Shown here: positions 1 to 64,000 of the stretch, piece after piece | How positions within the stretch are numbered: position 1 is the stretch's first letter | Layout: the number at the start of each line of letters is the position of its first letter | Assembly (NCBI RefSeq): GCF_037975245.1 | Contig: NC_092564.1 | Coordinates: forward strand, 12,550,484-12,614,483 | DNA from: Apostichopus japonicus | Taxonomy: Eukaryota > Echinodermata > Holothuroidea > Aspidochirotida > Stichopodidae | Direction of reading: 5' to 3' | Length of the DNA stretch: 64,000 nucleotides | Position numbers and translations under genes: made by a program | Notes under the pieces: model-generated | Databases searched by the model: none | The model's input: only the letters and a program-made list of their open reading frames with translations | What the model was told of the DNA's origin: nothing

Positions 1-389
1 AATACCAACTACTAGTGCATAAGAAATCTTAACTTTTTCCTTAAATATTCATCAAGGAAATTGTTAATTGCAAAAAGATTGTTTTTATCTCAATTGCATG
101 CAATATAACAATGGCTACTAACCAGCATCTCTTGCAAAGAAATGCTTAGTAGCGAGAATTCTAACTTATGGCAGGATCTCTCAATGTTAAATCACAATGA
201 CTGAAGTCACTGGTTCAAATCCTGCTCATGAACGATAGTTTCTTACTCTCTTCTAGTGAGTAAGGGAACCAAACAATCAAATTATCGTTATCCAAAGTGT
301 CGTATAATAGGCAATGATTCCATCGGACAATAAGCTAACAAATTGATATCAATATTTTACTCTTTTGTTTTGTTTACTTTCAATTTTAG

Positions 390-3300
390 GTGAAAAGAAT
401 GGCTTATCTACAAGTTATGAACAGACTAAACATCTTCTGGCTTCGTCCAAGGATGAGAACTTGAAACTGGAGGGACACTATCAGGCAGCGACAGCTCAGA
501 TACAAGCCTTAACGGCCGCTAGAGATGAGGTCAGTCCTGTTGCTAGGATAGAGGTCAAAGGTCAACAAGCATTTGCTTCACAGTGTCACAGAGATTACTG
601 TTATGCTACTTATACTAATTACACGTGACATTAACTCATGTGCTTCAGGCTAATATTAGGTACAACTTTACCAGTTGGTGTGTCAGTTATGTTTAGTTGA
701 TCAATATTTGTGACATCACAACCAACACAATGTTGCAAAAAATGTCCTGAAAATACAATGTAGACATTTGAAGAAGATGCAATAAATCATAAGTTTCTAT
801 TTTATATCTCCAAAATCTTTATATTTTACAGCAATGTGTGCAGAGCATATCAAAACTTAACCACATCCTTTAAAAAGTGTCTTTTCAATTTGAATTTTTG
901 TTTTGATGAGGTAAAAATGGCTTCTAAAACTGAAATATTTTTGACTGTCACAGATAATGAAGAAACTGCAGACCACAGAGACGAAGGTGGAAACAATGAC
1001 CAAAGAACTGACGGAGATTCAGAAGTCGCAACCTCTGGCCAGAGCAAGAGAACACCAGGACACAGTCTTGGCAGAGATGCAGCGTAAACATGAAGAGGAG
1101 ATTACAGACCTTCAGGGAAGGCTTCAAAGGGTCATATCAGATCTGGAGGAGAAGGTAAAGTTACATGACTTTTGATAGATTGTCAAAACTTGTACGTGGG
1201 CTTTTCAGAAATATTTGTTCTCTGCCACATTTGTTTCTTTTAGATCATAAACCCTTTCATGAAGGGAAGGACATTGTTCCCAAAATGTAAGTGAAACAGA
1301 GAGAGACAGGAAACTCACCTGTACTCCCTAACCCCTTACCCCAACCCCTCCCCCCTCAACACAAAGTTTTAACAAGCTAGGCTATAGCTATATAGTGTGA
1401 AAATAGTTATCACATGTAAGCAAAATCACATGACTTTCAAGCAATCAAACTGACGTATGAACTGTTCCAAATATTTATCTAATAGAAACAGGATATTCAT
1501 ACTGTGAGTACAAGTACTTTTAATCGTGACATGATATCATATTATTTGAAGATTGTCTCAACTGGGGGGAGTGTAGGAAAGATTGTACAGCCTTTCCTAA
1601 CAGTAGCGGTACTAGCTAGCTGTGTTGTTGTTGTGTCATCTCAAATGAACTTTGACCTCATTTGCATTCGTTATCATCTGGCTATCTCAGCTCATGACAT
1701 GGAGCAATAACAAGAAGATGACTTTAATGAAAGGTCAAAACATAAGTGTACTTCATAGAAAGTAATTATCCTTCTCTTGTAAATCATGTACACTACCACT
1801 TTCTAAAAGCCAATCTCTTTGTTTTGTATGTCTAGTTAATTCAACAACAACCTTAAAAAGCTTAAGTATTATAATAGTGCATTGTTGATGGCGACAACCT
1901 TAAATAGCTAAGGTATATCAATGGCAGCATTGTTGATGGCGACAACCTTAAATAGCCAAAGTATTACAATAGCAGCATTACAATAGTTGCATGGTATGAT
2001 GATGACGACCTTAATTAGCTTAAGTATTACTATGACAGCATAATTGATGGCAACAACCTTAAATAGCTAAGGTTTTACAATAGCAGCATTGTTGATTGCG
2101 ACAACCTTAAATATCTAAAGTATTATCATAGCAGCATCGTTGATGGCGACAACCTTAAACAGCTAAATTATTATAATAGCAGCATCGTTGATGGCGACAA
2201 CCTTCAACAGCTAAAGTATTACAATAGCAATATCGTTGATGGCGACAACCTTAAATAGCAGCATCATTGATGGCGATAACCTTAAATAGCTAAAATATTA
2301 CAATGGCAGCATCGTTGATGGAGACAACCTTAAATAGCTAAAGTATGATAATAGCAGCATCGTTGATGGCGACAACCTTCAACAGCTAAAGTATTACAAT
2401 AGCAATATCGTTGATGGCGACAACCTTAAATAGCAGCATCATTGATGGCGATAACCTTAAATAGCTAAAATATTACAATGGCAGCATCGTTGATGGAGGC
2501 AACCTTAAATAGCTAAAGTATGATAATAGCAGCATCGTTGATGGCGACAACCTTAAATAGCTAAAATATTACAATGGCAGCATCGTTGATGGTTCATCTT
2601 TCTCATTTTCCTCTCCTCAGGAGGCTCTGTCAAATCGTTTTCAGTGTCAGCTTGAGGAACATCAGCGATCCCTCCAGCAGAACCAGATCCAACATGGAGA
2701 GACGGTGAACAGGCTAACAGCTCAGCTGGAGGAGAGTCAGAGGAGATGTGGAGACCTCCTAGGACAAGGTGAGATCTTGCAATATATATGAGGGGTATGG
2801 GAGAGGGGTGGGGTGGGGTAGGTGGTTATATTTGTATGTTTGGAGAGATGGTGAACAGACTAACAGCTCAGCTGGAGGAGAGTCAGAGGAGATGTGGTGA
2901 CCTCCTAGGACAAGGTGAGATCTTGCAGAATTTGAGGGGTATGGGAGAGGGTTGGGGTGGGGGGGTAGGTGGTTATATTTGTATGTTAATCAAGGATGTG
3001 AACTATTTGCCAGGTAGGGATCTCTATGAACCTGCTAATGATGTATCATATATTATTTCATTTTTTCATTTTTTATCAAATTGAGAATTTTTAACACAAA
3101 GCTAATTTATTCATTCCTTATGGATTTAGAAGTTAGTAGGCATATTACTATATACCAAAAAGCAACTGTTTGTACTCAAAATAATGAAAAGTCAGCTAAC
3201 ATATCAAGGTAGTTTGTACCATTAGTGTTACAACAGCAGTTAGTATATTTTTGGGGGGGGGGGCCAAGGGGGAGGTTTGTCATAAATGAGATTTGCAACA

Positions 3301-6300
3301 TAAATATTTATTTCACTCATTATTGCATTTGTTAGAAGAGGATATCAGTTGTAAAAAGTATTAAATTTCTTTTTCCTTTTTATACTTCCTTTTTCCCGGA
3401 TAGGTTCATACCAAGAAGCCAACAGCCTTCACCAGCAGTTGCAGGTTGCACAAAATGCTAAGCAGATGAGTGAAAACCTCTGTAAATCCATGCAGGTTTG
3501 TTTTGTTTGTTTTACCCTTATTATCAGGTTAAATATGAAATCATGAAATAAGGGAAAAAGAAACTCATGTGTCTCAATGTGAAATTACATGAACTTTAAA
3601 AATGTTCACCTAATCGTTGGATGTATTTATAAACTCTATGTTTGTGGCAATTACTCTGAATTTTGCCAAGCCCATTGCTTCCCTTCCTCTCTCCCTCCCT
3701 CCCATCACTCCCAACTTTTTTTCCACTTTTGTAAATTTACTTCTAGGTTCAACAGAAATGTGGCAGGGAAAGTTACTTGTTATTCAATGTTGTTGACAGA
3801 GAGAAGCTTAAAAAGTTTCTCACCCACCCCACCCAACTCCCCAAATTCCATATCAAATTTCTCTTTCTGATTTTTAATCACTATTGTAAGTTTTGAACAC
3901 AAAATGAAACCAAACGATATAATATTCCTGTTCTTATGTGAATAGGAGGAAGTGACCGATTTAAAGCAGCAGTTACTTGCTATAGAGTCTGCCGTCAGAC
4001 TGGGGGCACTGTCACCCCACTCTTCACCCGAGGGACAGGGAGATAATGTCGTGAGGAATTTAGCTAAAGAAGACTGGAGCACGCCAAAGCCTGGAGGGTG
4101 AGTTTCAGATATTGCTAGTTACCTTCTTGTGCCATATATCTACTTTCTTTCTAACGCAATTGATTGCGTAACAATGACTATCAGGCTCATTGGGAATGAT
4201 TTAACAAAATGCAATGGAAAAATGTTTAAACTGCTATGTGAATGCGAAGACATGTAGCAGGTTTGTGTACACAGAATTATAGGATATTTAGTGTTTTATG
4301 GTTAACAAATTCAGAAATGTTATAACTGAATTACGGAACTTTTATGGAAATTGTAATTGACAATTGCTAATTTTTTATGCCAAGAAATTGTTCAGACCTT
4401 CATGTAAAAGCCATTTTCATTTTAATATTTTTGGCACTTTTGATATTTAAACATTTTCATATGAATATTTCCACATTTTAGCATTTTCACATTTCGATGT
4501 AAAATTTTAACTCAATTCATCGTTATCGATCTGTTACCATGACGATTGCTGTTTGCAGGACCGACGTAGGTTTTCCAAACGATCAGGTGATTCAGGGATT
4601 AAAGAAAGAGCTAGAGCGATCTCTGTTGAACAACAAGAGGAAGAGGAACCAAGTTGCCACGCTTCAGGATGAAGTTCAAGCCCTGAAGAGACAGATTAAC
4701 GAATGGAAAGAGAGGGCAGAGAAAGCTGAAAAGATTCACCAGGTATAGTAATAGATCGGTGCACTGAGCTGATGGGGGTTAACATAAGGGGTATAACCTT
4801 CCCTCCCACTCCACTGGCTGGGGTGGGTCTGGGACATGCAACAACCCTTGTGATGACATAACCTATATGATGACAAGTCAGACACTCTCATCCTGTATAG
4901 CTTGTTTTCTCTGAGCAATCCAGGGTATTTTTAGTTTCAAAATTTGAATCAGTATTCAGTCTTGTAGGATCCACATTTCCACAACACTTTCACCTACAGG
5001 GGTTGCCTTTTCTATATTATTTGTTGTGAAAATAGAGGTTTCTGCTAAATTATGCCGGAAGGATTTTAACTTCTATCTGTCTTGAAATATCATGAATATC
5101 ATAAATTAAAGGCTTTATGCAGAATATGCTGAAAGTTCATAGGGACAAACACCAAGAACAGTACAGGTGGTTAGAGGGTTGGGGTTCGGGGGGGGCGGTG
5201 ATGAATGTGGCGGTTACTCAAATTTGTCATAGTTTGTAACAATGCCTTTTCCAATGCTACGATGCTAATTATTTAACAGGAACAAGCAGCAGCATCAAAT
5301 TCTGGAATGGTTTCTGAGGTCAAGAGGTTGCAAGAGGATATTAGGACAATGGATGAAGAGATTAACAAACTAAGAGATTCAGAGAGCAAACTACGAGCAG
5401 AGAATAGTGAACTGAAACAACGAATGACTGACATGGTGATGGAAAATGACGAAGATAAAAGGAAGGCAGTGGAAAGGTAGAGAAGATATACGATAACATA
5501 GAATCATGATGACCTGCTGTAGAAAGAGAGATAAATCCATCATCCAATGCTGATGTATTATGTGTTCCCTCCCCCTTTTATGGTTGTCTCATGTGTTCTC
5601 CCCCTCCCCCATGATGATTGTGTGATGTATTCTTCAGTCCCCATTATGGTTGTGTCATGTGTTCTCCCCCCCCTCCCACCCCACTATGATTGTGTGATAT
5701 GTTATTCCCCCTCCCGATTATGGTTGTATGCTATGTTCTCCCCCATCCCCATCATGATGAGTGTGTAATTTGTTCTTTCCTCGTCCCCATGATGACTTTA
5801 CGGTGTGTTGGCTCCCCTCCCCCAACCATGCTCATTTTGTAGTGTGTTGTCTCCCTTACCACATGCTGATAGTATTGTGTATTTCTCATTATATTTAAGA
5901 GATTATGGTATTTAATACTACCAAATGGTGTGAGAGTTTGAATATCTTACAATATAGCAAACAGAGTGAGTCTTTAAACATTTCAAAACTGAAACTTAAA
6001 TCTCCTTGATACAGGAGTCAACAGTGTTCGTTATATAACAGTAAATGTGTTGTCTCCAGAGTCTTATGTTGTTCTTCTAAATAATGCAGCACCACAGCTG
6101 ATTGTGGCTCATTTCTCAATCATAAACAAGAGGATTTTTGTAACTTTGTACTCAAATCACCTGCAAAGAAACTTTGGTACACTTAAACATAATTTACCGT
6201 TTACTGTTTGTTTGTATTGTGCATGATTCAGTTATTGATGTAAGTGAAGAATAAGCCCATTAGGATTATACAACTGGCATGCATAACAGTAAATAATGTC

Positions 6301-9300
6301 AAAATCTACAAGTCAAATTAGGCTTTTCAATTTACATCGTGTTTTTCTTGCTTTTTGTCACAGTTATTTATTAAACAATGAGGTAAATCTGCCATTATCC
6401 CCCCCCCCCAAAAAAAGGAAGGTTACTAGATCAAATGAAACCACTGTTCAGTAACACTAGAACTAAGTTAAAGGTGTATGCTGCTACATGATGTGCACTG
6501 TGAAGGTTTAGCCACTGGCAGTGCTAACAGTAGCACGAAAACTTTACAAGATTAGCTAGCTCCAAAAGCCTCAGACATTTTAATAAAGATCTTACTAATA
6601 TGTTCAACTATTCTTTCAATTAATTCTACTTCAATTTCAGATGCCAGAATACTTGCATGCAACTTCATGAGGACTCTTCCCGTAATCTCAGAGAAGAGAT
6701 GGTTGCTCAGTGGCAGGCTGAAAAGGAAACCTTGGAAGACAATCACAAGAAGCTATTAGCACAACTCAAGTAAGGATTTCCTACGGCTTTTATATGTTGA
6801 ATCATGGCATGTATAGGAATAGGAGACATTGGAGGGAAACCTAGCCCAGGAGGATATTTGGGGGGGGGAGGTAGGGAGGGAGGGAAGGAAGGAAGCTGCT
6901 GCAGTGTGTTTATTGAATCACTAATATTCAGATTCAATCACCGCAAAATAACCTTGTATTGGATGCAATCGTTTATTCCAACGGAATTTTATTTTGTTGC
7001 CTTCTGTCAGGAAAGACAACGAGAAGACGATGGAAGAACTGGACAAGGTGAAGCAACTCTACCTCCGGGTTTGCGAGGAGAAGAACGGAATCGAAGACCA
7101 ACTGAAAGAAAAGATCAGGGGTGACTTCAACAAGAAGTTATTAGAGGTTAGAAGAATTCAAACAAAAAAATATGTTGAAACATTTTATCATAAATTAATG
7201 TTCTCCTTATTTAATGTGTCGCCATGCAAACAATTGGATTTTATAAATCAGGTGTCAGATTCAGAAAGCATCATTAGCAGTGCATAATTGTAACTCATGA
7301 GCAGAATGTTGTTTATTACTGCCCTCAGTGTTGTATGTTTGCCTTCAACTTTGGTCAGAAAGTTTTCAGTAGGAGTTTATGCACAGAATTTTCACTTAGA
7401 GCTACAGAGAGTAGAGCTTTATTGCATAAGATACGTTATATAAATTGTGTGATTTCGATTGCTCTGCTCAATACCCAAGTTTTTTAATATATTATTACAG
7501 CCAGTTCCTTTTGGGTTGGGAAACTCCTCATAAAGAGTTTTGGTCACCAGACTAAAACCTAGCACTGGTGGGTAAAGGAAAATGCAGTAGTTCTTATTGT
7601 TGTTTACAATACAAAGAAAATGTATTAACAAGAAAAGAAAATTTCAGAGAGCTAAAATTTTAGACTTTGAATATTGTGGAAACCTTTAGAAACTCAGTGA
7701 CAGCTTAAATCCCAGAAAGAAAGGTTTGGACTATTTTCAGCCGTAATTTTCATTTTTTTTTTTTTAAACGTCTCTCAGTTGAAAGAGAAGTGTGATGCCG
7801 ATAAGGAAACAGCTCTGAATGATCAGAGACTGTCCTTGGAGAATATTCACAAAGGGAAACTGATGGCTATGAAAGCTGAGAAGGAAACAGAGTATCAGGA
7901 TAGGCTAAATGACCAGGTAAGGAAGAGTGATGCATTATGGGAAATATAACTAGATTAAATGCAGCCAGTTGGGACAATGTCCTAATGCTAATACCTCTCT
8001 AACCTGTACTCAATACAATATCATGCTCTCAAATCACTCGTATTGACAATTCAAACAGTTTTTAACTTAGAAACATGATTTTCATACTGCTTGTACTGAC
8101 AATATGAGTGCTCTGAAGCGGGACATAACACTACAGTATACAAATTGTCCCAACTGGGTAATTAAATGTATTTGTAATTTTGTTAAGGATGACATATATT
8201 CATCTATAGATGAGTTTCCTGACAGTTTTCTAAAATTTGTTTGCAGTCATTTTTCAATGTGTGTCCTGTGAATGCTAGAGGATGATGGGTGCTTCAAATG
8301 TTTTGTCTACAGTTTCTTTTAGAAAAGCAAATCTAATATGAGTGTGCTGTGTTGCTGTTATGTTGTTTTAGTTCCCCTAGTTCTATTCTACAACCCCTCC
8401 CCCTCCCCCTCCCCATCCACTTCTTTGTGTTTAGTTAAGGACCATGAAGTTCATTTCTGACAGATTTATCTAGCATTTTTGTCATAACATAAAATAGTGG
8501 CACATTTGTAGTTTGATATGTAAGTTCTTTTAGTTGAAGAGAAACCTAATTTCACACAAGACAAAATGAGTAACCAAGTTTCTTGATGTTTCATTCTCAT
8601 AGCTGGAGCTTGCCAAGATAGAATGGAGCAACTCACTGGGGAAACAGATGGCACAAGAGGCAGTCCAGAAATGTAACAGAGATTGGGAGGAGAAAATTGA
8701 TGAAGAAGTAAATAAGAGACTGCAAGATGGAGGTAAGATCAAAAGGAGATGAAGAGAGTAGAGGAATACTTGGAAAATTTACAAATAGATCATATGTTGT
8801 AATTGTTTTGTATCACATCTCTTTATGGGATGATTTTAGAAAAGGATTCACTTCCATTCAGTAATCTACCTAAGACACTGTGTCAATAGTCGGATGCTGA
8901 AGGAGTTGCTGCATCATCGCTGAGTAGGATATATTCTTTGTTGCATCAGTGTAGCATCGGTTAATTTTCACTTTTCTTTTCATAGATGTGGTCAATACTA
9001 GTGTACAGACAGCAGACGACATTGCAAGGGATAATGGAAGCAGAGAAGAAATAGAGAACTTGAATCAAGAGATTGTGCAGCTGCAAATGGAACTGAAACA
9101 ACAGGTGAACATCTTGACTTTTACTGTTAATCTAACCTGTTAAATAGGTTGAGGAAAGATACACCCTGAAAAATAGATGAGCTAAAAAAATTGTAAAACT
9201 TCGGCAATATAATACCAATATATTACCAGTGCAATTCCACTTGATATGTGTTAACTTTAACTTGCGGTCGTAGTTAAAGAACGAACTCTTCAAACAACAG

Positions 9301-12300
9301 GCTGGCATAGGCTTCTTACTGTTATTCTGACCAGTAGCACAGGTTGGAGGAAGATAGGTGACCATACATACCCTGGAAGAGATTGTCAAGCTTTAAATGA
9401 AATTGTACACTTTCGCCAGATGGATGTTTTTGTATAATACCACTATATGTCAATATAACTTCAGATCATGTGTGTTAGTATTGTCTTGAGGTCAGAGAAT
9501 ATAATATATAAGCTTAGAATCCCCAAATTGCCCAGGCTTGTTTTTCTGCCACCATTTAAGTGAAGAATGCTATAACATGTAAGATTGAGTATCAGGGATG
9601 ACTGCAGGGCCAGTACTTGCTAGCATTGGCTCATAACACGATTTGTTTGTCATCTCTCACAGGCCGTTGCACTGAGGACCAAGGAAACCCTCTACGAGTC
9701 TAAACTCTCCAGTCTCAAGCAGGAGCAGGAAGAGAAGATGGAGGAAGTTGAGAGAGAACACGAAAAGAACCTGGAGCAGAGACTGACGCAGGCGAGGAAC
9801 CTCTGGGAAGGAATCCAGAAACATCGGGAGAGTAAACATGCCAAAAATCTGAAGCTGCTGACGGAGCAGTGGATCGAGGAGAAGAAACGACTGGAAGAAC
9901 AACAAGAGCAGGAAGTGAAACAGAAGGCAGATGAAGCAGTCAGGGATTCTGAAGCCATCATGAGAAAAGTTAGTTCACTTGAAAAAACAAGTTTAATCAT
10001 AACTTATAAGGACGAGATTAATTGTAGAGGTTTGTAAATGATTAGAGAAAATATAGCTGGATGTGTTTGTAAGTATAAATGAGGAACCTTAGATGGAGAG
10101 TGGTGGGTCTTGACTGGTGATTGTTTCATACTGATTGTCTTTTGTTGTCTGTTATTCTTTCTGATTCTTTGTCGGTCTATAGGCCTGTCTAGATTATTGT
10201 AATGTTGCTATGATACCCAGTCAGTGTTTTACCATGTCATTCGTCAGTGCAGGGGTCAGTTGATGTGATCTGTCAGGTCATGTATATGTTGCTACAAGAT
10301 CCTCTATTGCTTTGATGTTTTTGTCTTGTCTCACTAAACATGGTCTGTCAGTACAGGGTCAATCCATGATAAGTCTCATTATTCTTTGATTTTCTTGTCT
10401 TTTTCTATTCTCTCTGCATCTTAGTTTCTTGCTGACATTTATCTTGTTAATCGTATATGAACAGTGAAGTCAGTTAATACTATAGATTGCAGGAATAAAA
10501 CTCTTCTTGTTCTGATAGGACGTTGTGGTCATATGTTGATACATTCTGTAATGATTTTATGCCATCAAAAGAAGTTAGCATATTGAAAAATGTGTTATGG
10601 TTGTTTCACGAGCCATCAACAGTATCGACAAAAGTGAATGAGGTCATGGCATTTGTCTTCATCTCCACAGATGTTTGACTCAGAGATAACGAGCATCAAG
10701 GAAGGTGTAAAGAACAAAGAACATTCTTGGATAAGAGAAAAGGAATTGTTGAAGACACAACTCGGTAGGGCTCAAGAGGAGCTAACATCCCTCCAGTCTA
10801 ACCTCCAGAGGCAGGCCGAAGATCAGAGCCAAGGATCAGACCAGGAGATGTCAGAGCTGAGAGGAAAGTTATGCAGGTTAGAGCAAGAGAAACAACAGCT
10901 GGAAGACAAACTGAACAGAGAACTGCAGTACATGAAGACCAGGTAACCTTTGACCTTAGAACTGACCTATTGGGGATCTTGTCATAATTACCTCTGTGGG
11001 TCTCTGACTGGTGTATTGGTTGTGCACAGTGTTCATACAGCTTTGAATTAAAAGACTACATCATATTGAATAATTGAAGAACCCAAGATAGGTACCTCCA
11101 CCCTTTCCCTCCACCCCCACAAATATGTATATATCCATATAATAACAACTAGGTTTCTGTTTATTGTTTGCCTATAAATATAATATTTGAATATATCTTG
11201 AATTCCTTCCCTTTTACTACCTGGGTTGTATGTAATGTAATGGGTTGTAATATCTGGTTAGACAGTATGCAAGGTACTGTGGCTTCTGACTAGCTTATCC
11301 AGCAAAGAAATTGTCTTTGATAGGGAACACCACCAGATAAGAGCTGGATAGAGGTTTAAGAGCCAGGGGTCTTGTATCCCTGAGGTCAATAGTTCAAGTT
11401 CTGTTGTATTGAACCTCTTTGCAATGAAATAACAATAATCATAACCGACACTTTTCTTGATTTTTATCATAGGTGGATTATGTTTCTGTAATATCTAGTT
11501 TTTCTGAATGAAAGGGTCTGTTCAATGATCGATGTTAAAGTAACACACATTTATCAACTATAAAGATATGAGATGACCTATAAAGTCAACCTTCTTCTGT
11601 TGTAATGTGCAGCTAAGTGGCTCCTCCCACTCATGAATATTCAGCTACAGCCTGTCAGGCAAGTACTAGAGCTTGTTCGATGTCGTGCATATACAGCAAA
11701 CAGAATTGTGCTTACAGTTTCCAGGAGGAACAAACCAGTAGGATTTATGACAACAAATTATGGAAATTTTATTTCAGGAGGATGGAAAATGGATATGTGC
11801 TTGAATGTTACAGAGAGAAAGACTATGGATGTTTTTGTTTGGCATCTGAAATTCAGACACTCTGAGATTTTTGATAGTTTTATTTCCTGTTATTTGGTAG
11901 TTATTCTATTATTTCTATTTGATCTTAGAATGAAGGAAGCCAATGCCCTGACTGCTGAATCCTTGGAGAGCCGTCTCAGTGACCTCCAAAGAGCCAGACA
12001 AAGAGACAGAACATCCTCCACCAGGAGTAGCTCTGATGGAATGAGGCAGAGTGGAAGTGGAACAGATGTGGAGGAATCTACTGCACAGGCAAGTACCCAA
12101 GGAAGTATTAATAGGGGGATGAAGGGGGGGGGGGGAGAAGGGGGTATGAATAGGATGGAATGAGGCAGAGTGGTAGTGGAACAGATGTGGAGGAATCTAC
12201 TGCACAGGCAAGTACCCAAGGAAGTATTAATAGGGGGATGAAGGGGGGGGAGAAGGGGGTATGAATAGGATGGAATGAGGCAGAGTGGTAGTGGAACAGA

Positions 12301-15300
12301 TGTGGAGGAATCTACTACACAGGCAAGTACCTATGGAAGTATTAATAGGGGGATGAAGGGGGGGGGGGAGAAGGGGGTATGAATAGGATGGAATAAGGCA
12401 GAGTGGTAGTGGAACAGATGTGGAGGAATCTACTACACAGGCAAGTACCCAAGGAAGTATTAATAGGGGGATGAAGGGGGGGGGAGAAGGGGGTATGAAT
12501 AGGATGGAATGAGGCAGAGTGGTAGTGGAACAGATGTGGAGGAATCTACTGTACAGGCAAGTACCCAAGGAAGTATTAATAGGGGGATGAAGGGGGGGGG
12601 GGAGAAGGGGGTATGAATCGGATGGAATGAGGCAGAGTGGTAGTGGAACAGATGTGGAGGAATCTACTACACAGGCAAGTACCCAAGGAAGTATTAATAG
12701 GGGCAAGAAGGGGGTATTTAATAGGAGCAAGAAGGGGGTATTGATAGGGGCAAGGAGGTGGTAATAATAGGATTAAGAAGGGGGTATTGATAGGGGCAAG
12801 GAGGGGGTGTTAATAGGACCAAGAAGGGGGTAAAAGTAGGATGGAATGAGGCAGAGTGGAAGTGGAACAGATGTGGAGGAATCTACTGCACAGGCAAGTA
12901 CCCAAGGAATTGTTAATAGGGGGAAGAAGGGGCAAGAAAGGGTGTATTAATAGGAGCGACAAGAGGTATTGATAGGGGCAAGGAGGGGGTATTAATAAGG
13001 TCAAGGGTTTCTTTAATAGGGACAAGAAGGGTATATTAATAGGAGCAAGAGGAGGGTATCAATAGGAGCAAGAAGGGGGTATTGAAAGGAGCAAGAAGGG
13101 TTCTTTAATAGGGGCAAGAAGGGTATATTAATAGGAGCAAGAGGAGGGTATCGATAGGAGCAAGAAGGGGGTATTGAAAGGAGCAAGAATGGGGTATTAA
13201 TAGGTGCAAGGAGTGGCATTGAGATGAGTGGAACAGTGGTAAGGGTGTGAAAGGGTACCTACATATACCATAAGAGATACTAATAGGGTCAAGGAGATGG
13301 TAAAGAGGAGGTTGAAGTTGCATTGAGATGAATGCAACATAGGGGCAAGTAACAGGTGGTAGGTGACCACAACAGGTAAGTAGAGAGGTAATTGATATTG
13401 CTAGGTGAAGAGTAAAAGGAGGGCAATAAATGAGACTGTCAAATAACTGTCAAATTAACAACATCTTAACCGTCAAAGCACTGGATAACGAGAGGCAGGG
13501 AAGCGATCATACGAATGCAATAATGGTTAGTACTGAGATGTGTGAAAGGGAGGGTTCATGATGGTAGGATAGTGGTTAGAGAGGATGACTGAATAATTGT
13601 ACTTACTAACAATAAATGAGATAAGTTATCACAGACTAAAATATCGATAAACATGAACTGCAATATGATATTATGTATATAGTAATAGTAAGTATAATAG
13701 TAAGTATAAAGACAAATCAATTAAATGACTACACCTCAAAGCATGGACACGATTCCCTATCAATGGAAAGTGTCAATCCCATATATACAACAAATGACTT
13801 TCTGTGTTTGCTTGGAAGAAATGGGATTTGTGCTGCTTTGAAATGAGTTAGGGATGGGTTTAATGGTATGAGCTAAAAACTTAACACAACAATTGATAAA
13901 TTGTGTAGAAATTAAAGTAATTATTCTTTGAATCAGTGGTTCATTTGTTTTTAAAGCTATAGGATTGTTACGTTAATATTATTCATGCATGACTAATATC
14001 TGTATATTTCTCATCTAGACCGATAATCACCACCAGGGGAGTCATGCTAACTGTATGGTTGAGCTCAAGAATCAGTATCTGAACACGGTGACACAAATAA
14101 GAGGTCAGAATTACAATCATCTTCTGTTTGTTTACAAGTATATAATTAGCTGATATTACATTGGTTTGTTTATTTATAGTTAACTGTTACAAGATTTATT
14201 CTCAAACTCGGTTTATTTGTTTGCTTGTTTGTTGTTGTTGTTTTTTTGCTCTTTAGTGTAATTATTTGTGATTCAGTTGCTTTTTTGCTTCAGTATAGTC
14301 ATATCCATTTAAGTGTAACATTTGGCAATGTGCATTTGCTAGTTTGGCTATGTAGACTAGTGTTAGATCTGGTCACTTACATTCTTAATTGGATTGTTGT
14401 GTTTAAATTTGTCTTCAAGTGGATTATATTGCTTAAGTTACATTACTTGTTTGTTTGGTTGGTTGGCTGGTTGTGAATTTGTATCAAGTGACTTGGTTAT
14501 GAAGCTAACCTTGTCCCTCGACTGTTTGGTAATGATAATAGTCAAACTAATGATGGGCTTGTTTATCAAGGATAATATGTTTGCCATTTGAGTTTCTTTG
14601 TTATTTAAGTTTTTTGATTATTCCAGAAATGGGATATACTTCTGGTAATAAACTATTATGAAAAGAATAGTAGAATCGTTTTGAAGAACACTAACACTTA
14701 GCCTTAAATAGAGAATTAAATCATGGCATCTTGTTAAAACTTTTCATTCAGTTTGTACAAGTCATGTTGAAGAGTGTTCTGTTGATATTTATATGTTTTG
14801 TACTAGATATGAACCTGAGGTGTGTTTGCTGTCGTATAAGCTGTCGTTAAAGTTAGGTTAGTTTTTGTGATATTTCTTACTATCTGTGATATTTTCTCAT
14901 CCTCTTCCTGTTACAGTTGACGTGATGCAGTACATCAAGGAGGTACGAGAGCATTGTCAACAGACCGTACGGATGGAGGTGGAGAAGGCACGGAACAGCA
15001 CTTCAAAGCGACTGAGGGAACACTTTACCCTGTGTCTGAAGGATCAGCTGGAAGAGGATAAGAAGAGAGCAAGGTGAGACGATGATAGTTAAGAGGGGAT
15101 TGGATAGTTTGGAAAGGAGAAGGGGGGGGGGGGTGATCATGTTGAGCTAGATAAATAGTGGCAGGGATACCTATAGAGGGAGATCTGATGATGGAATATA
15201 AGAAAGATATGTAAGTGAGATGGGAAGATTATCTGATGGAAGAGACTGAAAGAGATGATATAAACGAAGAAGATAGGATAGATGGGGTTTAGCCAGGTAT

Positions 15301-16875
15301 AAGAAGGGGAATGTGGGGGGAGGGGAGGGAACAACGGTGTGAGCAGGTGGAAGGGTTGGTTGTATAAGCTAGATTAGAATTAACTTAAATAAAGCAGGTT
15401 TCATGTAGTATTTTAACCATGCTAACCAACACAACACAACCAACACAAAATCAAATGGTCTGTTGTATTTGTCATCATAGAGTAATAGTATTCTATATGT
15501 CATCATAGAGTAATAGTATTCTATTTGTCGTAGAGTGATGGTATTCTATTTGTCATAGAGTTATGGTATTCTTTTGTTGTCATCGTAGAGTTATGTTGTT
15601 CTATTTATCATTGTAGAGGTATGGTATTCTATTTGCCATTTCTATATTTCATCATAGAGTTATGGTATTTTATTTGTCATCGTGGACTTATGTTGTTCTA
15701 TTTGTCATCGTAGAGTTATGGTATGCTCTCATCGAATACAAGATTGAATCGCATTTTCTTTCTTGTTTTACTTCCTCAGAAATGACAAGAGGCGACAGAG
15801 TGCTACATTCATGTTAGGAGCCCTAAATAGGTTCATGGAGACCAAACTGGACGGTGAAGGTTCGGACACATACGATTCCTGTCCAGACACGGGGCATGAA
15901 GCCGTGGGGTCACTAGAAGGGGATCTCACAGGAGACACTCCTTACCCTCGACAAGAAAGCCTTGAAGTAAACCAAACAAGCTCCAGGAGAGGAAGGACCA
16001 TGTCGGTCCAATTTAGTGATAACTTGGGAAAGATGGACAATTTGCTGGATGGAGAAGAGAGAGGGAAGGAGCCATTGGTGAAGCCTGTGAGAGGGAAGGA
16101 GCCATCGGTGAAGCCTGTGACACTGTTCCCTGATCACTTGATCACACAGGATGATGAGGAGTTGTTACAACGAACTTTTGATAGGCTGAGCATCCTGGAT
16201 GGAAGTTCAGATGTTGATTCGGTGATGAGGAGCGACAGCCCCAGTGGGGAATTCCATTCCCTGGAAGAGGTGTCCCTCTCACCATCTCACAGTTCCAGCG
16301 AACTCGAAGAAATTATAAAGAAAAACTCACTGGAGGGTTTGCTTGGTAGTCCATCTGCACACGAAGCCATATCAAACAAACAGAGTGACAGACGTAGCAG
16401 AGATCCGAGAACTGCTCCCTCCAAGTCGAAGCTAAGATCTACAGATACCAGGAACCATGACCGGTCGTTCAATAATATCACGGTAAGGTCAAGAACGAGA
16501 ACATCAGGGGTCGTACAAGACGTCACGCAAAGACAAACAAGGACTAAACCCCAAAGTGACCGTGTGGAAAGGTCAAGGGACGAGAGGTCTAACAATGACC
16601 ATCATGATAGGTCAGGAGGACAGAGGTCAAAACCTGACAGTGACCGTCATCGCGTAGAGGCAGATGCCATGGTGTCAAGTCAGTTTGTTCCATTATCTAG
16701 GAGGAAGGACATAGGTAGCCAATCAAAGGTAGATAGACGTACACCTGCCAAGGAGATCCGTAGACCAGTGCCAGTAACAGCTGGACAGTATCAATCATTC
16801 ATACCAAATTCAAATGTAAACCTCTCCGCAACTTCAGTGACGACAGAGTATAATGATTTGCCTGATAACCTCTGA
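390..16875 (+). CDS. CEP152: CEP152-like centriole duplication scaffold, 3' part (18 exons, 5' end outside window)
   Basis: Exons: 390-529, 954-1154, 2621-2768, 3404-3495, 3946-4097, 4559-4742, 5280-5476, 6641-6769, 7011-7146, 7779-7916, 8603-8732, 8986-9104, 9663-9968, 10671-10942, 11929-12088, 14019-14103, 14917-15073, 15780-16875. Acceptors are all AG. Donors are GT except the GC after 12088. Phases agree at every junction, giving 1,279 codons with no internal stop. The first exon begins inside a codon, so upstream exons are missing. Residues 1 to about 915 are almost entirely charged coiled coil rich in Glu, Lys and Gln. The region around residues 850-915 (Q-Y-L...D-V-M-Q-Y-I-K-E-V-R, then L-R-E-H-F-T-L-C-L) resembles, from memory, the conserved segment before the C-terminal tail of vertebrate CEP152. 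The last 365 residues are polar and disordered. CEP152/Asterless proteins bind PLK4 at the centriole wall and start procentriole formation. The PLK4-binding N-terminus is not in the window. Another centrosomal coiled-coil protein remains possible. Confidence 0.8.
1845..2592. repeat. About 48-bp minisatellite in CEP152-like intron 2 of window
   Basis: Roughly 15 units share a core of GTTGATGGCGACAACCTTAA followed by an A-rich spacer. Units vary in length and some are merged. A 175-bp multi-unit block starting near 2205 recurs near 2380 with the same unit-specific variants, so a second round of duplication copied several units together. The array stops about 30 bases before the acceptor at 2620. 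Confidence 0.9.
2621..2768 (+). CDS. CEP152: CEP152-like exon 3 of window (coiled coil)
   Basis: The exon follows a polypyrimidine tract and CAG at 2618-2620 and ends before GTGAGA. It encodes about 49 residues of coiled coil (E-A-L-S-N-R-F-Q to L-L-G-Q) and leaves one base of a codon, completed by the exon at 3404. Its last 70 or so bases and the donor are duplicated immediately downstream at about 2843-2990; the second copy has no acceptor. Confidence 0.8.
2695..2990 (+). repeat. Tandem duplication (about 147 bp) of the exon 3 tail and donor
   Basis: The segment 2695-2841 (end of the coding exon, donor GTGAGA, G-rich intron start) is repeated at about 2843-2990 with a few substitutions. 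The coding part of the second copy is still open in the same frame and still ends in the donor motif, but it lacks a polypyrimidine tract and acceptor. Confidence 0.9.
5550..5850. repeat. C-rich minisatellite in intron after exon 7 of window
   Basis: About five to six degenerate units of roughly 50 bases alternate a CCCCTCCCCC tract with ATGATTGTGTGATGTGTTCT-like sequence. It begins about 75 bases after the donor at 5477. The open frames seen across it are a product of the repetition. Confidence 0.75.
9663..9968 (+). CDS. CEP152: CEP152-like exon 13 of window (long coiled coil)
   Basis: This is the largest internal exon: 102 codons, phase 0 at both ends. It is a continuous heptad-rich helix (for example E-E-V-E-R-E-H-E-K-N-L-E-Q-R-L) with a single Trp-containing L-W-E-G-I-Q stretch and a later E-Q-W-I-E-E-K-K-R-L. 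The donor is GTTAGT. Long open frames on the opposite strand here are artefacts of this exon's codon composition. Confidence 0.8.
11929..12088 (+). CDS. CEP152: CEP152-like exon 15 of window, ending at a GC splice donor
   Basis: Acceptor TTAG at 11925-11928. The exon encodes M-K-E-A-N-A-L-T-A-E-S-L-E-S-R, then an S/T/R-rich linker ending in E-E-S-T-A-Q. The sequence at the 3' edge is CAG|GCAAGT, the usual context of a GC-AG intron. No GT in the right phase lies nearby, and phase 0 here matches the exon at 14019. The exon's tail from about 12036 is the first unit of a 115-119 bp minisatellite that also contains the donor. Confidence 0.75.
12036..12960 (+). repeat. 115-119 bp minisatellite carrying exon 15 tail and GC donor
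   Basis: Units begin near 12041, 12160, 12275, 12393, 12509 and 12627, with a seventh near 12846. Each holds the sequence encoding R-Q-S-G-S-G-T-D-V-E-E-S-T, then CACAGGCAAGT or TACAGGCAAGT, then a spacer with a run of 7 to 13 G. Only the first is joined to an upstream acceptor in the gene model. Confidence 0.92.
12690..13225. repeat. About 30-36 bp minisatellite (GGGGCAAGAAGGGGGTATTAATAG type)
   Basis: A shorter-period array grows out of the end of the 117-bp array: GGGGCAAGAAGG, GGTATTAATAG and variants, roughly 15 units. It appears derived from the spacer portion of the longer unit. It lies entirely within the intron 12089-14018. Confidence 0.85.
14917..15073 (+). CDS. CEP152: CEP152-like exon 17 of window (most conserved C-terminal segment)
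   Basis: This exon encodes V-D-V-M-Q-Y-I-K-E-V-R through H-F-T-L-C-L-K-D-Q-L-E-E-D. It is the segment I rely on most for the CEP152 call: the spacing of Y-I, the T-V-R-x-E-V pair and the L-C-L after a basic-aromatic stretch parallel the vertebrate protein as I remember it. Acceptor TTACAG, donor GTGAGA. Confidence 0.8.
15470..15730. repeat. Degenerate 30-40 bp repeat in last CEP152-like intron
   Basis: About seven imperfect units of TATGGTATTCTATTTGTCAT plus CGTAGAGT run up to within 50 bases of the acceptor at 15779. Some units lack the CATCGT part. Confidence 0.8.
15780..16875 (+). CDS. CEP152: CEP152-like terminal coding exon (disordered C-terminal tail)
   Basis: The exon opens after CCTCAG with N-D-K-R-R-Q-S-A-T-F-M-L-G-A-L, finishing the conserved region. 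It continues as about 330 residues of polar, disordered sequence and stops with TGA at 16873-16875. Acidic Ser clusters (residues S-S-S-E-L-E-E-I-I-K) are followed by an Arg/Ser/Asp-rich stretch (R-S-R-D-E-R-S). A 30-bp unit at 16061-16090 is repeated at 16091-16120, duplicating R-G-K-E-P-x-V-K-P-V. A GTAAGG at 16483 could act as a donor, but removing sequence to the nearest good acceptor (16700) would break the frame. Confidence 0.85.
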
Positions 16876-17565
16876 CCTTTACGGTGATTTACATGATGAC
16901 AATTTTTGTCCTTTAACTTTTCAGACGCGACATAAACAAGGCAATAATAACACAAAGACTTTTCGAAGTGGAAAAAGTACAATCGACAATTCACAAGAGA
17001 CAGAACATCCATTTTCAATACATGGATGATGTTATAGGCAATAAGATAATAGTTGGTACCACCAGTGAGTTTAAAAACCTTGAGATTAAAACCAGTTTTA
17101 TGGATTCGGGATCATTCTTTTGATGATTTCTTATACCAACTTATTCCGAGCAGGTTCTTATGTTGTGTTATAAAGATAATGAAGCTATAGGTCAGTAATA
17201 ACTAGCTGTGTAAATATCAAACCTGCAGTTCATTGTCACACTTTAATAGTTAGGTTAGACTACCTCAGGAATGTAAGAAAAGATTGTGAATATTCTTGTA
17301 ACATTTTTGTAGCATTTTTAGAACTTGTATAGAGTTTAGATCCTCCATCCCTCTGAGAATAAGATCCTTCTAGGATCAAAACACCAGATTCTCCAACTGT
17401 GGTACATGTAGCTATATAGGATCTTAGTAGGCAAGGAGTTGGTTAACAGTTTCTTTGTATTTCTTGTTTTGATCTGTTCAATCTTCAACTGAAAAGAGTG
17501 TTTTATCTCATTGGACAAAACCTACTGAATTTATTTAATGAATAAAGTATGGAAACAGTTATGGT
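16876..17565 (+). other. CEP152: CEP152-like 3' UTR
   Basis: Noncoding AT-rich sequence follows the TGA and runs to the first good polyadenylation hexamer at 17541. The cleavage point is estimated, not seen. No other open frame of interest lies here on either strand. Confidence 0.55.
17541..17546 (+). terminator. Polyadenylation signal AATAAA for the CEP152-like gene
   Basis: This is the first canonical AATAAA downstream of the stop codon, about 670 bases after it. A T/GT-containing stretch follows within 30-60 bases, as expected for a downstream element. Confidence 0.55.
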
Positions 17566-17952
17566 GCTGTCACAATGTGACTTCTTTTCATAAATTTTCA
17601 ACAAAATAATTCATTGTTCAGTCAGTGTTCATTAACAAATTTGCAACAAATTGTTAAGTCTTGGAAGTCAACATTTTCCTGTAAAATGACAAAATTGTTA
17701 TTTATCAAATGTCATCAGTTTAACAATTTGCAGCAAAATGACCGATTCTGGTCTACACCCAAAGTGTCTTTTTTCTTCAGGGGACTTTCTTTCTTGAAAA
17801 GAAAACCCCTTACATTGGTATTAACCCACCTGGACACATTGTGGTCATGTGATCATCTTTGCTATGAGAAGCACTGAATAACTTGAAGAGTATGTTAAAC
17901 CAATAGATTTGAATGTCTTCCTAGATTGGTCAAGTTACCCTTTCAATCCACA

Positions 17953-17953
<1 letters not shown>

Positions 17954-17996
<43 letters not shown>

Positions 17997-17997
17997 T
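17954..17997. repeat. (TA)n(TG)n microsatellite
   Basis: An uninterrupted TA run of about 33 bases passes into five GT units. Confidence 0.95.
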
Positions 17998-20104
17998 TGT
18001 ACATGATTTATATGACGGAACACAGTACTATTCCATGGTGTCTTATTCCTCTATGGAGATAGGAGAAGGGGTAAGAGTGAGTATGGGAGGAAGGAGGGAG
18101 GGGAATGGGGGAGGGATGAGGCATAGATCCCTTATGCCTCCTGTACTATGCAGCTAATCCTCAGTTGATATTATGATAAATATGTGTCACATTTGATCTG
18201 TCATAGTTAGCTGTCTTCCTTCCTTAAAGATGAGCATAATAATAATAATAATAATATGTGCTATTTATAAAGTGCTTTCCAATCTTGCATCACCATATCA
18301 TTGTACCCATCAACAAATTTTCAGAATCCTTGGATAATCCACTTTGATAAGTTTGTGTAGTGTGTTCTGTACCGAATGGTATTACTCAGTATTATCACCT
18401 TTAATGTTTATAAAAGAGATCTTCCACAGCAAGTTGTTTTGTGCGAATCTTGATCTTCAGCTGTGATGTATGTACATAATTGATTTTGCCTCCAATCAAC
18501 TTAAGAAATATAGCTTCCAGCTTTTTTTTTTTAAATAATTGTATTATAGATGTAGATAAAACAGTTTTTGAATTTTGTATTGTTGTTGTTTATGTTGTTG
18601 TAATGACTAATTTATTGTACAAATAGCCACAGATAGCATACATGAAATGTATGCTATACAATGCAAACTTGTAAAATATTTGACTATAATATATATTCTA
18701 TACACATTGGAATTTAAAACTTGTGTTTTTGCTTTTCTGGTGTTAATTGCTCTCGTCAATATAATTTTCTTTTGTGGTGGAAGGGAAGAGGGGAGGGGGG
18801 TTAGTTTTGGGCTGTACACAGTAATAATTCATGTTGAAAGTTTGTGAACATCTAGTAACGAAGCACATGAAATATGCCAGGCAAAAGTGTTCATGTCTGT
18901 CCAATTATTTAAGACTGCTTTAAAGAGATATTTTTGTAATACTTAACTGTTTCAAACATTTTACAGTAAATTTTCTGCTGTACTAACTAAAACTCACATC
19001 TATTCTGGTCTGTATTCAGGGGAAGGGGCTGTAAAGGGGTGGGGGAGATGGCATTGGGTGCGTAAATGTCAGCTTTAACTATCAACTGTCTGCATTTTTC
19101 TGGGTAGAGGTTGGTCTTTAGGGAGGGGGGCATAACACTTACTACATCAAATGTCACAAAACAAATTAGTATGGATGCAGAATATAACAATATTTTGCAT
19201 CTACTCTCCCTTGTACAAAAATAGACCCCTCCCCAGGATGGTCTTTAATAGACAGGTCCATCAAATACACCTCCTCATAAACATTCATGAGCAGGTGTTT
19301 GATTTTGAAGATATCAACTCTAAAAGTTTGCTATTGTTAATGTATCTAGACACTAGTATCTTCATCATCATAACCAGAGCAGGAACGATTTTATTTTTCT
19401 TTGAAATGTAGAACAAGATAATATTCTTACCAAACTAGCAAGTGTTTTTACGTCATGAGAACATCGTTTGCACCGAATGAATCACATTTTTCAAGAAAAA
19501 AAGAACGTAACAAGATATATAATAGAAAATATGAAGATTGAAACTACGTCAGTGATGACATCATAGTTCCACCTGTGTATTATGCTACAGTAACAAAGGG
19601 CAAAATTTCTTTGGCAAATATAAGTTTCATTCAATATGTGTGTTAAGAATAAGAAATAAATAGACTTTCAACACTTAGTAACGTAACTTAAAATATTACA
19701 TGCATATATGTACACGCAAATTACAGTGTCTGTCACACAAATATCCCTTCAACTATCTAGTGAAAAAGTTTTTTACCAAGAGTAATTGTTTCATTCCTCA
19801 TACGAAAACATCAAGCAAACAATTTTCAACTGTAGGAAACCAGTTTCTATTCAAGAGGCCATGAGCCTTAGTCTATACTGAAACATAACACAACTCAACG
19901 GAAGAGGAACACTTTTCATATCTGGAAGGAGAAGTGGAAACAAACGAATTTTCTAGTGTGTAACTTGCTTTGTTATGTCATGTTTGAGAGTAGTTATGAA
20001 TTGAACTGTAAGACTTATCCAAAGGTCCTATTACATAACCTTCACTGGTCCGCGAGCGACTTTGATAGGGAAATTCCCTCATGTAGCTACTGGTGATGAA
20101 GTAA

Positions 20105-20123
20105 CCAATCAAAGATCGCCAAG
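20105..20123 (+). promoter_or_regulatory. Possible ER stress response element upstream of LMAN1
   Basis: The sequence is CCAAT, nine bases, then CCAAG, about 305 bases before the LMAN1 start codon. The ERSE consensus is CCAAT-N9-CCACG (NF-Y plus ATF6/XBP1), so there is one mismatch, in the ATF6 half. Secretory-pathway genes such as LMAN1 are often induced by the unfolded protein response, which makes the site plausible. A single near-match can also arise by chance. Confidence 0.3.
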
Positions 20124-20428
20124 TTGGCAAAGCTCTGTTTTCTTTGAGACGAATTTAATGACTTTGACACAGTACGCGATCACTTAAATTGAATGCTAAC
20201 TATCTAAGGGCAGACAAACTAATATTTTTGTGCACAGGAATCATCAATTTCCCATATTTTTTTACGGATTTCTTTTAAAACTATGAAATTGTTTTCGAAA
20301 GATGATACCATTTCAGCTTAGATCATATATGAATAATCATACGGATATTTGACCTCCAGAGAATATCGTGTCACACATATGGCCATTCAATCTGTAGTAG
20401 AACAAGAACCTGGTTTCTGTATGCCAAC

Positions 20429-20594
20429 ATGAAGAAAAGAACTCAAATCATGCAACTAATTATTCCGCTATGTTTGCTGCTTTCTGTTGCCTATGCACAG
20501 CTTCCGAAACGGCGTTTCGAGTACAAATACAGCCTCAAAGGACCTCATTTGATGCAGAAAGATGGTTTGGTACCGTTTTGGACGTACAGTGGCA
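20429..20594 (+). CDS. LMAN1: LMAN1 exon 1: signal peptide and start of lectin domain
   Basis: ATG at 20429 opens M-K-K-R-T-Q followed by a hydrophobic core (L-I-I-P-L-C-L-L-L-S-V-A-Y-A-Q), a textbook signal peptide with likely cleavage after Y-A. The mature protein starts near L-P-K-R-R-F-E-Y-K-Y-S-L-K-G-P-H-L, the conserved N-terminal motif of the family. A second in-frame ATG at residue 8 would shorten the basic N-region, so the first is preferred. Donor GTGAGT. Confidence 0.93.
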
Positions 20595-23500
20595 GTGAGT
20601 TTCGTTCGTTCAAATAGGCTACATCAGCATACTACATGTTTTGAGTAGTGATAAATGTATAGGCTATAGTGTAGAAACAACACAGCTATCACTCCCATAT
20701 GGTTTGTATTGTGATGAGTTCTGAAGATAAAATCAAGTTTGGAAAGACCTACCCATAGGCCATAGATGAGTATATCGTCTCCCTGTAAGAAACTGGAATG
20801 GTGGTTCCTTCAGGGAAGAAGTAGTAGCTGTGTCTTTGTCGTTGTTTGGGAGTGAAAGCTTCATGCATGGTGTCTGTCATATTACTAATACTTTCATAGG
20901 TGTGATTGTGCCATACAGCACTGTTAGCTTAGGCCTTAACAACAGTCAACAACACTTCAGTATGCTAGAAGGTTATTAAAATATCCAGAAGTCTTTACTT
21001 ACATTGATATTGACACAAGGATACTTAGGATGTAGCTTTACGGGAAAATGATAATGCAAGACAATGCTAAAGTTACCATTTCACCAGGTAAATTTTTCCC
21101 ATGGATATTCTTTGATAAATTTTAGAAATGATCAGTGTGAAATAGCTTATGGAAAATACCAGTAATTTGTAAGTAATGAAGTCATATGTGTGCAGAGTCT
21201 GGTAATATCTGTTTACTGGATTTGAAGAAAAAAACTTCTGTGTAAGTCAATATCATTGTAACGTTGAGGATCTTAAGCTTTCAACAGTTTTTGTTAAGCG
21301 GCAACTTATGCAAATATAAATCTAGTAAATGATGGCTAAGCATAAGACAATTCACATAATTTTCAAATTAATTCTGTAAGAATCACTATGTCTTGTGGGC
21401 CGTGGCTGGAGTCATGTGATTTTTTCTTTCTTCCATATGGTCATCTGCATAGGTTACATAACACAAATTGCTTATGAATAGACTTCATCTGTGATTCTAA
21501 GTCATCAAATAAAATCAATATTTCTGGCTCAATACTTGCCTTTATTTGTTTTTTGTAAAACTAACTTGATATTATATGACCAATTAATTACCACCTCAAA
21601 GTTCTTCAAGCTAATCAGCCCAATCACACTGGGCAACAACTTTCGAATGTTCAGGTTGAATAATTATTTTAATAAGAAAGAAAAAAGAAGAAAGGGGGAA
21701 TGGGGATGAGGATGACCTTCTTCCTATTTAGTTGAGTCTGCATTCAGCGCTGTAACAGATATTCTAACCAAGAAACGTGGCAGCCTGGAAGTAACACATT
21801 GCAGCGATTTACGTCTCAAATTAACCAAGCTAAATCCTGATATTAAGGTCCTTGTTCAAGTGCATCAAGCATCCCATTTATCATTGAACTGAACACTCAT
21901 AGCTGACTTTTATTCCATATCCAATGTTTACAGATAACGATGAACTTTTATATTGTGTATCATAGAGTGAATCGTATTAAAGAGATACCATGAACATTGA
22001 TTGAATCGTAATGTTCTCTGTTACAGTAAGAGAAAGAAGTGATTGAAAGAATATATGGTGCGTTTTTGTAGAAGTGTTTGGGGAGGAGGAATTAGGAAAC
22101 ACTTCTTCCCCCAGGTGGGGAATCTGAGAGATATTTGGTTGAGAAGTACAGAGCTAGAGTGACTCAGCCAGTTGCAGCTAAGTTAGCTACACAGGAATAC
22201 AGGAAATGTCTTTCTCTATTTGAAAGTCTAATATACGTGTACTTAAAATTTGAATGTTATTGCAAGTATGGACAGAAAAACAAAAGCAAAACAGTATCAC
22301 CCATTGTAGCAATATGACGTCTGGCATTGGTCCCAGTGGTAGCACCCTGACACATGGAATAATTCTTCTGGTATATTACAAAAATGCCAGGCAAAATAAG
22401 CAAATTGTTATACAAGTGCAAAAATGTGTACACAAGGTACCATAATAATGGTGATTGCATCTTCTCATCAATAATTCATAAAGAGCAGAACTTTGATCTG
22501 AATAATAGTAAAACCTGTTTTTTCAGCTTTGTCATATATTTATTGTTTTTGGTGATGTGTCTACCTGTCTAATATCTTGGTTGATCTCCAGCCAGATTAA
22601 TGGAACAACAGGAAGTGAGTACATGTTTAATATCTTAATATTTATTTTAACAAATTACAAAAACAGGAGGAAAGAAAAGATAAACAGTACCTTACTGTAC
22701 ATGTCAAAAAGAAAAACTTACTAGCGCATGTTTGTATTTGTCAATTGGAAAATAAATAGCTTGACAACATTTGTTTTATTTGCCACAGCCTGAACCTCTT
22801 GAAATTTAGTCACATTTGAATGAGGCAGAGCTAGCATTGTTTTTCTTTAGTACATTTCTGACATTCTTTTGTGTTTCTTTACCCTCACAGGTGCCTTGCC
22901 AAGTGACGATAAGGTCCGAATCACTCCATCACTGAGAAGCAGAAAAGGTAAAGACAATCAAAATATTTTGCTAAATTATTAGGAAATTTACAAGGAAGAT
23001 TGCTTGGAAGAAGTGTCTTCAAAGCAGTGTGAAGTGAGATGTTATTCATAATTTAAGCCTGGTAGCTTTATGACAAAATAAAGAGAAAGGAAAAAACTCA
23101 AGAAAGTTGAAAATGAGTAAAAAACATTTCAGTGTAGTTGGAACATTATTGCAAATTTGTTTCCAAGGTATTGTCTGCCCTTAAGGAACTATAGTAGATG
23201 ATGGAATGGGTGTTTGGATTTGGAAATCCAAACTGTATGAAAACTGTGATTGGTTTCTTTTTTCTTGACCAACTTATCATATCGGTTATGCATTGTGATG
23301 TCATCTTTGGCAAGTTGCAAAAGAGAATAAAAAAAGTAAACCTGAATTTAAAGTCATTGCTTCAGTTTGCCATCCAGCAAGTTTTGTTGTGGCTTCTTGG
23401 GTCTATTGTTGCTTCTTGGGTCTGTTGTTGCATGTTGGGTCTGTTGTTGCTTCTTGGCCTCAAACCATAGATGTTCCAGTCATTTAGTTTTTAACTCTTC

Positions 23501-26500
23501 CTTCGTGGTTGCTGGCAGTAATCGTCAGATGCTTCATTCCGTTCTGAATATTCTCGCGTATTGTCTAATCATTGATTCCTTTGTTCTAGGTGCTATTTGG
23601 GGAAAACACCCTGTTGACTTTGAACACTGGGAGGTAGAAGTCACTTTCAAGGTGACTGGAAGGGGACGAGTTGGCGCTGATGGATTGGTGAGTTCTTCGA
23701 TGAGCACAACCCATCAGATATATTTACCCTATATGCATTTTGGTTAGTTTTGGCTTGGACAAAAGAATGGAGAAAGCTATTTGTAAAAGTTATTGCATCA
23801 GTTGCAGATGCTTGGTTTGAATTTAGAGAATGTTAAAAAATTGGATGGGTTACTATAGTAACTGAGAAGGGGCACATTGAGTGGTTTGAGTTTAAAATAG
23901 CTTATCATAAGCTTCTTTTTTTTTTATATCTATATTCCATATCCCATCCACCAGATTCACTCAAATGTGTGTTTGCAAAAATTTTGCAAATGATTTCTTC
24001 TTTTTCAAAAGGGGGTAACTAGTTGGCTGTCAGTTTTGACAATTAGTGACAGAAAACATTCGGCCAAATGTAAAAAAAGTGAGATTGGTTTATATGAACT
24101 ACTGAAGTTTGCCTTGATAAGGACCAGCTGTCCCAATGACAGTCACAAAAATGAAGGATTTAGGAATATGTAGTGTGGCTTAGTAATGATCCATTATTTT
24201 GTTGTCATTGCTATCATTGTATTTTATTTGTGGTTTTGCCTTCTAAACCACTCATTTCAGCTTCATCATGCACATCCCATCAGAGCTCCCCCCACCCAGT
24301 ACCCATCCTACCCCCATCCCTAGTGACCAGCCACCCATTAATTGTTGTAGTTTAACCCATTGAGAAAGTGAGGTAGATACCTTTAGATGTTAAGGGTATC
24401 AATTAACATTGTTTTTTTTCTTGTAATTTTCTAGGCCATTTGGTATGTTGAGACACCAGGTATCGAAGGTCCTGTCTACGGTAGCCAGGACAAGTGGGTT
24501 GGTCTTGGAATTTTCTTTGATTCGTTCGACAATGATAACCAAAGAAACAACCCATACATTTTGGCTATGAGCAATGACGGTACTAAGGAATATGACCACG
24601 CAAACGACGGACTCGTACAACAGTTGGGCGGATGTATGAGAGACTTCAGAAACAAACCCTATGCAGTCAGAGCAAAGATTGAATATTACAAAAATTCCTT
24701 AACGGTAAGGGTTGATTTCTTTGTTTTATTTTCCAAATATTTTCTGTCCTCAGTGATAGATTGCGAGTGTTTCAAAAGAAGATTGACATAACTTGTCAAA
24801 TTTTGGTGGTCAGTATTTAACATGAAAGTATATAGTCCCAGACCTTGAAATCCAAATATTCTTTTAGCGAGTAGATTTTTTGTAACATACATACATTTTT
24901 AGGCAAGGTGCTATACTTTTCATCCACTGTAGTACTTTATCATTCTTATCCATGTGTCTGTAGTCCCAAGGCAGCAAATATGCAAAAGCTGGCATTTGTT
25001 ATTCAAATTTGTCGGAAAGTTTTCTTTTTTTTTCATAACAGAAAGAGGGAAGGTTTATTCCAAACTTTGTATTATATTGACCCGATGTGATGCTGTATGT
25101 TAAGATGTTAAGTATGTTTGTTTTTACTTCATAGTGTTAAATTAAGGTTGACATATATGTTGTATTAAGGATAATCTCTCAACTTTCTTTGTTTTAACCA
25201 TCTTCTAGGTTTACTTCCATAATGGAATGACGAACAATGAATATGCGTACGAACTATGCATGAGAGCAGAGAATGTCGTACTCCCGAAGAAAGGTTACTT
25301 TGGTGTTTCTGCTGCCACTGGAGGTCTTGCAGGTGGGTCTCTATTCTTTAGTTTAATTAATTAATTAATTAATTTCATGGTAAGTCTTTTCATGATCACT
25401 TGAAGGAAAGTTATTGATGAGACAAACAAGAAACTGTACCTTAATGAATCCAGTAGACAATAAATTGCTCTCCATACAAATTTGAGAAACCCAAGCTATA
25501 GACATTCAGGCCTATGTAGTATTGTACAGAGGGTTCCATATGGACTAAATCTTACCTTATTTATGATGTAAATAAGGAATTTGGTAGTCACTTAAAATGC
25601 TGCATGGTTTAGAAATAGAGTTGAAGACAAACATATCACTCCTTAAAAATATATCATTTGTTAATATATCTAGGAAGAGAATTTCATTATGGTCTTTCTG
25701 GGGATTGATCAGCACATCTGACGTTTAACCAAGGAAGCACTGTCTGTGAACACATGCACATGTAATTCCCTTAGAATGTAGAGCAAATCATCTGTTTGTG
25801 ACAAAAATCAAACATGATACCAAGTAATTTCATTCCTTTCACAGATGATCACGACGTAATTAAATTCTTGACTCACAGTCTTGATGCAGAGAAGGCAATC
25901 ATACCAGATGGAGAGGTATGTTGGTCATGTGACCATAAATTAATAAAGCATTATTTATTGAAAAATAGAAGGAAATTTGTCATTTCTACAAACCCTCCCC
26001 CCTCCCCCCATACACACACCTGCCATTAAAACGTTCATAGTGAACAATATAAGGGCAATTTTTTTTTGTTTAATTAACCTGTCAAATCCCTCTTGATTTT
26101 TTGTTTTATCATTTAGAATATTAATAATATACTTAAAAGGCAGCGAAACCCATTTTTCTCCAGTTTTTATGTAGCTTTTATGTAGTTTTTATTTGAAGTT
26201 TTACTTGAATGAAAGAAAAAAGTGTAAATTTGGATCTTTGTTTAGTAAATAGTCTCAAAGGACTACAAGGATAGCCTGTACTCTTTACAAATCCTAACAT
26301 TTGAATATAACAATGATTTTCTTCTCTTGGCTATCTCTTCCAGTCTACGTCTGGTCACATCACAGATGAAGAAGTCGAAAAATTCAATAAAGAATTTGAT
26401 GAATATTACGACAAGCTGCAAAAGCAAAAAGATGAGTAAGTAGAAGTAATGGCTGGCTGCATTTAAATTTCTTCCGTCTAGGCTTTTGTAAACCTGGCCG

Positions 26501-29500
26501 CACATTGTCCGACTGAACATCTCAACTAGACTGCTGTGACCTAGTCCCCAAAAGTTGCCTCGACAGATGCTCTTCTAGGTCTCACGTAGAAAGTATTTCC
26601 AAGGGATCAGTTACAATTGTTGAAACTGGGCAGATGCAGTCGTGAACCACTGCACAACTGGTGCCTACTGCCAGTAGGGCAAATGCTTCATGCTTGAGTT
26701 TCCCTGACTGAAGCCGACGTATCATAAAACTGAATTATTCCTTAGTCGAAGTGGTGAGCACTCCACACTCTGCCAGACAATCAATCCACAATCTTCCTAC
26801 CATCCACCTATCGAGTTGAGTCAAGTCACATTCAGTTGGACAGTGTGTGGCAATTTCACAGACAATGACCACTTAGAAGACGGAAACCCTTAAGATTATG
26901 AGAGACTCCTTTTGGAGGTTGTGTTGCATCTGACCTTTGACATTTTCTCCATTCCTCTCCTCTCAGTTATCGTGAGAAGCATCCTGATGTGAAAGATGAC
27001 TATGATGAAGACGACTATGTAAGAACTTTTCGTTTCATAAGTCTTCTCATCAACACGTTAAAATTATCTTTGCAGTTTGACATTTTGTTAGTACGTAAGG
27101 ATTTAATGGAACATGACGGCAAAGCTTAATGTCTTGAAACAGTATTGATTCATTTCATACATATGGATATATCATGGACAAGTCACAGCTGAGCTTAATG
27201 TCTTACTGTGCCTTAAGACAGTCAAAACCACAAGCTAGACATTAAAGTAGAATGCTAAATTTGGCCTATTTTCACATGTATGTTTGTATATTAGTTGCTG
27301 GACATTAATTGTTTCATTGTCATTGTCAACACCGACCTGTGATGGATTACACACCTTAACACTTCTTTTCTGTTGATATCAATATGGATTCCCCATTGGT
27401 TGGTGTTACCTATGACACCAACCAATGATTTGTTCCATGATTTGTATTTGATAATGATAAAGATTGTGTCATATTTCTGATGTTTGATGATATGTTATGT
27501 GGATAACTAAAAATGTGTGTACATAGTGACTTCAGGCAAGCTGATGAGGTTCAATGAGCCAACAAAGTGACAAAAATAAATTCCATTCCACTCTTCACCA
27601 ACAAAAACTAAAATGACAACATAAGAATAAACTGTTTTTTTCTAAGTCATGGAAGTACTTTTGTTAAAATTTAAAAAAAAAAGGATATTTACTAAACCCC
27701 ACTAATTTATTTCGAACATTAAATGAAGTTTTGATTGCACCTTGAGAAGTAACCTGTATTTTGTCACCCTTGTCTACAGGCTGTCTTCTTGTATTATCAT
27801 GTCCTCTGCCGTGTTATGGATCAATTTCTGAAGTAGCATTTTCATCTTCTACTAATACTAAAATTGCTAGTCATACACACTGGTGGCTTTGCCAACTTTG
27901 AAAACCAAAGCAGATGTTGTTTTTTAAGCTGTTTCCTTTTGTTTTCTTTTGGGGTTCCCAGTTTGAAGATGATTACACCAGAGATCTTAAAGTTATATTT
28001 GAAGGACAAACAAATATTTACAAAAGTATAAGGTGAGTGTGACTATCCTTTCTTCCTTTTTTTGTAATTTGAGAAATAGGAATTTATTTGTTGAAAACAA
28101 TATTTTGTTTCCCCTATTTGAAGAGAAACAATGCCTTTGGAAAGACTAATAGTGCCAGCCGGGAATCTGAGACAAGTAGAAGGGCAAGCAGGACTATAAA
28201 CAAAAACTATTTTGTAATTTATAATGTGACAGAAACATTTTAACTTTGTAGAAAAGTTTGGAAGTGATTAAAGATGATAATAAGTGTGCAGAGGTTGCGG
28301 AGCAAGTAGGGCATTATAACCCGAATGACACTTGAATGAATGCGAGTGCAAACATACTTAAAGTACTATGCAAATCAAATCATTAATATTCATGTTATTA
28401 ATATGGACTAGACCAAAAAAAATAAAGGATTGCGGAAGACTGCAGTCACAGTTATGTTTGGACTTTGTCCTTGGGTTAGAAAATATGTGTTTTGCAAATT
28501 CTCTGACTAACTATTTCTGCCTTTGTAAAGCAGCAAAAGTAAACAAATTGCAGCTGCTGCATATTGATGAGTGTTTGCATCATAAAGTTTAATGGTTCTG
28601 TAAAATTATTGCTATGTAGACAATATCTGAATCATAAAAAATAAGATATGTTGAAAGTGTGTCAGCAGTCGCAGACTCTGATTCTTAGTTGATCATTTAT
28701 GACAGCTTGTGTTTGTGGAAGATGAAAGGTCAATTTAGATAATAAAAAGCTTTGATTCATGACAATATCAACTTTGAAGAGTTTTGGAGTGCTTCACTTA
28801 CAGTTGTATATCTAGGCTTTGCTACTGGTTCAGACACAAGGTGCCCTGTTGCTATACCAACCCTTACAAGACACCTTTCCATTACAAGTAAACCTATATA
28901 ACAATTGCTTACTTATTATTGACACTAACAATTCTGTAATGATTTTTGGTTTCTTGCTGGAAGCAAAGGAACCTATGCTGTCAGGTTGGCGTGTTTATGT
29001 GTGTGTCTGGGATTTTGCTCGGGTCTGTGATAACTCAACAATGGAGTGATGGATATTTGCCATACTTGCTATGCAGATGTTTGAGAAGGTGTGCTCTATC
29101 ATTTTTGGCACAGACCTTATGAATATTAATGAGGTTATGGGGTCAATGTAAAAGTCTTTACAATTACAAAACCTCTGCAATCTTATGTCAGATTGTAACC
29201 AAACTTGGTATACAGTTGTTGGTTAATAGCTGGATCATGTAGACTTAATTATTTTGGGACCAGCTGGGCCCATGTTTGGGCTGGGTTGGCCCAAATTTTA
29301 TTTCCACTTTAAATGCATTTTGGGACATATTCTTTGAGCCTGAATATTGTGATTTAATTTCCGGTTCCAAGGTTTGCTTAATCCTATGTGACTGATCCAA
29401 AGTCTAGATCTGAGGTTGCATGGAGAAATAGCAAAGTTGGCATGATTTCTTTATACTATGTTTGATTGGCACATAACATTACTGATGTAGAATCGTTTAT

Positions 29501-32500
29501 TTGCTCACTTACAGTCATTTTAGAGGATTACATGTTGACATAAAAGCTTTTCTTGTTTTCCTACTACATGGATTATTTTGTCTGATCAAATCTCCACAGA
29601 ACTTTAGAGAAAAAATTGGACGAGATTGTCGGCAGGCAGGAGCGGACCATATCTGCTATCGCTGGAATCAAGGGAGGATCTGTGTCTGCCCCAGCGACAC
29701 CATCCGGGGGTCCTCCAGGGGGGTCAGGCAGTAATATAGCTAGACACGAAGTAGATACATTATTGAATACACAGAACGATATAACTAGGAAAGTCAGAGA
29801 TTTACAGTAAGTACTACTTTGCTCTAAACGATTTGAGATTATGGATCGAGCATTGGAAGCAGGTTGATGTATCAAACTAAAGATTGTGTTTGCTGATATC
29901 AAGAGTAATTTTACTGTCAACTCTTGCAAGCTTTTAAGAGATTCTCTCAGGAGGTTGTGATCTGTTATCAGTACCCATGCAGAAACCTGGAGACTCAAGA
30001 ACCTCAGTGTCGTGTATTAAAAAGACAATTAACATATTTGGGCGCTGCCAAATCACAAGAATGTCATTGCTTTGGTTCCTTTCTTTCTTTTTTTGTTTGT
30101 TTTGCAGTTAGAAGTTGTATTTGCTTTTTTATTTCTTTTTCATATCCTGCAAATTTACCTATAGATTTTTAAACATAATAATGTCATAGAACTAATATGT
30201 GTACGTATTGTATTGTACAATTACCCCATGTCATATAAACATACGAATAATGTCTCAGGTTTTTAAGTGAAGTTATAAGAATATAGTAATGGCACGCCAA
30301 TCTCCTACCATTGCTAACTTGTTTTGAACATCCTATTTTTACCCTTTTTTCTTGTTTCTTTCAGGAGTGTTATAGGTGATGTTCAGCAGAAGACAGCAGT
30401 AATATATAGCAGGGGTGACTCGGGTGGCGGAAAGGATGGTCCCGGTTTCTTAGATCATGAAATTAAGGATAAGCTAAACCAACTGACACATGACGTTAAA
30501 GCTATAAGATCTAATCCACAGGTGAGTTTAGGAACTACTTAAAGGGAACAAACTGTTACAAAGAGCAAGAGAGAAAGAGGAGGGAGGGGGGAGGGAGGAG
30601 GAGGGGGAGGGAGGGGGAGGCATGGATAGTTGAGGGAGAGGAGGTCAGGAGGAGGATACAAGCTGTAATGGTCTCTCAGTCTTTTTGTAGCCTTTCTAAT
30701 TTACCCAAACAACCTTGAATAAGATATTATAGTTCATCGATGAGGACATTGAAGGATAAATTGTTGTTTCCATCTGTGTAAGATAGAAAAAGGTCTTTTT
30801 ATGAATTTAGAGATTTTATGACATGATCTGTATATATAAGCTGTAACTGACATGAGGGCAGGCCACAGATAGCAATCCTTGTATATATTTAGAGAGGCAT
30901 TTGGAAGCAGCCTAAGTTTCAAGGCAAACTGAAACGTTTGGTGAAGAAAAGGTACACTGACACTGAAATAGATGGGTGTCATGAAGCCAAGGTGACATGA
31001 AGGTCACCTGAGGGTGACATGAATGTGACATGAAAGTCACATGAAGGTCACATGAAGGTCACATGAAGGTGGTGGCATGAAGCCAATAAATACATTTAAA
31101 AGAAAACACGAAAATGAGATTGGTTTACCAAAAAGAGACCAGGGAAGTATGGAAAGAGTCAAGTGTCAAGTGAACCATCTTTTGTATTTTATAAATTTCA
31201 ATATTCACTCAAAATCCTTTATGACAATACCCTGCTTGTTTCAGCTTTCCTAGTTCAGTCCTTCTCTCTTTTGCATGGATTTAGTGTCTTATTGTTCAGC
31301 AGTTAGTTTAGCTGTCTCTCAACTCTATTTCTAAATACTTTTATTTTACTTTATTTCCTTTAAAGGCTGTTGCTTCAGGTGACTGTCCAGAACCGTCCTG
31401 TCTTACATCTCTAACTTTCATCATCTTTGCCGTAGCTCAAACAGCCCTTTTCTTAATTTATTTCATGTATAGGTAAGTTTATATATTATTTCATTTTTCC
31501 TGTTTCTTATATCATTTTTCCTTGTCTCTGTCCATTCAGAGTGATAAAAACTTGTTGGTTTTCATCTCACATCTAAAGAAAGCTACCTCTATTCCAGTTT
31601 CAACCAGGCAAGATAATCCTTATCTTTCTTACGATGTGTGTATTCTCACCTACCAACCCCCACCTCCCACATTCCCCCACCTCCCTCATTCCCAATGCTT
31701 CCAATGCAACACCACAGTTGGTTTATTAGTCTCACTAGTTATTTAACAATAACATTTCTGCCCTGTAACTTATATGCAAATTTGATTATGCCTGGTATAT
31801 CTGAAAGGTACTTGACAATACTTTAGGTCCCTATCTAAGTGTTGATGCTTGTCTTGAATATAGCAGCCAACTCTTTAAATTGGGGCTTGTACCTCGCAGG
31901 GCTATGCCCCTACCCAGCCAGAGGACTAAAGCAGTATATTCAGATGAACTATCAACATTGGTCTCAATCTGATCTTCTTTATAAATTCATAAAATATTTG
32001 CAGGAATATGGAAAGTGACAGGGTGTCATTTCTTGTCGAGGCTCGTATTAATATTGTATGAACGATCACTTGGAATAGGATTGCACCTGGCAACTCCCAT
32101 TAAATGTCCTGTTCTTTCAACAGTTCACCCAAGAGTCAAATGAGAAGCCATCCAGGGGTCTAGACAGAGGATAAAATATGTTCCTCTCTCTTCATATACC
32201 AAACTCATCCCCCAAAGTTCATATCATGAAGTCTTTTCCCCTTTGCTTTTTGCATGTTGCAACATTTATTTTATTTTGTGATAATTCTTTGTCCTATCAT
32301 AATATGGCATATTCAAAAGCATAACAGGGTGTAACTCGCATGATGTCTGTGTTTATGTTCTCTTTTGCCAACTTTCAATTTGGAGTAAAGTATATAGCCA
32401 ATTGTCGGGCAATTTCCAAGAATTTGATTGTACTCTGTTGGCTTTAACAACAACAAGCTGTTCATCGTATTCAGCACCAACTTCTAGTTTCGATCTTGTC

Positions 32501-33562
32501 ATTTTCTTTCTACACAATGGAAATCATAATAGGGCTGCTCTCTTGAAATTTGTTACAAAAATAAGGAAAAAAACATCTTCCTGATATTATCCAAACTGAT
32601 AGTACAATATATTAAGGTGTAGTTCAAGCGCATGTGTGGCTAAGGTTGACCTCTCCTTATTGGCTTCTCATATCGAAGTTTGTTTTCTGTACAATTGTAC
32701 AAGGGCTCTGTACTACTATTACTAATAGTTTCTATGTTTAAAGATGTCTGACAGCTACTCCAAGCGCATTGCACTTACTTTGCGATATTAATCAGCCCCC
32801 CCCCCCCGCCCCTTTAGAAACATAACTCAACAAACTCAATGCTAATTAACTTAATGTTCTCAAAATCTAGATTTCAATTTGAAGCCATATGTCATGTTTC
32901 TGAAGAAAACCCATCCACCCCTCCCCCCTTCAAAAAAATATATGTATATGTTTTTTTAAATAAATAAAATGTCATTATTAAAAATATCATGTAGAATATT
33001 TCTGATAGAGGTGACAATTCAAAAATCACTTTACATTCCATCATTATCAGAGGACTACTGTAAGAGTGCTTCCCTATTAATTAGACAAAACAAACTGTGC
33101 ACCATTATTGTTGTTATTTTTCTCCTGATTGTTGGGTTTGGTATTTCTGTGTTCTTTTGGAGTATTTTCGTTTCTTTCCCTTACATCGATGGAACCAATT
33201 TAATTCTTTAATAATACATTCGACTCATCAGTCATGAGTTCCCTCGTTCGTAATTTAACATTCTTTCAAGATTTTGCTGGAAGCCTCGAAATCTAAACAT
33301 TCTACCCCTATAAAGACTGATCCCAAAGAGGCATAAAGTCTCCTCAAAAACATTGTAATTTTATCAACATGGTAACTTGTACCTTAATTACTTTGAGTCA
33401 TATTAAGTCATTACTTCCAAAAATAAATAGATCTTTCAAACCTGTCGTAAAAATCGATAAGAGGGATTTTTCTTTGGCAACACGACTCTTATACAAAGAC
33501 CCTCTTGTTCTCATTCCTGTTGCAGGAGTTCTCAAGAAGCTGCAGCCAAGAAGTTCTATTAA
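20429..33562 (+). CDS. LMAN1: LMAN1 / ERGIC-53 mannose-specific cargo lectin (13 coding exons, complete)
   Basis: Exons: 20429-20594, 22891-22947, 23590-23687, 24435-24704, 25209-25332, 25845-25915, 26344-26435, 26967-27018, 27962-28032, 29600-29806, 30365-30521, 31366-31472, 33526-33562. All introns are GT-AG, phases agree, and the total is 502 codons plus TAA; the human protein is 510. Order: signal peptide (about 1-23), L-type lectin domain (about 28-255), acidic coiled-coil stalk with a Gly/Pro-rich insert, a membrane span (about 469-491), and a cytosolic tail ending K-K-F-Y. The protein cycles between ER and ERGIC, binding high-mannose glycoproteins (with MCFD2 in vertebrates, coagulation factors V and VIII). 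Mapped by a constant offset of 16 from human numbering, the sugar and calcium ligands are all present: D105, D136, F138, N140, D141, N146, H162, D165, G235-G236. The paired cysteines C174 and C214 are also present. Confidence 0.97.
24435..24704 (+). CDS. LMAN1: LMAN1 exon 4: carbohydrate and calcium site
   Basis: Residues 108-197. It carries G-I-F-F-D-S-F-D-N-D, in which D136, F138, N140 and D141 are the Ca2+/mannose ligands, and Y-D-H-A-N-D-G with H162 and D165. C174 in G-G-C-M-R-D is the first half of the lectin-domain disulphide. Every catalogued ligand is intact, so an active lectin is expected. Confidence 0.95.
25209..25332 (+). CDS. LMAN1: LMAN1 exon 5: end of lectin domain
   Basis: Residues 198-238 include C214 (E-L-C-M-R), partner of C174, and F-G-V-S-A-A-T-G-G-L-A-D, the strongly conserved loop whose G235-G236 pair contacts mannose. 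Acceptor TTCTAG, donor GTGGGT. Confidence 0.95.
29600..29806 (+). CDS. LMAN1: LMAN1 exon 10: stalk coiled coil with Gly/Pro-rich insert
   Basis: The exon encodes L-E-K-K-L-D-E-I-V-G-R-Q-E-R-T-I, then a flexible stretch rich in Gly, Pro and Ser (T-P-S-G-G-P-P-G-G-S-G-S), then a second helix (E-V-D-T-L-L-N-T-Q-N-D-I). The second helix resembles vertebrate Q-E-L-D-T-V-V-K-T-Q-H-E. An open frame on the opposite strand (29573-29998) is a shadow. Confidence 0.9.
30570..30645. repeat. Polypurine G-rich tract in LMAN1 intron 11
   Basis: Repeated GGGAGG / GGGGGAGG runs about 50 bases after the exon 11 donor provide many more than four G-tracts of three or more on the transcribed-like strand. They could form a G-quadruplex in the pre-mRNA. 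Confidence 0.85.
31001..31072 (+). repeat. 11-bp tandem repeat (ATGAAGGTCAC) in LMAN1 intron 11
   Basis: About six units, several with substitutions, place AGGTCA hexamers at 31001, 31045 and 31056, with variants AAGTCA at 31034 and AGGTGG at 31067. The 11-base period leaves 5 bases between adjacent hexamers, the DR5 arrangement. Confidence 0.85.
31366..31472 (+). CDS. LMAN1: LMAN1 exon 12: lumenal cysteines and transmembrane span
   Basis: It encodes C-P-E-P-S-C (C462, C467), equivalent to the two cysteines that link ERGIC-53 subunits in vertebrates, where the gap is longer (C466/C475). Next comes a single membrane helix, L-T-F-I-I-F-A-V-A-Q-T-A-L-F-L-I-Y-F-M-Y-R. It is followed by a 2.05-kb last intron. 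Confidence 0.95.
33526..33562 (+). CDS. LMAN1: LMAN1 exon 13: cytosolic tail with K-K-F-Y sorting signal
   Basis: A small final coding piece after TTGCAG reads S-S-Q-E-A-A-A-K-K-F-Y then TAA. The dilysine at -4/-3 is the COPI retrieval signal. The terminal Phe-Tyr pair replaces the Phe-Phe that serves COPII exit in mammals. Phase 2 at the acceptor fits exon 12 exactly. Confidence 0.93.
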
Positions 33563-33874
33563 AAGATCAGAAACCAAAAATTATTTCTGTATCTTGGTCG
33601 TAAGACTTAGAGATCAGGCTAGTGCCCTTGGAAAAGAGTCAAGTTTTGGATTTCAGTGGCCTGTATAAGAAAGTATTTGGTCGTAGCCACATTGAAGTAT
33701 GGATGAAAGAAATCTCAAGCATGAAAATTAGCTACGATGATCAGATGTACCTCAGGGCTTCTTGAATCTTGTATCATTTTTGTTCTGTTCCGTTTGCACT
33801 TTTGATGGAAAAACATGCCAAGAAAACATTCCCAGGTCCAGGTTTGAGTTGTTACGATGATTTGGTACCTTTTG

Positions 33875-33880
33875 AATAAA
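33875..33880 (+). terminator. First candidate polyadenylation signal for LMAN1
   Basis: AATAAA lies about 313 bases after the LMAN1 stop codon. Later hexamers could be used instead. Confidence 0.45.
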
Positions 33881-35589
33881 TGTGGTGAATTGAAAACCAT
33901 TATTTTTAACTTTACACACAGATTGAAAAAAAAAGCCCTCATTCACTTTTAACAACTTTGGTGCTTTTTCTAACTAATATTCATCACTTTCTCCAACCTT
34001 TTGGGCATTGACATTTTCAATTTACATTGACAAGTATCGGTTTCAGATTGGGTGTTTTGCATATATCTTCTTTTTTTTTTTTTTTTTGGCTTATGGGAAC
34101 GGAGAGAGGATGTGATGAGGGGGGGGGGAGGTTGCAGAGATTCATGTTCCATTTGCATGATAGGTTTTCTGTGGTTTTATCACTTGTTTTTATTGTGTTG
34201 AGCAAAATGTGGGTTCATTTCTTTAAGAGCTCTGTGACCTCTTCTAAGTGTCATATCTGCTTGTCATTGACTACCCATTAACAGTGCTTTACTCACAGTA
34301 TGCATTCCTCATCCCTACAAGGTTTACTCAAGGAAATTACAGGTCACATTGCTAATTGAGGTGTTAAAATTAACAGCGTATAAATAATGCGGAGTTGAAG
34401 TAACAGAAATTTAACAATGATTTTTATCATTGCGACTGCACTTACGGAGCATGATTGAAAATGATTCTTTCATTAATGTAAATAATCATATTTTAATTAT
34501 AAAATAATAGTTATGTTAAGGAGAGAGTCAGGTTGTCAGAGTGGCATATGAGGAAGGCAGGGTCCAACATCGGGGAGGGGGTGGGGGGTCGCTGGGGGAC
34601 CATTGTCACACTAGTGATCATTGGGCTGCCACCTGTCCTCCCCCTCCATCCCTCCACCCCCAAAAGGTCAAACCTTTGTTGAAATCTAGATGAGGATAAC
34701 AATGTTCCAGTTGAGAGGGGACCTGCAGTTTGAGTACGATGCTGCTAAACGGATACGAAAGTGACTCTGAGATTACATAGTGTATCACTGGCTGTAGTCC
34801 CATTATCTGCTCTCATTGTCCACTGTTTCGATCACGGTTGTGTAGGTCTATGTGTAGCAATATTACTCCCAGACCCCGAAAGGAAATGTAAGGTTTGGCA
34901 AAGAATGAAGACATGTTCAAACAAAGTTCATCTCTAATTGCGGAATAACTTATTTAAAAAACAAGTTATCCGGTTGTTTGAAGGTTTATTTTTCTGTGAT
35001 TATTTCTTTCATTCCGTTTCGATCGTAGAGTTTGCTCTTTATTTTAAGAATTTCACTATAAAATTAATGTTATTTATCATGCAAACTTTAAATGTTATGT
35101 CTCTGTCTTAATGAGCTTGCTCGAGTCTGCCTATTAGCCAACAAACAAAGAATCAATCACTTGCCTTGAAATCTAAAAATGATGAAGTGATTTCTACAAA
35201 GTTATTCCAGCAAAATTTGTGTTTAGCCAGACCTATGCAGTATTCATTCCTTGTGAAATGTATTTCATGATTGTCTTTGTAAGGCCTGCCTGTTAAGAGT
35301 ACCATGTTAAATAATATTATTCGCTATAATTAAATCCTTTTATTGAAGATCATGTTTTCTTAGATTTGATCAACAGTTCATAGATGGGATGTCGAGTTGA
35401 TCTAATTTTTAGTCAAAGGTTGTTTCTTTCAGAGAAGCTAATCGAGGTCGACTATGTGAATCACGAAATATAAATCATTTTGCAATAGTGAAGGTATACC
35501 AGGCTCAGAATACTTGTAACTCTCATTAAATTTGGAATGTGTATTAGGTTGTTTAGTGACAACAAAAGTATTTTCTGTTTCAGATTATA

Positions 35590-35697
35590 CATACACACAC
35601 ACAAATATATATATATATATGTATGTATATATACATATATATATACATACGTATATATATACATATATATATATATATATTTATACATATATTAATA
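35590..35697. repeat. TA/TACATA microsatellite
   Basis: An alternating ATAT and TACATA run of about 100 bases begins with a short CA stretch (ACACACACAC). It produces spurious Tyr/Ile/Thr open frames on both strands. Confidence 0.92.
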
Positions 35698-37029
35698 TTT
35701 TCTGGTTCACCAGATAAGTGCTTTGGTAAGAATATGATGTAGTGACATAGGTAGTACGATATTTATGTTGTTGTTTTATTATTAATTTATTCTAACTATT
35801 ATAGCGCCTTGGACATTTTGTTTGGTAGAGGTAGTTATGCAAATTTTTATTTTTCAAAATTGTACACAATAAAATAGAATAAGAACCTGGATGCAAAGTG
35901 TTGACAGTCAGAGGGACCCACTGAATAACAAATATATGAAATGAAAATGAAAATAATGGTGCTTGGTAATATATAAACTTTTATAAGTGTTTTATTTAGA
36001 ATTAAGAAATGTTAACCGAAAAAGACAATATTAGTTCAGTTATGAGACTGAAAACTGTGTGTTATATAAGTTTACATGTTTGTACTGTTTACCTAACACT
36101 TAAGTTAATATTTGCTTGACTGAATCACCCACATTTTCAAGAATACTATTTATTTCTTTTTCTGAGGGAACATGATGTAATTATTTTGGGAGTTAAGGGG
36201 GAGGGGGGGGGGGTGGTGGGATTTCAGGTTTCAAATTACTGTTATATTGTAAAGCCGTTAATATAATATTAGTCATTGATATGTAAGATGTCTAGACCAT
36301 TTAGCGGATTTATAATCAGTGGGATGAACCAGTCATTCACCAGTGAGTGGTTCTGGTGGATGTGCTGCAGGAGGAAGGGAGGGGGGGGCAGGTGAGGGGT
36401 GGGGGGTAGTGACTGATGAGTAGGGTGATAATGGTGGCAGCAGGACTAGATAATTCACTTCTAGATTACTCCTTTTGTAATGGTTTGTGGTGTGGTTAAC
36501 ATGACCTAAATTAATTTTGAGTGTTAAGGCTAATTAAAAAACCAACAGTGCATTGTGAGAGCTTTTCATGACCAGCTTATTTCATGTTTTAGTTCATGTA
36601 AAGAAATAATTTCGGATTAATGATAACCTAATTTTTCTTGCCTGATATTTGGTTGAAATTTGAAAAAGAAGTTGTTTCTTTTGACCTGCCTACTAAATTC
36701 CTAAACTACAGAAGAATTTCTTCCTTTGAGCAAGAACTCCTATGAAGTCAAATGTTGTCTGCTTTATTTGTAAGTTAAGACATTAAATTTCTTGCTTGAA
36801 GGTCTCCACATCTCTTCAATTCCAGTAGCACATTTTATATCATAGACTAATTCCGTTGTTTGTGATGATGTTTAAAATGAAATGACCGTCGTCTTGCCTA
36901 TTGTAGGATAGGAAGTGTAAGATGTCATAATGTCTCAATTAGAATAGTTTTTCCATTGACATATCTGGCTCAAACTGATCAGTTTTATTGTGTTTTTTTT
37001 TATTATTTTGTAAAGTGAGTTCATTAGGA

Positions 37030-37285
37030 GCATTTTAGGAGTATTAGCTCAGTGTTAGAAACTCTGGTGCCTTTCAATCAGAGTTCGAGTCACTCCAAGA
37101 TTAATGTATGTTGTCCAGTTACAGAGTTGTTGACATTTGACAATTCATAATCATGGATGTTAAATATGAATGTAAGAGACTGACTTCGGTCAGCTTGCGG
37201 CTTTGATAAGCCAAATGATGGCTTCTTCTCGAGTTCCTGCTTGCAGGAGGATCTAAAATACATACATACACACATACATTACTAC
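37030..37285 (+). mobile_element. tRNA-derived SINE
   Basis: The left end reads TTAGCTCAGTGTTAGAAAC (A-box-like, as in a tRNA D-arm) and about 40 bases on AGAGTTCGAGTCACTCC (B-box-like, T-arm). A roughly 160-base non-tRNA body follows, ending in a CATA/CACA simple tail at about 37258-37280. This is the layout of a tRNA SINE transcribed by RNA polymerase III. One base missing from the A box and the degenerate acceptor stem argue against a real tRNA gene. Confidence 0.6.
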
Positions 37286-39559
37286 AGCATCACGATATGC
37301 TAGACAGGTTATGTGTAGTAGTCACCTGCAGTGTTGCCAAGCTCAGAGATTTTATCTTTTTAAGTATCTGGTTAGTGTCAGAACGTCATTTTGGAACACT
37401 CCTTAAGCAACATTAACATGCAATGTTAACCATAATTGGAACAAATAATTTTGAAAAGCGTTTGATGAGAGTTTGTCTGTTATATCATCATATAAAACTT
37501 AATAAAAAGGATTGAAATTCATCTTACCTTAAAAGAGCAACTTCACTGATCCCAAATTTTTTAGGTTTTTTTCTTCAAGGATATTTTCCACTAAAATTAA
37601 TTTCAGACTTCAAAGAGGATGACCCTTTAGATTTCACAATCCATCTGCAACAATATTAACTTTCGAGGTAGAACAAAAAAAAACCGGTGCTTACAGTTTT
37701 AGAAGTTTGTTTCCAATTTTAGGGTTGTCCAGTATACTTTCGGGCCAGTACTGTTTATGTGGAATGCATCTGTTCAGCATGATTCAGTTTAATGCCTATG
37801 GTTGATAAGAGTAAAATCTTTTAGATGCATTTCATGTTTGGAATTTTGATTTACATTTCAAATCTTTAATATATTGTGATTGCTTAGTGTATCCAGCACT
37901 AACAGGGTAGAATATCTGAATTATAATGTTATTAGCTGCAAGTTCATATATAATTTTTTTTCTTTTTGCCTTAGTTTAAACTTGTACAAATCACTTCAGT
38001 CGGGAATAGGTTTATTTAATGTTCATTAACATCTAAGTATATTCCACCTTGCACTGATTATATCTGTTATGACCACTTAGGTTGGGAGAGGGAGGTGGGG
38101 GGGGGGGGAGGGTTGGGAAGGAGTGAAGAGTTTAATAATTAACATGCCAACATTTTTCTCTTCCTTCCTTGAAACATTCCTTGTCAATTTGTTAGTGTTT
38201 GTTTAAGCGGTGGTAGTATGTTTTAACCTGTGTTTTATCTTGGTCTATCAACCTTTCCCCGTTGATGCCCTAAGATTTATTTTCATTGTGTGTAACTTCC
38301 AATAAATAATAGTCTTCTTTCGTCACTATGTGTATTTTATTCGGCACCTTTCAATTTCTTTTCTTTTCTGTTTTTTTTTTGTCTATATAATTAATCCGCA
38401 GTTATTTTATAATCATTGTATTATTGATTCATATTATTTTCTGTATTTGGCCGTTGAGGGATTCTCTACGGAAAGATCAGATGCCAATAAGGAAGTTAAT
38501 TTATGTCTTGCCATATACCATTATCACCTGACCCTCACCTGATCTCAATCTAGTTTCATGGAAATATAATGCGATGCAAAGGATTAAAACATTTTAAATG
38601 CCGAATTGATATACATTTTTCTTCAAACTTTCTCATTCTATAAACTTTTCAATAAAGTCCTGCGTAGCTCATTTTCACAATGTAAGCCACTTTCCTTGGA
38701 TTGATAGCAAATCAACATCTGTCTAAACTAGCAGAAAAAGGCCAGTGTTTTTTTTTTCTTCTGGAAAATGGCAGTAAATAGCCTGAGTTTGAAGGCCTGC
38801 TACTCTCAAAATTTTGAAACAGTTGGCCATTGGATTAAAAAACTGTCCTCGCACATCTGACCAAAGCAAACTTATTTTGATGCAAAATTTTCTTATATGC
38901 ATGTTTCATTTTCTTTTTGGATGCAGAATAAGATTGTCGTTGACTGTTGCTAGGGTAACCAAGCAGATTAAACAAATTGTCTCCTCATTTATTCCTAGGT
39001 CGTTAAGTTGAACGTGACAAATTTCTGAATTCATAAAATGATGTGTCAAAAGATAACTCCCCCCCCCCCCACCCCCCGGTTTTTATTTTTTGTTTTTAAT
39101 GTGAGCATGTTGATTTCTAACTCATAACATTTTATTGATCTTCTGACTTGATTCTACATCCTCTTTCTTATGTCAAAGTTCATCCCTTCTTTGGTTTTGT
39201 TGGTTCGTGGGAAAGATTACTATATGTCATAGTTTTAGGGCTATATTCAATAAAATGTGCAAATTTTCATTTCATGTCTCCGTGATTATTGCTGGCTGTC
39301 CAATACGTGGCAGTCGGGCGACCCGTTCTTTTATACACTGATTTTTTCCATTTACTAAGCACATCATACTATTACATGAGCAAAACCATTAATCACAAAG
39401 AAATACATTTCAATTGTGGTTATTATTAAAGGAATTAATGCTTTCCTTGGATGGAAAATGCATTGAAGTTTCGATTACTTCATTGCAATAGACTTCTGCT
39501 TATTCACCAGAAACAGCTATTATAATATAAATGTCCTGATTTCTACCATGAGATACACT

Positions 39560-40130
39560 ATCGTGTTTAAAGATACACTATCGTGTTTAAACGGTTTCCA
39601 GAGTTTGACTGCTGGTGACCCATATGACCTTTGACCTCTACCAAAAGCAATTGAGTTTTCTATTCAATATAACGCATCCGCATGCCACTTATAAATAATC
39701 TCCATGCGCCCTAACTTGAGATATAGTGTTTACAAGGTTTTCAGTGTTTGGTATCTGGTGACCTCAGATTACCTTTAACCTCCACGTTAAACATAAACTC
39801 CTTCTCTATATGATTCATGCACATGCCAAGTATAACAAGATTTCTACAATTTGACCCCTGGTAATGCCAAATGACTTTTGATCTCCACCAAAAGTAATAA
39901 GGGGCTTGAACTCAACGTGTCACAACTACGTACTAAATATAAGATTCGTCCAAGCTTTCCTTCATGAGATATCGTGTTTACATGTTTCAAAATTTGACCT
40001 CTGGTGACCCCAAATGACATTTGACCTCCCAGAAAACAATGATAGGGTTCTTTTACTCAATGTGGTATTCCTACACACCAATTATGAAATTGGTCCAATT
40101 TTCTCTTCTTGAGATATCGTATTTACAAGC
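39560..40130 (+). repeat. Four degenerate 120-145 bp modules with a DR1-like motif
   Basis: Each module contains a version of GAGATATCGTGTTTACA, a TTTGACCTCTGGTGACC-like stretch and TGACCTTTGACCTC. Modules begin near 39580, 39715, 39835 and 39965, with the start of a fifth at 40111. Divergence between them is high, so the array is old. It directly abuts the left inverted arm. Confidence 0.7.
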
Positions 40131-40495
40131 AATGCATCACACTCATCCACCTGTATGACTACAAAGTTTACCAATATCACGAAACCAAAACGCAGGATCA
40201 ATAACATTCTTGACCTGCGAAACTCCTGGTGTGATGAAGTCTTTCCTGGTTCTCCTCACAAATCGTATCCAGAGTTTCCAATACTCTCACTTCATTTTCG
40301 CTTGGAAAAAGTTGCCTCACTTATTTGAAATTTTGAGCAAAGTATATGGCAAGGAATCACAAAGCCAACTGGATTTTTTAAGTCTCCTTACATTGTTAGG
40401 TTCAAATATTAGAAATGAACATTATTTCTCAACAGTTACAGTGGTGCAGTGGTTAGTGCATGGGCGCAGTGGTTAGTGCATCAGTCTTGGATAAT
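40124..40495 (+). repeat. Left arm of inverted repeat flanking the satellite
   Basis: From TTACAAGCAATG to about TGCATCAGTC this segment is the reverse complement of 57631-57995, with scattered substitutions and small indels. Shared landmarks include CGCAGGATCAATAACATTCT, AACTCCTGGTGTGATGAAGT, AAGTCTCCTTACATTGTTAG and TCTCAACAGTTACAG. The inner end has a tRNA-like A-box sequence (CAGTGGTTAGTGCAT) present twice here and once in the right arm. Confidence 0.85.
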
Positions 40496-41385
40496 GGTTG
40501 GGACGCGTGTCTGATACTATCTAAGGGGCGCGACCGTGCGTTCGCGCGTAGCGTACAAGAAATTTTTGGGCAAATATACCTTCCAGATCGCCGGGAATAA
40601 CACTTCCCTGACCCAATGATGCTCCCAAACCTCCTCAAGTTTTAGACCTCATTGCTTAGAAATTTAGTTTGGGGAAATGCATGGGCGTCTGCAGAATAAA
40701 AAAATCAGGGGATAAATGATCCGAGTAGACTTTTGTATTCGATGGGTTTAGGGTCCTCTCCCATAAAACAATGATAGACTGCCGCAAATGCGATTTCCGT
40801 CCTATATTTAACAAATGTGGATAAATATAACAAATGAGAACTAGTGATCATATAAGTTATATCGACTTTATGAATGCTGCTCCTGCATGCTCGTATATTC
40901 ATCTTAGAAAGCTCATACGTCTCACAGTTTGACGAAAGTGTACTATAGTGGAGCAGGTTGTAAGCCGCAGTTTATTCTTACTTCAGAGACATATAATTAG
41001 AAACATCCAAATACTTTTCTTCCAAAATTTTATCTTCTCAAATTATTTCCCGAAATTGACCAAAACTTCAGCTAATTCAACTGAAAGTGGAAACACCGCA
41101 GGACGTGAAGCTAGCTCAAATTGCCAACACACAGTGTGAGTTGTTAACGATTGTTTCATTCGCACTCAGTCCGTTTTGCTGACCACAATTTACCAGTCTC
41201 GTGTATAGATTATGTTTCACATGATTGAATGTGTTAATACTTCAGCGGAACTAACTGCGCCAAAGTTCAATACAGGGGGATTTGAAATGCAGCGTTTGGT
41301 CAAGACAAATTGGTGGGAACACGGTATATCATGTCCCCACCACTGAAAAAGTTGGTGGGGCGCGTCCCGCTTTCCCCACCAGGAT
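40496..41385. other. Repeat-derived filler between left arm and tRNA-like units
   Basis: No gene is recognisable. It includes a CpG-rich patch at about 40525-40555 (GCGTTCGCGCGTAGCG) and a GTGGGGCGCGTCCC patch near 41357, both unlike the AT-rich surroundings and typical of nested transposable-element fragments. The short open frames here match nothing I know. Confidence 0.5.
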
Positions 41386-41775
41386 CTGCACCCATGGGTT
41401 AGTGGTCTGCACCTGAAGAGCAAGACAAACTCAATGTCTAGGGTTCAAACCCCTGTGAAGGCAGTTTCCTTTTTATTTTATTTTACCTCTTTCCTTCCAT
41501 TATGAACCTTTAAATGTTAGAAACAAGCATTATTTCTCAACAGTTACATTGGCGCGGTGGTTTGTTCTCAAGACAAACTCCATGTCTAGGGTTCAAATCC
41601 CAGTGTAGGCATTTGCTTTTGCTGTTCTTAATATCCATTTCCTCCCATTATGAACCTTAAATATTAGAAACAAAGCCTGTACCTGAAAACCAAGACACTC
41701 CTGTTATTTCTCATTATTTCTCAACAGTTACAGTGGTGCAGTGGTTAGTGCTTGTACCTGAAGAGCAAGACTTAT
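41386..41775 (+). mobile_element. Tandem tRNA-like (SINE) units next to satellite
   Basis: Two complete units and one truncated unit with a period near 148 bases. Each has an A-box-like GTGGTTAGTGC or derivative, an AGAGCAAGAC-type anticodon-arm region, and GTCTAGGGTTCAAATCCC (B box, T-arm). A linker containing ATTATGAACCTTTAAATGTT and TTTCTCAACAGTTACA follows. The third unit breaks off in the anticodon-arm region, exactly where the satellite starts. Confidence 0.65.
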
Positions 41776-41780
41776 ACTAC

Positions 41781-44700
41781 TCTTGTCACCTGGAAAGGAA
41801 TCCAAAGGGCGCCACACAACACAGGTACAATTTTAGGAAGAATTAAAAAAGTCGCGATTTTGGCCAAAATCGGACAAAATCATAAGGGTATAGCCTTATG
41901 AAATTGGCCATTTTGGGCCAAAAATGAAAGTTCTCAAATCTCTCCGAGAATACGTAGAAGGGACTCATAGCACCCAGTAGACGCTTTTCTCGGGTCAAAA
42001 GTGGCATTCGACGAAGTTTTTGTCATTTAAATTAGATATGAAATGACGTCAAGATATGGTTATTAAATTTCATTTTTCCACCAAAATATAAGTGTTTATA
42101 CAACTCTTGTCACCTGGAAAGGAATCCAAAGGGCGCCACACAACACAGGTACAATTTTGGGAAGAATTAAAAAAGTCGCGATTTTGGCCAAAATCGGAGA
42201 AAATCATAAGGGTATAGCCTTATGAAATTGGCCATTTTGGGCCAAAAATGAAAGTTCTCAAATCTCTCCGAGAATACGTAGAAGGGACTCATAGCACCCA
42301 GTAGACGCTTCTCTCGGGTCAAAAGTGGCATTCGACGAAGTTTTTGTCATTTAAATTAGATATGAAATGACGTCAAGTTATGGTTATTAAATTTCATTTT
42401 TCCACCAAAATATAAGTGTTTATACAACTCTTGTCACCTGGAAAGGAATCCAAAGGGCGCCACACAACACAGGTACAATTTTGGGAAGAATTAAAAAAGT
42501 CGCGATTTTGGCCAAAATCGGAGAAAATCATAAGGGTATAGCCTTATGAAATTGGCCATTTTGGGCCAAAAATGAAAGTTCTCAAATCTCTCCGAGAATA
42601 CGTAGAAGGGACTCATAGCACCCAGTAGACGCTTCTCTCGGGTCAAAAGTGGCATTCGACGAAGTTTTTGTCATTTAAATTAGATATGAAATGACGTCAA
42701 GTTATGGTTATTAAATTTCATTTTTCCACCAAAATATAAGTGTTTATACAACTCTTGTCACCTGGAAAGGAATCCAAAGGGCGCCACACAACACAGGTAC
42801 AATTTTGGGAAGAATTAAAAAAGTCGCGATTTTGGCCAAAATCGGACAAAATCATAAGGGTATAGCCTTATGAAATTGGCCATTTTGGGCCAAAAATGAA
42901 AGTTCTCAAATCTCTCCGAGAATACGTAGAAGGGACTCATAGCACCCAGTAGACGCTTTTCTCGGGTCAAAAGTGGCATTCGACGAAGTTTTTGTCATTT
43001 AAATTAGATATGAAATGACGTCAAGATATGGTTATTAAATTTCGTTTTTCCACCAAAATATAAGTGTTTATACAACTCTTGTCACCTGGAAAGGAATCCA
43101 AAGGGCGCCACACAACACAGGTACAATTTTGGGAAGAATTAAAAAAGTCGCGATTTTGGCCAAAATCGGAGAAAATCATAAGGGTATAGCCTTATGAAAT
43201 TGGCCATTTTGGGCCAAAAATGAAAGTTCTCAAATCTCTCCGAGAATACGTAGAAGGGACTCATAGCACCCAGTATACGTTTTTCTCGGGTCAAAAGTGG
43301 CATTCGACGAAGTTTTTGTCATTTAAATTAGATATGAAATGACGTCAAGATATGGTTATTAAATTTCGTTTTTCCACCAAAATATAAGTGTTTATACAAC
43401 TCTTGTCACCTGGAAAGGAATCCAAAGGGCGCCACACAACACGGGTACAATTTTGGGAAGAATTAAAAAAGTCGCGATTTTGGCCAAAATCGGAGAAAAT
43501 CATAAGGGTATAGCCTTATGAAATTGGCCATTTTGGGCCAAAAATGAAAGTTCTCAAATCTCTCCGAGAATACGTAGAAGGGACTCATAGCACCCAGTAG
43601 ACGCTTTTCTCGGGTCAAAAGTGGCATTCGACGAAGTTTTTGTCATTTAAATTAGATATGAAATGACGTCAAGATATGGTTATTAAATTTCGTTTTTCCA
43701 CCAAAATATAAGTGTTTATACAACTCTTGTCACCTGGAAAGGAATCCAAAGGGCGCCACACAACACAGGTACAATTTTGGGAAGAATTAAAAAAGTCGCG
43801 ATTTTGGCCAAAATCGGAGAAAATCATAAGGGTATAGCCTTATGAAATTGGCCATTTTGGGCCAAAAATGAAAGTTCTCAAATCTCTCCGAGAATACGTA
43901 GAAGGGACTCATAGCACCCAGTAGACGCTTTTCTCGGGTCAAAAATGGCATTCGACGAAGTTTTTGTCATTTAAATTAGATATGAAATGACGTCAAGATA
44001 TGGTTATTAAATTTCATTTTTCCACCAAAATATAAGTGTTTATACAACTCTTGTCACCTGGAAAGGAATCCAAAGGGCGCCACACAACACAGGTACAATT
44101 TTGGGAAGAATTAAAAAAGTCGCGATTTTGGCCAAAATCGGAGAAAATCATAAGGGTATAGCCTTATGAAATTGGCCATTTTGGGCCAAAAATGAAAGTT
44201 CTCAAATCTCTCCGAGAATACGTAGAAGGGACTCATAGCACCCAGTAGACGTTTTTCTCGGGTCAAAAGTGGCATTCGACAAAGTTTTTGTCATTTAAAT
44301 TAGATATGAAATGACGTCAAGATATGGTTATTAAATTTCATTTTTCCACCAAAATATAAGTGTTTATACAACTCTTGTCACCTGGAAAGGAATCCAAAGG
44401 GCGCCACACAACACAGGTACAATTTTGGGAAGAATTAAAAAAGTCACGATTTTGGCCAAAATCGGAGAAAATCATAAGGGTATAGCCTTATGAAATTGGC
44501 CATTTTGGGCCAAAAATGAAAGTTCTCAAATCTCTCCGAGAATACGTAGAAGGGACTCATAGCACCCAGTAGACGTTTTTCTCGGGTCAAAAGTGGCATT
44601 CGACGAAGTTTTTGTCATTTAAATTAGATATGAAATGACGTCAAGATATGGTTATTAAATTTCATTTTTCCACCAAAATATAAGTGTTTATACAACTCTT

Positions 44701-47700
44701 GTCACCGGGAAAGGAATCCAAAGGGCGCCACACAACACAGGTACAATTTTGGGAAGAATTAAAAAAGTCGCGATTTTGGCCAAAATCGGAGAAAATCATA
44801 AGGGTATAGCCTTATGAAATTGGCCATTTTGGGCCAAAAATGAAAGTTCTCAAATCTCTCCGAGAATACGTAGAAGGGACTCATAGCACCCAGTAGACGC
44901 TTTTCTCGGGTCAAAAATGGCATTCGACGAAGTTTTTGTCATTTAAATTAGATATGAAATGACGTCAAGATATGGTTATTAAATTTCGTTTTTCCACCAA
45001 AATATAAGTGTTTATACAACTCTTGTCACCTGGAAAGGAATCCAAAGGGCGCCACACAACACAGGTACAATTTTGGGAAGAATTAAAAAAGTCGCGATTT
45101 TGGCCAATATCGGAGAAAATCATAAGGGTATAGCCTTATGAAATTGGCCATTTTGGGCCAAAAATGAAAGTTCTCAAATCTCTCCGAGAATACGTAGAAG
45201 GGACTCATAGCACCCAGTAGACGTTTTTCTCGGGTCAAAAATGGCATTCGACGAAGTTTTTGTCATTTAAATTAGATATGAAATGACGTCAAGATATGGT
45301 TATTAAATTTCGTTTTTCCACCAAAATATAAGTGTTTATACAACTCTTGTCACCTGGAAAGGAATCCAAAGGGCGCCACACAACACAGGTACAATTTTGG
45401 GAAGAATTAAAAAAGTCGCGATTTTGGCCAAAATCGGAGAAAATCATAAGGGTATAGCCTTATGAAATTGGCCATTTTGGGCCAAAAATGAAAGTTCTCA
45501 AATCTCTCCGAGAATACGTAGAAGGGACTCATAGCACCCAGTAGACGCTTCTCTCGGGTCAAAAATGGCATTCGACGAAGTTTTTGTCATTTAAATTAGA
45601 TATGAAATGACGTCAAGATATGGTTATTAAATTTCGTTTTTCCACCAAAATATAAGTGTTTATACAACTCTTGTCACCTGGAAAGGAATCCAAAGGGCGC
45701 CACACAACACAGGTACAATTTTGGGAAGAATTAAAAAAGTCGCGATTTTGGCCAAAATCGGAGAAAATCATAAGGGTATAGCCTTATGAAATTGGCCATT
45801 TTGGGCCAAAAATGAAAGTTCTCAAATCTCTCCGAGAATACGTAGAAGGGACTCATAGCACCCAGTAGACGCTTCTCTCGGGTCAAAAGTGGCATTCGAC
45901 GAAGTTTTTGTCATTTAAATTAGATATGAAATGACGTCAAGTTATGGTTATTAAATTTCATTTTTCCACCAAAATATAAGTGTTTATACAACTCTTGTCA
46001 CCTGGAAAGGAATCTAAAGGGCGCCACACAACACAGGTACAATTTTGGGAAGAATTAAAAAAGTCACGATTTTGGCCAAAATCGGACAAAATCATAAGGG
46101 TATAGCCTTATGAAATTGGCCATTTTGGGCCAAAAATGAAAGTTCTCAAATCTCTCCGAGAATACGTAGAAGGGACTCATAGCACCCAGTAGACGCTTTT
46201 CTCGGGTCAAAAGTGGCATTCGACGAAGTTTTTGTCATTTAAATTAGATATGAAATGACGTCAAGATATGGTTATTAAATTTCATTTTTCCACCAAAATA
46301 TAAGTGTTTATACAACTCTTGTCACGTGGAAAGGAATCCAAAGGGCGCCACACAACACAGGTACAATTTTGGGAAGAATTAAAAAAGTCGCGATTTTGGC
46401 CAAAATCGGAGAAAATCATAAGGGTATAGCCTTATGAAATTGGCCATTTTGGGCCAAAAATGAAAGTTCTCAAATCTCTCCGAGAATACGTAGAAGGGAC
46501 TCATAGCACCCAGTAGACGTTTTTCTCGGGTCAAAAGTGGCATTCGACGAAGTTTTTGTCATTTAAATTAGATATGAAATGACGTCAAGATATGGTTATT
46601 AAATTTCGTTTTTCCACCAAAATATAAGTGTTTATACAACTCTTGTCACGTGGAAAGGAATCCAAAGGGCGCCACACAACACGGGTACAATTTTGGGAAG
46701 AATTAAAAAAGTCGCGATTTTGGCCAAAATCGGAGAAAATCATAAGGGTATAGCCTTATGAAATTGGCCATTTTGGGCCAAAAATGAAAGTTCTCAAATC
46801 TCCCCGAGAATACGTAGAAGGGACTCATAGCACCCAGTAGACGCTTTTCTCGGGTCAAAAGTGGCATTCGACGAAGTTTTTGTCATTTAAATTAGATATG
46901 AAATGACGTCAAGATATGGTTATTAAATTTCATTTTTCCACCAAAATATAAGTGTTTATACAACTCTTGTCACCTGGAAAGGAATCCAAAGGGCGCCACA
47001 CAACACAGGTACAATTTTGGGAAGAATTAAAAAAGTCGCGATTTTGGCCAATATCGGAGAAAATCATAAGGGTATAGCCTTATGAAATTGGCCATTTTGG
47101 GCCAAAAATGAAAGTTCTCAAATCTCTCCGAGAATACGTAGAAGGGACTCATAGCACCCAGTAGACGTTTTTCTCGGGTCAAAAATGGCATTCGACGAAG
47201 TTTTTGTCATTTAAATTAGATATGAAATGACGTCAAGATATGGTTATTAAATTTCGTTTTTCCACCAAAATATAAGTGTTTATACAACTCTTGTCACCTG
47301 GAAAGGAATCCAAAGGGCGCCACACAACACAGGTACAATTTTGGGAAGAATTAAAAAAGTCGCGATTTTGGCCAAAATCGGAGAAAATCATAAGGGTATA
47401 GCCTTATGAAATTGGCCATTTTGGGCCAAAAATGAAAGTTCTCAAATCTCTCCGAGAATACGTAGAAGGGACTCATAGCACCCAGTAGACGCTTCTCTCG
47501 GGTCAAAAATGGCATTCGACGAAGTTTTTGTCATTTAAATTAGATATGAAATGACGTCAAGATATGGTTATTAAATTTCGTTTTTCCACCAAAATATAAG
47601 TGTTTATACAACTCTTGTCACCTGGAAAGGAATCCAAAGGGCGCCACACAACACAGGTACAATTTTGGGAAGAATTAAAAAAGTCGCGATTTTGGCCAAA

Positions 47701-50700
47701 ATCGGAGAAAATCATAAGGGTATAGCCTTATGAAATTGGCCATTTTGGGCCAAAAATGAAAGTTCTCAAATCTCTCCGAGAATACGTAGAAGGGACTCAT
47801 AGCACCCAGTAGACGCTTCTCTCGGGTCAAAAGTGGCATTCGACGAAGTTTTTGTCATTTAAATTAGATATGAAATGACGTCAAGTTATGGTTATTAAAT
47901 TTCATTTTTCCACCAAAATATAAGTGTTTATACAACTCTTGTCACCTGGAAAGGAATCTAAAGGGCGCCACACAACACAGGTACAATTTTGGGAAGAATT
48001 AAAAAAGTCACGATTTTGGCCAAAATCGGACAAAATCATAAGGGTATAGCCTTATGAAATTGGCCATTTTGGGCCAAAAATGAAAGTTCTCAAATCTCTC
48101 CGAGAATACGTAGAAGGGACTCATAGCACCCAGTAGACGCTTCTCTCGGGTCAAAAGTGGCATTCGACGAAGTTTTTGTCATTTAAATTAGATATGAAAT
48201 GACGTCAAGTTATGGTTATTAAATTTCGTTTTTCCACCAAAATATAAGTGTTTATACAACTCTTGTCACCTGGAAAGGAATCCAAAGGGCGCCACACAAC
48301 ACAGGTACAATTTTGGGAAGAATTAAAAAAGTCGCGATTTTGGCCAAAATCGGAGAAAATCATAAGGGTATAGCCTTATGAAATTGGCCATTTTGGGCCA
48401 AAAATGAAAGTTCTCAAATCTCTCCGAGAATACGTAGAAGGGACTCATAGCACCCAGTAGACGCTTTTCTCGGGTCAAAAATGGCATTCGACGAAGTTTT
48501 TGTCATTTAAATTAGATATGAAATGACGTCAAGATATGGTTATTAAATTTCATTTTTCCACCAAAATATAAGTGTTTATACAACTCTTGTCACCTGGAAA
48601 GGAATCCAAAGGGCGCCACACAACACAGGTACAATTTTGGGAAGAATTAAAAAAGTCGCGATTTTGGCCAAAATCGGAGAAAATCATAAGGGTATAGCCT
48701 TATGAAATTGGCCATTTTGGGCCAAAAATGAAAGTTCTCAAATCTCTCCGAGAATACGTAGAAGGGACTCATAGCACCCAGTAGACGCTTTTCTCGGGTC
48801 AAAAGTGGCATTCGACGAAGTTTTTGTCATTTAAATTAGATATGAAATGACGTCAAGATATGGTTATTAAATTTCATTTTTCCACCAAAATATAAGTGTT
48901 TATACAACTCTTGTCACGTGGAAAGGAATCCAAAGGGCGCCACACAACACAGGTACAATTTTGGGAAGAATTAAAAAAGTCGCGATTTTGGCCAAAATCG
49001 GAGAAAATCATAAGGGTATAGCCTTATGAAATTGGCCATTTTGGGCCAAAAATGAAAGTTCTCAAATCTCTCCGAGAATACGTAGAAGGGACTCATAGCA
49101 CCCAGTAGACGTTTTTCTCGGGTCAAAAGTGGCATTCGACGAAGTTTTTGTCATTTAAATTAGATATGAAATGACGTCAAGATATGGTTATTAAATTTCG
49201 TTTTTCCACCAAAATATAAGTGTTTATACAACTCTTGTCACCTGGAAAGGAATCCAAAGGGCGCCACACAACACGGGTACAATTTTGGGAAGAATTAAAA
49301 AAGTCGCGATTTTGGCCAAAATCGGAGAAAATCATAGCCTTATGAAATTGGCCATTTTGGGCCAAAAATGAAAGTTCTCAAATCTCTCCGAGAATACGTA
49401 GAAGGGACTCATAGCACCCAGTAGACGCTTTTCTCGGGTCAAAAGTGGCATTCGACGAAGTTTTTGTCATTTAAATTAGATATGAAATGACGTCAAGTTA
49501 TGGTTATTAAATTTCGTTTTTCCACCAAAATATAAGTGTTTATACAACTCTTGTCACCTGGAAAGGAATCCAAAGGGCGCCACACAACACAGGTACAATT
49601 TTGGGAAGAATTAAAAAAGTCGCGATTTTGGCCAAAATCGGAGAAAATCATAAGGGTATAGCCTTATGAAATTGGCCATTTTGGGCCAAAAATGAAAGTT
49701 CTCAAATCTCTCCGAGAATACGTAGAAGGGACTCATAGCACCCAGTAGACGCTTTTCTCGGGTCAAAAATGGCATTCGACGAAGTTTTTGTCATTTAAAT
49801 TAGATATGAAATGACGTCAAGATATGGTTATTAAATTTCATTTTTCCACCAAAATATAAGTGTTTATACAACTCTTGTCACCTGGAAAGGAATCCAAAGG
49901 GCGCCACACAACACAGGTACAATTTTGGGAAGAATTAAAAAAGTCGCGATTTTGGCCAAAATCGGAGAAAATCATAAGGGTATAGCCTTATGAAATTGGC
50001 CATTTTGGGCCAAAAATGAAAGTTCTCAAATCTCTCCGAGAATACGTAGAAGGGACTCATAGCACCCAGTAGACGCTTTTCTCGGGTCAAAAGTGGCATT
50101 CGACGAAGTTTTTGTCATTTAAATTAGATATGAAATGACGTCAAGATATGGTTATTAAATTTCATTTTTCCACCAAAATATAAGTGTTTATACAACTCTT
50201 GTCACGTGGAAAGGAATCTAAAGGGCGCCACACAACACAGGTACAATTTTGGGAAGAATTAAAAAAGTCGCGATTTTGGCCAAAATCGGAGAAAATCATA
50301 AGGGTATAGCCTTATGAAATTGGCCATTTTGGGCCAAAAATGAAAGTTCTCAAATCTCTCCGAGAATACGTAGAAGGGACTCATAGCACCCAGTAGACGT
50401 TTTTCTCGGGTCAAAAGTGGCATTCGACGAAGTTTTTGTCATTTAAATTAGATATGAAATGACGTCAAGATATGGTTATTAAATTTCGTTTTTCCACCAA
50501 AATATAAGTGTTTATACAACTCTTGTCACCTGGAAAGGAATCCAAAGGGCGCCACACAACACGGGTACAATTTTGGGAAGAATTAAAAAAGTCGCGATTT
50601 TGGCCAAAATCGGAGAAAATCATAAGGGTATAGCCTTATGAAATTGGCCATTTTGGGCCAAAAATGAAAGTTCTCAAATCTCCCCGAGAATACGTAGAAG

Positions 50701-53700
50701 GGACTCATAGCACCCAGTAGACGCTTTTCTCGGGTCAAAAGTGGCATTCGACGAAGTTTTTGTCATTTAAATTAGATATGAAATGACGTCAAGATATGGT
50801 TATTAAATTTCATTTTTCCACCAAAATATAAGTGTTTATACAACTCTTGTCACCTGGAAAGGAATCCAAAGGGCGCCACACAACACAGGTACAATTTTGG
50901 GAAGAATTAAAAAAGTCGCGATTTTGGCCAAAATCGGAGAAAATCATAAGGGTATAGCCTTATGAAATTGGCCATTTTGGGCCAAAAATGAAAGTTCTCA
51001 AATCTCTCCGAGAATACGTAGAAGGGACTCATAGCACCCAGTAGACGCTTTTCTCGGGTCAAAAGTGGCATTCGACGAAGTTTTTGTCATTTAAATTAGA
51101 TATGAAATGACGTCAAGATATGGTTATTAAATTTCATTTTTCCACCAAAATATAAGTGTTTATACAACTCTTGTCACCTGGAAAGGAATCCAAAGGGCGC
51201 CACACAACACAGGTACAATTTTGGGAAGAATTAAAAAAGTCGCGATTTTGGCCAAAATCGGAGAAAATCATAAGGGTATAGCCTTATGAAATTGGCCATT
51301 TTGGGCCAAAAATGAAAGTTCTCAAATCTCTCCGAGAATACGTAGAAGGGACTCATAGCACCCAGTAGACGCTTTTCTCGGGTCAAAAATGGCATTCGAC
51401 GAAGTTTTTGTCATTTAAATTAGATATGAAATGACGTCAAGATATGGTTATTAAATTTCATTTTTCCACCAAAATATAAGTGTTTATACAACTCTTGTCA
51501 CGTGGAAAGGAATCCAAAGGGCGCCACACAACACAGGTACAATTTTGGGAAGAATTAAAAAAGTCGCGATTTTGGCCAAAATCGGAGAAAATCATAAGGG
51601 TATAGCCTTATGAAATTGGCCATTTTGGGCCAAAAATGAAAGTTCTCAAATCTCTCCGAGAATACGTAGAAGGGACTCATAGCACCCAGTAGACGCTTTT
51701 CTCGGGTCAAAAGTGGCATTCGACGAAGTTTTTGTCATTTAAATTAGATATGAAATGACGTCAAGATATGGTTATTAAATTTCGTTTTTCCACCAAAATA
51801 TAAGTGTTTATACAACTCTTGTCACCTGGAAAGGAATCCAAAGGGCGCCACACAACACGGGTACAATTTTGGGAAGAATTAAAAAAGTCGCGATTTTGGC
51901 CAAAATCGGAGAAAATCATAAGGGTATAGCCTTATGAAATTGGCCATTTTGGGCCAAAAATGAAAGTTCTCAAATCTCCCCGAGAATACGTAGAAGGGAC
52001 TCATAGCACCCAGTAGACGCTTTTCTCGGGTCAAAAGTGGCATTCGACGAAGTTTTTGTCATTTAAATTAGATATGAAATGACGTCAAGATATGGTTATT
52101 AAATTTCATTTTTCCACCAAAATATAAGTGTTTATACAACTCTTGTCACCTGGAAAGGAATCCAAAGGGCGCCACACAACACAGGTACAATTTTGGGAAG
52201 AATTAAAAAAGTCGCGATTTTGGCCAAAATCGGAGAAAATCATAAGGGTATAGCCTTATGAAATTGGCCATTTTGGGCCAAAAATGAAAGTTCTCAAATC
52301 TCTCCGAGAATACGTAGAAGGGACTCATAGCACCCAGTAGACGCTTTTCTCGGGTCAAAAGTGGCATTCGACGAAGTTTTTGTCATTTAAATTAGATATG
52401 AAATGACGTCAAGATATGGTTATTAAATTTCATTTTTCCACCAAAATATAAGTGTTTATACAACTCTTGTCACCTGGAAAGGAATCCAAAGGGCGCCACA
52501 CAACACAGGTACAATTTTGGGAAGAATTAAAAAAGTCGCGATTTTGGCCAAAATCGGAGAAAATCATAAGGGTATAGCCTTATGAAATTGGCCATTTTGG
52601 GCCAAAAATGAAAGTTCTCAAATCTCTCCGAGAATACGTAGAAGGGACTCATAGCACCCAGTAGACGTTTTTCTCGGGTCAAAAGTGGCATTCGACGAAG
52701 TTTTTGTCATTTAAATTAGATATGAAATGACGTCAAGATATGGTTATTAAATTTCGTTTTTCCACCAAAATATAAGTGTTTATACAACTCTTGTCACCTG
52801 GAAAGGAATCCAAAGGGCGCCACACAACACGGGTACAATTTTGGGAAGAATTAAAAAAGTCGCGATTTTGGCCAAAATCGGAGAAAATCATAAGGGTATA
52901 GCCTTATGAAATTGGCCATTTTGGGCCAAAAATGAAAGTTCTCAAATCTCCCCGAGAATACGTAGAAGGGACTCATAGCACCCAGTAGACGCTTTTCTCG
53001 GGTCAAAAGTGGCATTCGACGAAGTTTTTGTCATTTAAATTAGATATGAAATGACGTCAAGATATGGTTATTAAATTTCATTTTTCCACCAAAATATAAG
53101 TGTTTATACAACTCTTGTCACCTGGAAAGGAATCCAAAGGGCGCCACACAACACAGGTACAATTTTGGGAAGAATTAAAAAAGTCGCGATTTTGGCCAAA
53201 TCGGACAAAATCATAAGGGTATAGCCTTATGAAATTGGCCATTTTGGGCCAAAAATGAAAGTTCTCAAATCTCTCCGAGAATACGTAGAAGGGACTCATA
53301 GCACCCAGTAGACGCTTCTCTCGGGTCAAAAGTGGCATTCGACGAAGTTTTTGTCATTTAAATTAGATATGAAATGACGTCAAGATATGGTTATTAAATT
53401 TCATTTTTCCACCAAAATATAAGTGTTTATACAACTCTTGTCACCTGGAAAGGAATCCAAAGGGCGCCACACAACACAGGTACAATTTTGGGAAGAATTA
53501 AAAAAGTCGCGATTTTGGCCAAAATCGGACAAAATCATAAGGGTATAGCCTTATGAAATTGGCCATTTTGGGCCAAAAATGAAAGTTCTCAAATCTCTCC
53601 GAGAATACGTAGAAGGGACTCATAGCACCCAGTAGACGCTTCTCTCGGGTCAAAAGTGGCATTCGACGAAGTTTTTGTCATTTAAATTAGATATGAAATG

Positions 53701-56700
53701 ACGTCAAGTTATGGTTATTAAATTTCATTTTTCCACCAAAATATAAGTGTTTATACAACTCTTGTCACCTGGAAAGGAATCCAAAGGGCGCCACACAACA
53801 CAGGTACAATTTTGGGAAGAATTTAAAAAGTCGCGATTTTGGCCAAAATCGGAGAAAATCATAAGGGTATAGCCTTATGAAATTGGCCATTTTGGGCCAA
53901 AAATGAAAGTTCTCAAATCTCTCCGAGAATACGTAGAAGGGACTCATAGCACCCAGTAGACGTTTTTCTCGGGTCAAAAGTGGCATTCGACGAAGTTTTT
54001 GTCATTTAAATTAGATATGAAATGACGTCAAGATATGGTTATTAAATTTCATTTTTCCACCAAAATATAAGTGTTTATACAACTCTTGTCACCGGGAAAG
54101 GAATCCAAAGGGCGCCACACAACACAGGTACAATTTTGGGAAGAATTAAAAAAGTCACGATTTTGGCCAAAATCGGAGAAAATCATAAGGGTATAGCCTT
54201 ATGAAATTGGCCATTTTGGGCCAAAAATGAAAGTTCTCAAATCTCTCCGAGAATACGTAGAAGGGACTCATAGCACCCAGTAGACGCTTTTCTCGGGTCA
54301 AAAGTGGCATTCGACGAAGTTTTTGTCATTTAAATTAGATATGAAATGACGTCAAGATATGGTTATTAAATTTCATTTTTCCACCAAAATATAAGTGTTT
54401 ATACAACTCTTGTCACCTGGAAAGGAATCCAAAGGGCGCCACACAACACAGGTACAATTTTGGGAAGAATTAAAAAAGTCGCGATTTTGGCCAAAATCGG
54501 AGAAAATCATAAGGGTATAGCCTTATGAAATTGGCCATTTTGGGCCAAAAATGAAAGTTCTCAAATCTCTCCGAGAATACGTAGAAGGGACTCATAGCAC
54601 CCAGTAGACGCTTTTCTCGGGTCAAAAGTGGCATTCGACGAAGTTTTTGTCATTTAAATTAGATATGAAATGACGTCAAGATATGGTTATTAAATTTCAT
54701 TTTTCCACCAAAATATAAGTGTTTATACAACTCTTGTCACCTGGAAAGGAATCCAAAGGGCGCCACACAACACAGGTACAATTTTGGGAAGAATTAAAAA
54801 AGTCGCGATTTTGGCCAAAATCGGAGAAAATCATAAGGGTATAGCCTTATGAAATTGGCCATTTTGGGCCAAAAATGAAAGTTCTCAAATCTCTCCGAGA
54901 ATACGTAGAAGGGACTCATAGCACCCAGTAGACGTTTTTCTCGGGTCAAAAGTGGCATTCGACGAAGTTTTTGTCATTTAAATTAGATATGAAATGACGT
55001 CAAGATATGGTTATTAAATTTCGTTTTTCCACCAAAATATAAGTGTTTATACAACTCTTGTCACCTGGAAAGGAATCCAAAGGGCGCCACACAACACGGG
55101 TACAATTTTGGGAAGAATTAAAAAAGTCGCGATTTTGGCCAAAATCGGAGAAAATCATAAGGGTATAGCCTTATGAAATTGGCCATTTTGGGCCAAAAAT
55201 GAAAGTTCTCAAATCTCCCCGAGAATACGTAGAAGGGACTCATAGCACCCAGTAGACGCTTTTCTCGGGTCAAAAGTGGCATTCGACGAAGTTTTTGTCA
55301 TTTAAATTAGATATGAAATGACGTCAAGATATGGTTATTAAATTTCATTTTTCCACCAAAATATAAGTGTTTATACAACTCTTGTCACCTGGAAAGGAAT
55401 CCAAAGGGCGCCACACAACACAGGTACAATTTTGGGAAGAATTAAAAAAGTCGCGATTTTGGCCAAAATCGGAGAAAATCATAAGGGTATAGCCTTATGA
55501 AATTGGCCATTTTGGGCCAAAAATGAAAGTTCTCAAATCTCTCCGAGAATACGTAGAAGGGACTCATAGCACCCAGTAGACGCTTTTCTCGGGTCAAAAG
55601 TGGCATTCGACGAAGTTTTTGTCATTTAAATTAGATATGAAATGACGTCAAGATATGGTTATTAAATTTCATTTTTCCACCAAAATATAAGTGTTTATAC
55701 AACTCTTGTCACCTGGAAAGGAATCCAAAGGGCGCCACACAACACAGGTACAATTTTGGGAAGAATTAAAAAAGTCGCGATTTTGGCCAAAATCGGAGAA
55801 AATCATAAGGGTATAGCCTTATGAAATTGGCCATTTTGGGCCAAAAATGAAAGTTCTCAAATCTCTCCGAGAATACGTAGAAGGGACTCATAGCACCCAG
55901 TAGACGTTTTTCTCGGGTCAAAAGTGGCATTCGACGAAGTTTTTGTCATTTAAATTAGATATGAAATGACGTCAAGATATGGTTATTAAATTTCGTTTTT
56001 CCACCAAAATATAAGTGTTTATACAACTCTTGTCACCTGGAAAGGAATCCAAAGGGCGCCACACAACACAGGTACAATTTTGGGAAGAATTAAAAAAGTC
56101 GCGATTTTGGCCAAAATCGGACAAAATCATAAGGGTATAGCCTTATGAAATTGGCCATTTTGGGCCAAAAATGAAAGTTCTCAAATCTCTCCGAGAATAC
56201 GTAGAAGGGACTCATAGCACCCAGTAGACGCTTTTCTCGGGTCAAAAGTGGCATTCGACGAAGTTTTTGTCATTTAAATTAGATATGAAATGACGTCAAG
56301 ATATGGTTATTAAATTTCATTTTTCCACCAAAATATAAGTGTTTATACAACTCTTGTCACCTGGAAAGGAATCCAAAGGGCGCCACACAACACAGGTACA
56401 ATTTTGGGAAGAATTAAAAAAGTCGCGATTTTGGCCAAAATCGGAGAAAATCATAAGGGTATAGCCTTATGAAATTGGCCATTTTGGGCCAAAAATGAAA
56501 GTTCTCAAATCTCTCCGAGAATACGTAGAAGGGACTCATAGCACCCAGTAGACGCTTTTCTCGGGTCAAAAGTGGCATTCGACGAAGTTTTTGTCATTTA
56601 AATTAGATATGAAATGACGTCAAGATATGGTTATTAAATTTCATTTTTCCACCAAAATATAAGTGTTTATACAACTCTTGTCACCTGGAAAGGAATCCAA

Positions 56701-57629
56701 AGGGCGCCACACAACACAGGTACAATTTTGGGAAGAATTAAAAAAGTCGCGATTTTGGCCAAATCGGAGAAAATCATAAGGGTATAGCCTTATGAAATTG
56801 GCCATTTTGGGCCAAAAATGAAAGTTCTCAAATCTCTCCGAGAATACGTAGAAGGGACTCATAGCACCCAGTAGACGCTTTTCTCGGGTCAAAAATGGCA
56901 TTCGACGAAGTTTTTGTCATTTAAATTAGATATGAAATGACGTCAAGATATGGTTATTAAATTTCATTTTTCCACCAAAATATAAGTGTTTATACAACTC
57001 TTGTCACCTGGAAAGGAATCCAAAGGGCGCCACACAACACAGGCACAATTTTGGGAAGAATTAAAAAAGTCGCGATTTTGGCCAAAATCGGAGAAAATCA
57101 TAAGGGTATAGCCTTATGAAATTGGCCATTTTGGGCCAAAAATGAAAGTTCTCAAATCTCTCCGAGAATACGTAGAAGGGACTCATAGCACCCAGTAGAC
57201 GCTTTTCTCGGGTCAAAAATGGCATTTGACGAAGTTTTTGTCATTTAAATTAGATATGAAATGACGTCAAGATATGGTTATTAAATTTCATTTTTCCACC
57301 AAAATATAAGTGTTTATACAACTCTTGTCACCTGGAAAGGAATCCAAAGGGCGCCACACAACACAGGTACAATTTTGGGAAGAATTAAAAAAGTCGCGAT
57401 TTTGGCCAAAATCGGACAAAATCATAAGGGTATAGCCTTATGAAATTGGCCATTTTGGGCCAAAAATGAAAGTTCTCAAATCTCTCCGAGAATACGTAGA
57501 AGGGACTCATAGCACCCAGTAGACGCTTCTCTCGGGTCAAAAATGGCATTCGACGAAGTTTTTGTCATTTAAATTAGATATGAAATGACGTCAAGATATG
57601 GTTATTAAATTTCATTTTCCACCAAAATA
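41781..57629 (+). repeat. Satellite array, 324-bp monomer, 48 full copies plus one partial
   Basis: Monomers run head to tail from TCTTGTCACCTGG at 41781. Successive starts fall at 42105, 42429, 42753, 43077 and so on, every 324 bases. The last start is 57323, and the array ends inside that copy at 57629. Length changes are few: an 8-bp deletion at about 49336, and one-base deletions near 53200, near 56760 and in the final copy. Monomers differ at only a handful of positions. Each contains an 18-bp perfect palindrome (first copy 41855-41872), a 20-bp stem-loop sequence CATAAGGGTATAGCCTTATG (41881-41900), a TTGGCC/GGCCAA inverted pair (41904-41921), a GGGCGCC site and TGACGTCA (42044-42051). 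Near-identity indicates recent amplification or ongoing homogenisation. No monomer carries a believable coding sequence: 324 is a multiple of three, but stops occur in each unit. Confidence 0.98.
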
Positions 57630-57630
57630 T

Positions 57631-57995
57631 CATAGTCATGACTGATCTGTGCCCATGCACTAACAACTGTAACTGTTGAGGGAAATAATCCTCCTTTCTA
57701 ATATTTGAACCTAACAATGTAAGGAGACTTTAAAAAAAAAAAAAAAGAACCAGTTGGCTTTGTGATTCCTTGCCAAATACTTTGCTAAAAATTTCAATTA
57801 AGTGAAGCAATTTTTCAAGCGAAAAAGTACTGAGAGGTATTGGAAACTCTGGATACGATTTGTGAGGAGAACCAGAAAGACTTCATCACACCAGGAGTTT
57901 CGCAGGACAAGAATGTTATTGATCCTGCGTTTTGGTTTCGTGATAATGGTAACCTTTGTAGTTATACAAGCGGATGAGTGTGTGTTACACATTGC
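57631..57995 (-). repeat. Right arm of inverted repeat flanking the satellite
   Basis: Reverse complement of 40124-40495. It begins within a few bases of the last satellite monomer (CATAGTCATGACTGATCTG) and ends near ACATTGCTTGTAAC. It has a 14-base poly-A run at about 57732-57745 where the left arm has a short T run. An open frame of 100 codons across it matches no known protein and follows the repeat, so it is not called as a gene. Confidence 0.85.
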
Positions 57996-58690
57996 TTGTA
58001 ACATCCTGACTGAAATTTCAATGTCTGGTCTAAATTTGACATTAACAAGTATGATAGGACCTCACTTAAGATCACACAGAAAATCATATGTGGGTTTGTC
58101 TTGACCAATAGTAGAGAAATGGGGCTACATATATTGATACTCCCTCTCAAACATGTGCATTAGAAGTGAGGAAAAGTCTTCCGGGTCTCTATTTGTTATT
58201 CCTGTAAAATTCTCAGCGTTAAATCAAATGGCTCTCTTGATCTGATTGTTAGGTGAGTTTCGGCGATACATAGTGTCAAACATCGGTAAACGGTAACATT
58301 TCAATCCACGAAGAGAACAATGCCAGAGAAATATAGCGATCCTTGTGTATCACGTGACGACATCCAGTAATAGTTTGTAGCTATTGAATGACTATGTATG
58401 TGTTGTCTCTCTTTCCAATTCATCAGCTTTCAGGATGAACAACATCTTTAATCCCCCGAATTCAGATGCCTGATTACGTAAGTCTATCATTCACTTATTG
58501 TTGCGTATATGTTCTTATAGTGACTAAGGCCTAATTATAAATTATGCTAACATTAGCCTACCATTAAAATTGACTACTACACATATGTATTTCGCTATCT
58601 TTGAAGGTCATCTCAGAGAAATCATCGATTTGCATGCCGGGATGAATAGTAACGATATTATCACTTCTCTATAATCAGAAGGAACCCTTC
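57996..58690. other. Unassigned AT-rich intergenic DNA
   Basis: I see no gene, RNA or clear repeat here on either strand. Confidence 0.6.
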
Positions 58691-59030
58691 ATATGCATTT
58701 TGCAGGGTCCCAAGGGAGGTTTAAGCACCAATTAAATTAAACTACTGGTATAAAACCTGGAAAGTGCTTCCAAATGATATAAACACTGTTAAATCTTATG
58801 TAACGTTTAAGCGAAAACTAAAAGCCCACCTAATTGAAAATTACGCTGAGTATTGATTATCTCATGTTTAGTTATCTCTACTCTTAATTGTTACCTTCTT
58901 TCTTTGTTTTGTTGTTATTTTTGGTCGCTAGCTCGACAAACTACTATTGTTTTTCTAGTGTCCTGTTTATACTATACCACTTTGTTCTGTTGTTCTTATG
59001 TATAGACGAAATAAATGAAATGAAAAAAAT
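58691..59030 (+). mobile_element. 5'-truncated LINE (non-LTR retrotransposon) 3' end
   Basis: From 58752 a frame reads K-T-W-K-V-L-P-N-D-I-N-T-V-K-S and then F-K-R-K-L-K-A-H-L-I-E-N-Y before TGA at 58854-58856. The W-x-x-L-P-x-x-I ... F-K-x-x-L-K pattern is typical of the extreme C-terminus of the endonuclease/reverse-transcriptase ORF2 of CR1/L2/jockey-type LINEs. About 170 bases of T-rich 3' UTR follow, ending in AATAAATGAAATGAAAAAAATG. The domains needed for activity are absent. Confidence 0.7.
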
Positions 59031-61967
59031 GAGTTGTATTAAATTTTAGGCCTGAAAAATCTTATTAATATGCTAACATTAGGGTTATTTCTCTCTCATA
59101 ATTGTGTAGCACTGCCTATTACATTTAACATAAAGGGACATCTGTGATTAAATTGCTAAGGGGAGGGAGTGGGTTGGTTAGTGCGTTTTCATTTCCACAA
59201 CAGTTGAAGATGTCATTACCCAACAGTGTTGGTACAATATAACTAATTTTCTATACCGAAGATGGCCATTAAAGGCATACTGACAAAATCTGAGAAATTA
59301 GACATTTATCCTCAAAATTGGTAAGGCCATTATCAAATTTGTTTATAATTTGTGTATGGGAATACTTCGATAAATGTTGGTGAGTCCACTAAGTACGAAT
59401 CACCGCAAAGTTAGTTGGGGAGGGGGGGGGGGGTAGGGGTAGGGGAGGGAATCAGTCAGTGTCAACATTTATCACTATTAAAGTAACATTAATGTTATGT
59501 TAATGTTAAATTAACGTTATTATATCCATAGCACTGAAAATTGAAATCACTAGGGATGCAAATATTTTTCATAAGATTTACAAAGAAAACATGTAGGCCT
59601 AACTTTATAAAATCAAAATGTATTTTGCCCCTAAAAAAAAAGAAAAGCAATTATACTTCTCTCATGGAACTTCTCATAGAAAATGAAGTTCAATTTTAAA
59701 CAGAGAATTGCCTCCAAAGGTAACCTTGCATTCAAACATTAAATTTGATATTTTTATTTATTTTTTCTCTCTTTTATAGACAACTGGATAATGAAGTCTT
59801 CAGAAAGTAAACTATTGCTGGCAATACATCAATACTGACACAATTTGAAGACCATTATTTAACCTAAATTCTTGTAAATGTTAATAGAAAAGACAGAAAA
59901 ATGATATATTTACAACAAAATTACAGTACAAAAAAAAAAAAAACTGAGAACTATTGAAATTACAGCACATGAGATAACGTATACAAATAGGTGGGTTTAA
60001 ATTCACGACAAACATAGTTTATGAATTAAATTCACGGACAAACATAGTTTATGAGGTATCGGGTTAGGCAGTGTTATGTTTTAATGGCATGTCAGGTATT
60101 AATGTACAATTACCATTATGATGACATATATCACATTCATGTTATTCAATCCAGAGAAGAAGCAGTTGACTGACAAAGAAACATGAGGAAAGAAAAATCA
60201 GTACTTTGGGACTCATTTCATCCTGTTCTTGTAACAGCATCATTCACTCATCCATTTGATCATTCACAGCCAGTCGTCATGCCATGTGCAATTCGGTCTA
60301 CAGGGTAAAACACAAACTAATGAAGAATGGTTAGAACTATTGGTTATAGCACACCAAATTCAAACAAAAGTCTCAATACATTATAACTTCTGCTAAAATA
60401 CTGTGGCTTAATTGAATTTCATTCAGTTCACCAGAATCTGCTTCTAGACGAAACCCAAAAGCGAGAGGAGCTTTTATCTGCACCTACTGCCTTTCAACTT
60501 GATATAATTTCAATTTACATGTATATGATGACTCACATTAGTAACATTCTAAAACTATTTCAGCCAAAAAAAAGGGTCATTCCATAAATCATTACAAATG
60601 ATTCACAATTCTCTAGAGTCCTGGTAGTTTAGGCAGTTTAATTAATTTTCCTGATAGACTGTGAATCATTGAAATAACATAAGATAGAATGATGTTGAAA
60701 ATGACTCACTTCATGAACTTATAATTTCTAGGCTCCCCTTTGAATATTTAAAATGTAATACGAGACTCAATCTTCTAGGCTCCCTCCATTTATGTAATAT
60801 TTTCCTTTGTTTCCAAATCATTATAATCGCTTGCTTCATAATAGAGATTCTTTAAAATGTCAGACATGCTCACAAAAATCCCACGATACTGAAACTAAAG
60901 AGGACTGATTTCTTTTGTGACTTCTATGTCATGATACGAGCAAAATATGCCTGAATTTGCCTCAATACATAATTACAGCATAAAAGAAGATAACCTACTG
61001 TTTACACTTCTGCCAATAAAACAAACCTATATTTTGATAATCGATAAAACTTTGTCTAAACATACAAATATATGTAATGTTTTCAGCTGTGGTCTGAATA
61101 GTGGTATGCCATGGTCTGAATGAAACCTTCAACATATCACCAGATACAAGATCACTTCCAGCAATACATTATCCGGGCTGAAGATGGTTACATGAACTAT
61201 ACGACCATTTCTGACATCCATCAATAGACTCCTACCCTCCTCTTTCTCCTCTTCCCCAAAATGTTTTCAAATATTTCTTCAGCCTTTTTTCATTATCTCT
61301 TGTGCTTATTATACTTTTTTATGTCATTCTTGCAAATGACTTCGATTTGGTACAGCATAGAAATAAAACATGCTTTCAAAATTTTCATTTAAATATACAA
61401 GATTGGTACCGTCAGACACCTAGCACACTCCAGAATTCACATTGTAGTGATTATAACCCTACCCCGTCAACTGCTTTCACTACCATTACACATAACAAAC
61501 CTGTACATACACACAAACTACAGAGTTTTGGTTAAAGTTACCATCAAATATCAAAACATTGATATACACAGGGACTGTCACCACCTTCAAGATTGGTATT
61601 TAAAGGATATAAGTTTGAGGGCCTGATGTTTCCATCTCCTTCATTTGCCTTTGAAGTAAGATCCTGCTACCATCCCAAACGTCAGGCCCTCTCACTTTTA
61701 TACATTTACTCACACATGCTTTCTACTGTAGATATTCAGCAGTTTGTTGACAGTTTCATTCTCTCATTGATTGGTTAATGAAGTGGTAACGTTTATTCTG
61801 TTTTGTTTACTCTCTGGAAGCTCACCACGGTGCTTTGTAGTCTTTAAACTGTCCTTATACACTAACCACACGCAGTTCTAAATGATGTAAAGAATTAACA
61901 ACAACTACCACAAATTTAACTCAAGTGATATGAGATTATAGCAACCAAAAAAGAAAGAAAAACCACA

Positions 61968-62012
61968 CATATATATATGTTTTTATATATATATATATAC
62001 ATATATATATAC

Positions 62013-62044
<32 letters not shown>

Positions 62045-62112
62045 TTATATATAAAAACATATATATATATATATATTTATCTATATTTATATATATATAT
62101 TTATATATATAT
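61968..62112. repeat. TA-rich array with long inverted repeat
   Basis: The array is almost pure TA/TACATA. An interrupting ATATGTTTTTATATA at about 61975-61992 is matched by its reverse complement TATATAAAAACATAT at about 62047-62064, so the whole block can fold into one long hairpin. Confidence 0.85.
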
Positions 62113-62216
62113 CCTGCTTCAAACCTTTTAACAACAGAAAAATCTTAAGAATGGGAACCTATATGATATTTCACTTAAGAGAATTGTACCAAGCAACACC
62201 CATTGACATACTCCAC

Positions 62217-62240
62217 AAACAAACAAACAAACAAACAAAC
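62217..62240. repeat. (AAAC)n microsatellite
   Basis: About six uninterrupted AAAC units. Confidence 0.95.
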
Positions 62241-63299
62241 TTGTAGCAGCTTGAGAGTTAAGAACAACAACCTTCATGATCATTTGGGAATGTCAAAAGC
62301 ACCACTACCAAATCTCTGTAATAAAATATTCTTTATAGTACAAATTGGACATCTTGTACTTAACTCTTAACATACACACCCCCACCCCCCCCCCCCAACA
62401 CTGTAGTGTTACTGTGATGTAGCAATCCCTTTGTTCCATAGAACAATGGACTATTATATTTTGTAAAAAGCTTCTTGGTAAGAAGAGAAATAGAGGTTTA
62501 TAATGCAAATATGTATTAAAATCAGAAAGAAAATGCTAGCTCAAAGAGACAAATGCTGGAAGCAGTCAAAATCTGCTTCAGGTAATAATAAATGGCAAAG
62601 AACACCGGTCGTTAATTTTGTCAGGCAAACTCTCTAGGCGAGTCTGCGACTTCAAAGCTTCGACACGATGGTTCAGGCAATCACTTGCTAACTTTTTTCT
62701 TCTGAAAAATTTGTCAGATCATTCCAAGAAAACTATCTGGAATCACTTATATGCTGTTAAAGCACTTGTTCTGGAACGAGCAATTTTACGTCCAAGAATT
62801 TTTTAAGATGACATAGGAAAACTAAGGAGACCTTTTTCTTAGTTAAACCTTCAGACCCAATCCTTGGGACATATCTTACATCCAAGTAAAATGTAACAAC
62901 GATAAAGCCTCTCTCTCTCTCAGTTTCCCTTTCTTCAGATAGAATCCTTTCTTCTGGCATGATTAACTTCCATAACATTATCACAACTGAAGCTTGGAGA
63001 TGATTTTAAACTGACCAATCAAGAGTGCATTTCTGCAGTCTCTTCGTGCTCTTTCGGTGAGATACATCCACTAAAGTCTGCTGCTAGAACCACTGTTACC
63101 TTCACTGCACCTTGCAAATATTTGCTTATAGAACAAGAAAAATGCCCATGAGTAAAACTCCTTAATCATAAAATCAAACTTGGAACAATTTCAAAAAGGG
63201 CCGACCCTTTGAGGCTAGTCGCAGCTGCAGTGGCGTAGAAAACCATTTTGGATTAAATTCCACAAACGTGTCGTTTCCATCAAATCAACAATGATTCAA

Positions 63300-63305
63300 T
63301 TTATT
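63300..63305 (-). terminator. Nearest candidate polyadenylation signal for SMAD4
   Basis: The plus-strand TTTATT reads AATAAA on the minus strand, about 150 bases past the SMAD4 stop. SMAD4 transcripts usually have long 3' UTRs, so a more distal signal may be the main one. Confidence 0.3.
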
Positions 63306-63454
63306 CCTCAGTATCAATCAGCACTGTTCCACATCCCATAACTCGGTTCTGTCTTTTTTCGGACACGACATCTTCTCCGTGCGAAGGCTAATGTCAGTTA
63401 CCAGCAGGCAGGCAGAAGTATTTATTTCGTCAAGTCCGTCTACGATGTACCGTC

Positions 63455-64000
<546 letters not shown>

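What the first reader, a model, noticed from the sequence alone, without database searches (positions are those of the whole stretch)
41781..57629. Young, highly homogeneous 324-bp satellite between LMAN1 and SMAD4
Forty-eight full monomers and one partial lie in strict register, with only four length changes in 15.8 kb and few variant sites. I do not recognise the monomer as any named satellite. Its place between two conserved genes, not in an obviously gene-free region, suggests either a locally expanded euchromatic satellite or an outpost of a larger centromeric or heterochromatic family.
Basis: partly seen in the sequence, partly recalled or inferred. Interest (0 to 1): 0.7.

Follow-up and report, generated by a model that had tools for sequence, protein, structure and literature searches.

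The report
Local expansion of a scattered satellite
A 15.9-kb run of 49 near-identical 324-base repeats between two conserved animal genes is real, but it looks like a local expansion of a repeat family scattered over many chromosomes of this genome; the part worth following is a short, dyad-symmetric stretch that old branches of the family share while the rest has drifted apart.

Summary
The array is real: 41772-57630, period 324, 49.0 copies at 98% match, with one 316-bp and two 323-bp monomers and one base lost in the last, partial copy. It is not alone: a family 32-mer, up to 3 mismatches, has 1,918 hits in this 671.6-Mb genome, reversed control 0, with many loci near contig ends. The window array is a private local expansion: a diagnostic 24-mer occurs exactly 49 times, all here. 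Repeated blocks inside it fit unequal exchange. Some other arrays are as homogeneous. It lies between LMAN1-like and SMAD4-like genes that converge, next to older dispersed repeats. A carrier transposon is not supported by the flanks seen. Beyond the finding: the family belongs to a superfamily of about 300-340-bp repeats sharing a ~90-bp dyad-symmetric box, 73-80% identical where the rest is 37-48%. Evidence for constraint is mixed: inside arrays the box varies as much as the rest, RNA pairing is not supported, a CENP-B box is not above chance, and families were found through the box. Shared boxes are known from nematode satellites. Ordinary overall, with one testable lead.

The parts
41772..57630 (+). 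324-bp satellite array, 48 full monomers plus one partial of 317 bp
42158..42264 (+). example of the dyad-symmetric box (core AAAATCATAAGGGTATAGCCTTA) in the second monomer; the exact core is in 47 of 48 full monomers of this array
49224..49539 (+). the one 316-bp monomer
   Evidence: spacings, starts listed
39455..41771 (+). dispersed repeat on the left flank (edge near 39455 in three other loci), with partial tRNA/SINE-like tandem units at 41397-41771; the array starts directly after it
   Evidence: tRNA likeness is recalled, ARAGORN finds no tRNA
57637..58690 (-). related dispersed repeat on the right flank, inverted; 57647-58001 matches 40123-40469 at 85.5%, the outer parts belong to different variants
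23352..33562 (+). LMAN1-like gene: Lectin_leg-like matches in the open frames 23352-23747 and 24435-24791; possible end at a KKFY-stop near 33548-33562
   Evidence: end inferred from a motif only
63455..63829 (-). open frame holding the last coding exon of a SMAD4-like gene (MH2 C-terminus)

Best explanation
A local expansion of one monomer type of a dispersed, low-abundance satellite family. Shown: the family occurs at many loci, most sampled arrays carry their own variant, and the window array carries a private variant in all 49 copies. Shown: the same multi-monomer block recurs inside the array, as unequal exchange or block duplication leaves behind. Inferred: one founder monomer or short stretch arrived in a repeat-rich gap between two convergent genes (by ectopic recombination or reinsertion of a circular copy), fixed a few private substitutions, then grew by unequal exchange; that this was recent is inferred from homogeneity. 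No function at this site is needed to explain it. At the level of the superfamily the ~90-bp dyad box changes more slowly than the rest between deep branches, which I take as weak long-term constraint on a double-stranded DNA feature rather than an RNA; that step is uncertain.
For: Family 32-mer with up to 3 mismatches: 986 + 932 hits, reversed control 0 + 0. Private 24-mer: 49 exact hits, all in this array. Identity within the array 98.9% against 82.7-95.4% to 14 other sampled arrays or pieces. Monomers 11-13 match 17-19 at all 14 informative sites, and the pair 28-29 recurs at 32-33 and 42-43. Pairwise difference does not grow with distance: 3.60 at lag 1, 3.88 at lag 24, range 3.46-4.32 over lags 1-24. 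In a tree of 184 monomers from 12 arrays, 10 of 12 arrays form one clade each, the window array among them. Among 16 flank pieces of sampled arrays only a C9 duplication and one 108-bp match are shared.
Against: Support for the window clade in the tree is only 0.19. Order of arrival and expansion is not observed, and no clock dates it. Both array edges touch copies of a dispersed repeat, and one of the five other loci of that repeat that I fetched (C4:23.71 Mb, L012) also has a superfamily array nearby, so a role of that repeat in seeding arrays is not excluded. Copy number rests on one assembly.
Confidence: 0.85

Rival explanations
1. The array is an outpost of a centromeric or pericentromeric satellite, and the arrays mark (peri)centromeres.
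For: 25 of 32 superfamily loci lie within 5 Mb of a contig end, 12.7 expected if uniform. On C2 and C9, in listings complete for those contigs, hits lie at one end only, as expected for acrocentric pericentromeres; on C6 they lie towards one end apart from a 77% copy at 8.9 Mb. The array-bearing ends of C2, C9 and C22 carry telomere repeats.
Against: No exact hit is listed on C1 or C3. Abundance is small: 2,348 exact cores, by arithmetic about 0.1% of the genome. The window array is 15.9 kb in mid-contig between genes. The array-bearing ends of C6 and C18 show no telomere array in the 3 kb examined. Loci were merged by eye from capped listings, some are single hits of 180-700 bp not shown to be arrays, and loci on one contig are not independent.
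Confidence: 0.3
2. A transposon (Helitron/Helentron or inverted-terminus type) carries the repeats, as reported for oyster.
For: The array borders lie in a dispersed repeat with 24 further matches of about 200 bp or more outside the window; the dyad symmetry of the box could be abutting inverted termini; a superfamily array lies near the same repeat at C4:23.71 Mb.
Against: The two flanking copies are inverted to each other and share only their inner ~350 bp while their outer parts differ, opposite to what terminal inverted repeats would show. In 25 other array loci the best matches to the flanking repeat are 127 bp at 76% and 136 bp at 68%, though many of those loci lie wholly inside arrays and say little about flanks. 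Flanks are not shared between most sampled arrays. Monomers are homologous along their length, not only at one segment. Helitron termini were not searched for.
Confidence: 0.1
3. The box is conserved only in appearance: families were found because they share it, and the rest is alignable but near saturation.
For: Deep families were found by a similarity search in which the box is the best-matching part. Inside 19 arrays box and rest vary alike (133 of 1,710 against 364 of 4,377 sites, ratio 0.94); four near pairs of arrays show no reduction (19 against 50 differences, p 0.89). In two of 21 arrays the box is the more variable part (p 0.008 and 0.0003).
Against: Four deep, non-overlapping pairs have fewer box differences than the within-array ratio predicts (43 against 197, Fisher p 0.0097); with all eight pairs p is 0.034. 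In four of 21 arrays the box is the less variable part at p below 0.05, the window array among them (p 0.0029). Rest-of-monomer alignments beat shuffles in 18 of 18 pairs, the weakest reached by 5 of 200 shuffles, so one lineage shows two rates. Variants shared by neighbouring monomers are not independent, so all these p-values are optimistic.
Confidence: 0.45
4. The box is a transcribed RNA hairpin or ribozyme.
For: The window box folds better than shuffles (z -4.05 on +, -5.17 on -); so do the C7 (z -2.05) and C15b (z -3.66) boxes.
Against: Only 1 of 13 consensus pairs shows changes on both sides over 19 sequences. The C6:18.3 Mb box folds no better than shuffles (z +1.06). In 41000-43500 no Rfam family reaches its gathering score.
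Confidence: 0.05

Closest known systems
Meloidogyne satellite DNAs with a conserved Box 1 (PMC3694981: abstract and the section on conserved motifs read; PMC9673304: abstract and list of sections read)
   Same: Several divergent satellites of one genome share a short conserved segment while overall identity is low (32-64% and 36-74% there).
   Different: There the box is 17 bp, CENP-B-box-like and found at monomer junctions; here it is about 90 bp, dyad-symmetric, with a CENP-B match no better than chance, and the rest of the monomer is still detectably homologous.
Oyster satellite repeats carried by Helentrons/Helitrons (PMC7492417: abstract and list of sections read; PMC8268682: passages read)
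   Same: Arrays scattered through the genome, some next to mobile elements.
   Different: No shared element boundary around the arrays sampled here, and loci lie mostly near contig ends, whereas PMC8268682 reports no preferred chromosomal position.
Locus-specific satellite subfamilies under concerted evolution (general knowledge)
   Same: High identity within arrays, lower between arrays.
   Different: Nothing essential.

Membership tests
Satellite DNA family under concerted evolution | Long head-to-tail arrays of one monomer | tested here: met
Satellite DNA family under concerted evolution | More alike within arrays than between | tested here: met
   93.9-99.5% within the 13 arrays or pieces with two or more monomers; 79.7-96.4% between, except three C9 pieces (0.706, 0.714, 1.998 Mb) that are 97.6-97.9% alike. 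C9:3.12 (93.9% within) is no more alike inside than some arrays are to each other.
Satellite DNA family under concerted evolution | Multi-locus family in the genome | tested here: met
Centromeric satellite | On all chromosomes at the CENP-A domain | tested here: inconclusive
   No exact hit listed on C1 or C3; CENP-A cannot be tested
CENP-B-box satellite | NTTCGNNNNANNCGGGN (motif recalled) | tested here: not met
   Window consensus: best 7 of 9 essential bases, reached by 155 of 300 shuffles; whole window, up to 1 mismatch: 1 hit, outside the array, 4.06 expected
Helitron/Helentron central repeats | Array inside one element with common ends | tested here: inconclusive
   Flanking copies are inverted and differ outwards; no common flank among most sampled arrays; Helitron termini not searched, and many fetched loci hold no flank
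Ribozyme-bearing satellite | Rfam ribozyme match | tested here: not met
   Window 41000-43500, E up to 5: only two mir-588 matches of 23.1 bits, gathering score 70
Named satellite in Repbase or Dfam | Database identity | not testable with these tools
   Neither library is available

The most novel reading that the evidence does not exclude
A satellite superfamily with loci on at least 12 contigs is held together by selection on one ~90-bp dyad box, a binding site for an unknown (perhaps transposase-derived) protein that is analogous to, but not homologous with, the CENP-B box; the rest of the monomer is free spacer of roughly constant length.
Probability: 0.2. Interest if true: 0.65.

Novelty: new member of a known kind. 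Interest (0 to 1): 0.33.

Why it matters
The array itself is an ordinary but clean example of a satellite spreading into gene-bearing DNA: one private variant, one locus, readable block repeats. The shared box would matter if constraint on it is real, because it gives a defined DNA bait to ask whether satellites outside vertebrates and nematodes are kept by a sequence-specific protein.

Tried and rejected
Insertion of the array into one transposon copy: not supported, because the flanking copies are inverted to each other and share only their inner part. An empty site was looked for among five fetched loci of the repeat; none matches both sides of the array in order.

RNA hairpin: disfavoured for lack of paired changes. 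CENP-B box: not above chance. A-tract phasing: AA/TT spacing of 8.8-9.1 bp in the box is reached by 6 or fewer of 200 shuffles in five of seven families, but by 63 in C15a and 36 in C23; the window's non-box part also stands out at 11.2 bp (2 of 200). The period is not the helical repeat; left open.

A CpG-to-TpG variant of the family 32-mer, meant to sample the distribution, has 0 hits.

The first cut of monomers used a best-match search that skips inexact cores, so it favoured intact cores and dropped C18, C5 and C6:8.9. The window-by-window identities rest on that cut. Searches use a later cut with anchors away from the core. There the exact core is in 47 of 48 window monomers but in 0 of 9 at C18 and 3 of 8 at C2:0.945; 19 of 21 array consensus sequences carry it exactly. 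C9:1.311 and C4:23.71 were left out of the segregating-site count, and these two were also left out of the 19-sequence box alignment.

Species: not identified. Two literature searches for the assembly size gave no match. Three searches touching echinoderm satellites showed no such repeat in the titles and abstract openings listed: 20 of 101 papers, 15 of 704, 12 of 971. That is a statement about those listings only. Searches looked for conserved boxes and for dispersed arrays in general.

Full report
The observation. The array is present as described, from 41772 to 57630: period 324, 49.0 copies, 98% match, score 30934. Spacings are 324 except one 316 and two 323; the last, partial copy lacks one T. 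Over 48 monomers 28 of 324 columns vary, 14 of them singletons.

The place. The window is C4:12550484-12614483 of a 671.6-Mb genome in 35 contigs. Upstream on + is a gene with Lectin_leg-like exons (LMAN1 type), downstream on - the MH2-bearing last exon of a SMAD4-like gene. A KKFY-stop at 33548 is a possible end of the first gene (inferred). The array thus seems to lie between two 3' ends. Directly left is a dispersed repeat whose edge near 39455 is shared by three other loci, followed by partial tRNA/SINE-like tandem units (likeness recalled; ARAGORN finds no tRNA gene). Directly right is a related copy, inverted; the two share about 350 bp at 85.5%, while their outer parts match different copies elsewhere. 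The right-hand repeat has 24 further matches of about 200 bp or more outside the window. The inverted order, with the inner and not the outer part shared, speaks against the array being an insertion into one element copy.

The family. A 32-mer of the monomer, up to three mismatches, has 986 forward and 932 reverse hits and its reversed control none. Listings are capped at 100 places, so I sampled loci with several patterns and similarity searches. Merged by eye they give 32 superfamily loci on 12 contigs. Some are single hits of 180-700 bp (for example C9:0.28, C10:19.17, C21:4.50 and several on C6) and are not shown to be arrays; at C5:10.37 Tandem Repeats Finder gave no row over 100 bp. Short hits at C2:5.7, C8, C15:13.0 and C16 were left out. 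Of the 32, 25 lie within 5 Mb of a contig end, 12.7 expected if uniform. Telomere repeats are present at 5 of 9 contig ends examined: among array-bearing ends, C2 left, C9 left and C22 right have them, C6 right and C18 left do not in 3 kb. On C2 and C9 hits lie at one end only in listings complete for those contigs. C1 and C3 have no exact hit in the listings. This would fit pericentromeres of acrocentric chromosomes as well as chromosome-end clusters; I cannot decide.

Homogenisation. Fifteen arrays or array pieces were compared (a sixteenth locus, C6:8.9 Mb, gave no countable monomer; at most 12 monomers per array were used). The thirteen with two or more monomers are 93.9-99.5% identical inside; between arrays identity is 79.7-96.4%, except three C9 pieces (0.706, 0.714 and 1.998 Mb) that are 97.6-97.9% alike. 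The window array, 98.9%, is high but not the highest. In a tree of 184 monomers from 12 arrays, 10 of 12 form one clade each; C9:0.706 does not, and C9:2.57 spans the root because it was used as outgroup.

Growth inside the array. At 14 informative sites monomers 11-13 equal 17-19, and the pair 28-29 recurs at 32-33 and 42-43. Mean difference is flat with distance, 3.60 at lag 1 and 3.88 at lag 24. This fits repeated unequal exchange or block duplication with mixing. How the founder arrived is inferred only: among 16 flank pieces of sampled arrays, a C9 duplication and one 108-bp match are all that is shared, and the window's flanking repeat matches 25 other array loci only over 127 bp at 76% and 136 bp at 68% plus two 42-bp pieces, many of these loci lying wholly inside arrays.

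A superfamily with a box. One of five other fetched loci of the flanking repeat, C4:23.71 Mb, has beside it an array of another ~316-bp repeat. Searching with it found related repeats on C5, C6, C7, C9, C10, C15, C21 and C23. Unit lengths are mostly 304-335 bp, with a 399-bp variant at C6:18.3. A core, AAAATCATAAGG[GC]TATA[GC]CCTTA, is exact in 19 of 21 array consensus sequences. Genome-wide there are 1,293 + 1,055 exact cores, reversed control none. Against eight deep families the window consensus is 73-80% identical in the box and 37-48% in the rest (that alignment came from a cut that favoured intact cores). The rest is still homologous: in 18 of 18 pairs it scores above shuffles, the weakest reached by 5 of 200.

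Is the box constrained? Evidence is mixed. Segregating sites inside 19 arrays are as dense in the box as outside (133 of 1,710 against 364 of 4,377). Four deep pairs have fewer box differences than that predicts (43 against 197, Fisher p 0.0097), four near pairs do not (19 against 50, p 0.89), all eight together give p 0.034. By substitution counts in 21 arrays the box is less variable at p below 0.05 in four (the window array p 0.0029) and more variable in two (p 0.008 and 0.0003). Monomers in an array are not independent, so these p-values are optimistic, and the families were found through the box. Any constraint is weak and long-term; the box is no mutational cold spot.

What the box might be. 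It is an imperfect dyad centred on TATA; in the C6 and C21 families the centre reads as the reverse complement. As RNA it folds better than shuffles in C4, C7 and C15b but not in C6:18.3, and only 1 of 13 consensus pairs shows paired change. No Rfam family reaches its gathering score in 41000-43500. The best CENP-B-box match has 7 of 9 essential bases, as do 155 of 300 shuffles. A double-stranded binding site for an unknown protein is the boldest reading that remains.

Known comparison. Root-knot nematode satellites of low overall identity share a conserved 17-bp CENP-B-like Box 1 (PMC3694981, abstract and one section read; PMC9673304, abstract and list of sections). Oyster satellites are scattered and often carried by Helentrons or Helitrons (PMC7492417, abstract and list of sections; PMC8268682, passages). 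The present family resembles the first in having a shared box, though a longer and different one, and the second in being scattered, without a common carrier seen so far. I file it as a new member of a known kind. The finding as given deserves a low to moderate score; the box is the part to follow.

Noticed in passing
window 39455-41771 and 57637-58690; C4:23.71 Mb (L012): Copies of a dispersed repeat border the window array on both sides, and one of five other fetched loci of that repeat also lies near a superfamily array.
   Followed up: partly
window 41397-41771; L012:601-1028; L013; L014: Tandem units of about 150-190 bp with tRNA-like A- and B-box wording inside the dispersed repeat (tRNA resemblance recalled; ARAGORN finds no tRNA in the window).
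   Followed up: no
L006 (C9:0.717 Mb) and L020 (C9:1.998 Mb): An array edge with 1.47 kb of flank is duplicated at 94.6% identity about 1.3 Mb apart on C9.
   Followed up: no
C2:1395867-1413685: Exact-core spacings of 324, 299, 323 and 325 recur in similar order, a possible higher-order repeat.
   Followed up: no
L038, L039, L040 box centres: Box centre GGGTATAGCC is replaced by its reverse complement GGCTATACCC in the C21 and C6:18.3 families, two linked changes.
   Followed up: partly
window 12035-13210: Strongly G-skewed 118-bp tandem repeat followed by a 23-bp one, amid long open frames upstream of the LMAN1-like gene.
   Followed up: no
window 1847-2592: 48-bp tandem repeat with 111-, 127- and 175-bp higher orders.
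   Followed up: no
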